This document shows, piece after piece, positions 1-39,938 of a stretch of DNA of 39,938 bases (position 1 is the first letter of the stretch; the number at the start of each line of letters is the position of its first letter). The DNA is from Gimesia sp. (GTDB lineage Bacteria; Planctomycetota; Planctomycetia; Planctomycetales; Planctomycetaceae), in contig NZ_JAVJSQ010000013.1 of NCBI RefSeq assembly GCF_040219335.1, positions 1 to 39,938 on the forward strand, in the 5' to 3' direction. A model generated the notes under the pieces. That model made no database searches and had not been told where the DNA came from. It saw only the letters and a list, made by a program, of their open reading frames with translations. A program made the position numbers and the translations under genes.

Positions 1-209
1 AAATCGGAATATTCGGAACAGGCCGTACAGACGGACCTGGGTACCTACGTGTGCTTTACGGTCCGGGGGGACGAGCCCTCAGCGGAAGGATCAATCACAG
101 TTGCCGATCCCAGGCCTACCGCGAAGCGGTTTAGTTCAATACATAGGGGATAGATTACCTATTGTACGATGGTAGTCGATCTCCAAAACAAATTCGTCGT
201 CAGTAAAAG
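1..209. other. Left edge, no convincing gene
   Basis: Frame 1 is open from the window edge to a TAG at 151-153 and could be the last 50 codons of a gene that begins outside the window, but the peptide matches nothing I recognise and has no supporting motif. Bases 154-209 lead into the terminator at 210-247, which fits transcription arriving from the left. I see nothing else here. Confidence 0.25.
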
Positions 210-247
210 CGCCCCGCATGGCACAGGAATGCGGGGCGTTCTGTTTT
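210..247 (+). terminator. Intrinsic terminator upstream of the Ubl/AAA cluster
   Basis: There is a perfect 10-bp GC-rich stem (CGCCCCGCAT at 210-219 with ATGCGGGGCG at 229-238), a 9-nt loop, and a T-rich tail (TTCTGTTTTT). It probably ends the transcript coming from the left and isolates the cluster that starts at 277. An attenuator in the leader of that cluster is an alternative, because the first gene starts only about 30 bp downstream. Confidence 0.75.
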
Positions 248-276
248 TACACATCCCCAATAGAAAGGAGCCTTGC

Positions 277-468
277 TTGGAATACATGGTTTTAACGTTC
301 GTCTCTGTCGCCCTGTTGCTGACTGTCGTCTCATTCATCAAGGAACGGCGGTTGCGGCTGGCGCTGCAGGGAATTCTCAGACACCTGATTCAACGCTGGA
401 GGGCACATGGAAAAACCGACTCTACCCATCACACTAACATTGATCCTGCTGACCGGAGCCGGCTGTAG
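277..468 (+). CDS. Small single-span membrane protein, unknown function
   Basis: A 63-residue protein. I place the start at TTG 277 because AAAGGAG at 264-270 lies 6 bp upstream; ATG 286 is an alternative. The open frame extends further upstream, but only through the terminator hairpin. The sequence is one hydrophobic span (about residues 4-18, VLTFVSVALLLTVVSF) followed by a basic stretch (IKERRLRLALQ, LIQRWR), so an N-out/C-in membrane peptide is likely. Its 3' end overlaps the next gene (407) by about 60 bp, a sign of tight co-expression. The function is unknown; position as the first gene of the cluster is the only clue. Confidence 0.5.
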   Translation: MEYMVLTFVSVALLLTVVSFIKERRLRLALQGILRHLIQRWRAHGKTDSTHHTNIDPADRSRL

Positions 469-979
469 TTCCGACGAAAACAGCCGTGTGGCCGAACTGG
501 CCACACGGCAGCTGGAGCGCCAGGCTGAGCAGAACCAACGGATGACGGAACTCCAGCAGGAAGTTGCCTCCGGTTCACGGGAACTGGTGGAAGCAGACGC
601 CAGATCCCGGCAGGAGATGGTCTCGCTGCAGCGCGAGATTCAGACCGAGCGAAACGAGATCGGATACCAGCGGGACCAGCTGGAGGCAGAACGCCGTGAA
701 ATTGCTGACAGCAGAAATCGTGACCCGATCATTGCGGCGGCGATCTCCAGGGTGACCATGGTGGTCATTAGCCTGCTGCCCCTGTTGATCTGCTGGTTGC
801 TGCTCAGGCAGAAAATCGAACCCGCTAACGATCAGCAAATGACAGAGCTGCTGCTAGATGACCTGGTCTCAGCAGAACCGTGGCTGATGCCACCTGCAAA
901 TACAAATCCGGACAAACCACGGCTGACGGATTTCCCGCAGCCCCCCGATCCTGAAAATCCCACAGAAAGGAGCACATGA
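407..979 (+). CDS. Lipoprotein-like coiled-coil membrane protein
   Basis: 190 residues, ATG 407 preceded by TGGAGG. The N-terminus is a hydrophobic signal ending in a lipobox-like LLTGAGC (Cys20), so it is probably lipidated. Residues about 25-105 are a charged, Gln/Glu/Arg-rich heptad region (RQLERQAEQNQRM, LQREIQTERNEI) predicted to form a long coiled coil, followed by one strong transmembrane span (about 107-133) and a Pro-rich, acidic cytoplasmic tail. The stop is one base before the DUF1257 ATG, so the two are operonic. A membrane tether or scaffold for the soluble cluster proteins is a reasonable inference, but no catalytic motif is visible. I cannot assign a named family. Confidence 0.8.
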   Translation: MEKPTLPITLTLILLTGAGCSSDENSRVAELATRQLERQAEQNQRMTELQQEVASGSRELVEADARSRQEMVSLQREIQTERNEIGYQRDQLEAERREIADSRNRDPIIAAAISRVTMVVISLLPLLICWLLLRQKIEPANDQQMTELLLDDLVSAEPWLMPPANTNPDKPRLTDFPQPPDPENPTERST

Positions 980-980
980 A

Positions 981-1349
981 ATGTCACATATTGTCACCAT
1001 CCAAACGGAAGTCCGCGACGCGGAAGCACTGGGCCTAGCCTGCCGTCGACTCGAGCTGGGAGAACCCATTCAAGAGACTGTCCCGCTGTTTAGCGGGGAA
1101 GCCACTGGCTACGCGGTCCGTCTCCCTGACTGGCGGTATCCTGTCGTCTTTGACGTCGAACAGGGCCGGGTCCGCTACGACAACTTTGAAGGCCGCTGGG
1201 GTGAGCCGTCTCACCTCAATCGGCTGCTTCAATCCTACGGCGTGGAAAAATGCCGCTTGGAAGCGCGCCGCAAGGGACATTCCGTCCTAGAAAACCAGCT
1301 CAGCGACGGTTCCATCAAACTCACCATTCAGATCGGAGAGGGCCAGTGA
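981..1349 (+). CDS. DUF1257 family protein (Ycf35-like)
   Basis: 122 residues, ATG 981 with AAAGGAG 8 bp upstream. The N-terminal MSHIVTIQTEVRD is the hallmark of DUF1257, the family that includes the plastid and cyanobacterial ORF Ycf35 (usual start MSHFSxIxTxIxD). Length is normal for the family. The biochemical function is unknown. In cyanobacteria this family is often next to DUF2997 and a related AAA ATPase (Ycf46) also occurs; here both are in the same cluster, which argues that the three act together. Its TGA overlaps the GTG of the next gene (GTGA), indicating translational coupling. Confidence 0.85.
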   Translation: MSHIVTIQTEVRDAEALGLACRRLELGEPIQETVPLFSGEATGYAVRLPDWRYPVVFDVEQGRVRYDNFEGRWGEPSHLNRLLQSYGVEKCRLEARRKGHSVLENQLSDGSIKLTIQIGEGQ

Positions 1350-1540
1350 AAACCATTGAAATCATCATTTCTACCGACGGTCAGTCCCGGATCGAAACCC
1401 GCGGCTTCACCGGTTCCCGCTGCCGGGACGCCAGCCGGATTCTGGAATCAGCCCTGGGAAAAGTCTCCTCAGAGCAATTAACCGCCGAATACCACCAGAG
1501 CGTCCAACATCACCCCAACCAACTCAAACAGGAGAATTAG
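1346..1540 (+). CDS. DUF2997 family protein
   Basis: 64 residues, GTG 1346 overlapping the DUF1257 stop by 4 bases, with GGAGAGGG about 8 bp upstream. The pattern KTIEIIISTDGQSRIETRGFTGSRCRDAS followed by a short helix (RILESALGK) and LTAEYHQ (shown here in pieces) is that of DUF2997: an N-terminal three-stranded sheet with a Gly-rich turn and a conserved Cys. It is a small, presumably cytosolic partner of the DUF1257 protein. Function unknown. The open frame extends 5' of the GTG but there it only shadows DUF1257. Confidence 0.8.
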   Translation: MKTIEIIISTDGQSRIETRGFTGSRCRDASRILESALGKVSSEQLTAEYHQSVQHHPNQLKQEN

Positions 1541-1599
1541 CTTTCAATTCACAACACATACAGGAATTACCTGAACGAATTGACGAAGCCCCCTCACGG

Positions 1600-2205
1600 G
1601 TGCGTGTGCTGGTGGTCGTCGAAGGGACACACGACATCAAGTTTCTGAGACGCATCTCAGCGCTCCTCCATTCAGCGCATCCTGCACTGCCTGATCTTGC
1701 CGCAATGGAACGTAATAGAGAACTTATCTTCCTGCCGATCAGTGGACATCCTCAAGCTTGGATTAGACGACTGTCGCCACTCAATCTGCCAGAGTTTCAT
1801 TTGTACGATCGCGAGCAGTCACCGGTTACGGAACAACGTCTGGAGACCGTCGACAGGATCAACCAACGCTCTCGTTGCCGCGGCATGTTGACGCAGAAAC
1901 GGAGTCTGGAGAACTATCTGCATCCCCACTCGATTCAGGTTATCACTAATATTCCACTGGAATTCGATGACCATGCTTGTGTGGCAACTCTGGCAGCACA
2001 ACAAGTCTTTGAGAGCAGTCATGGAAAACCCACCTGGCAACGGCTCACTCGTCGTGCTCAGGTGCGACTAACGAATCGGGCCAAGCGCTGGCTCAATACC
2101 AGTGCGGTCGAACAAATGACGGTCCCCCTGCTGCAGGAACGCGATCCGGACGGGGAAATCATCTCCTGGCTGGAGACGATCCGCCAACTGGCTGAGACCG
2201 CTTAA
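1600..2205 (+). CDS. TOPRIM-domain protein (OLD-nuclease-like)
   Basis: 201 residues if started at GTG 1600. The TOPRIM signature is clear: VLVVVEGTHDIKFL with Glu8, then a second acidic motif FHLYDRE (Asp70, Glu72), then KRSLENYLHP (Lys100-Arg101, Glu104), the order seen in OLD-family/RecR-type TOPRIM folds that bind Mg2+ and act on DNA or nucleotides. Only the TOPRIM half is present; there is no ATPase domain in the same chain, but an AAA+ ATPase follows 44 bp downstream. The start is uncertain: AGGAG at 1530-1534 overlaps the DUF2997 stop, yet the frame downstream offers no ATG/GTG/TTG until 1600, so the protein may begin about 20 residues earlier at a non-standard codon. Nuclease activity is inferred, not shown. 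Confidence 0.75.
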   Translation: MRVLVVVEGTHDIKFLRRISALLHSAHPALPDLAAMERNRELIFLPISGHPQAWIRRLSPLNLPEFHLYDREQSPVTEQRLETVDRINQRSRCRGMLTQKRSLENYLHPHSIQVITNIPLEFDDHACVATLAAQQVFESSHGKPTWQRLTRRAQVRLTNRAKRWLNTSAVEQMTVPLLQERDPDGEIISWLETIRQLAETA

Positions 2206-2249
2206 GCACACTTCACACACCTATTTCTTTCAACCTAAGAGGAACACTT

Positions 2250-3746
2250 ATGTTACTAACCGAACGACTGGCGGAGAACGTACGCGCCTGTTTTACCGGC
2301 ATCTGGATTCAGAGCCACGAACATGACGAGGCGTTGTTGGAAATCACCCGCCTTTGTCACAGCGAAGACTGGGGGCTGCTCTCCTGGGACATTGACCGGG
2401 GGCTGCAGGGAACAGAGGTCGTTGGAGACAGCGATAACTCCTACCCCGATCCCCTTACAGCTATCCACAGTCTCAACATCCAGGCCGATTCAGATCGGCC
2501 CACGCTGCTGGTCCTCAAGAATTTCCACCGGTTCATCAATTCCCCGGAAATCATCCAGGCCCTGACGCGACAGATCGGTCTGGGAAAGCAAACCCGAACC
2601 TTCGTGATCATTCTATCCAGTCTGGTCCAGATTCCCCCGGAACTGGAAAAACAGTTCGTCTGCCTGGAACACGATCTTCCCGATCGGAGCCAGTTGGAAG
2701 AGATCGCTCACAGCATTGCCACGGAACCCGGCGAATTGCCAGAGGGAATGGAACAGGAGCGTGTCCTGGACGCCGCCTGTGGACTGACTCGCTATGAAGC
2801 AGAGGGAGCCTTTAGTCTCTCCCTGGTACGTCATGGACGCATCGACGTCTCCGTCGTATTGGAACTGAAGGCACAGACACTGCTGAAAAGTGGTCTGTTA
2901 ACGCTTCACAGCGGTTCTGAGTCATTTGAAGACCTGGGCGGCCTGGAATCACTCAAGGCCTTTTGCCGGCGTGCGCTGCGTCCCAGATCACAGGAATCAA
3001 CCCATGTGCGTCCACGGGGCGTGCTGCTGTTGGGAGTTCCCGGGACCGGGAAAAGTGCCTTCGCCAAAGCACTGGGAAAAGAGACCGGAAGAGCCACACT
3101 GACACTCGACGTGGGAGCCCTGATGGGTTCTCTAGTCGGCCAGACAGAGGAGCGAACAAGAAGGGCGATCCGAATCGTTGATGCGATGCAACCCGCCGTC
3201 CTGTTCATCGACGAAATCGAAAAGGGTCTGAGCGGAGCAGCCTCATCCGGACAGTCTGACAGTGGTGTTTCCACACGCATGCTGGGGACACTTTTAAGCT
3301 GGCTGAACGACCATACTTCAGACGTATTTGTCGTTTGTACCGCCAACGACATCTCTAAACTGCCCCCGGAACTGATCCGTGCCGAACGCTTTGACGGTCT
3401 CTTCTTTCTGGATCTGCCCGGAGATTCACAGAAGCAGGCGATCTGGAACATCTACCGGGAACAGTATGGACTCACAGAGGAGCAGAAGTTGCCCGAAGAC
3501 CGGCATTGGACCGGATCGGAAATCAGGGCTTGCTGTCGCCTGGCAGCCCTGCTGGATGTCCCGTTAACCCAGGCTGCTGAAAACGTGGTCCCCGTGGCCG
3601 TCACAGCCGCAGAATCAGTGGCTCGACTCAGACGCTGGGCCAGCAACCGCTGCCTGTCTGCAGAGCAGCCGGGCGTCTTTGTTCACGGAGAGCGGTCGGA
3701 AGGCCGAGAGCAGCGCAAACTCTCCCGTGATCCCCGCAGAAACTAA
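2250..3746 (+). CDS. AAA+ ATPase, Ycf46/FtsH-like
   Basis: 498 residues, ATG 2250 after AAGAGGA. The N-terminal about 220 residues match the Ycf46 layout: a P-loop-like fold without its own Walker A (FTGIWIQSHEHDEAL; LLVLKNFHRF). Then comes a classical AAA module: FEDLGGLESLKAF, Walker A GVPGTGKS (262-269), Walker B VLFIDEIEK (317-325), sensor-1 VVCTAND and the arginine-finger region ELIRAERFDG. The tail after residue about 470 is basic. A hexameric ATPase that remodels or unfolds protein is the expected activity. Being in a cluster with a Ubl, E1, E2 and JAB it could process Ubl-modified targets; that link is inference from context. Confidence 0.88.
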   Translation: MLLTERLAENVRACFTGIWIQSHEHDEALLEITRLCHSEDWGLLSWDIDRGLQGTEVVGDSDNSYPDPLTAIHSLNIQADSDRPTLLVLKNFHRFINSPEIIQALTRQIGLGKQTRTFVIILSSLVQIPPELEKQFVCLEHDLPDRSQLEEIAHSIATEPGELPEGMEQERVLDAACGLTRYEAEGAFSLSLVRHGRIDVSVVLELKAQTLLKSGLLTLHSGSESFEDLGGLESLKAFCRRALRPRSQESTHVRPRGVLLLGVPGTGKSAFAKALGKETGRATLTLDVGALMGSLVGQTEERTRRAIRIVDAMQPAVLFIDEIEKGLSGAASSGQSDSGVSTRMLGTLLSWLNDHTSDVFVVCTANDISKLPPELIRAERFDGLFFLDLPGDSQKQAIWNIYREQYGLTEEQKLPEDRHWTGSEIRACCRLAALLDVPLTQAAENVVPVAVTAAESVARLRRWASNRCLSAEQPGVFVHGERSEGREQRKLSRDPRRN

Positions 3747-3771
3747 ACCTGACTCTAATCAAGGAGAAACG

Positions 3772-4713
3772 ATGACTATGGCTACGATAGAAGAAGTGGA
3801 AACCCACCACGATCCCATCGACCGACTTCGGGCGACCATGTGTGCCACGCGGGTCAGTTTTGAATGGTTTGGTACCAGGAAGTCACTCACACGCGACCAG
3901 AAGGCCCAGGCCGCTGAATCGTTTGGGGCGGAAGGGGCGTTCCTGAGTGCTGGTAAGAAGCTGCTGGATACGGGACATCCCCGTTTCCGGGCCGTGAGTG
4001 CCGTCCGCAACCAGGTACGCAAATACTGGACCTCGGTCAGTCTCCCTTTCCCGGAACCGGGAATCCGCTTATTGCGGCAGGATACACTAACCGCCTTCCA
4101 GGAGCAGATGCATCGATTTACGGATGAACTGGCTGAGACCGTCGCGGAACTGGATGAACAATATCTGTCCATGAAATCGGCGGCCCGGGAGCGTCTGGGC
4201 AGTCTGTTCAATGACGATGATTACCCCACAACGCTGGTCGGGCTATTCGAAGTGACCTGGGAATTCCCCAGTATCGAACCGCCGAACTATCTCAGACAGC
4301 TCAATCCCGAACTCTACGAACAAGAGTGCCAGCGCGTGCAGTCGCGGTTTGAAGAGGCAGTCCGACTGGCGGAGGACGCCTTTCTGGATGAGTTGTCGAA
4401 GCTGGTGTCACATCTCACAGATCGCTTGAGTGGGCAGGCCGACGGTCGTCCTAAGGTCTTCCGGGATTCGGCCATCGGGAACCTGCACGAGTTCTTTGGT
4501 CGCTTCCGGTCGCTGAATGTCCGCTCCAACGAACAGTTGGATGCGCTCGTCTCTCAGTGTCAAAACATTGTAGAAGGCATACAGCCCCAGGAACTGAGAA
4601 AACGGGACGCCCTCCGGCAGCAGGTTGCCTCCGATTTGTCTGGCGTTCAGGCTGTCTTGGATGGCCTGCTGGTTGATCGTCCGCGACGTCAGATCATGCG
4701 AATTCCGAAGTAA
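3772..4713 (+). CDS. Conserved-looking alpha-helical protein, unknown function
   Basis: 313 residues from ATG 3772, chosen because AAGGAG at 3761-3766 is ideally spaced; the open frame reaches back to 3679 inside the AAA gene. It is soluble, mostly helical and charged, without signal peptide or membrane span. Recognisable landmarks are RKSLTRDQKAQAAESF, a Pro-rich LPFPEPGIRL, WEFPSIEPPNYLRQL and a C-terminal LDGLLVDRPRR. Cys is nearly absent and no nucleotide- or metal-binding motif is seen. It lies between the AAA ATPase and a small protein in the same tight operon (25 bp and 9 bp gaps), so a substrate adaptor or regulatory subunit for the ATPase is possible. I do not recognise a named family with confidence. 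Confidence 0.8.
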   Translation: MTMATIEEVETHHDPIDRLRATMCATRVSFEWFGTRKSLTRDQKAQAAESFGAEGAFLSAGKKLLDTGHPRFRAVSAVRNQVRKYWTSVSLPFPEPGIRLLRQDTLTAFQEQMHRFTDELAETVAELDEQYLSMKSAARERLGSLFNDDDYPTTLVGLFEVTWEFPSIEPPNYLRQLNPELYEQECQRVQSRFEEAVRLAEDAFLDELSKLVSHLTDRLSGQADGRPKVFRDSAIGNLHEFFGRFRSLNVRSNEQLDALVSQCQNIVEGIQPQELRKRDALRQQVASDLSGVQAVLDGLLVDRPRRQIMRIPK

Positions 4714-4722
4714 GGAGGCCGC

Positions 4723-4968
4723 ATGCAACTCATCATCACAGCGGAAGGGCAAGTCCGCTGCATTTACGCGGAAGCCATTGATCTGGCCGCCCTCGGTCGA
4801 CTGCGCATCTCGCGGGGCTCGTTCGTCGAACCGAATGCGGCTGGTCAATGGATCGTGGATCTGTCCCCCGTCCAGGGACCGCGGCTGGGGCCGTTCGCTC
4901 AACGGAGTGCGGCCCTGCAGTCAGAAATCGACTGGCTGGAACAGCACTGGCTCTCTCCCAGCTCTTGA
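4723..4968 (+). CDS. Small conserved hypothetical protein
   Basis: 81 residues, ATG 4723 with AAGGAGG just upstream. The sequence opens with a beta-strand pair (LIITAEGQVRCIYAEA), then RLRISRGSFVEPN, and ends WLEQHWL; it looks like a compact alpha/beta cytosolic protein. It is the last gene before the terminator at 4991. No catalytic motif is visible and no function can be given. It sits on the same transcript as the AAA ATPase and the helical protein at 3772. Confidence 0.7.
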   Translation: MQLIITAEGQVRCIYAEAIDLAALGRLRISRGSFVEPNAAGQWIVDLSPVQGPRLGPFAQRSAALQSEIDWLEQHWLSPSS

Positions 4969-4990
4969 ACATGTAATTTTCCCACACTGT

Positions 4991-5035
4991 GCCCCGGTCT
5001 TGCAGAGTTGCTTCTGCAGGGCCGGGGCTTTTTTT
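4991..5035 (+). terminator. Intrinsic terminator inside the cluster
   Basis: GCCCCGG at 4991-4997 pairs with CCGGGGC at 5021-5027, with an inner GCAG/CTGC pairing, followed by an uninterrupted run of eight T. This is a strong textbook terminator. It splits the AAA/TOPRIM unit (277-4968) from the Ubl unit that starts at 5065. Confidence 0.85.
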
Positions 5036-5064
5036 ATTGAACCCTTGTTTTTAGGAGACATTAG

Positions 5065-5280
5065 ATGAAACAGTCAGACCTGAATCGGGCCGTCGCCCTG
5101 GCCACCGGCGAGACAATCGCCACCGTTAAACGCCTGGGCTTCCTACTGGCAGAGCCCCATGAAACCGTTGATCCGGATTCAGAAACGTCGGGACCGCTGG
5201 TCATCGACTGGGACGAACTGGAAAACCAGCGAATGGCTCCACAGACAGAGGGATTGAATCATGTACCGTCATGGGTGTGA
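5065..5280 (+). CDS. Small acidic hypothetical protein
   Basis: 71 residues, ATG 5065 preceded by TTTTTAGGAGA. It starts MKQSDLNRAVALATGET followed by a helix (VKRLGFLLAEP) that resembles the DNA-binding helix region of small IHF/HU-like or HTH proteins, then a Pro/Asp-rich tail ending LVIDWDELENQR. No family can be named. It is the first gene after the 4991 terminator and its 3' end overlaps the next small gene (5261) by 20 bp. Confidence 0.65.
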   Translation: MKQSDLNRAVALATGETIATVKRLGFLLAEPHETVDPDSETSGPLVIDWDELENQRMAPQTEGLNHVPSWV

Positions 5281-5434
5281 TTCCGATCTCAAGGGATTTC
5301 ACTGTCTCAGTCAGGCAGATGCTCCCTTCCACTCAAATCGACTGCAGATGCTCCGTAGTGGGCGGCAACGGGGACGACGCGTCGTTAAAAGTCAACGTCG
5401 AAAAAGGCGTCGCAAACGAAAGTCGCTTGGATAA
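5261..5434 (+). CDS. Small Arg/Lys-rich protein
   Basis: 57 residues, ATG 5261 with AGAGGG about 8 bp upstream, overlapping the end of the 5065 gene. The N-terminal half (MYRHGCDSDLKGFHCLSQAD) contains two Cys and His; the C-terminal 25 residues are almost wholly basic (RQRGRRVVKSQRRKRRRKRK). Such a tail suggests nucleic-acid or ribosome contact. A second open frame over the same bases (from GTG 5271) has no sensible composition or ribosome site, so I prefer this one. Being so short, it needs comparative support. Confidence 0.5.
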   Translation: MYRHGCDSDLKGFHCLSQADAPFHSNRLQMLRSGRQRGRRVVKSQRRKRRRKRKSLG

Positions 5435-5485
5435 AGCATTACTTCTTTTTATTACATCTCCAAATCAATTCCAGAAAGGAATGCT

Positions 5486-5710
5486 ATGAAAGTTTTACTG
5501 ATTAATAACGACGGTGGCGGATTCGCAGACTACATCGAAGTCGCCACAGGTACCACGGTCTCTCAACTGTTCGAACAACGCATGGCGGATGCGAACGCCT
5601 CGGACTACTTGATCCGGGTCAATCGTCAGCCGTGCCCTCCCGATCAGACGTTAGAAGACGGGGACCGGATTTCGATCACTCCGACTAAAATCGAAGGGGC
5701 GAAAAGCTAG
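5486..5710 (+). CDS. Ubiquitin-like beta-grasp protein (MoaD/ThiS-like)
   Basis: 74 residues, ATG 5486 with AGAAAGGA upstream. The pattern is that of a ThiS/MoaD/ubiquitin beta-grasp: strand MKVLLINND, strand YIEVATG, helix [12 protein letters not shown], strand [10 protein letters not shown] and a last strand [25 protein letters not shown] is the typical C-terminal hairpin of MoaD/ThiS/TGS-type folds. Unlike ubiquitin or ThiS, the chain does not end in Gly-Gly but in KIEGAKS, so either one Gly serves after trimming or the tail is used differently. Three genes downstream encode an E2-RING, a JAB protease and an E1, so this is the presumed modifier of that pathway. Confidence 0.82.
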
Positions 5711-5740
5711 CCGTCCCTATCAGTAATGTTTTGTCTAAGA

Positions 5741-5777
5741 CAGGCTGCCGGGATCACGGTCCCGGCAGCCTGTTTTC
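5741..5777 (+). terminator. Intrinsic terminator between Ubl and E2-RING genes
   Basis: A perfect 13-bp stem (5741-5753 with 5760-5772, core GGCTGCCGGGA) and a 6-nt loop are followed by TTTTCT. It would stop or attenuate the Ubl transcript, allowing more Ubl than enzyme to be made, as is common for modifier/enzyme pairs. The downstream gene starts 23 bp further on, so read-through is a likely way to express it unless a promoter is hidden in the stem region. Confidence 0.8.
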
Positions 5778-5799
5778 TATTAGTGGGAGTAAACGAACT

Positions 5800-6816
5800 A
5801 TGAAACAAAGCCTCGAAAAGGTCTGGCGGATGGCCAGTCTCATTGAGAAACAACTCAGCTCACTGGGAAGTGAGATAAACACAGGGCTACCAGAATCAGC
5901 CTGGTTAAGCTGTCTGCGGTTGATCCGCATGCGACAACAGGCACAGGAACGAGGTTGGTTTCGTGCGTCCTCAAAGCTGGAGCGGGGACTGTCAGCAGAG
6001 GTGTTTCAGCTGACGCGGCAACTGGTAACGTTGCAGCAGGAACTGGAGTCAGTCACTGCTGAAAAACCTCTCCCTGCGATACGCACTATCTACGAAGACC
6101 TGCTGGCCCTGGAAGAGGAGTTTTGTGAATCTAACATCAATCTCAAGGCTAAGTCGATTTCGGTGGTCACAGAGCCAATTGTGCTGGAAGGCGTTTATCT
6201 GGGAGCGTTTGAGATACGGCTGGAGTTTACAGACCTGAATTCAGACGCTCCCTTTCAGTACCAGGTATTTGCTCAAGATCCGCAGTCACCGATCACCGAT
6301 GACGCTGTCACGCATCCGCATGTGCAGTCTGATATCGTCTGTGAAGGGGACGCCCGTGTGCCTATTAAACGTTCCCTAGAACAGGGGCGACTGCTGGACT
6401 TTTTCGTGCTGGTGTCGCGCTTGTTGCACACCTACAACCCGGAAAGCCCCTATGTCGCCCTCAGCGACTGGCACAGTGCAGAATGCAGTGATTGTGCGGA
6501 TGTCGTGACCACAGATGAGCAGACTCACTGCACCAGTTGCGAAAACCGCTTGTGTCGGCAATGTGCCAATCGCTGTACCGACTGTAGTTCCTCATTTTGC
6601 CACGACTGTTCGACCCGCTGTGAAATCTGCCGTGATGACTGTTGTGAATCCTGCCTGAAAGAGTGTGGACTTTGTGGTTCCAGCTGTTGTTCAAATTGCC
6701 TCGATATTGAAGAAAGGTGCCCGATCTGTGAAACACAGGAAGACGAAGAAACGTACGAACCGGACCAGGAAACCACATCGCCGGAGACGGTCCCCCCTGC
6801 CGGCACTCCGCTTTAG
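5800..6816 (+). CDS. E2-like (UBC-fold) protein fused to tandem-Cys RING-like region
   Basis: 338 residues from ATG 5800, chosen for GGGAG 9-10 bp upstream; a TTG at 5731 in the same frame lies before the terminator. Residues 60-110 are helical. Residues about 120-225 follow the ubiquitin-conjugating (E2) order: [12 protein letters not shown] (the YxGGxF strand), a QYQVFAQD strand, [14 protein letters not shown] where HPH (172-174) and Cys181 match the HPN...IC active-site block, then helices ending [11 protein letters not shown]. Residues 229-310 hold about 20 Cys in CxxC pairs, four near-identical 15-18-residue units ([48 protein letters not shown]) then CPIC: a RING/treble-clef-like zinc array. 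Probable role: accept the Ubl from the E1 and transfer it. The tail is acidic. E2 assignment is by motif, not by alignment. Confidence 0.78.
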
Positions 6817-7396
6817 CCCAAACGCCTGGGCCAAACTGCTGTTCCTACGTGATTATGGTGATACTGAAGTTGGCGGATTTGGAATCGCAGCCTCGACGGA
6901 TTTGCTGCTGGTCCAGGACCTGCAACTCGTGAAACAGACCTGCTCACTGGTCCATGTTGCCTTCGATAATGAAGCGGTGGCGAATTTCTTTGATGATCAG
7001 GTCGATGCAGGACTCCGCCCGGAGCAGTTTGGTCGAATCTGGATCCATACTCACCCGGGTGCCTGTCCAGAGCCCAGCCCGACTGATGAAGCGACCTTTG
7101 AACGTGTCTTTGGTCGATCTGACTGGGCCGTGATGTTCATCCTGGCGCGGCAGGGGCGATCCTATGCGCGATTGCGGATGAATACCGGTCCCACGATTGA
7201 CTGTGAGATCTCAGTCAGGCGGGATTATTCAGAGCCCTTTCCCGGTTGTGAACCCGAAAACTGGGAAGGGGAATATTTAACGAACGTGCATCCCGAACAA
7301 CGCCAACCCAGCAGGCCGTTATCGGCGTTCGACGATTTTGACTGGGATGCGGACTGGTTTTTCGATGAACCTGATTTGGAAGGAGATTTATTGTGA
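6728..7396 (+). CDS. JAB/JAMM metalloprotease (deubiquitinase-like)
   Basis: About 222 residues. The zinc JAMM motif is complete: Glu47 (TEVGGFGI), [14 protein letters not shown] giving His107-x-His109-x10-Asp120 with Ser117. JAMM enzymes cleave isopeptide or C-terminal bonds of ubiquitin-like proteins; in bacterial Ubl operons they mature the Ubl or remove it. The start is uncertain: no ATG exists, candidates are GTG 6665 and GTG 6728 (AAAGG about 11 bp upstream), both inside the zinc-finger gene, so the two overlap out of frame by 89 bp or more. A start at 6728 gives a very basic N-terminal tail ([14 protein letters not shown]). The acidic C-terminus ([19 protein letters not shown]) runs into the E1 through a GTGA overlap. 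Confidence 0.88.
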
Positions 7397-8052
7397 CAAA
7401 TACAACGATAGATCGTTTTCAGAGACAGAGTGGACTGGTCCCTACAGAGAGACTATCTCAGATTTCGGTGACTGTCATCGGTGTGGGAGCCATCGGACGA
7501 CAGGTGGCCCTGCAGCTGGCGGCGATCGGGACACCGCGGATTCAGCTTGTTGATTTTGATACGGTCGAATTGACCAATATCACGACGCAGGTATATCGGA
7601 GACAGGATCTGGGATCAGCTAAAGTCGAAGCAACGGCCAGGGCAATCCAGGAACTCGATGATTCGATTCAGGTGGAGACAGTTTCGGATCGGTTTCGTGC
7701 CTCCATAAGTACAGGAGAGGCTGTCTTCTGCTGTGTGGATTCGATCTCTGCCCGAGCAGCGATTTGGCGATCAATTAGCAGAAAATGTGCGTTCTGGACA
7801 GATGGCAGAATGCTGGGAGAAACGATCCGAGTGCTGACTGCCACAAAGGACTCAGGAATAAATCAGTATTCAGAGACACTCTTTCCTCAACCCCAGGCAC
7901 AAATTGGAAGTTGTACCTCACGCAGTACTGTGTATGCAGCCAGCATTGCAGCAGGATTCATGGTGCATCAGTTTTGTCGCTGGCTGCGTGGGATATCCAT
8001 AGATCACGATATGTCTCTAAATCTATTGGCAGGCGAAACTGTAGTTAGCTGA
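7393..8052 (+). CDS. E1-like ThiF/MoeB adenylating enzyme
   Basis: 219 residues, GTG 7393 overlapping the JAB stop by 4 bases, AAGGAG 8 bp upstream. The Rossmann ATP motif [12 protein letters not shown] (G30-x-G32-x-x-G35), the acidic strand end QLVDFDTVE (Asp54, Asp56), [20 protein letters not shown] (Asn62, Arg70, Lys77) and the N-terminal RFQRQ arginine are the ThiF/E1 signature. It lacks the CxxC zinc pairs of MoeB. Cys174 in GSCTSRST is the best candidate for a thioester cysteine. At 219 residues it is a minimal adenylation domain without rhodanese or UFD domains. It would adenylate the C-terminus of the Ubl at 5486. It is the last gene before the terminator at 8106. Confidence 0.88.
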
Positions 8053-8105
8053 CCACTTGCGATTCTATATTATCCATCGTTGTTAAAAAGATATACCAAT
8101 AACAG

Positions 8106-8144
8106 GCAGGCCACCTTAGCTGGTGGCCTGCTTCCATTTTTTTA
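8106..8144 (+). terminator. Intrinsic terminator after the E1 gene
   Basis: GCAGGCCACC at 8106-8115 pairs perfectly with GGTGGCCTGC at 8122-8131 around a 6-nt loop, followed by TTCCATTTTTTT. It closes the Ubl cluster. Confidence 0.85.
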
Positions 8145-8269
8145 GCTATCAGGATATTTTAATCATCATGGAGCGCCCAATGAGACCAGTATGACTACCA
8201 GTTCTATAGAGCTTGTTGTCTGACCTTGTGCCCAACTCTGTACCAGTTAGAATGTTAGAGAGCCAAGGT

Positions 8270-8301
8270 AAAATCATCCCTGGCGCGCCAGGGATGATTT
8301 T
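8270..8301. repeat. Perfect 32-bp palindrome at the 3' end of orfB
   Basis: AAAATCATCCCTGGCG is followed directly by its reverse complement, centred on GGCGCGCC with A4 on one side and T4-T6 on the other. It overlaps the last codons and stop of orfB and could work as a bidirectional terminator that shields the IS from outside transcription. Confidence 0.75.
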
Positions 8302-8873
8302 TTCGCGAACTCCACTGGGGTCTGATTTCCCAAGGAGCTGTGCGGGCGGGTTTTCGATATAGTCCAGCCGCCACTGGTCAACTTGTTCCTGAGCGTCTGC
8401 CAGGCTTAGAAACCAATGCCGGTTTAAACATTCCTGGCAAACCCGCCCGCTGAACGATTCAATATACGCATTATCGGTCGGTTTTCCCAGCCGACTGAAA
8501 TCCAGAGTCACTTTGTTGAAGTAAGCCCACCAGTCCAGACTCTTTCAAATGAACTCGGGACCGTTATCCACACGGATTGACTGAGGACAGCCTCGAGCCT
8601 CTTTAACGCGATCCAGAGCTGCCCCCACATCATCTCCAGTCAGCCGTGTTCCTACCAGTATGGCCAGACTCTCACGACTAAAGTTATCGACTAACGCACA
8701 CGAATGGTAGCCAGTTCGCGCAGTCGCATCGGCAGCTCGGCCCGTTCATCATGAACACTCTGGTAACGGTGACTGGCTCGCGGAAAGCCGAGCACCTGGC
8801 AGGCACGCCGCTCACTGACTTCATAGCAAACCTGAAGTTCCTGCACCAGAGTACGACGACGAGCGGGCCTCAC
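8274..8873 (-). pseudogene. IS3 orfB (DDE integrase), deleted and frameshifted
   Basis: The N-terminal part (8691-8873) encodes VRPARRRTLVQELQVCYEVSERRACQVLGFPR and ends ATIRVR. The next bases jump straight to the catalytic region (LVDNFSRESLAI), so about 100 codons, including the first catalytic Asp, are lost. Then comes DNGPEFI with the second Asp, broken by an altered codon near 8548, and TDNAYIESFSGRVCQECL with the catalytic Glu. The 3' end in the correct frame reads SLGNQTPVEFAKKSSLARQG and stops at 8274-8276, inside the palindrome 8270-8301. It cannot make an active transposase. Confidence 0.8.
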
Positions 8874-9136
8874 AGCTTTTTTTTGAGAACGTCTTGAAGC
8901 ATGCTCTTATCCAGGCTCAGGTCAGCCACCAGTTGTTTGAGCTTCCGGTTTTCCTCTTCCAACTGCTTCAGTCTACGGACTTCAGCGACGCCCAGACCGG
9001 CGTATTTCTTCTTCCAGCGATAAAAGGTCTGTTCGGTGATCCCCATCTTCCTAACGATCTCCGCCACCGCAGTACCGGACTCATGCTGCCGCAAAGAAAA
9101 TGCAATCTGCTCTTCCGAATATCGTTTCCGTTTCAT
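8870..9136 (-). CDS. IS3 orfA (HTH transposase subunit)
   Basis: 88 residues with the IS3 orfA pattern: MKRKRYSEEQIAFSLRQHESG, an HTH (VAEIVRKMGITEQTFYRWKKKYAGL) and a leucine-zipper stretch (LKQLEEENRKLKQLVADLSLDKSML). It ends at a run of eight A on the minus strand (8877-8884), the kind of slippery tract used for -1 frameshifting to make OrfAB; the orfB frame starts at GTG 8873. OrfA itself is intact, but its partner is dead. Confidence 0.85.
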   Translation of the reverse strand: MKRKRYSEEQIAFSLRQHESGTAVAEIVRKMGITEQTFYRWKKKYAGLGVAEVRRLKQLEEENRKLKQLVADLSLDKSMLQDVLKKKL

Positions 9137-9381
9137 GCTGTCTGATTCTCCTACGAAAAATACAAGATAACAAAATTTCTCGCATTTCGCATGGATCAGG
9201 AATCGGGGGGAAGGTCATTATTTGTGGGGGCACGTCAAGTCTGACTGGCATAAATTTGTATATTTTACTTGTGAGTGTCAATACAATTGAATATACTGAT
9301 CATCTAACCTGTTGGATGCTGTTCATGATGTTTATATAGATACTAGTTAAAATTGATTTAATGTTCGGCAAAAGGACTGAA

Positions 9382-10425
9382 ATGTACAGGATCTTGTTTC
9401 TAGTTTTAGTTCTGACAAGTATTGCATTATTTACAATTGCTGTATCGAAAGATATCAAGACTATCGATCATACAGGGTCGAGTATACATGTAGATAAACA
9501 TTTCAATACCTTCACAACACCATCTGTGCTGGTCGGCGAAAAAGATACATTAAAACATGAATTTGTAGTGGCTAACACATATGACCAGATAGCACACATA
9601 TCATCTGTGCAAAAATCCTGTTCATGCACCAGTGCTAAAATCGCAAAGAAAAAGTTAAGTCCGGGCGAACGAACTCGATTGATAATGGAAGTAGATTTGC
9701 GAGGGCGAAGTGGACTTTTCGGTACGACGTGCAAATTAATTCACGACCAGGGTAAGCCTTGGAACTTTCTACTTCAGGCACATATTTATAACCATGTTGA
9801 ATTCGTTCCCAACTTCTTTGAATTGGGAGAAGTCCAACCGGGAATAAAAATTGAGAAAAATATTATTGTTCTAACAAATAGCCGTAGTAGTGATCCACCC
9901 ATACCAGAATTATCTTGTAATCAGAATTGGGTAAGTTTTGAGATGGGAAAAAGCACAGTACATAAGCTTAACGGTGGTGAGATTGTCCAACGAAAAACGC
10001 CTCTACGCATCAGCCTGATACCTCCTCATATTTCTGGTGCAGGGTTTGTTGAGATCACAACCGATCTGGCAAGTACCCGTGCAAGAGAATCTAAACTCTC
10101 AGTTCACTTTCACGTTGAGGAAATCTATGACGTTAAGCCTCAGCGGATTTTCTTTGGAAGGATTAGTGAGAAAGAGATCCCCATAGAGCAAAGGTTAACC
10201 ATTCGTAGACGAGATGGTGCCCCTTTTAAAATTAAAAGCATTGTTTGCGAACTGAGCGATATTCATCATTCATGTTCGACAACAGGAACAACGAAAGTAG
10301 AACACGAACTGGTAATATCGCTGGATCATACGAAGCTTGAGAGCTTTCTCTATGGAGGGCTTTTTATCGAAACAAATGATACTCTTATTCCCAATATCGA
10401 GATTCCAATCGCTGTGTCGAAGTAA
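9382..10425 (+). CDS. DUF1573-domain secreted protein
   Basis: 347 residues from ATG 9382, with AAAGGA 7 bp upstream; ATG 9361 is in frame but without a ribosome site. An N-terminal signal/anchor (ILFLVLVLTSIALFTIAV) is followed by an immunoglobulin-like DUF1573 domain with the hallmark VQKSCSCTSAKIAKKKLSPGE and a second similar beta-domain region (residues about 155-345; FELGEVQPGIKIEKNI, FFGRISEKEIPIEQRL). DUF1573 proteins in planctomycetes are extracytoplasmic and of unknown function. It is followed 43 bp later by a Cys-rich secreted protein. By eye the base composition is clearly more AT-rich than in the 1-8 kb block. Confidence 0.82.
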   Translation: MYRILFLVLVLTSIALFTIAVSKDIKTIDHTGSSIHVDKHFNTFTTPSVLVGEKDTLKHEFVVANTYDQIAHISSVQKSCSCTSAKIAKKKLSPGERTRLIMEVDLRGRSGLFGTTCKLIHDQGKPWNFLLQAHIYNHVEFVPNFFELGEVQPGIKIEKNIIVLTNSRSSDPPIPELSCNQNWVSFEMGKSTVHKLNGGEIVQRKTPLRISLIPPHISGAGFVEITTDLASTRARESKLSVHFHVEEIYDVKPQRIFFGRISEKEIPIEQRLTIRRRDGAPFKIKSIVCELSDIHHSCSTTGTTKVEHELVISLDHTKLESFLYGGLFIETNDTLIPNIEIPIAVSK

Positions 10426-10468
10426 TCCAGATAAAAATCATTATCAAACGTTCGAAAGGAAGAGAATT

Positions 10469-10882
10469 ATGAATCGTTTTTTTGTACTCACAGTACTACT
10501 TGTATTTACTGGTCTGAACGGTTTCTTTATAACCCAATCGATTGCAGCTTTCGGAGATTGTAACGATGCTCTCAATGAAGCAAACGCTAGCTGCACTGGA
10601 GTAGTTGATTGTAGCGACGGACAATGTTTTTTAATCAATACTTCTTGTACTGGCGGGTATACATGTAACCCTGATCCGTGCACTGCCGCCAAATCGGACA
10701 AAATAAAAAAATTTGGCGCATGTGAAAACACCTACTGGGACTATGGATGTTTTCATTGTTCATTTTATTACTGTGCTGAAGTGATTAAATATCAATCCGA
10801 GGATTCCTTTGGTGAATGTCAGTTTGCTCGTTGCAGGGGACTACTGGGTCAAAGTAATGCATGCGTGCCTTCTTCGCCTTAA
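10469..10882 (+). CDS. Small Cys-rich secreted protein
   Basis: 137 residues, ATG 10469 with AAAGGAAGAG upstream; the frame is open further 5' but overlaps the DUF1573 gene. A signal peptide (FFVLTVLLVFTGLNGFFITQSIAAFG) is followed by a mature part of about 110 residues with 14 cysteines (e.g. CSDGQCFLINTSC, YTCNPDPC, CFHCSFYYC). The even number of Cys suggests seven disulfides, or metal binding outside the membrane. Such small Cys-rich proteins next to DUF1573 genes are, to my knowledge, a recurrent planctomycete pair, but no function is known. Confidence 0.75.
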   Translation: MNRFFVLTVLLVFTGLNGFFITQSIAAFGDCNDALNEANASCTGVVDCSDGQCFLINTSCTGGYTCNPDPCTAAKSDKIKKFGACENTYWDYGCFHCSFYYCAEVIKYQSEDSFGECQFARCRGLLGQSNACVPSSP

Positions 10883-11067
10883 CGCCAGGAAAATAGATCT
10901 TTTTCGGTCATCAGCGCCCCAGATTTATTCAAATTCTCTTTTCTAAACTTACTGTGTTTCATGTTTGTATTTTAATTGATTGAGGATACAAAAAAGCCAA
11001 TGTACCTTATTCTTTCACCATGAATCTGAAAAATGGTTCAAGTTCATTTGAGAAACGAAAGAGCTTG

Positions 11068-12273
11068 ATGATTTCTTTCAATTTTAAAAATGGTACTTTA
11101 GTTATACTGCTAATTCTGATCACATCGGCAGCGACTAATGGAGTCAATGACGACATACTGGGAGTCCTTGCCGTTGGTTATACTCGAAATCGAGAGTCTT
11201 TTCCCGTTTTCGATTGTCGATTTGAATGGAGAGATGCTAAAGCGGCAACAATTGAAGATGCCTTGGCAGGCAAATTTATCAGTGAAGCCAAGCCCCTTCA
11301 GGGGCACTGGCTTGTTGATGAGGAAAATGTAAGATATGAACTGATGTGTACACCTGAAATGAGGAAAGAAGCTGAGGATGCAACTGAAAATCCGCAGATA
11401 ACAGAACAAAATGAGAAGTTTGAAATACCAATCCCCTGCGCAGATAATCTGTATTTGCGAAATAAATCCTATCTACTTTCATATGGCCCTCTCACATTGG
11501 CGGCCAATCTATTTGGTCCCAGCGATCCTAGAACTTCTGGAGTCCGAATTACTCCTTTCAATCCGGACATAATGGGAACAGAAGAGCGTTCCAGCCCAGA
11601 CCGCTTTCTAAGAGCGTGTTTGAGTGGTCGATTTGTCGGCCATTTTGATGGAACAGAAAAAATTAACGGCGTTGATGTCCTGGCAGTGACTATCGGAGAA
11701 AGGCCAGGCCCAGATGGAAAACTGGTGGGACATAAGTATGGCTTTGATCCAGACCGCGGACACCTTCCGGTTTATATTTCTGACAGAAGTCCCCAGTCAG
11801 GCAAGTTATTATATGAAGCATATATCACTGAAGCTCGTGAATTTTCGGGAGAACGCTGGTTCCCAACCCGTGTTGTTTTGATCTTAGCTCCTGAATCTGA
11901 ACCTCCATATCAACTCAAAGAACTTAAGGTCTCGAAACTTGATGTTGATTTAAAGCCATCAATAGATCGATTTAATCTGGAACTTGCATCAGGCACTCAG
12001 GTGAATGTCATTGGTCGAACGGAGTGGACTTTTCTTAAAGAAGATGAATCGTTTACGGTAAACGATTTGCCAGCGTTACATCAACGTTGCATCGCGTATG
12101 GTCAGGCTTTTTTAGAAAGGGAAAAAAAAGCCAAAGAAGCAGGAAATCAACCAGCAGTTGAACGAACAGCTACAATCAAGTATCTAATTATTGGAAATGG
12201 ATGTATCCTGGTAATTGTAGCAATACTATTTTTCCTCATGTGGAAGAGAAGACGTAACAAAAACAATGAATAG
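11068..12273 (+). CDS. Secreted, C-terminally membrane-anchored protein, unknown function
   Basis: 401 residues from ATG 11068 (GAAAGAG upstream, and the resulting N-terminus is a clean signal peptide, VILLILITSAATNG); ATG 11020 in the same frame is the alternative start. The body is beta-rich and soluble (FECRF-like region, VDVLAVTIGERPGPDGKLVGHKYGFDPDRGHLPVYISD, FSGERWFPTRVVLI), reminiscent of LolA-like/outer-membrane carrier folds found in planctomycete secreted proteins. It ends with one membrane span (YLIIGNGCILVIVAILFFLMW) and a basic RRRNK stop. The stop overlaps the start of the glycosyltransferase at 12266 by 8 bp, so the two are translationally coupled. Function not assignable. Confidence 0.75.
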   Translation: MISFNFKNGTLVILLILITSAATNGVNDDILGVLAVGYTRNRESFPVFDCRFEWRDAKAATIEDALAGKFISEAKPLQGHWLVDEENVRYELMCTPEMRKEAEDATENPQITEQNEKFEIPIPCADNLYLRNKSYLLSYGPLTLAANLFGPSDPRTSGVRITPFNPDIMGTEERSSPDRFLRACLSGRFVGHFDGTEKINGVDVLAVTIGERPGPDGKLVGHKYGFDPDRGHLPVYISDRSPQSGKLLYEAYITEAREFSGERWFPTRVVLILAPESEPPYQLKELKVSKLDVDLKPSIDRFNLELASGTQVNVIGRTEWTFLKEDESFTVNDLPALHQRCIAYGQAFLEREKKAKEAGNQPAVERTATIKYLIIGNGCILVIVAILFFLMWKRRRNKNNE

Positions 12274-14146
12274 GAATGGCAAGGGGATCAAAGTTTTTTT
12301 TCCCTGTCATGTTGTGTGGTTGAGCATCACTATTTTACTGTTGGTAAATTCTCTGATGCTTGCCTGGAGCGCATGGCTGCATAGTCCCACTGTATTGGAA
12401 GTAAGTCAATTACCGGCAGGACTCAGCCATCTTGAATTAGGAAAATTCGATCTCGATCTTGTCAATCCACCGTTGATACGATGCGTAGCTGCGATTCCGG
12501 TGTTAGCATTTTCACCCAAAACCGACTGGACCCTTTATAGCACCTATTCACGCAGTCGTGCCGAGCGCTCAGTTGGAATCAAGTTTATTGATGACAACCG
12601 GAGTTCTTCATTTCTCCTGTTTACCGTGGGGCGGTGGGCATGCATTCCATTTATTTTTATTGGTGGATACACTTGTTCTATCTGGGCGCGAGATCTTTAT
12701 GGTAATTCCGCAAGTATTTTTGTAGTCGTGCTCTGGTGCTTTTCTCCTTGGATTCTTGGCCATGGCGCCTTAATGACTACGGATGCACACGCCGCTGCAG
12801 TAGGTATTATTGCCGCTTATTTTTATTGGCGCTGGTTGAAGCAACCAGACCTTAACTGGGCTTTACTGGCAGGAATCGCCATAGGATACGCACAATTAGG
12901 CAAACATACACTTATAATTTTTTATCCGCTAGGCTTGATACTTTGGTTCGTATATCAAAGCTCAAGTAGAGAAATATTATGTTCGAAACACTGGTTGTCA
13001 CGTTTAGGTTTGCTGTTTATTATTTTTATTGTTAGCCTATTTGTAATCAATGTGGGGTATGCATTTGACGGTACCTTTAAAAGACTTGGTGACTATCAAT
13101 TCTATTCCCATACACTAAGCGGGGACACATCCTACTCAATCCCAGAAACCACTGAAGGATCAAACCGCTTTGCCCATTCACTGCTTGGGAAGATTCCCAT
13201 TCCTCTCCCGCAATGCTACGTACGGGGAGTCGACATTCAAAAATCGGACTTCGAGCGAGGTTTACGATCTTATATGAGGGGAGAATGGAGGTCTTATGGG
13301 TGGTGGCATTTTTACCTCTACGCATTGCTCATTAAAACCCCTTTGGGCACGATAATACTGTTTTGTCTGGCAGCTTATTTGAGTCTATTTGTAAGAGGTT
13401 ATTCTGCAGCATGGCAGCATGAGCTTTTCCTTTTGCTACCACCGGTTGCTATTCTGGGGCTCGTCAGTTCACAGACGGGATTTTCAATTCACTCTAGGTA
13501 TCTTTTACCAGCATTGCCATTTTTTTTTATTTGGATCAGTAAAACCGCGCGCAGTTTCCAACTACACCATCGTAACTATTCAATCATCACTGGAATAGCT
13601 CTCTGCTGCACAGTTCTAAGCAGCCTGTCGATATTTCCTCACAGCCTCTCTTATTTTAATGAACTGACTGGTGGTCCCCGACATGGCTACAAGAATCTGG
13701 TTGATAGCAATATAGCTTGGGGACAGGACTTGTTATTTTTGTCACACTGGCTGGAGAAGCATCCTGAAGCATCGCCACTCAAACTGGCGGCTTTTGGACC
13801 TGTTGATCCTCGACTCGCTGGAATCAACTTCAGTCTACCTCCGACTGGCCCGGTAGCAAAGAAGTTTTGGAAAGATACCGGGGCTGAAATAGCTGGTCCG
13901 CAACCTGGATGGTTTGCGATTGATGTCAATCACTTGGCAGGAAGTTTCGCATTCATTCCTGATGGACAGGGAAGCAGAAAATTGTTGTCGAATGAGGAAT
14001 GGAATTACAGCTATTTTCGATATTTTGAACCAGTCGCTTTCGCAGGATATTCGATCAATATTTATCACATAACTCTGGATGAGGCGAACGAAGTACGTAC
14101 TGAACTTGGATTACCTGAGCTCCCTCCTGACCGAATTAAGAATTGA
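12266..14146 (+). CDS. Multi-span membrane glycosyltransferase, PMT/GT39-like
   Basis: 626 residues, ATG 12266 overlapping the previous stop. About ten hydrophobic spans are spread over residues 15-430 (ITILLLVNSLMLAWSAWL; LLFIIFIVSLFVINVGYAF; IITGIALCCTVLSSLSIF). The first loop (HLELGKFDLDLVNPPLIRCVAAIP) carries acidic residues followed by NPP, resembling the D-x-x-x-NPPL loop of planctomycete and other bacterial PMT-type, lipid-phosphate-sugar-dependent enzymes. A C-terminal soluble part (SYFNELTGGPRHGYKNLVDSNIAWGQDLLFLSHWLEKHPEA) is typical of this planctomycete group. It probably glycosylates lipid or exported protein at the membrane; the substrate is unknown. Confidence 0.78.
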   Translation: MNRNGKGIKVFFPCHVVWLSITILLLVNSLMLAWSAWLHSPTVLEVSQLPAGLSHLELGKFDLDLVNPPLIRCVAAIPVLAFSPKTDWTLYSTYSRSRAERSVGIKFIDDNRSSSFLLFTVGRWACIPFIFIGGYTCSIWARDLYGNSASIFVVVLWCFSPWILGHGALMTTDAHAAAVGIIAAYFYWRWLKQPDLNWALLAGIAIGYAQLGKHTLIIFYPLGLILWFVYQSSSREILCSKHWLSRLGLLFIIFIVSLFVINVGYAFDGTFKRLGDYQFYSHTLSGDTSYSIPETTEGSNRFAHSLLGKIPIPLPQCYVRGVDIQKSDFERGLRSYMRGEWRSYGWWHFYLYALLIKTPLGTIILFCLAAYLSLFVRGYSAAWQHELFLLLPPVAILGLVSSQTGFSIHSRYLLPALPFFFIWISKTARSFQLHHRNYSIITGIALCCTVLSSLSIFPHSLSYFNELTGGPRHGYKNLVDSNIAWGQDLLFLSHWLEKHPEASPLKLAAFGPVDPRLAGINFSLPPTGPVAKKFWKDTGAEIAGPQPGWFAIDVNHLAGSFAFIPDGQGSRKLLSNEEWNYSYFRYFEPVAFAGYSINIYHITLDEANEVRTELGLPELPPDRIKN

Positions 14147-14189
14147 GTGTTATTGATTTTGGCCGTGTCATTACTTGCCACTTAGATAG

Positions 14190-14356
14190 TTCGGAAACCA
14201 CTGCTAGTATAAACATTCCTGGCGAACCCTCCTGTTGAAAATTCAATATACGCATTGTCGGTTAGTTTTCCCAGTCGACTGAATTCCAGAGTCACTTTGT
14301 TGAAGTAAGCCCACCAGTCCAGACTCTTCGAAATGAACTCAAGGCCGTTATCTACT
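14190..14356 (-). mobile_element. Relic of the same IS3 as at 8221 (orfB fragment)
   Basis: Bases 14190-14356 align, in the same orientation and with few changes, to about 8410-8574: CAATATACGCATT, TTTGTTGAAGTAAGCCCACC and GTCCAGACTCTT are shared. The fragment corresponds to the DNGPEF...ESFSGR part of orfB. At 14356 the similarity stops where the group II intron begins, so the intron inserted into, or recombined with, this IS copy. Confidence 0.75.
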
Positions 14357-15766
14357 CGGTGTCCTTCCGGTAAGCGTGCAAAATCTTTCCATTGTGAAAT
14401 ATTTGGCGGGCCACTCAGGAAGCGAGGCCAGCCGCCGACGGGGGCTCAAGTGACCTGCCTCAAAAACCTGTACCAGGTCTTATGAAGGTTGGGTTAGGTA
14501 ATTTCGCTGTGCAGTTGGAATGAGGGCGCAGCCCGATTGGAAGTGCGCCGGGCATGGCGCAGTGATTGAAGGTGAAAGTCCTTTATGGGACCTATCGGAG
14601 GAAACCATGAGCTAAAAGCAGTTGCACGAACCGACAACAGTGGCCGAGGTTACGGGTGCCGGTTTTGCCGTGAGGTCGTGTGAGATGGAAGCTTGTAGCG
14701 AACTGCAGCACCGAACGAAAGTGAATCTCCAAGCAGGCCTTCCGGTCTGGGCCAGCGGGCTTCCATCCGTGACGCCCGATATCCGATCGTGGTCGGGGGG
14801 TATTGGAGGCGGGAGCGGCGGGACATCACTGTGTCTTACCCCGGGAGATCTCGAACGATCCAGGCAATGCGTCGAAAGACCAACTGACCTGGTAGGCATG
14901 GGTGGAGGAAACAACCCCAAGCCGATGTCGATCGAGAAGTCGGATCATCTCGTAGTAGTGACGAAGCCGGGTAATGCTGGTGGAGCGAAGGGGATGACAA
15001 GTTGAAAAGTTCTGAATCACGTCAACTGAGATTCGTGTTTGCCGACAACTCGAAAGAGAGCGAGGCTGCCCCGAAAGCGGACGTATCTGCTGGACGGTCA
15101 TACTTGCTGCATCAAGCGGATCACAATTTGACGAACGAAACAGACGCCCCGATAGAAGATCGCGATGCAAATCAAGATCGTCTGTTGGAACGGGTGGCCT
15201 CGCTGTCAAATTTGGCACGAGCGCTACTATTTGTGGCACGTAACAAAGGTGCTGCCGGAGTCGATGGTGTATCGACCGAAGAAGTCGTGGAGGCAGCTCC
15301 CGATCTTCTGCCAGAGATTCTCCACGCTCTGATTTCGGGAACGTACATGCCAGGCGATATCCGTCGTGTCTGGATTCCCAAACCTGGCGGAGGTGAGCGT
15401 GGACTGGGCATTCCCAATGTCATTGATCGGCTCGTTCAACAGGCGGTCTTGCTTCAGCTCGAACAGATCTTTGAACCAACCTTTCATGATAGCAGTCACG
15501 GGTTCCGCCGTTATCGCGGAGCCCAAACCACCATTACCGAAGCTAAAGGCTACTTCAATAAAGGATACGGCATTACAGTCGATATCGACTTGTCGAAGTT
15601 CTTTGATCGCGTCCACCATCAACGGCTACTCGGACGAATGTCCCAGCGTGTCGAGGATGGTCGCGTGCTGAAGTTGGTTCATCGGATGCTCAAGGCAAAG
15701 GTGGTGATGCCAGATGGAACATGCGTGGTCAGCGAAGAAGGCACTCCGCAAGGCGGCCTACTGTAA
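14357..15766 (+). mobile_element. Truncated group II intron
   Basis: The 5' end is placed at GTGTCC (14357) where IS3 similarity stops; this fits the GTGYG-like 5' consensus only loosely. The next 640 bp are structured, G-rich non-coding RNA-like sequence (GGTGAAAGTCC..GGGACC, GGAGGAAACC), as expected of domain I, leading to the intron-encoded reverse transcriptase at 15002. The RT is cut at 15766 and no domain V/VI is found downstream, so the 3' half is deleted and the intron is dead. The intervening frames at 14622-15005 are not real genes. Confidence 0.65.
15002..15766 (+). pseudogene. Group II intron reverse transcriptase/maturase, C-terminally truncated
   Basis: 254 residues, TTG 15002 with AGGGGATG upstream. 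RT blocks are clear: VARNKGAAGVDGVS (RT0/1), YMPGDIRRVWIPKPGGGERGLGIPNVIDRLVQQA (RT2), FEPTFHDSSHGFRRYRGAQ (RT2a), GITVDIDLSKFFDRVHHQRL (RT3, first catalytic Asp) and EEGTPQGGLL (RT4). The frame then ends. The YADD motif (RT5), the thumb, the X maturase domain and the endonuclease are missing; family members are about 420-600 residues. No reverse-transcriptase activity is possible. The break is abutted by an IS3 fragment at 15768, so a deletion or insertion at that junction removed the rest. Confidence 0.85.
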
Positions 15767-15767
15767 G

Positions 15768-15905
15768 ATGAATCTGGAACGGATCTACTGCTTGTGGCGC
15801 CGGAAAGAGCTTTAAAAAACGGGAAACAGCGAAATAAAAAATCACTGGGCACAGCAGCGACTCCTAAATGAGAACAGCCCTACCCCCTGCGTGCATCATT
15901 TTCTT
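15768..15905 (+). pseudogene. IS3 orfB fragment
   Basis: Reading NLERIYCLWRRKEL, then after a frameshift QRNKKSLGTAATPK, this resembles the central part of an IS3 orfB (RIYRLWRREGLKVPxKQxKKRRLG). It is short, shifted and interrupted by stops, and lies on the plus strand, so it is not from the same copy as 14190-14356. Confidence 0.5.
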
Positions 15906-16149
15906 TCTGGCGATTAAGAATATTCGTGGTTTGCATCGCGCTTGCGATATCCGTCAGGAACAGTGACCATCGTCACCATTCTCATGGATGAAGCGTTGAC
16001 AAAGGAAAATATTGCAGTGTTGTACGTCTTTAGCTGGAACGCGGAACTCGATCCGCGCTCGATCAAAAACATGCTCAACTTGGGACACCTGCTCTGCAAG
16101 TTACCGGCAATAACTCGCTGTGAGCTCTGGGCTACAATCTCTGGATCCG

Positions 16150-16674
16150 CATACCGGCAACCAGAAAACATGCGCGTCGAGTCGACTATGAATATGAGCG
16201 GTGTGAAACCGCCAGTATTTTCATGTTCACGGAACCTTTGTCGGGCTTGCGGGAAGTCCGAGTCCGCGATAAGCGGACCAAAGTAGACTGGGCGATTGAA
16301 ATGGAGCGGCTGCTGACATTACGTTATCGCTCTGCCAGAAAAGTCATCGTCATCTGCGACACTTTGCACACGCATACCAATGGAGCATTTTATGAGGCCT
16401 TTCCAGCTGAGAAGGCGCGTTCGCTGGTCCATCAGATTAAATTTGGCCAGACGCCGAAGCACGGCGGTTAGCTGAACATCGTTGAAAACAAAGTGCGTGC
16501 AATGCCCCGGTAGTCTATTACAGGTCGCCGCTTCGAATCCACGCGACTGTTGCGGAGGAAACTTGGTCCTGGTCTAAGAACTCCAACAAAAAGCAGCGGA
16601 GAGTGGACTGGCAGTTCAAAGTTCAGGACGCCAGATCGAAATTGAAGTCACTTTATCCCAAAATTAACTCCTGA
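16150..16674 (+). pseudogene. IS630-family transposase relic
   Basis: Frame 2 from about 16150 reads RRVDYEYERCETASIFMFTEP, LSGLREVRVRDKRTKVDWAIEME, KVIVICDTLHTHTNGAFYEAF and QIKFGQTPKHGG, the IS630 order around the second catalytic Asp (VMDNLNTH in active members; here CDTLHTH). A stop at 16469-16471 replaces the Trp of the usual HGSWLN. The C-terminal parts survive in other frames (LNIVENKVRAMP; VDWQFKVQDARSKLKSLYPKI up to TGA 16674). The 5' half is too decayed to follow; the bases 15906-16150 hold open frames with no recognised protein. Confidence 0.72.
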
Positions 16675-16707
16675 CACAGCACTATAATAAAGAAAAGTGA
16701 ACTAATG

Positions 16708-16738
16708 TTGAACTTCGTCCACAGTTCAGTATATACTG
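16708..16738 (+). promoter_or_regulatory. Possible promoter with 12-bp palindrome
   Basis: TTGAAC at 16708 is followed 16 bp later by TATATA, a fair sigma70-like match, about 90 bp before the GYF_2 start. The -10 region is embedded in a perfect palindrome CAGTATATACTG (16727-16738) that could be an operator. Weak by-eye evidence. Confidence 0.3.
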
Positions 16739-16827
16739 GAATTTTGTCCTGACCATGGAATCCACTAATTAATATGTGTGATGAATTGTATTTTTCAAAC
16801 GTTTTTCAACATTGATTGTGATTATCA

Positions 16828-17946
16828 ATGGCAACTGAATGGTTCTACAAACAGTCTGAAGAAGAGCTGGGGCCATATCTCTTCAGTGACATGGTGGACA
16901 TGGTGCGTGAAGAGCGTTTATTGCCTGACACCTTAGTGCGTCCCAGCTATATGGATGAGTGGCAACGGGCAGATTCTGTAGTGGGTCTGTTTTATATGGC
17001 GCGGAAAGAACCGGAGACCCTGCCCCCCGTTTCTTCTGAAGAAATGGACCCTGATAATGAATATGCTGATGAAAATGATCTAGATGTATTTCTGGCAAAT
17101 TCAGATGAAACTGAGTCGACTGCTTCTGCTCTTCCGGAACAAAAATCTGAACGCCCGGGTTGGCTGAAACGGCTACTGTCATTGAGAGACAGCAAGATTC
17201 CTCCGGTTCCTCTCGCCCCCCAACGTGAGGTTCATGTCAATCTTCACGCTCCTGTTGACGGCAGCACGGAATCAGCGACCAGTTTGGAACAGCTTGAGGA
17301 CGCGCTCAGCGATTCAGACAATCTAAACGATGATGTTGAAATAGGTGCTTATTCCGAAGAGACCTGGTCATCGACGGTGAACGCAGCTGTCGAGCGCGTC
17401 GATGCCCGGGCATCCAAACAGGAACAGACTTCACCTCCCAGACACATACTCCCCACATTCAGCTTTTCCTTTCGGGATCATCCTGCTTTTCGCAAGTTGC
17501 TGGTGGGTTGCGTTTTCATCCTCTGTGCGAGTCTGGGGATCTATGGATTTGTCAATTGGATGGGGCAGGGGAAACTCTATTTTCCTTTTATCGGATATAC
17601 CTCGCCCCTGTTGTTTCTGGCATATGCTGGCTGCTCCTTACTGACGGTTCTTATGCTGGGACCACTGCTGGTCTATATTGCAGCGCCTTATTTGCGTCTC
17701 GGGTACCGAGTGGGGGCAGCTTTGGTGACCGCGAATATCACAATATTATTTCTGTTGAACTGGTCGGAAAAACAGAACATGATTTTCCCTTCACGCAGAC
17801 CGACTGAAACCAAACTGATCTTTCCGCTCCTGGGAGAATGTTCCCCGTTTGCATACTGGATGTACTTTGTAGATTCCGTGGTCATTGTGGCTGTAGTGGC
17901 TTACTTTGCCGCCTGGTGGCTGGAGGCGCAAGCTGATGAAATCTAA
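16828..17946 (+). CDS. GYF_2-domain membrane protein
   Basis: 372 residues, ATG 16828. Residues 3-58 are a GYF_2 domain: EWFYKQSEEELGPYLFSDMVDMVREERLLPDTLVR, a fold that binds Pro-rich peptides. A long acidic, low-complexity linker (60-200) precedes four membrane spans in the C-terminal half (LLVGCVFILCASLGIYGFV; LLFLAYAGCSLLTVLMLGPL; VGAALVTANITILFLLNW; DSVVIVAVVAYFAAWWL). The last 11 bp overlap the DUF1559 gene, a pairing that is very common in Planctomycetes, and the two products probably act together at the membrane. No ribosome site stronger than GATTGTG-type sequence is visible. Confidence 0.82.
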   Translation: MATEWFYKQSEEELGPYLFSDMVDMVREERLLPDTLVRPSYMDEWQRADSVVGLFYMARKEPETLPPVSSEEMDPDNEYADENDLDVFLANSDETESTASALPEQKSERPGWLKRLLSLRDSKIPPVPLAPQREVHVNLHAPVDGSTESATSLEQLEDALSDSDNLNDDVEIGAYSEETWSSTVNAAVERVDARASKQEQTSPPRHILPTFSFSFRDHPAFRKLLVGCVFILCASLGIYGFVNWMGQGKLYFPFIGYTSPLLFLAYAGCSLLTVLMLGPLLVYIAAPYLRLGYRVGAALVTANITILFLLNWSEKQNMIFPSRRPTETKLIFPLLGECSPFAYWMYFVDSVVIVAVVAYFAAWWLEAQADEI

Positions 17947-19027
17947 ACCTGGAAATATCGTACGAATCAACCACAGTTCTCTAACAGAGGCGTTTCGCCA
18001 GAGAGCAGGTTTTACCCTTGTCGAATTACTGGTTGCGACAGCGATCATCGGGATCTTAATTGCGCTGGCGCTTCCCGCGGTTCAGTCAGCACGCAACTCG
18101 GCCAGACAGTTGCAGTGTTTAAATAATATGCGCAATGTAAGTCTGGGACTGCTACAGGCGACAGACAGTGCGAATCGGTTCCCTGCTTGTGGTTATTTCG
18201 GAGATGGGACACCGACAGGTGGGGGCTCTTTTCGGAGCTGGGTTGTGGCCATTCTACCTTATATTGATCAGTCCAACCTGTACAATCAATGGGATGTTGA
18301 CCTGAACTACAAAGACCCCGTTAATGCTCCCCTGGCCCAAACGCATCTCCCTGTCCTGACCTGCCCTGATGATATTACTGAAGTCCCCGGCCAGGGAAAT
18401 CTGACTTACGTCGTCAGCAGTGGTGTCGGCTTTTCTGCAATGATTGGTGGAATCCATGACTGTCCAGTTGGTCCTTCATCAGGAAAGCTGGATTTGAATG
18501 GAAACGGGATTACATGCAACTCATCTACGGAGGGGGATGGAACACCGTCAGATCGGGAAATTTTTTTCCAGATGGGACTGTTTTTCAACGAAACGTGGAA
18601 AGGGGTTATTCGGGCCAAGCGTCACCATCAGATGTCTGGGCTTACAGATGGTGCTTCCAATACCATGCTGATTTCTGAGAATATTCGTACGGGGTATGAT
18701 CCAGCCAGACCTGATTCAGCCAACTGGGCTTCGCCGAATCCCTATCTCACCAGTTTTTATATAGGCAATCCCTGCCTGAATGGCAACTGCGCTTCCGGAA
18801 ACGTGGATTATAATCGCTCAAATTCAGGTCCAAGCAAGATTAACGCCGGAATCACTCAGCCCGAGGGGAGTGCCCCTTTTCCCAATTCACTGCACGAAGG
18901 AGGCGTTAACGTTGGATACTGTGATGGACACATTCAGTTTCTATCAGCAGACATTGACGGAAAAGTATATGCTGCTCTCGCCAGTCCCCAAGGGCAGGCA
19001 TTAAGTGGTACGCCACTGGAACAATAA
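17936..19027 (+). CDS. DUF1559 pilin-like protein
   Basis: 363 residues from ATG 17936 (TGGAGG about 11 bp upstream), overlapping the GYF_2 stop. It has a short basic leader, then the type IV pilin/pseudopilin signal AGFTLVELLVATAIIGILIALALPAVQSAR, with prepilin peptidase expected to cut between G and F (residue about 26), followed by the DUF1559 body (LQCLNNMRNVSLGLL, TDGASNTMLISE) and the conserved C-terminal HEGGVNVGYCDGHIQFLSADID. These proteins occur in dozens of copies in planctomycete genomes; they are presumed to assemble in or decorate the cell envelope, but no individual role is known. Confidence 0.92.
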   Translation: MKSKPGNIVRINHSSLTEAFRQRAGFTLVELLVATAIIGILIALALPAVQSARNSARQLQCLNNMRNVSLGLLQATDSANRFPACGYFGDGTPTGGGSFRSWVVAILPYIDQSNLYNQWDVDLNYKDPVNAPLAQTHLPVLTCPDDITEVPGQGNLTYVVSSGVGFSAMIGGIHDCPVGPSSGKLDLNGNGITCNSSTEGDGTPSDREIFFQMGLFFNETWKGVIRAKRHHQMSGLTDGASNTMLISENIRTGYDPARPDSANWASPNPYLTSFYIGNPCLNGNCASGNVDYNRSNSGPSKINAGITQPEGSAPFPNSLHEGGVNVGYCDGHIQFLSADIDGKVYAALASPQGQALSGTPLEQ

Positions 19028-19149
19028 GCGTAGTATTTCAGAACTTCAGCTTCTGAATCTATCTAAAATTTAGCAGTAATAATGATCGCTCGAAATCAAT
19101 TATGTACTCAGATTTAGGGGGGATGGCCTTTGGCACCTCGATCCTGGCC

Positions 19150-19390
19150 TCGAGGATGCTCTGCGTCATCAGCGGACCGGTGACACTTCTACCGACCGAA
19201 GCAGAATACGAATATGCCTGCCGTACCGGATCCAGATAACCAGCTTCTTATCAATCGCAAGGAAGTGGGAACCATCAATCCGAAACAGCCGCCTAGATGC
19301 GGCCTCCGCATCCTGTGACAATAGTCAGCTTGTATTCTGCAAATAAGATTGGATTGTTTGATATGCGAGCAAGTGTCTGGTAATGCTGCT
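19150..19390 (+). pseudogene. SUMF1/FGE-domain relic
   Basis: Two pieces of an SUMF1 domain can be read through stops and shifts: LPTEAEYEYACRTGS near 19184-19240 and VSLYSANKIGLFDMRASVW near 19326-19382. They match LPTEAEWEYACKAGS and VGHYPANSMGIYDMRGNVWEW of the intact domain encoded at 26.5-27.3 kb. The rest of the 19028-19419 gap has no gene. The intact homologue is 7 kb away, but the two differ too much to be a recent copy. Confidence 0.6.
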
Positions 19391-19419
19391 CGTACTTTAT
19401 CTCTCGAGATTGAGTCAAT

Positions 19420-20274
19420 ATGAAGGTTTCTAAATCCACCATCGGCTTCATCATGGCATGGATCCTGGTGAATGCAGGATTCTTTACCTTCCTTTCATCG
19501 AATCATGATAAAACCAAAACCGAAATCATTTTGGCTCCCGAGATTGTCAACGAATTTGAGTCCCTCCCGACTCCAAATCTGACAGGTATTTCAAAAGATT
19601 CTGTTACTCTCAGAGCAAGGCTTTTGAAACCGGAGAGGGTTGAGAAAAGGAAAGCTTATCCCCTGATTGTGTCCCTGCATGGGGCAGGAGAACGAGGAAA
19701 TGACAATCGACAACAGCTAAAATTTCTACCTCAGCAAATGGCAAAATCTCCTTGCCGAGAGACGTTTCCCTGTTTTGTTCTGGCACCGCAATGCCCGCGC
19801 GGCATGAATTGGTCGTCGACTGTAATCCAGGCTGACACTCCCGCCGGCGAAGATAAAATGCTGCTTGATCAGATTCACAAGTTAATTCTGGACATTTGCA
19901 GTAAATATCCCATTGATCAACAGAGGATTTACGTCACAGGATATTCGATGGGAGGCTTTGGGACCTGGAGTATGATTGCCCGTTACCCGGAATTGTTTGC
20001 TGCAGCCGTACCGATTTGCGGTGGAGGCAATCCGGAAACAGTATCCAGATTCTCAAAGATGGCCATCTGGATTGCTCACGGAGATGCAGATCAGACCATA
20101 CCGGTAGCTTCTTCAAGAAGGATGGTCAAGGCACTTCAACAGGTGGGCAGTTCACCAGTTTACGTGGAGTTAAGGGGAGTCACTCATGATAGCTGGACAC
20201 CCACATACAGCGAGCAGTCCGGAATGATGGAATGGTTATTCAAACAAAGAAGATCTCCGGGCAGTTCTCATTGA
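19420..20274 (+). CDS. Secreted alpha/beta hydrolase (predicted peptidase/esterase)
   Basis: 284 residues, ATG 19420. An N-terminal signal anchor (IGFIMAWILVNAGFFTFLSS) is followed by an alpha/beta-hydrolase domain: oxyanion region YPLIVSLHGAGERGNDN, nucleophile elbow GYSMGGFG with Ser176, acid in AHGDADQTIP (Asp224) and His256 in VTHDSW. The layout matches dienelactone-hydrolase/phospholipase-like predicted peptidases, in which the same LHGxGERG and THDxW blocks occur. The product is probably exported and acts on an ester or peptide bond; the substrate is unknown. It stands alone, between the SUMF1 relic and a perfect inverted repeat at 20353. Confidence 0.85.
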   Translation: MKVSKSTIGFIMAWILVNAGFFTFLSSNHDKTKTEIILAPEIVNEFESLPTPNLTGISKDSVTLRARLLKPERVEKRKAYPLIVSLHGAGERGNDNRQQLKFLPQQMAKSPCRETFPCFVLAPQCPRGMNWSSTVIQADTPAGEDKMLLDQIHKLILDICSKYPIDQQRIYVTGYSMGGFGTWSMIARYPELFAAAVPICGGGNPETVSRFSKMAIWIAHGDADQTIPVASSRRMVKALQQVGSSPVYVELRGVTHDSWTPTYSEQSGMMEWLFKQRRSPGSSH

Positions 20275-20352
20275 AAATCTTCTGAACTCTCTATCTCAAA
20301 TGGTCCCAGATCCCATGCCTGAGAAATACCTTCTATCCAATCTTGCAAATCG

Positions 20353-20392
20353 AATGTACAACAATAATTAACCATAATTATTGTTGTACATT
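20353..20392. repeat. Perfect AT-rich inverted repeat, 18-bp arms
   Basis: The arm AATGTACAACAATAATTA (20353-20370) and its exact reverse complement (20375-20392) flank a 4-nt ACCA loop. It lies 79 bp after the hydrolase stop and 64 bp before the EF-hand gene. There is no T-run, so it is a poor intrinsic terminator; a protein-binding site or mRNA stem controlling the downstream gene is possible. Confidence 0.7.
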
Positions 20393-20456
20393 AGTAAATG
20401 TGAATGTAACATGAATATTGGCATGACTGTTATTTTGTACCGAGGAATATGAGTTT

Positions 20457-23400
20457 ATGTTCAATCGAAATAACGTTATTTATCTGATTTTAAGATCTTT
20501 TTATTGTTGGATTATTCTTCTCAGTTCTCCTGATTTTGAGACGACCTGCCTGCGAGCAGATACAGGCAGTCAGAAGCCAGAATCCAGGGTAGAGAAAGCG
20601 AGAAGTAACCCTGCCACTAAGACGTCGATGTCCCTGGCAAGCATTAAAGATTCTTTTCTTGCTCACGATGCTGATGAGAATGGTCAGTTATCCAGATCAG
20701 AATTTCTCAAATCGTTTCCTGAACAGAATCAACCCGTCGCTCAAAGAGACTTTAAGCTATTCAATCGTGATGGTGATCAGGCTCTGTCATTTGAGGAATA
20801 CCGTACAATTCCAGGTCTCGTTCCTAAACGATTTCGTGGTTCGATCACTCATTCTTTGGCTGCTTATCTTGAAAAACAGACAGACGTCATTAATCAGAAC
20901 TGGAAGAAGTGGGACACGGATGGAAACGACCGCCTGTCCCCTGAGGAATTCAAGTCAGCGAAACTTGAAGATCAGATCCCAGGCATACCCCAGACCACTC
21001 TGAAAGATTGGGACCGGGATGACGATGGAACCGTCAGCCGGGAGGACTGCCGTCATGTACTGGAAGCGGCTTACGGATTGAGACGCCTGAATGGTCAGCC
21101 CCTTGAGCTACCGACCGGTCAAGTAGTTTACTGGTGGCATTTCAAGGATCTGGATCGAGACCGGAATGATCAGCTGACTTTTAAGGAATTTCTAGCCTAT
21201 TACAAACGCTTCGGTGAAGAAGAAACGAAACAACGTTTTAAGAAGGGGGATACCAATCAGGATGAAATTCTATCTCTCAAAGAGTGGGCAGAAATGCCCG
21301 GTTTTTTACTCGATCCAATCTCAGAATTTCGCAACTTGGATCGGAATCTCGATGCCCAGGTAGATCCGCAGGAACTGCTGGAGGGGATCGCTCCGTTTCT
21401 GCGTCCGCTGGCACAGTTTACCTTTCCGGGTTTTGACCGGGATCAGGATGGAACGCTTTCATTAGATGAGTACCGACTGACGCTGGTGGCGAACCGGGTG
21501 GAAAACTGGGATGTCACTTCCCGGGATACGGATCATGACGGTCGCCTGAGCCTGCAGGAAATGGCCTGGATCCCCGGCCTGGAATTGAGTCTGTTGCGTC
21601 AGGATTATTTTCAACGGCTGGATCAGAATCAGAACGGCTACCTGGAACTCGAGGAGTTCAAAGTGTCGGTCAACGGTGGAAAAGTCCCCCCCGAGATAGC
21701 CTTGAAAGCTGGTTTTTACAGCCGGGACGCCAATCGGGACAGGCAAGTGACCGAAGATGAATTCGTGGCCTCGTTCCCAGAAGAGCAGCAGGCGGGAGCC
21801 AGACGCGACTTTCATCTGTTTAACCGTGACGGGAATAAACTCCTCTCGTTTGAAGAGTATCGCACGATCGCCGGTCTGATCCCTGTCGCTTTACGTCAGG
21901 GACTGCCGCATCCTCTGCAACCTCTGGTTGAACAGCAGCTGGCTCTGATCGAAAAACACTGGCAGCAGTGGGATCAGGATAGTAACGACAGTTTGTCCCC
22001 TGAGGAATTTGAAGGAGCAAAGATTCACGAAACGATTTCCGGATTACCACCTGCAGACATAAAAGCATGGGACCGGAATAACGACGGGCAAATCAGCAAG
22101 GATGACTGTCACCGGGTAATCGAAGCCGCTTATGGACTCCGGCGCCTCGATGGCCAGCCTTTGTACCTTCCCTCGGGACGCATCGTATATTGGTGGCATT
22201 TTAAAAATCTGGACCGAGATCACAACGAACAACTGACCTTAGAAGAGTTTCAAAGTTACTACCGGAGATATGGAGAAGAGAAAGGGAAGCAAAGGTTTAC
22301 CGATGGAGACTCTGACCAGAATCAGACGATCTCACTTCAGGAATGGACAGAGATGCCAGGTCTGTTGCTCGACCCAATTTCTGAATTTCAACTAATGGAT
22401 CGCAACCTGGACACCTTTGTGGATCAGGATGAGCTTGTCGAGCAGACCTCAAAATGGTTAGTCCCATTATCTCGGTATACCTTTCCAGGGTTTGACCTTG
22501 ATCGTGACGGAAAACTCTCTCTTGACGAATATCGTATGACCATGCCGGTCAATAAGTTGGAGAACTGGGCAGTTACTTCACGTGATTCGGATTTTGATGG
22601 GCGTTTGAGCCTGAATGAGATGGCCTGGACTCCCGGACTGGAGTTAAGCCTCTTAAGACATGAGTACTTTCGACGCCTTGACCTCAACCAGAATGATTTT
22701 CTCGAACTAAATGAATATCAGTTTTCCATCGACAGTAGTCGGGTACCCGTGGAGATTGTACTACAGGTTGCTTTTGCTTCCAGAGATACTGACCAGGATG
22801 GCCGGTTAAATGAAACGGAGTATTTGGCAGCCTTTCCCCAAGAGAAGCAGGCAGAAGCAAAACGTGATTTCCAGCTGTTTAATCTGGACGGTGATGATCA
22901 ATTATCTGCTCAGGAATTTCGAACGATACCCGGTCAGGTTCCATTGGCTTTACGTGGGGCTTTGCCGCATCCACTGACTCCGATGATTGAAAAGCAGATA
23001 GCTCTGATTGAAGAAAACTGGGAGCAGTGGGATCAGGATGGGGATGGCAATCTGTCTGCGAAAGAATATCCATCCACAACATTGAGTACACACCTGCCAG
23101 GCATCGAATCTCTTGAGCTGCGCGAGTGGGATCATAATTCGGACGGTACCATTGACCTGGAAGAATGTCGAGGGGTGATAACAGCCGCCTATGGATTGCG
23201 ACGTCTGGATGGCCAGCCTCTTCAGCTTCCCTCGGGGCTTGTTGTCTACTGGTGGCATTTCAAAGATCTGGACCGCGATCACAGTGATGGCTTATCCCTG
23301 GCAGAGTTTCAGACCTATTACAACCGATTTGGTGAAGAGGATGCAAAAACGCGTTTTCAGAAAGGGGATACGAATCAGGATGAAATACTCTCACTTAAAG

Positions 23401-25256
23401 AGTGGGCAGAGATGCCCGGTTTTTTACTCGATCCCGTTTCAGAATTTCGTAAATATGATACCAGCTATGATGGGAGACTCAGTCAGCAGGAAATCACCGA
23501 TGGTGTCGCTCCATTTTTGAAGCCGCTGGTCAAAACCATCTTTCCCGGGTTTGATCTCGATGGGGATGGATTTCTTTCACTTGACGAGTACCGCTTAACC
23601 ATGGTGGCGAATCGAGTGGAAAATTGGATGCTCAGCGCACGAGATCAGGATCATGACGGAAAGTTAAGCCTGTCCGAACTGCCATGGACTCCAGGGCCGG
23701 AACTAAGTCTGTTACGTAAGGAGTATTTTGACAGACTGGACCAGAATCGGGATGGTTTTCTTGACCCGAACGAGTTTAACTTTTCCATTGATGCCAGTAA
23801 GACTTCCCCAGAGGTGGCACTCAAAGCCGGGTTCCGCAAACGCGATACTGATCAGGACGGATTTTTGACCCCGTCTGAATTTACGGCTGCATTTCCTGCA
23901 GATAAACAACTTGAGGCACGACGGGATTTTCAGCTCTTTGATCGGAATGTGGATCAGAAACTGGCACTTGATGAGTACGCTGCAGTACCGGGGATGGCTC
24001 CGAGTCAGCTTCGTGGTGCTTTGTCAAATCCACTCAGCGGCCTCGTTGACAGGCTCATGGAGAAGCTTGAACAAAACTGGAGCCAGTGGGATCAGGATCA
24101 AGACGGAACGCTTTCTCCCGATGAGTTTCAGTCAGCAAAACCAGGGAGACAGATCCCGGGACTGGCGCTTTCTTCCTGGCAGGACTGGGATCGAGATGCA
24201 GATGGTAAAATCAGCAAACATGATTGCCGCTGGCTGTTTGAAGCGGGATATGGATTACGTCGCCTGGACGGTCAACTGCTTCACCTGCCAACAGGGCAAA
24301 TCGTCTACTGGTGGCATTTCAAGGCTCTGGATCGCGATCACAATGATTCACTGACGCTCAAAGAGTTCATGAATTATTATCAGCGACTGGGGGAAGAGGC
24401 GGGCAAAAAGCGTTTTGATCAAGGGGATGCTGACCAGGATGAAAACATTACACTCAAGGAATGGGCGGAGATGCCCGGGCATCTGCTCGATCCGATTGCC
24501 GAATTTAGGAAGATGGATCTCAATCTGGATGCGTCCCTGGACGAAACCGAACTGATGGAAGGCATTGCTCCTTTTCTGCGACCACTGGCAAGCTATACTT
24601 TTCCGGGGTTTGACCTGAATCAGGATGGAGTGCTTTCTCTCGATGAATATCGAACATCTCTGCCTGCGAATCGGGTTGAAAACTGGATTTCCTATTCCCG
24701 GGACACAGACAAAGACGGACGGGTGACACTGACGGAACTAGGCTGGTCTTCAGGCCTGGAATTAAACCTGTTGCGCCAGGAATATTTTGACCGACTGGAC
24801 GTCAACAAAAATGGCTATCTGGATTTTAACGAATTCAAATTCACTGCAGATATGAGCAAAGTCCCCAAGGCACTCTTCCTGAAACACTGCGACAAAAATC
24901 AGGATGGTTCTTTAAACCTTGACGAAGTTCTCAACGCAGAGAAAAACAGCGGCAAAATCAAGCTGGATGGGAGTCCAGAACCGCGCGTCATGCGGATCGA
25001 AGAGGCGTTTTATCGAGCAGATGTGAACGGTGACAAACTGATCAGTCTGGTAGAACTGGACACTGAAGCGGGTAATCAGATTCTCGCACCCGATATGTCT
25101 TTCAAGACCGGGAACCGCAGCAGTCTCCAGGTGTCAAAAAAGGATGAGGCACCGGAAGGTGAATCAAATATGATGCTTCTCGTTCTGGGGCTGAATGTCG
25201 TCCTGGTCCTGGGAGTGATTCTGTTTTTGTTTCGATCTCATTTCAAAAAAGCTTGA
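20457..25256 (+). CDS. Giant EF-hand repeat protein, membrane anchored
   Basis: 1599 residues. An N-terminal hydrophobic signal (VIYLILRSFYCWIILLSS) and a C-terminal span (MMLLVLGLNVVLVLGVILFLF) followed by a basic tail suggest a periplasmic or surface protein held in the membrane. Between them are four tandem units of exactly 353 residues, each with about ten EF-hand calcium loops of DxDxDG type (e.g. DADENGQLSRSEF, DTDGNDRLSPEEF, DRDDDGTVSRED, DRDQDGTLSLDEY, DTDHDGRLSLQE) and the fixed landmarks GLRRLxGQ, VYWWHFK, GDxNQDEIxSLKEWAEMPG and SLDEYRxT. A short fifth stretch adds two loops (DKNQDGSLNLDE, DVNGDKLISL), giving about 42. Calcium binding is expected; the role (envelope stability, adhesion, calcium storage) is unknown. 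ATG 20457 follows a GAGGAATATGAGTTT context. Confidence 0.9.
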   Translation: MFNRNNVIYLILRSFYCWIILLSSPDFETTCLRADTGSQKPESRVEKARSNPATKTSMSLASIKDSFLAHDADENGQLSRSEFLKSFPEQNQPVAQRDFKLFNRDGDQALSFEEYRTIPGLVPKRFRGSITHSLAAYLEKQTDVINQNWKKWDTDGNDRLSPEEFKSAKLEDQIPGIPQTTLKDWDRDDDGTVSREDCRHVLEAAYGLRRLNGQPLELPTGQVVYWWHFKDLDRDRNDQLTFKEFLAYYKRFGEEETKQRFKKGDTNQDEILSLKEWAEMPGFLLDPISEFRNLDRNLDAQVDPQELLEGIAPFLRPLAQFTFPGFDRDQDGTLSLDEYRLTLVANRVENWDVTSRDTDHDGRLSLQEMAWIPGLELSLLRQDYFQRLDQNQNGYLELEEFKVSVNGGKVPPEIALKAGFYSRDANRDRQVTEDEFVASFPEEQQAGARRDFHLFNRDGNKLLSFEEYRTIAGLIPVALRQGLPHPLQPLVEQQLALIEKHWQQWDQDSNDSLSPEEFEGAKIHETISGLPPADIKAWDRNNDGQISKDDCHRVIEAAYGLRRLDGQPLYLPSGRIVYWWHFKNLDRDHNEQLTLEEFQSYYRRYGEEKGKQRFTDGDSDQNQTISLQEWTEMPGLLLDPISEFQLMDRNLDTFVDQDELVEQTSKWLVPLSRYTFPGFDLDRDGKLSLDEYRMTMPVNKLENWAVTSRDSDFDGRLSLNEMAWTPGLELSLLRHEYFRRLDLNQNDFLELNEYQFSIDSSRVPVEIVLQVAFASRDTDQDGRLNETEYLAAFPQEKQAEAKRDFQLFNLDGDDQLSAQEFRTIPGQVPLALRGALPHPLTPMIEKQIALIEENWEQWDQDGDGNLSAKEYPSTTLSTHLPGIESLELREWDHNSDGTIDLEECRGVITAAYGLRRLDGQPLQLPSGLVVYWWHFKDLDRDHSDGLSLAEFQTYYNRFGEEDAKTRFQKGDTNQDEILSLKEWAEMPGFLLDPVSEFRKYDTSYDGRLSQQEITDGVAPFLKPLVKTIFPGFDLDGDGFLSLDEYRLTMVANRVENWMLSARDQDHDGKLSLSELPWTPGPELSLLRKEYFDRLDQNRDGFLDPNEFNFSIDASKTSPEVALKAGFRKRDTDQDGFLTPSEFTAAFPADKQLEARRDFQLFDRNVDQKLALDEYAAVPGMAPSQLRGALSNPLSGLVDRLMEKLEQNWSQWDQDQDGTLSPDEFQSAKPGRQIPGLALSSWQDWDRDADGKISKHDCRWLFEAGYGLRRLDGQLLHLPTGQIVYWWHFKALDRDHNDSLTLKEFMNYYQRLGEEAGKKRFDQGDADQDENITLKEWAEMPGHLLDPIAEFRKMDLNLDASLDETELMEGIAPFLRPLASYTFPGFDLNQDGVLSLDEYRTSLPANRVENWISYSRDTDKDGRVTLTELGWSSGLELNLLRQEYFDRLDVNKNGYLDFNEFKFTADMSKVPKALFLKHCDKNQDGSLNLDEVLNAEKNSGKIKLDGSPEPRVMRIEEAFYRADVNGDKLISLVELDTEAGNQILAPDMSFKTGNRSSLQVSKKDEAPEGESNMMLLVLGLNVVLVLGVILFLFRSHFKKA
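20667..24902 (+). repeat. Four tandem 1059-bp units within the EF-hand gene
   Basis: The first EF loop of the unit begins at 20667, 21726, 22785 and 23844, and the YWWHFK codons at 21129, 22188, 23247 and 24306: each step is exactly 1059 bp, so no indel has been fixed in any unit up to at least the YWWHFK block. The fourth unit is followed by a decayed fifth whose first loop starts at 24891, 12 bp early. Confidence 0.88.
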
Positions 25257-25332
25257 ACCAGGAGTTCTCCAGATCATATTGCGGACGGAATCAGTTGTAA
25301 GCTGGAAAACAGAAAGAGCTCAAGGACTCGCA

Positions 25333-27309
25333 ATGTATAGAGGACAAAACTGCGTTACAAATCAGTATTCACGACGGGGAATCACCAAACGTGAGATCAT
25401 CGTTGTATCTTGTGTGGCGATCCTGTTGATAGCCATTATTTCGCCTCTTGTGATCTATTCTCGCGAATCATCTCGTCTGCTGCATTGTCAGTCGAATCTG
25501 AGACGTCTCGGCACAGGACTCGCGGCATATCAAACCACGTATCAATGTCTGCCTCCTGCTGCGATCTGGAGCACGCAAGCGATGCATTCGCTCTCTCTGA
25601 ATATGAGTACGCGTCCTGATCTGTTCACGCATGCTAACTGGGCTTTGATGCTGTTGCCTTTTGTGGGGGAGGAACACCTGGCAGAAAAAATGGATTATCG
25701 CCAGCCCGTCAGCATCGAACAAAATGCTGCAGTTCGCACGACATTCCTCTCAGTGATGACCTGTCCGGGTGATTCTTTTAATCAGGCTGAGAACCCGCAT
25801 ATTTTTGAACCGACACCAGGACAATCGATCTCTTTTGCGCGAGGGAATTATGCCATCAATGGCGGATCTCATAATATGCGGCTGGTGCCAGGATCAACCA
25901 CAATTCCGTCAGGAGACGGAGCGCAGTTGAAAATCGACCGGGAAAACAGAGAGTTTCAATACTGGGGAAATGGCGTTGCCGGATTTAATATTTCATTTCG
26001 ACAGAAAGATTTTGCAAATGGAAGTTCGTCTCTAGTGGTCTTTGATGAAGTGCGTGCTGGGATTCACCCCGTCGACCCACGAGGAGTCTGGGCGTTCGGT
26101 CAGATCGGGAGTAGCGTCACGTGGGCACATGGTGTGAACGGAGATGATTATGGCCCCAATAATCAATGGCCGCGATCTGATGATATTCTCGGGTGTGCGC
26201 GCCTGCACGATACCGTTGGGACAGAGACTTTAAAAAAAGAAGGAATGCCCTGCGTCTCCTATCTTGATAGTAACACCAACGCTACCGCACGCAGTCTTCA
26301 CACTGAAGGAGCAAACGTTCTGTTTCTGGATGGCACCAGTCGTTTTTTATCAAATCAAATAGATCCGGGGCTCTGGCATGCAATTCATTCCAGGGAAACC
26401 CCTTCAGAATTACTGAGCTCCAATGATTTTGATCACCAGCTTGCCACTGAGAATTTTAACGACGAGGCTGCTTTGAGTGATGAGTCAGAGCAGCATAAAA
26501 ATCAATCCACAAAAAAAACTACTTCATTGACTAATAGTATTGGAATGCAGTTTGTCCTTGTCCCTGCAGGTACTTTCACCATGGGGATAGCGGACTCAGG
26601 GAATAATCATAATCCTCCTCCAGAAACTCCCGCTCACTCAGTCACTATTACAGAAGATTATCTGCTAGGTCAGTATGAAGTGACCCAGGAACAGTATTTA
26701 CGAATCACGGGTAACAATCCGAGTTATCATCTATCCGAAGATTCCACGGAAGGTGATGCCGGGAAAAAACCTGTTGAACGAGTGACCTGGTATGAAGCAC
26801 AAGAGTTTTGCAGACAACTCTCGAATCTTTCAACAGAGCAGATGCAGGGGCGCACATATCGGCTACCCACTGAGGCGGAATGGGAATATGCCTGCAAGGC
26901 TGGATCAGATGAACCATTTGATTGGGGCAGATACCGAAAGAACTCAGGTGACACTGGTTATGCAGGTGGGATCAGACCGGCACTGCCTGTGACATCCGTC
27001 GGCCATTATCCGGCAAATTCAATGGGAATTTATGATATGCGAGGCAATGTCTGGGAATGGTGTTCCGACTGGTTTGATCGCGACTATTATCATCGCTCTC
27101 CCCGAGAAAATCCCCGGGGCCCAGCACAGGGATTTATTAAAGTGGTCCGCGGGTCTGACTGGCGCTTTACCGGTGAAACCTGTCGCATCGATTATTCCAT
27201 GATGCCTCCCTGGAAGGCCAGCCCCTTTGTCGGATTTCGAATAGTTTGTGAATTGCACCAAATACCGGATGAGAACTCGATTCATAATCACGGGAATGTA
27301 GCTGATTGA
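25333..27309 (+). CDS. DUF1559 domain fused to SUMF1 (FGE-sulfatase) domain
   Basis: 658 residues from ATG 25333 (AAGGA 7 bp upstream); the frame opens at 25279. The N-terminus is a pilin-like helix (REIIVVSCVAILLIAIISPLVIYSRESSR) without the usual GFTLVELL cleavage block, then a DUF1559 body (LLHCQSNLRRLGTGLAAYQ) ending in LHTEGANVLFLDGTSRFLSNQID. After a Ser/Thr/Lys linker an SUMF1 domain runs from about residue 400 (NSIGMQFVLVPAGTFTMG, LPTEAEWEYACKAGS, GIYDMRGNVWEWCSDWF, VVRGSDWRFTGETCRIDY, PFVGFRIVCE). The formylglycine-generating Cys pair is incomplete (only the second Cys, in ETCR, is present), so catalysis as an FGE is doubtful. Probably an envelope protein. Confidence 0.85.
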   Translation: MYRGQNCVTNQYSRRGITKREIIVVSCVAILLIAIISPLVIYSRESSRLLHCQSNLRRLGTGLAAYQTTYQCLPPAAIWSTQAMHSLSLNMSTRPDLFTHANWALMLLPFVGEEHLAEKMDYRQPVSIEQNAAVRTTFLSVMTCPGDSFNQAENPHIFEPTPGQSISFARGNYAINGGSHNMRLVPGSTTIPSGDGAQLKIDRENREFQYWGNGVAGFNISFRQKDFANGSSSLVVFDEVRAGIHPVDPRGVWAFGQIGSSVTWAHGVNGDDYGPNNQWPRSDDILGCARLHDTVGTETLKKEGMPCVSYLDSNTNATARSLHTEGANVLFLDGTSRFLSNQIDPGLWHAIHSRETPSELLSSNDFDHQLATENFNDEAALSDESEQHKNQSTKKTTSLTNSIGMQFVLVPAGTFTMGIADSGNNHNPPPETPAHSVTITEDYLLGQYEVTQEQYLRITGNNPSYHLSEDSTEGDAGKKPVERVTWYEAQEFCRQLSNLSTEQMQGRTYRLPTEAEWEYACKAGSDEPFDWGRYRKNSGDTGYAGGIRPALPVTSVGHYPANSMGIYDMRGNVWEWCSDWFDRDYYHRSPRENPRGPAQGFIKVVRGSDWRFTGETCRIDYSMMPPWKASPFVGFRIVCELHQIPDENSIHNHGNVAD

Positions 27310-27376
27310 ACTAATAAAACGTTCTCAAAAAAAGTAGAACCGCTCAATCTATAGAACGTTATCAAGATTCCTTGCT

Positions 27377-28972
27377 ATGGACTTTCCAGAATCCACTCTC
27401 CAAAACACGACTTCCACAAGAGCATATTCGAAACTCTGGTGGCTGATCCCGATCGTGGTATTGACTGTTTTTCTCAGGGGCCAAAACCTGTCAGAGGTAG
27501 GCTATCTGTTTGACGAGAGTTTCAGCCTGCAAATGGTCCAGTTCCCCTTTCAGGAAATGATGGAACGGATCCCTGAAGATACCGGCCCACCTATGTTCTA
27601 TATCATCCTGAAAGCCTGGATAGGGTTATTCGGTAATTCCCTGTTTTCAACACGCATGTTGAGCGTCGCACTGGGAACAATTACGGTATTAGGGGTCTAT
27701 TTCCTGGCCTATGAGGCGTACCGTAAACGAGGAGATGCCAGTTCAGAAAAACAGGCACGATTCATCGCTATTACCGCAGCTTTACTGGCGGCGCTCTGCC
27801 CACTGCATATCACCTGGTCTCAACGTATTCGCATGTATTCTCTGGGGACCACATTGGCTGTACTGTCGAGCTTGTTTCTTTTTCGTGCACTCAAGCGTCC
27901 TGAAAGGAGCGCACGTGACTGGGGCTTGTTTACTCTGACAGGAATCTTACTGATTTACACCCACTATTTTGGACTGTTTACGCTGACCGTCGAATTCGGG
28001 TTTGCACTTGGATATCTGCTATTGAATTCCACAGAAAAAAAGTGGACACATCGACTAAACCATATATGGCCTCTGGTTCTTTCTGCCTTCGCAATCTGGT
28101 TTGTCTGGTCTCCCTGGATTCCACAATTTTTGTACCAGCGATCACATGTAAATCAGACTTTCTGGAGTAGTCCCCTTACGTGGGATCGCTTTGGTTCACA
28201 AATCGCCCTGCTGTTCGATTTGAATTTATGGTTGAGCAATTCGCCACAGAAAGGTTTACTTGCTGCAGAAATCTGCTTTGTCTTCCTGGTGATCCTGGTC
28301 ATGGGACGTCGTCCGGCTGATATTTATATTGCGCTAGCAGCAAGTGTCCCCATTTTGATTGTTGTCATCATTTCAAAAATATCTCGCAGTGTATTTGCAT
28401 ATCGCTATTTGCAATTCGCACATATTTTTATGTTAATTGCCATAGCTGTTCTGCTCTCTCGTCTCCCAGTGAAACCTCTCCGGTTGAGTATGACTGTTCT
28501 CGTCATATCAGGTATGGGATTCCTCGCCTGGAAGCATTATGAAGTCAGGCAAAAACATGCTGTTTTACCTGGTATGGAAACGGCAATTGCCCGTTTTGAA
28601 CAGTCTCGGGGGGCGGATGAAAAATTGATCTGTTGTAACCCCATGTTATTTACTTCTGCTGATGCATATTCCCGAAACAGGCACACAATTTTTGTAGATG
28701 GTTCGCCGGACAGGTATCCCTTTTTTCAGGGGACAGCGGTCATTCGAGAAAATGAATATCTTGCACCCGCTGAATATCTTGGTGAGAACAGTAACGCATT
28801 CTGGACTCTGGATGCTCAACGCTGGTTCAATGGTACCTGGGAAGTTCATGTACCGACTGGCTGGAGAAAGGCAGGGGAAATGCATTTTCCTGAATTTTAT
28901 GCAGATCTCATTTTGCGGTTATATGTTCGTGAAGATAAACCGCAGGCTCAGCAAACGCCACTTCTCCAATAA
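27377..28972 (+). CDS. GT39-like membrane glycosyltransferase (copy 1)
   Basis: 531 residues, ATG 27377. About ten hydrophobic spans; the first periplasmic loop holds the acidic FDESFSLQ motif (Asp-Glu as in PMT/ArnT-type GT-C enzymes), followed by DTGPPMFYIILKAWIGLFG. A second landmark is HITWSQRIRMYSLGT. It probably transfers a sugar from a polyprenyl-phosphate donor to an envelope acceptor. The gene is followed at 29124 by a paralogue of nearly the same length and order, and then by a DegT-fold sugar enzyme. There is no clear ribosome site; TTGCT precedes the ATG. Confidence 0.82.
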   Translation: MDFPESTLQNTTSTRAYSKLWWLIPIVVLTVFLRGQNLSEVGYLFDESFSLQMVQFPFQEMMERIPEDTGPPMFYIILKAWIGLFGNSLFSTRMLSVALGTITVLGVYFLAYEAYRKRGDASSEKQARFIAITAALLAALCPLHITWSQRIRMYSLGTTLAVLSSLFLFRALKRPERSARDWGLFTLTGILLIYTHYFGLFTLTVEFGFALGYLLLNSTEKKWTHRLNHIWPLVLSAFAIWFVWSPWIPQFLYQRSHVNQTFWSSPLTWDRFGSQIALLFDLNLWLSNSPQKGLLAAEICFVFLVILVMGRRPADIYIALAASVPILIVVIISKISRSVFAYRYLQFAHIFMLIAIAVLLSRLPVKPLRLSMTVLVISGMGFLAWKHYEVRQKHAVLPGMETAIARFEQSRGADEKLICCNPMLFTSADAYSRNRHTIFVDGSPDRYPFFQGTAVIRENEYLAPAEYLGENSNAFWTLDAQRWFNGTWEVHVPTGWRKAGEMHFPEFYADLILRLYVREDKPQAQQTPLLQ

Positions 28973-29123
28973 GGGAAGCGGGACGCTGATGTTAAGAACG
29001 ACACCAAATTTAGTAGTTTGAAGTAAAAGAATAAGTGCAGCGGAGTATAAATATTAAAACATTCGAACTACTTCTGACAGGTAAATTCCTTATCCGGGAA
29101 AGAATCAGGTGTGGGAAAAATTA

Positions 29124-30704
29124 ATGCAATCAGAGCTAACTTCCAATACTGATAGAACAAAATACAGACTAACTCCTGCGGTCGGGATGTTACTGGTTGT
29201 TCTATTGATTGCTATGATTTTCAGAGTGCATCGAATTTCAGACATGAGTTTCTGGTTTGATGAAAGCTTCTGTCTCAAAATGGCAGAGTTCCCCATTTCC
29301 GATTTGTGGGTCCATGCAAAGGAAGATCCGCATCCACCATTATTTTACTTCATCCTGAAGTACTGGATGATGCTGTTTGGCTCATCGACCTTGGCCACCA
29401 GGCTGGCCAGTTTCATCCCGGGTATCTTGTCCATCATTGGGATTTTTCTGGTAGTAAAAGAAGCATATCGCGACCCACAAACAGGAAACTGTAGCTCCTC
29501 CGTGAATTCGGCTGCCGTCGTAGCCGCTGCTCTGGTCGCGTTAAGCCCACTCCACATATTATGGTCATATCAGGTGCGGATGTACGCGGCAGGTACTGCT
29601 CTGGCTGCTTTTTCAAGCTGGTTTCTGCTCAAGGTCCTGCGACGAGAACCCTCACGCAAACGTGACTGGTATTTTTTCACAATGACGGCGATCGCCCTGG
29701 TTTACACACATAATTTCGGGCTGTTCGTAGTCACAGCGCAATATCTCTTTGCAGCCGGTTATCTGTTGCTACATCACCGTGCTGCGAGTTTGTTACAAGC
29801 GGGCTCCCGACTGATGCCGCTTTTGATCTCAGCGACAGGCACTCTTCTCGCCTGGCTGCCCTGGCTGCCTTCGTTTCTCCATCAGAGACAACTTGTTGTC
29901 GAGGGTTTCTGGACGAAACCATTCAGTTGGCAGACAGCGGGAGCGACGCTCTTTGATATGTTTGGCTTTGATCAGGCAATGGATATGACCCCGGTCATTG
30001 GTCTGATTGCAGGTCAGATCATGGTATTGATTCTATTGTTGCTGGCATTCGGGCGTCGTCCGGGGGACTATTTTCTAGCTCTGATAGCCGGTTTCCCGTT
30101 TGTAGCTGGAATTCTCGTGTCCATCTTTTCACGAAATATCTTCAATGATCGCTATTTCATGTTCAATCAGATCTTTCTTTTTGCTGCGCTGGCTGTATTA
30201 ATCAGTCGTATCAGCTTGAAACCGATTCAATTCTGCCTGTATGGAATCTGCATCGCAGGGACCGGTTTTCTGGCTTATGAACAATGGCTCAATCGTGAAG
30301 CAGATTTCAAACTGCCTGCCATTCAGGGCGCCATGGCGAGTATTGAAGAACGGCGGAAACCAGGGGAACTGCTTCTGGTGTGTGATCCTGCGATTTATGT
30401 ATCTGTGATCGCCCATGCCAGAGAACGCGGAGATATTTTCACATTTCATCCGGGTGAAGACTATCCCTTTACACACGGAGCTGCTGCCATGCGGGAAGAT
30501 GAATATTTACGATCACAGGAAATTGCTCAACGGAGGGATCCCTGGATCTGGGCTTTTGATGCTGACTCTTATCGTTGGAGAGTTCCGGTTCCGCCTGGTT
30601 ACCGATTGGTGGGGGAAAATTCGTTTCCTGGTTTCCGAGCGAAATATGCAGTAAGACTCTATTCACGAGCAACCGAAGTGACTGCAAAACCAAACTCAAA
30701 TTGA
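29124..30704 (+). CDS. GT39-like membrane glycosyltransferase (copy 2)
   Basis: 526 residues from ATG 29124; GTG 29109 in frame would give 531, identical to copy 1. It shares with copy 1 the acidic loop (FWFDESFCLKMAEFP), HPPLFYFILKYWMMLFG, PLHILWSYQVRMYAAGTALAAFSSWFLL, YTHNFGLF and the C-terminal AMREDEYL / RLYSR region, so the two arose by tandem duplication and then diverged. The PP motif after the loop (HPPLFY) is the canonical form here, GPPMFY in copy 1. Its end overlaps the TTG start proposed for the next gene (TTGA). Confidence 0.82.
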   Translation: MQSELTSNTDRTKYRLTPAVGMLLVVLLIAMIFRVHRISDMSFWFDESFCLKMAEFPISDLWVHAKEDPHPPLFYFILKYWMMLFGSSTLATRLASFIPGILSIIGIFLVVKEAYRDPQTGNCSSSVNSAAVVAAALVALSPLHILWSYQVRMYAAGTALAAFSSWFLLKVLRREPSRKRDWYFFTMTAIALVYTHNFGLFVVTAQYLFAAGYLLLHHRAASLLQAGSRLMPLLISATGTLLAWLPWLPSFLHQRQLVVEGFWTKPFSWQTAGATLFDMFGFDQAMDMTPVIGLIAGQIMVLILLLLAFGRRPGDYFLALIAGFPFVAGILVSIFSRNIFNDRYFMFNQIFLFAALAVLISRISLKPIQFCLYGICIAGTGFLAYEQWLNREADFKLPAIQGAMASIEERRKPGELLLVCDPAIYVSVIAHARERGDIFTFHPGEDYPFTHGAAAMREDEYLRSQEIAQRRDPWIWAFDADSYRWRVPVPPGYRLVGENSFPGFRAKYAVRLYSRATEVTAKPNSN

Positions 30705-32494
30705 ACTACAATACCACACTGGAATCGACTCGTAACACTAACTCAGGGATCTATCAGTCTTGTTTGCAGCCAGTCCATAGATTTGATCCTTCGATGTTTT
30801 CGGGCTTAGATTTAGAGTCGGGTTTCAATGCTGCTACAACTACATTCTGTCCGGAACTCCAAAAGCCCGAAATACACAGGCAGATACCTCATTTCGCGGA
30901 ATTACTGTATTTATGGAGAAGCTCACCCCACGATCAAAATGATTGGATCGGGTATTTTGCAGGGAGTCTGCAAGAAACTCCTGAAGATCTTTTCCCTGAG
31001 GAATTCGAAATTGAAGCGTTACTCGAAAAAAACGAAATCCTCTCCGGATCCAGAATCAACTCCAATTTAGGGATAGCCTCTCAGTCCGAATCAACGCATC
31101 CCGGCATCAACTCATATATTTTGAGTATGTTTGCTGATCTGCAGGAAGAGATTCCGGGAGATTATTTTGAATTGAAAAAAAGCTTCACTGCTGAAACCTT
31201 GATTATGCGGAAAGCAACATTTTATCAGTTCATGGTATGGGTCTACCGGTTTATCGAGTTCAGCTTCGAGAAAATGAAATCAGCGGAATTTCTGATCCAG
31301 AATCCAGAAAAAGGGATAGAGGCTGTTGTAAACAGCTTATTTATCATCTGGTATCTGAAAAAGAATTGCACAATTTATGATCTAACATCCAGAACGAGTT
31401 ACGTGGGGGGGAGATATGAAACCCAGACATCTCAGATTCAGGTTTCGTTGGGATGTGTCAGTTACAACAGACAGGCAGATCAGAACCTGCTGGAAGCGTC
31501 ACGTACAGGCAGAATTGCCAGTGGTAGATTTGTGGAGGAACTTGAACATAAATTTGCTGTAAAACTGAATGTGAAACACGCAATTGCAGTTTGTAATGGC
31601 ACGTTAGCAGATGCAGTTGCCTTATCCGCCATCGCATTAAAAACAGGGCTCAACAATGTCATTGTGCCATCCCTGACATTCATCGCACAGGCTAATGCTA
31701 TAAGGCATGCGGGCCTGAATCCCATATTTCTAGATGTAGGAACTGATGGATTAATGGAGGATGTCGTGAACCTGGCAGAACGTAACCCGGCCATTCTCTA
31801 CCCAGTCCATCTGATGGGGAAGGTCTGTCGTTGGGTGAGCCAGCTCCAGGGAACTCTGCCTGTGCTGGAAGACGCATGCGAAGCTTTAGGAAGTCAGGTT
31901 GATGGGAGATACGCAGGTACGATGGGAATGGCAGGAACTTTTTCCATGTATGTGTCTCATTCCTTTACCTCTGGAGAAGGAGGAAGGATTGCTACTAATG
32001 ATGATGAAATCGCAGAACTTTGCAGATCAATCCGTGCACATGGACGCATGGGAGACAATGTAAATGAACGTTTTTGCTTTCCCCGATTGGGCTTTAATGC
32101 AAAAATGTCAAACATCCAGGCTGCATACGCAACTGCGCATATTGATGATTTTGATGAAATAATTGATAGCCGGAAGCAGGTCGTCAAGCAGCTGGCAGAC
32201 CGCTTGGGAGACGATTTTGGAGTTGCAACAAACGATATTGTCGCTCATGGCTTTCCGATAAGATACCCTGACCAAAAGTCACGCGATCATGCTTTGGAGG
32301 AGATCAGTAAATCTGGTGTTGAGTGTCGCCCCCTGTTTTCCAATATTGCTCGAGAACATTTTGGCACAAAGTCAGATTTCCCGAATGCGGAAGCGATTTC
32401 ATCGCAATATCTATATGTGCCTTGCCATCAGCGAATCGGCGAAAAAGATATCGAACGTATTTGCGGTTCTGTTTTGAGTTCACGCAATCTTTAG
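30701..32494 (+). CDS. DegT/DnrJ-fold PLP enzyme with Lys-to-His change, fused to DUF4422-like region
   Basis: About 597 residues if TTG 30701 (overlapping the previous stop) is the start; TTG 30764 and ATG 30794 are alternatives. The N-terminal about 250 residues resemble the DUF4422 glycosyltransferase-like family (FAELLYLWRSSPHDQNDWIGYF; AETLIMRKATFYQFMVWVYRF). The C-terminal half is DegT/DnrJ/EryC1: GRFVEELEHKFA, VPSLTFIAQANAIRHAGLNPIFLDV, DACEALGSQVDGRYAGT, GFNAKMSNIQAAYA. The usual Schiff-base Lys is replaced by His420 (MYVSHSFTSGEGG; codon 31958-31960), as in ColD- and E1-type 3-dehydratases (SFYPAHHxTxGEGG). So it is more likely a sugar deoxygenase than an aminotransferase. It follows two glycosyltransferases, suggesting a surface-glycan role. 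Confidence 0.8.
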   Translation: MNYNTTLESTRNTNSGIYQSCLQPVHRFDPSMFSGLDLESGFNAATTTFCPELQKPEIHRQIPHFAELLYLWRSSPHDQNDWIGYFAGSLQETPEDLFPEEFEIEALLEKNEILSGSRINSNLGIASQSESTHPGINSYILSMFADLQEEIPGDYFELKKSFTAETLIMRKATFYQFMVWVYRFIEFSFEKMKSAEFLIQNPEKGIEAVVNSLFIIWYLKKNCTIYDLTSRTSYVGGRYETQTSQIQVSLGCVSYNRQADQNLLEASRTGRIASGRFVEELEHKFAVKLNVKHAIAVCNGTLADAVALSAIALKTGLNNVIVPSLTFIAQANAIRHAGLNPIFLDVGTDGLMEDVVNLAERNPAILYPVHLMGKVCRWVSQLQGTLPVLEDACEALGSQVDGRYAGTMGMAGTFSMYVSHSFTSGEGGRIATNDDEIAELCRSIRAHGRMGDNVNERFCFPRLGFNAKMSNIQAAYATAHIDDFDEIIDSRKQVVKQLADRLGDDFGVATNDIVAHGFPIRYPDQKSRDHALEEISKSGVECRPLFSNIAREHFGTKSDFPNAEAISSQYLYVPCHQRIGEKDIERICGSVLSSRNL

Positions 32495-32795
32495 CTCAAG
32501 GACATTGACTGTTTACTTATCTGTTATCAATTATCGAGCAATAAATAAGGAACTTCCATCTGACAGAGAAAGAGAAAAAGTTTGACCTTCAGGCCCTGAA
32601 ACCGACTGATATAAAAACCACCAAAATGCTAATTCCAGTAGAAACACCACTAAGGTATTGTCCCCGTTCTCTGAAGAGAGCATAGTATAAACCTTTATTG
32701 CATTATATTTACACAAGTGGCTGTTATCATATCTCTTACAGCGATTGGCAGATTGGTCTGGGTTGATAGTAATAATTAATTAATAGCATCCAGAT
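32495..32795. other. Intergenic region between convergent genes
   Basis: AT-rich, no open frame of note and no strong hairpin with T-run. The flanking genes converge (plus 32494, minus 32796). I see nothing else. Confidence 0.5.
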
Positions 32796-33044
32796 CTACA
32801 AAACAGATCGAAACGTCAGTGTTTCCTGCAGATCCAGGTCGATCAGTTCCCGCACTCGCCGGCTGGCACAATCGCGTTTCTGGTCAATCAGCTGACTCGC
32901 GTATTGATGCCAGTCTTCTTCACGGTGGGGGCAGGTAAATCGATCATGCAGATGCCCAAGGCCGCCGACAGCTTCAGCAAAGCAGGTCGCTCCGTAACAG
33001 TTGCGGACAAAGTCGCATAAGGGGGGCTGACTCATTACGTTCAC
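32796..33044 (-). CDS. Small hypothetical protein coupled to the upstream large gene
   Basis: 82 residues; its ATG overlaps the stop of the 33041 gene by 4 bases (ATGA), a strong sign that both belong to one translationally coupled unit. The sequence has three Cys and several His (DFVRNCYGATCFAEAVGGLGHLHDRFTCPHREEDWHQY) and ends in a charged helix. This could be a small metal-binding protein. No family is recognised. Confidence 0.65.
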   Translation of the reverse strand: MNVMSQPPLCDFVRNCYGATCFAEAVGGLGHLHDRFTCPHREEDWHQYASQLIDQKRDCASRRVRELIDLDLQETLTFRSVL

Positions 33045-34843
33045 AGGTGAAGAGAAGAGAGAAGATCGCGTAACCTGGCCACAACGAATGGGGGAGCGGA
33101 CTGTAACACTTTCTGTAATTGAGAATGCCAGTACGAATATTCGTTTTTTATAAACTGGGAATAATTACCTTTTAGAATACGCCTGAGCAAAATAGGGTTT
33201 TCGCCTGCAGCAGCAGCCATAATACCGAAAGCAACCAATTCTCTCCGACGTACTTCAGTCATCTCTTCTTCTAACGCAGTGTCAATATACGCGTAAGGGA
33301 TAATGGTATCTAATATGCCTCGATTCCGAGCCTGATGTTCTCCCAGAAAATCGCTGAATTCACGGAATGCTTTAGTCTCCATCTGAGAAAGAACCCTTCG
33401 ATACCATTTTGGTGACTGAAGTAGTTGAATCACTCTCTGAGAAGGCAACGACTCGCTATATGTTATATTGTGAAGTAAGCTAGTTAGAATCTGTTGATTA
33501 TTTGTATCAAGTTCAAGGATCTCATTTAAGGATTCGGTAACATCCTGCTTTGTTTTTGTATTTTTCAGTGCGTCAATAACTGATTGTAGAGTATTTCTTG
33601 CCTGATTGTCTGTGAGTTGTTTTAAGACGCGCCGGGATATTTCTTTTACAGGTTCGTCATATATCCATATACGTGGTTTATGAGGATTTTCTACTGAATC
33701 AAATCGAAGACAACCTACGGAGAGTACTACAGCAAGTTGTAGTTGATGTGTACCTGATAATTCCACAGTCCCAAGAGACTCAACTTTTTTGAGAGACAAG
33801 GCTAATGCGTATGTCCATGGGGCCGGATGATGTAACACTACGTGGCGTGTTCGCGAAGATTCTCGACAAGGACGAGCAACTTCCCACATAAGTTCACTTG
33901 TTACGGCCAATTGTTTAATGTCTTTGAGTAACTCTGCTATCATTTCTTCAGTTTCACAGTAATCAGCGATAACATTTGTTACTTCCGAAGCCGCCCAAAA
34001 AGATTGACACAATAATTGATCATTTGTAAGGAGAGGTGTATTTAGCTCACATTGACGTAAAAAATGTTGTGTAAGAAATCCATGTATCAACCATAGTTTT
34101 GTCAACACATTTTCTTCTTCATGTTCTCTTGCTACGTCAAGAATTTGGCCGAATTGTGACCAAAATTCTGTTTTTTTATCGTTAGGAATCAATTCAGGAT
34201 TTTCAGCAAAAGCTCTACAGGCATGATATCTCCGAAATGTTATTCGATGTTGATTAGCCCATTTCCATACATCGGCCCATACCTGCGTCTCTTTAGTAGT
34301 GTCGCACCATCGTCTAAGTAGACTTCCTAAGGACAGATCTTCAATCAGCGGAAGATGTCCAAATTGAGCATCGTATGCATCTAGCGTGTGCTCTATTGAG
34401 TCTTCATTTATTAAAAGATTGAGTATGTTTAAACATTCATTGATTGGTAAACCTTCACCATGAATTGAGCTGAGATGACGTGTGTCCGGACGAACTATAT
34501 TATTCCAGTATTGATCTACGTCATCCATAAAGGAAGCTTGTAAGCACTGACGGAGTGCACCAATCTTTAGTTTAAAATCGGTGTCTAAACATTCGTAAAT
34601 TTCACATGCTGCAGGAAACCACTGCATAAAGTCATCGGAACTTGCGTTCGTTCGATTCTGATCGATTGTCTTAAGAGTGAGTGGCGAAAGTGGACAATTA
34701 TTTGAATGGTCCAGAAATGAAAGCACTGATTTTCGTATCTGAGATGAAGGGGAAAAAACTAATGGAGTGACATCTCCTGCAGTACCTTTAGATTTTCCTG
34801 CAATAACTTGATGTCCCCAAAAAACGTAAGGCCCTTTTTCCAT
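33041..34843 (-). CDS. Large hypothetical helical protein, 5' end cut by IS3
   Basis: About 600 residues from ATG 34843; the open frame continues into the IS3 up to 34909, but the first 18 codons there are IS sequence (IS end at 34855). There is no ribosome site before ATG 34843, so the gene has probably lost its true 5' end. The protein is soluble, charged and helical, with many Leu-rich helices and pairs such as LLRRWCDTTKE, AGENPILLRRILKGNY; no P-loop, nuclease or membrane motif is visible. With the small gene 32796 it may be the rear part of a larger operon, whose front has been removed. Function unknown. Confidence 0.65.
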   Translation of the reverse strand: MEKGPYVFWGHQVIAGKSKGTAGDVTPLVFSPSSQIRKSVLSFLDHSNNCPLSPLTLKTIDQNRTNASSDDFMQWFPAACEIYECLDTDFKLKIGALRQCLQASFMDDVDQYWNNIVRPDTRHLSSIHGEGLPINECLNILNLLINEDSIEHTLDAYDAQFGHLPLIEDLSLGSLLRRWCDTTKETQVWADVWKWANQHRITFRRYHACRAFAENPELIPNDKKTEFWSQFGQILDVAREHEEENVLTKLWLIHGFLTQHFLRQCELNTPLLTNDQLLCQSFWAASEVTNVIADYCETEEMIAELLKDIKQLAVTSELMWEVARPCRESSRTRHVVLHHPAPWTYALALSLKKVESLGTVELSGTHQLQLAVVLSVGCLRFDSVENPHKPRIWIYDEPVKEISRRVLKQLTDNQARNTLQSVIDALKNTKTKQDVTESLNEILELDTNNQQILTSLLHNITYSESLPSQRVIQLLQSPKWYRRVLSQMETKAFREFSDFLGEHQARNRGILDTIIPYAYIDTALEEEMTEVRRRELVAFGIMAAAAGENPILLRRILKGNYSQFIKNEYSYWHSQLQKVLQSAPPFVVARLRDLLSSLHL

Positions 34844-34889
34844 AATTCGATGACTGACGTGCCCCCACGAATGACACCAGTCACAAGAC

Positions 34890-35762
34890 TCAGTGTTCTT
34901 TTGTGTCAATGGCTGTTCTGCTCGCCTGTTGGAGCGGAGCGGAAGCAGGCGAGCAGAACAGCTTCGCTTCCGGTACCGGGGCTCTGTAGCCCAGTGAACT
35001 GTGCGGCCTGATGGAGTTGTAATCTCTTCTCCAGCGTTCGATCAGCACTTTGGCTTCCCATAACGTATCGAAGATTTCACCGTTGAGCAATTCATCTCTC
35101 AGTTTTCCGTTGAAGGATTCGATGTAACCATTCTCCCAGGGACTGCCTGGTTCAATGAACAAGGTTTTCACTTCAACCCTGCGAAGCCAGTCTCGAACCC
35201 GCTCTGCCGTGAACTCGGGACCATTATCACTGCGAATATGGTCCGGGACTCCACGACGCACAAACAGGTCACTGAGGCGTTCCAGTACACTTTCGCTGTT
35301 CAATCTCCTTTCCACATCAATACACAGGCACTCCCTGGTATATTCATCAAGCACAGTCAGCATCCGGAAGGCCCGGCCGTCGTGAGTCCGGCAATGCACA
35401 AAATCGTAGCTCCAGACATGATCCTGATGCCGGGGACGTAAACGGACACAGGAACCATCATTGAACCACAGTCGGCGACGTTTCGGCTGTTTTTGTGGGA
35501 CTTTCAGGCCTTCCTGTCGCCAGAGCCGTTCCACTCGCTTGTGATTCACCTTCCAGCCTCGCTGTCGCAACAGTTCTGTCACACGACGGTAACCATAACG
35601 ACCGTACTGGCTCGCCAGATCAATGATCTCCCGAACCAGCCGGGGTTCATCTGAGGGAACCACAGGCTGCCTCCGTTGCGTGGAACGGGATTGTCCCAGG
35701 ACACGACAGGCCCGGCGTTCCGAGACCTGATCATGTCCCAGGGAATCTCTTACGAAATTCAC
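34890..35762 (-). CDS. IS3 orfB (DDE transposase)
   Basis: 290 residues from GTG 35762, but the frame is open up to the frameshift site at 35792-35798 (LLSPSKRSKAVNFVRD...), so it is normally made as an OrfAB fusion. HTH_21 region SERRACRVLGQSRSTQRR; rve core with the DDE triad: DHVWSYDFVHCR (Asp), IRSDNGPEFTAERV (Asp), GSPWENGYIESFNGKLRDELL (Glu). The C-terminus, after HSSLGYRAPVPEA, is encoded by a stem-loop (34912-34962). Full length and undamaged, so the element may be active. Confidence 0.9.
   Translation of the reverse strand: MNFVRDSLGHDQVSERRACRVLGQSRSTQRRQPVVPSDEPRLVREIIDLASQYGRYGYRRVTELLRQRGWKVNHKRVERLWRQEGLKVPQKQPKRRRLWFNDGSCVRLRPRHQDHVWSYDFVHCRTHDGRAFRMLTVLDEYTRECLCIDVERRLNSESVLERLSDLFVRRGVPDHIRSDNGPEFTAERVRDWLRRVEVKTLFIEPGSPWENGYIESFNGKLRDELLNGEIFDTLWEAKVLIERWRRDYNSIRPHSSLGYRAPVPEAKLFCSPASAPLQQASRTAIDTKEH
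34912..34962. repeat. Perfect 17-bp inverted repeat at 3' end of IS3 orfB
   Basis: GCTGTTCTGCTCGCCTG (34912-34928) and its exact reverse complement (34946-34962) flank a 17-nt loop. It encodes the last residues of orfB. Like the palindrome at 8270-8301 it sits at the 3' edge of the transposase gene and may act as a terminator or mRNA stabiliser. Confidence 0.75.
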
Positions 35763-35785
35763 CGCCTTACTCCGTTTCGACGGGC

Positions 35786-36064
35786 TCAGTAGTTTCCCGA
35801 GGCGGCTTCCCGCAGAATGGCTTTATCCAGCTCCGACTCCGCCAGCAGTTTTTTGAGCCGGGCATTTTCCTTTTCCAACTCTTTCAGACGTTTGGCCTGA
35901 TCCATCCGCAAACCGCCATATTCACGACGCCACTTGTAGTATGTCTGCTGGTGAATTCCCAGTTTCTTGCACATCAGGGGAATCGTCATCCCCTGAGCGA
36001 GATGGACCTCCGCTTCCCGGAGTTTTGAAATGATCTGTTCGGATGAATGACGTTTGGTGGGCAT
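35786..36064 (-). CDS. IS3 orfA (HTH subunit)
   Basis: 92 residues: MPTKRHSSEQIISKLREAEVHL, an HTH (PLMCKKLGIHQQTYYKWRREYGGL) and a zipper (LKELEKENARLKKLLAESELDKAILREA). Just before the stop the minus strand reads G GGA AAC (plus 35792-35798) in the orfA frame, a classical X XXY YYZ -1 slippery heptamer that leads directly into the orfB frame. ATG 36064 has GGAGGAGGCAAC upstream. Confidence 0.9.
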   Translation of the reverse strand: MPTKRHSSEQIISKLREAEVHLAQGMTIPLMCKKLGIHQQTYYKWRREYGGLRMDQAKRLKELEKENARLKKLLAESELDKAILREAASGNY

Positions 36065-36139
36065 GTTGCCTCCTCCTCAATTGGGCCAGAATCCTGATTA
36101 GTATATCAAGTTCTGGACGCGGTTAAGGGGGCCAGGTCA

Positions 36140-36664
36140 CTATCCAGAAACTTTCAGTCACAACAACCCACCATAGGATGTCGGACACGATCTTCTAAAA
36201 GTCCGGACGAGTAACGGATGCCGGTGAAAGAATACATCGACTAGGCTGTCAGGCTGTCGTTGTATCACTGCGTTATTCGGATGACTCCTGAAAATCAGGA
36301 ACGGAGTTGAGTTATCCTGTATATCCTGGCTGGTTTCCGATTCCCCGTCTCCAGCCTTAAGCCTTTGAGCTTATAGGAACTGCTCAACATCCTCTCCTGC
36401 CGTCGATCTCACTGTCTGGTGACGATGCGGCGATGCTGACTGAATCTGTCTGCACATCTGGGTAACCCCTCACTTTCCCGCTTCAACTCTGAAGATGAAA
36501 CAAGCCAGATTCAACAGACATGATGACCAGGGCGAACAGGAGAATCTCATCGCTGGTATTGTCCCAGAACGTACATGAGTCATCAGGGGCAGGTAGCTGA
36601 CAAAACTTCAGAACCATAAAAAAGTGACAAAACACCACAGGTCTCATTCCAAAAGGAGGTGCCA
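36140..36664. other. Non-coding stretch between IS3 and recombinase module
   Basis: 525 bp with no credible open frame on either strand and no hairpin with T-run; the only feature at its end is the strong AAAAGGAGG (36651-36659) of the next gene. Part may be promoter or attachment-site sequence for the recombinase, but I see no specific signal. Confidence 0.4.
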
Positions 36665-36922
36665 ATGGCAGAACGTGAGAAAGTAAATAAGGAAATGCAA
36701 CCCAGCTACAGTAAGTGTAGTCAGGGGTATAGTGGGGCAACTTCCAGGGAGCGGTTGACGCAAATCTCTCATCTGGTAGCTGATGGCGACTTCAGTCCTC
36801 TCAGTAAACTTCCCCCCAAACAACTTCAAATCGTAATTCAGTTAGTTCGTGACAAACGACGCAAAAAAATGCTGCAGTTGCTGGCAAGAGTGATTTTTGA
36901 AGATTTGAAAAACAGCTGGTAG
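36665..36922 (+). CDS. Small basic protein upstream of the recombinase
   Basis: 85 residues from ATG 36665, set by AAAAGGAGG 5 bp upstream (the GTG at 36659 lies inside this ribosome site). A basic N-terminus is followed by two helices (SRERLTQISHLVADGDFSPLSKLPPKQLQIVIQLV, then RDKRRKKMLQLLARVIFEDL). The gene is on the same strand as the recombinase that starts 213 bp later. A recombination directionality factor or regulator is a possibility by position only; I do not recognise a family. Confidence 0.6.
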   Translation: MAEREKVNKEMQPSYSKCSQGYSGATSRERLTQISHLVADGDFSPLSKLPPKQLQIVIQLVRDKRRKKMLQLLARVIFEDLKNSW

Positions 36923-37134
36923 CCACTTTTATTTTAGGGCCTTAAGACGATGCCTGCCTGCCAGATTCAAACTTAAATCACTTTGAAAAAACCTGATGCG
37001 CACATGCCTACTGTGTGTCTGACGCGGTTCAGATCAGCGCCGAAACAGGTGCTGTAAATATCATCGGTATTTGAATTTAAGGCATATGCCAGGCGATTCT
37101 GTGCCGGAACGTCCAATAAAACAGGAGTGTTTCA

Positions 37135-38346
37135 ATGCTAAAAACAAAATTTGGCAGAAACCCAAACCCGCGGGTAGTCATTTATGCTCGAATGTCGAGC
37201 AGCAGGCAAAATCCAAGAAGCCCGGAGCAACAGATCGATACGATCACGGACACACTTAAACGTTTGGGGCTGAACTGGCAGGTAGTCGCCGTGTATCGGG
37301 ACGATGCCATCTCGGGTCGTTACTTTCGTAAGCGACCAGGATTTCAAAAGATGCTTCGGGAGCTAAAGTCAGGCGTTCTACGGGCTGATTATGTTCTTGT
37401 TGATACCTTCGAACGACTGTCTCGCTCTGAAAACAACGCTGAGATTCGTCGTATGTTGCTCAAGGCAGGTACGCTTGTCTTAACAGCAGATAGTCAATTT
37501 GCAGATCCGAATAGCGTGTCAGGACGCGCTTTGTCATTCATGGAGGCTTATCGTGCGTCTGAAGAATGTCGAACTAAAGCACATAATGTCTTACGCGGTA
37601 AAAAAGACGCCATTCGAGAAGGGAAATGGCCCGGTAGTTCTCCACCATTCGGATTCTATCTGAAGAATGTTATGGTGATCCGACATGGAGTTGAAGAATT
37701 GGATCACCGGATTCTGGTACCGATCCCGGAGTTGAAGTGGATCGTCGAGTTTATTTTTACCTTATCTGCACAGGAAAACTTTGGTCCCGTCCGCATCTGT
37801 AAAAAACTCAATAGCCATCCGGATATTCCGAGTCATCTGAAACCTTTCACGGAAGCCACAGTCGCCAGCATACTTCGCAATGAACTGTATTATGGTGAAA
37901 TGGTCTGGGGTAAAAACTGTACAGGGATTGAGGATGACGTAAGAGTCAAGCAGAGCATTCCAGAGGAAGAATGGGTAGTAAACTCGGAGTTCTGCGAACC
38001 CATCATTTCCAAGGAATTATGGCAGCAATCGATGCAGATGATTGAGTCACGTCGCCGAAGAGTGACGGCCCCAGATCCGGATGCCGATCATTCTGGGCTC
38101 CGCCCCCGCGGAGTGGCGCTGAAGTACCCACTATCTGGACTGGTCGTCTGCTCTTCCTGCGGACGAGCCATGGTTTCATCGGCCAGTTCTGCTTATACGA
38201 CCAAGGCCGGTGAGGTTCGTAGTTATGCTTCCTACGGTTGTCCAGGTTATCGTTCTGGAGCGTGCGACAATGATCGTCGGGTTCCCGAGTCCTGGTTGCG
38301 CGAAACCGTAATTCAACTCGTGAAGGACAGGCTGTTCCCTCAATAA
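37135..38346 (+). CDS. Large serine recombinase, N-terminal part
   Basis: 403 residues, ATG 37135 with CAGGAG 7 bp upstream. Resolvase domain (about 13-155) with catalytic Ser21 in VVIYARMSSSRQNPRSPEQQ, RDDAISGRYFRKRPGFQKML, DTFERLSRSENNAE; then the Recombinase domain (about 160-300; GKWPGSSPPFGFYL, PFTEATVASILRNELYYGEMVWGK) and a zinc beta-ribbon (VCSSCGRAM..YGCPGYRSGACDN). It stops right after the ribbon (LVKDRLFPQ), where normal members continue into a coiled coil; that continuation is found in the next ORF (38430). It probably mediates site-specific integration or excision of an element. Confidence 0.92.
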   Translation: MLKTKFGRNPNPRVVIYARMSSSRQNPRSPEQQIDTITDTLKRLGLNWQVVAVYRDDAISGRYFRKRPGFQKMLRELKSGVLRADYVLVDTFERLSRSENNAEIRRMLLKAGTLVLTADSQFADPNSVSGRALSFMEAYRASEECRTKAHNVLRGKKDAIREGKWPGSSPPFGFYLKNVMVIRHGVEELDHRILVPIPELKWIVEFIFTLSAQENFGPVRICKKLNSHPDIPSHLKPFTEATVASILRNELYYGEMVWGKNCTGIEDDVRVKQSIPEEEWVVNSEFCEPIISKELWQQSMQMIESRRRRVTAPDPDADHSGLRPRGVALKYPLSGLVVCSSCGRAMVSSASSAYTTKAGEVRSYASYGCPGYRSGACDNDRRVPESWLRETVIQLVKDRLFPQ

Positions 38347-38371
38347 AACCTGCAGTTATTTTTTCTTGAAA

Positions 38372-38398
38372 GGGGTGACGGTAAATCACCGTCACCCC
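38372..38398. repeat. Hairpin between the two recombinase ORFs
   Basis: GGGGTGACGGT (38372-38382) pairs perfectly with 38388-38398 around a 5-nt loop. It is followed by TCTAAAATC rather than a T-run, so it is a weak terminator at best; it could modulate the ratio of the two recombinase parts. Confidence 0.6.
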
Positions 38399-38429
38399 CT
38401 CTAAAATCGAAAGTGAAAGGACTCGACTG

Positions 38430-39494
38430 ATGAATCATAAATCGAAATTGATTGAATCAGCTGAATTTAATGAGTTAGTGAAATTAATTCAGAGGCAGTT
38501 CGAACAGGACTGCCCTGAGTTGTCTGTGAAAATCAGTAACCTGCAGTCTGAGTTGAAGCAGCTTGAACGACTGCGACAAGGATGGCAACGTTCTCTGGGA
38601 AATCCCGATCTGGCTCCCGAAACCCGATCTGCATTGGAGCAGGATATCGCCGATGCGGTTAAACAAGGATACGAGATCGAGAACAGGATTTCTGAACTGG
38701 AATCAGCAAGTTCGAAAACTCAAGAAGCATTAGATCCAGTAGCGATAGTAGAGAGGCTGGATAGTCTCGCTAAATTGCTGGAAGGTGATCATGCATCAGC
38801 GATGAACGTCGCTTTATCGCAACACATTGAAGGAATTTACTGTGATGATAACGGTGAAGTTGTTGTTCGCATGTGCCGGCTTGGTGCGCTGGCGAATCCG
38901 GAGGAGATGCTTCAGCTTCTCGCTAGACCAGATGTTGACGTTTCTGACAGTCAGGAGTCTGGAACTGAGGCGATCAGGAATAAGGGACGACGACGTACCA
39001 GGCGTAATCTGGGCGATCATTTTGAAGACGACGATGTCGCAGACTTCGCGAACGACTTTGCCATCGACCGCCACCGTTATTCACAACTGGGAGACGAATG
39101 GTTTACAGAAGACGTCTTTCACATACCGGATCGCCCTCCCTGCTGGTCAGCCGCACATGCACGTGAAGTCGCGGAATACAGGCTGGAGAATAAAGCTTCC
39201 ATGGAAGAAACTGTGGATCATTTCAAGAAGACAATGCCTACTATTCGTAAAGCATTAAAGTATGCGAAAGAGCATCATGGTATTGATGCGTTAGGTAAAG
39301 CCATCAGCCAGCCTTCCCGTCGGTATTGGGCAAAAGACCATGCACTTCAGGTGGCACAATTCTTCAGGCGTCCAGGGGCCAGTGTGAAGAAAGCGGAGGC
39401 AGTTTTCGGTAAATCACAACCAACACTGGCAAAAGCCAAACGCCTGGCAGTTGAAATCGAGAAATCGAAGGAAACGACTTCGAGTCCTGACTAA
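38430..39494 (+). CDS. Recombinase C-terminal partner: coiled coil plus tandem HTH-like repeats
   Basis: 354 residues, ATG 38430 with AAAGGA 9 bp upstream. Residues 1-100 are a long coiled coil (NLQSELKQLERLRQGWQRSL, EIENRISELE) like the segment that follows the zinc ribbon in large serine recombinases, then LDPVAIVERLDSLAKLLEGDHASAMNVALSQHIEGIYCDDNGEVVVRM (given in pieces), the usual recombinase C-terminal strand. After a basic/acidic linker, two similar 45-residue repeats (HAREVAEYRLENKASMEETV..TIRKALKYA and HALQVAQFFRRPGASVKKAE..TLAKAKRLA) look like DNA-binding helix-turn-helix units. So one recombinase seems divided into two polypeptides encoded 83 bp apart. Confidence 0.75.
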   Translation: MNHKSKLIESAEFNELVKLIQRQFEQDCPELSVKISNLQSELKQLERLRQGWQRSLGNPDLAPETRSALEQDIADAVKQGYEIENRISELESASSKTQEALDPVAIVERLDSLAKLLEGDHASAMNVALSQHIEGIYCDDNGEVVVRMCRLGALANPEEMLQLLARPDVDVSDSQESGTEAIRNKGRRRTRRNLGDHFEDDDVADFANDFAIDRHRYSQLGDEWFTEDVFHIPDRPPCWSAAHAREVAEYRLENKASMEETVDHFKKTMPTIRKALKYAKEHHGIDALGKAISQPSRRYWAKDHALQVAQFFRRPGASVKKAEAVFGKSQPTLAKAKRLAVEIEKSKETTSSPD

Positions 39495-39545
39495 TTTTTT
39501 ACTGCCGCTATGCTTTGCTGCTCTTCGGTAAGATGCTTCCTGTGT

Positions 39546-39580
39546 GACCAGCTGATGGTATTGTTAACTGTCAGCTGGTC
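39546..39580. repeat. Inverted repeat after the recombinase
   Basis: GACCAGCTGA (39546-39555) and TCAGCTGGTC (39571-39580) are exact reverse complements 15 bp apart. The CTGGTC/GACCAG core recurs in the hairpin at 39688. Candidate protein-binding site or part of an attachment site; function unknown. Confidence 0.5.
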
Positions 39581-39687
39581 GCCCTGCCTGCGTCAGAGAG
39601 GCCTGCTGCATCAGTGGGATTACTCAAGTAGAGATCTTCAAGGTTGGGTCTGGTTAGGTCATAGTAATGAATTCCGCATGGTATTAG

Positions 39688-39724
39688 GCTGGTCTTCAGA
39701 CCAGCCAGCTAGACTTTTTTTTAA
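39688..39724 (+). terminator. Probable terminator of the recombinase unit
   Basis: GGCTGGTC (39688-39695), loop TTCA, GACCAGCC (39700-39707), followed 8 nt later by a run of eight or nine T. The gap between stem and T-run is longer than usual, so efficiency is uncertain. Confidence 0.55.
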
Positions 39725-39938
39725 CGGGTATGATGAAAATCAAGTCGCACTGTCAGCAAATAAGTCGTTGCCTGAGTCCGTAGAACCGGGTGTAATAAAT
39801 GGTACCGGGTCACGGGACGAGGTGCGATCTGTTTTCCCAATCTATGGTATGAGTGGGTCATTCACCTCGGGGGCTGGCCGATGATAGCTATGGGTCTCGA
39901 ACCCGTTTTTTTAACTGGCCACCCCGCGGCCCACCCGG
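39725..39938. other. Right edge, no convincing gene
   Basis: The open frame 39510-39884 runs through both hairpins, has no ribosome site and no recognisable motif, so I do not call it. Near 39890-39913 there is GGGT-CTCGA-ACCC followed by seven T, a weak hairpin. Nothing else is seen. Confidence 0.35.

Follow-up and report, generated by a model that had tools for sequence, protein, structure and literature searches.

A predicted ubiquitin-like conjugation cassette from a planctomycete contig, with relatives in integrative elements and phage contigs

The four-gene cassette

The window analysed here (39,938 nucleotides) is the entire contig of a 7.93 Mb genome, for which the near relatives bearing a name belong to Gimesia and other Planctomycetaceae. 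It carries four adjacent genes with the signatures of a ubiquitin-like protein (Ubl), an E2, a JAB protease and an E1:

5486..5710, plus strand: Ubl, 74 aa, beta-grasp (ThiS-like); Pfam ThiS match, 15-row alignment, dN/dS
5800..6816, plus strand: E2-like protein, 338 aa; AlphaFold2 models, Foldseek and VIA, invariant residues, CxxC count
6728..7396, plus strand: JAB/JAMM protease, start uncertain; invariant E/HxH/S/D, PDB profile matches
7393..8052, plus strand: minimal E1-like adenylating enzyme, 219 aa, GTG start; Pfam ThiF, invariant residues

The initial annotation had placed four plus-strand genes at 5486..8052 and an overlap of the JAB and E1 genes at a GTGA; the positions of all four genes were confirmed, and the overlap comprises 4 nt at 7393-7396. 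Its span was right for the four genes and too short for the recurring module, which extends from 407 to 8052. Nor did it mention the setting in mobile elements, the swap with a clamp-like gene, the versions on phage contigs or the Ubl's Gly-Ala pair. All four cassette genes are under purifying selection, with dN/dS values against other copies of 0.02-0.08 for the Ubl, 0.18-0.29 for the E2, 0.09-0.15 for the JAB protease and 0.15-0.25 for the E1. A small open reading frame at 5271-5489 was set aside on the same measure as probably not a gene: its dN/dS was 1.6 in one of two comparisons and 0.29 in the other, the latter resting on nearly no synonymous change.

The Ubl matches Pfam ThiS at 25.4 bits (cut-off 22.5), in line with the 74-residue beta-grasp protein first proposed. 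Its profile gave one chance match only among solved structures (E 0.75) and no match in PHROGs. Gly71-Ala72 is invariant in the 15 cellular copies of the alignment, which include one on a contig labelled Chloroflexota, while the tail past this pair is variable, from 2 to 35 residues; trimming by the JAB protease is likely for this reason. The Ubls of phage contigs (n=9) have Gly-Ala (7/9), Gly-Gly (1/9) or Ala-Gly (1/9) at this place, and two of the seven Gly-Ala proteins stop exactly there. Besides, two further phage contigs carry tandem Ubl units, joined after KVEGA or KVQGA, which would parallel polyubiquitin genes. The mature end is therefore likely residue 72 or 71, exposed by the JAB protease where a tail is present.

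The JAB frame is open from 6665 to 7396, and the residues common to its relatives begin at about 6806. Its start is likely the GTG at 6728, which lies within the E2 gene and is preceded by AAGAAAGG. Numbered from 6797, residues E24, H84-T-H86, S94 and D97 (HxH-x10-D) are invariant in 13/13 sequences, and HTHP...S..D is present in 12/12 phage-contig copies read. The protein thus has the Glu plus HxH-x10-D of JAB/JAMM proteases, as had been read at first. It scores under the Pfam Prok-JAB cut-off (18.6 vs 25 bits). Nine of its 11 PDB profile matches at E<=1 are of the Rpn11 type (best E 0.045), and PHROGs returned one weak match to a tail protein.

The E1 is well above the Pfam ThiF cut-off (95.9 vs 28.1 bits). 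G30-x-G-x-x-G35, the Asp pair D54/D56 and C174 are invariant in 14/14 sequences, with C174-T175 among the invariants, so that both the GxGxxG and the Asp pair of the initial annotation are conserved features of an E1/ThiF enzyme. Its best PDB profile matches are PaaA and MccB, followed by ThiF, MoeB and BubCD, and its best NCBIfam matches are ThiF/MoeB.

An E2-like protein with a CxxC tail

The frame of the E2-like protein opens at TTG 5731, and the start that fits the alignment to its relatives is ATG 5800. The protein consists of N-terminal helices (residues 5-85), a UBC-like domain (about 94-224) and ten CxxC pairs (229-310). The UBC-like domain was modelled alone because the full-length model gave a mixture of coiled-coil and E2 rows in VIA. 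The AlphaFold2 model of the domain is confident, and all 50 PDB matches listed for it (Foldseek/VIA) are E2 entries, the top match reaching an E of only 0.010. H172-P-H174-x6-C181 is invariant in 14/14 aligned sequences, and HPH-x6-C is present in 85/85 members of the family, a set made of the window copy and 84 of 120 homologues among the matches listed. Phage-contig variants have HPN in one copy (L119) and x7 spacing in another (L117). The E2 reading is based on this domain model and on HPH-x6-C in all members, i.e., a UBC fold, as predicted, and an HPN-like motif followed by the putative catalytic Cys. Both the HPH...VC block and the UBC fold that the initial annotation had expected of the 5800 protein are therefore supported, the fold by prediction. 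No Pfam family covers the protein (0/85 members match E2 or RING families at E<=0.1), and it has no match in PHROGs or in the plasmid collection.

On the other hand, the RING domain claimed for the tail in the initial annotation, as an E2-RING fusion, is not supported. Besides the lack of any RING match in Pfam among the 85 members at that threshold, the ligand spacing does not fit. The RING consensus has 2-3 residues between ligand pairs 2 and 3, at least 4 before the fourth and usually one His, as in C3HC4-type spacing, whereas the tail is a periodic ladder of CxxC pairs: ten in 78/85 members, nine in 5 and eight in 2, spaced 11,4,3,4,3,4,3,4,6 in 62/85 (i.e., CxxC-x11-CxxC-x4-CxxC-x3 onward). 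The top PDB sequence matches of the array are MID1 and RUN/FYVE fingers, all weak (E 0.003-0.013); on the RING side there are TRAF3 (0.064) and, weaker, RAG1 and PRT1. Some close E2 homologues in UniRef carry the automatic name 'RING-type domain-containing'. The protein probably represents a novel type of E2, and its tail is predicted to bind zinc.

Distribution, mobile setting and exchange with a clamp-like gene

In 99 related genomes, profile matches marked 44 Ubl, 48 E2, 58 JAB and 61 E1 places, grouped into 71 clusters (all rows listed at these limits were used: Ubl 1e-3, JAB 1e-8, E2 1e-15, E1 1e-30). All four genes are found in the same order, Ubl>E2>JAB>E1, in 39 of the 71 clusters, confirming the co-occurrence in other genomes on which the initial pathway reading had been made to depend. 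The incomplete clusters comprise 12 JAB-E1 pairs, 8 E1 genes alone and 12 other partials. Many of them are situated where a contig stops, which is what repeated sequences in draft assemblies would lead one to expect; this does not apply to a few that are on complete chromosomes. Per genome, a complete cassette is present in 20, any part in 27 and none in 72, with up to six copies in one genome. In a phylum sample of 392 genomes, 30 have an E2-profile match, at full length in 14 and with the cysteine tail alone in 16.

Upstream of the cassette, the module of the window comprises the following genes:

407..979, plus strand: a407, 190 aa, signal/TM and coiled-coil-like by eye, without a confident family
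981..1349, plus strand: b981, 122 aa, weakly DUF1257-like (18.7 bits, cut-off 22.2)
1600..2205, plus strand: c1600, 201 aa, optional, in some loci; TOPRIM-like by eye, with a chance-level Pfam match
2250..3746, plus strand: AAA ATPase, 498 aa, Cdc48-like AAA domain (Pfam AAA 96.6 bits)
3772..4713, plus strand: h3769, about 313 aa, without a family match and helical by eye; frame from TTG 3679
4723..4968, plus strand: s4723, 81 aa, small backbone protein, dN/dS 0.08-0.22
5065..5280, plus strand: s5065, 71 aa, preceding the exchangeable slot; no Pfam match

The backbone 5' of the cassette thus consists of b981, sometimes c1600, the AAA ATPase, h3769 and the small s4723 and s5065, and a407 recurs upstream in several loci. 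s5065 was found in most cassette loci and also in the clamp-type loci described below; an s5065-like gene lies 3' of E1 in three loci (L011, L093, L094). The top PDB matches of the AAA ATPase are Cdc48/VCP, its score against TIGR01243 CDC48 is far under the cut-off (85.9 bits), and it matches phrog_8638 (E 1.5e-85) and PADLOC IetA (1.1e-13). Its reading as a dedicated Cdc48-like unfoldase was set aside because the gene is also found without the cassette. We take the AAA ATPase to resemble plastid Ycf46 and b981 to resemble Ycf35, a likeness on which only the sub-threshold DUF1257 matches bear; two of three scanned relatives of b981 scored 20.2 and 17.8.

The module of the window has a G+C of 0.549 vs 0.469 in the rest of the contig. 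A phage-type integrase lies a few kb from E1 in six loci, called by Pfam in L043, L044 and L046 and by tblastn in L008, L041 and L045, and a tRNA-Ser gene adjoins it in five of these six (the tRNA scan covered 21 loci). Another locus (L048) has a serine-recombinase-like gene, recognised by its relation to the Pfam-matched one of the window.

Scans of IMG/VR yielded 13 distinct contigs, ten of which hold all four genes in order; two hold three genes and one the Ubl alone, all at a contig end. Two contigs, L108 and L110 (the latter of 207,857 bases), have in common a terminase, an ATPase, a VWA-like gene (called by eye; its PHROG label is HNH endonuclease), the cassette and RNase H. Elsewhere there are a terminase in L115, a DNA polymerase in L111 and an SbcC-like gene in L121; the viral status of the remaining contigs is that of their IMG/VR label. 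One of the contigs, L116, carries the full planctomycete backbone and may be an integrated element. In an unrooted E1 tree of 41 rows, 29 of the 30 cellular copies form one group with L116 (support 98/98), L051, the one cellular copy left, is the partner of phage contig L112 (88/92), and the rest of the phage-contig copies are scattered outside the cellular group.

In AAA loci without the cassette, the slot after s5065 holds a gene of about 450 residues in nine of ten fetched. This gene has 27% identity over 157 residues (E 3e-5) with the DnaN of genome G181, a protein that is encoded directly after dnaA and scores above the cut-off for each of the three Pfam beta-clamp domains. Single copies of the slot gene have no match to Pfam clamp families; its profile matches the dnaN genes of G181 and of a second genome (G339), and of its 20 PDB matches at E<=1, 19 are to clamps or to fusions with a clamp (best 0.0045). 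By these comparisons, the slot gene is related to the DnaN sliding clamp.

Among 84 AAA loci of the 99 genomes, the Ubl follows in 29, the clamp-like gene in 30, both in 0 and neither in 25. These loci have at least 50% identity and were retained from 107 rows after removal of 23 that were incomplete or below 40% identity, although some incomplete ones are still among the 84; 54 of 66 clamp rows were used, and 12 weak or fragment rows were left out. Zero overlap has a chance of 5.7e-8 under the assumption of independent loci, which holds here only in part. In the 12 kb around the clamp-like genes there is no Ubl, though nine genomes have both, and the distances from the AAA gene are similar (1.7-4.7 kb for the Ubl, 1.6-5.3 kb for the clamp). 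A tree of 27 AAA proteins requires four changes between the two states, a number already imposed by its well-supported branches; the cassette and the clamp gene thus appear to have switched at least four times. Sequence was retrieved for twelve of the 25 'neither' loci (L088, L097-L107), and among the remaining 13 several stop near a contig end; in the 11 that were read there was neither a Ubl nor a clamp gene. On mobile elements, the cassette is an exchangeable component that swaps with a DnaN-related gene.

Proposed pathway, alternatives and known systems

Our preferred reading, to which we give a probability of about 0.75, is that the cassette at 5486-8052 encodes a predicted complete pathway for conjugation and de-conjugation of a Ubl, with relatives in integrative elements and phage contigs. 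The pathway of Ubl, E2, JAB and a free minimal E1 put forward in the initial annotation gains support from the predicted UBC fold and from co-occurrence. The data show the sequences and their motifs, the order of the genes, their mobility and the exchange; from these we infer the catalytic steps, the binding of zinc and the role of the cassette as follows. The JAB protease would likely cut the Ubl precursor after the conserved Gly-Ala, and the E1 would adenylate the trimmed end. The Ubl would then pass from the E1, via Cys174 or directly, to Cys181 of the E2, where the nearby HPH would position the attack by the target amine. Target selection may fall to the zinc ladder predicted in the tail of the E2, which would take the place of a separate E3, and the JAB protease may also take the tag off the targets. 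As the cassette is exchangeable with a DnaN-related gene, its likely role is in the upkeep of the element itself, or in conflict with the host or rivals, rather than in cell housekeeping.

Among the clues to function this exchange is the most telling, and it points, without proving them, to replication-linked targets. In a bolder version, which we regard as speculative and rather improbable, the Ubl machine of a phage or element would replace a private sliding clamp by tagging the host clamp or replisome for recruitment or eviction, with the zinc ladder of the E2 as a built-in E3; if true, this would be a prokaryotic counterpart of PCNA ubiquitination. Another explanation, that cassette and clamp-like gene are unrelated passengers of one insertion-prone slot, fits the 25 loci with neither gene and keeps an appreciable minority share of our belief; the same slot, the similar distance from the AAA gene, the zero co-occurrence and the switches on the tree suggest, without proving it, that the two are alternatives.

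The role of the cassette may also lie elsewhere. Anti-phage defence resembling Bil, Bub or type II CBASS, with the cassette as cargo of integrative elements, is possible, and we consider it unlikely. The cassette is sporadic, multi-copy and on such elements, PADLOC models of E1-E2 (Cap2) and BilD match the E1, JAB models match the protease and IetA models match the AAA domain; yet no CD-NTase, BilA, BilB or BilC model matched any of the ten module proteins (for E1, among the best 25 matches listed), the cassette stands next to terminase, polymerase and recombination genes in phage contigs, and on elements it is swapped with a DnaN-like gene. Quite improbable, to our mind, is a sulfur-carrier or small-molecule pathway in which a ThiS-like Ubl, a ThiF-like E1 and the JAB protease lead to a thiolated product and the 5800 protein is an unrelated zinc protein. 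ThiS as the sole Pfam match of the Ubl above cut-off and the kinship of the E1 with ThiF/MoeB, PaaA and MccB would agree with it, but complete cassettes have the E2-like protein with HPH/HPN-C between Ubl and JAB, and those neighbours to which a name could be given belong to mobile elements.

PRTRC is another mobile, ThiF-related cassette; TIGR03736 PRTRC_ThiF matches the E1 at 37.5 bits (cut-off 144.75), and the matches listed include no further model of PRTRC. Bacterial operons with E1, E2, JAB, Ubl and RING were reportedly predicted by Burroughs in 2011, which is the main threat to novelty. Cap2 is a fusion of E1 and E2, and we know of no CxxC array on the E2 of Bil, Bub or CBASS. Bil, Bub and CBASS Cap2/Cap3 have the logic of E1, E2, protease and Ubl in common with the cassette. 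BubCD is matched by the profile of the E1 with 46 bits, starting at residue 183 of 458, the BilD model matches the E1 at 23.9 bits, and the type II CBASS Cap3 model is far under its cut-off (16.8 vs 200 bits). Bil has a two-domain BilA, whereas the Ubl here is one domain of 74 aa.

Bacterial and archaeal Ubl operons are already known (PMC1779556, PMC5654768, Bil, Bub and CBASS). The type 6d bacterial operon of Iyer and Aravind combines Ub-like, JAB, E1, E2 and a helical protein; its E2 has no upstream His and a His downstream of the Cys, in contrast to the invariant upstream HPH here, its JAB has an extra N-terminal domain, while the common part here begins about 20 residues before the catalytic Glu, and ten CxxC pairs on the E2 are found here, unlike in type 6d (PMC1779556). 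BilB has Cys-Glu-His-His, with the His after the Cys (PMC11354881). No invariant His follows C181 in the E2-like alignment, which thus follows neither the type 6d nor the BilB pattern. The Caldiarchaeum subterraneum operon (Ub/E1/E2/srfp-RING/Rpn11) is similar in its compactness, tailed pro-Ub and Rpn11-type JAMM, the Rpn11 match being weak here; its RING is a small protein of its own and its end is di-glycine, whereas the cassette has no RING, an E1 of 219 aa and Gly-Ala (PMC5654768). The literature at our disposal, in which subscription journals are mostly uncovered, contained no E2-CxxC ladder fusion, Gly-Ala modifier or phage-borne four-gene set.

If the cassette does conjugate, it would add to these systems a modifier with Gly-Ala, a family of E2 proteins that Pfam lacks and a multi-zinc tail replacing a separate E3, with the DnaN-like trade-off as a concrete clue to its targets. 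Overall, it would be a Ubl system of phages and mobile elements, a bacterial and viral cousin of the human ubiquitin system.

Sequence divergence and apparent rearrangement within the module

In locus L039, the E1 gene (4777-5433, minus strand) and c1600, an optional gene of the upstream mobile-element backbone (10623-11225, minus strand), are 62% and 68% identical to their counterparts in the window, respectively, whereas the remaining module genes are 84-94% identical. This uneven divergence suggests recombination inside the L039 module. In L038 (4213-7553), the backbone gene b981 is split in two, and between its parts lie a second b981 copy and an ORF of 703 aa on the reverse strand, an arrangement that looks like an insertion. 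The backbone carrying the AAA ATPase is absent from two further loci, in which DUF932 and DUF2958 proteins are found instead 5' of the cassette (L046, 9578-10315, plus strand; L051, 7431-8300, minus strand).

Other genes of the contig and of the exchangeable slot

The window also encodes the following features, with the transposase and the serine recombinase sharing the contig:

8149-9136, IS3 pair-like stretch, recognized by eye
20457-25256, plus strand, EF-hand protein of 1599 aa with many calcium-binding repeats
34890-35762, minus strand, rve-type transposase
37135-38346, plus strand, serine recombinase with Resolvase and Recombinase domains

In nine loci with the common mobile backbone (L082-L087 and L089-L091), the slot after the backbone gene s5065 holds a DnaN sliding clamp-related gene in place of the Ubl cassette.

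Viral contigs and named phages

Two IMG/VR contigs, L121 and L122 (66 and 80 kb), encode tandem Ubl units within a single protein, and carry a second E1-like gene 5' of the main cassette. A distant E1 is also encoded by named phages (82 records matched; 28-30% identity among the matches listed). Three of these were examined, i.e., bajarodcaudo virus 1 (L124), Flavobacterium phage FpV4 (L125) and Xanthomonas phage PhiXhv-12 (L126), and the HPH/HPN-C motif of the cassette E2-like protein was found in none of the three. In two of them, the gene immediately 5' of the distant E1 contains a JAMM-like HSHN...SGTD motif, and in the remaining one two proteins are encoded ahead of the E1, one of 140 aa with a GG end and another of 892 aa containing ten CxxC.
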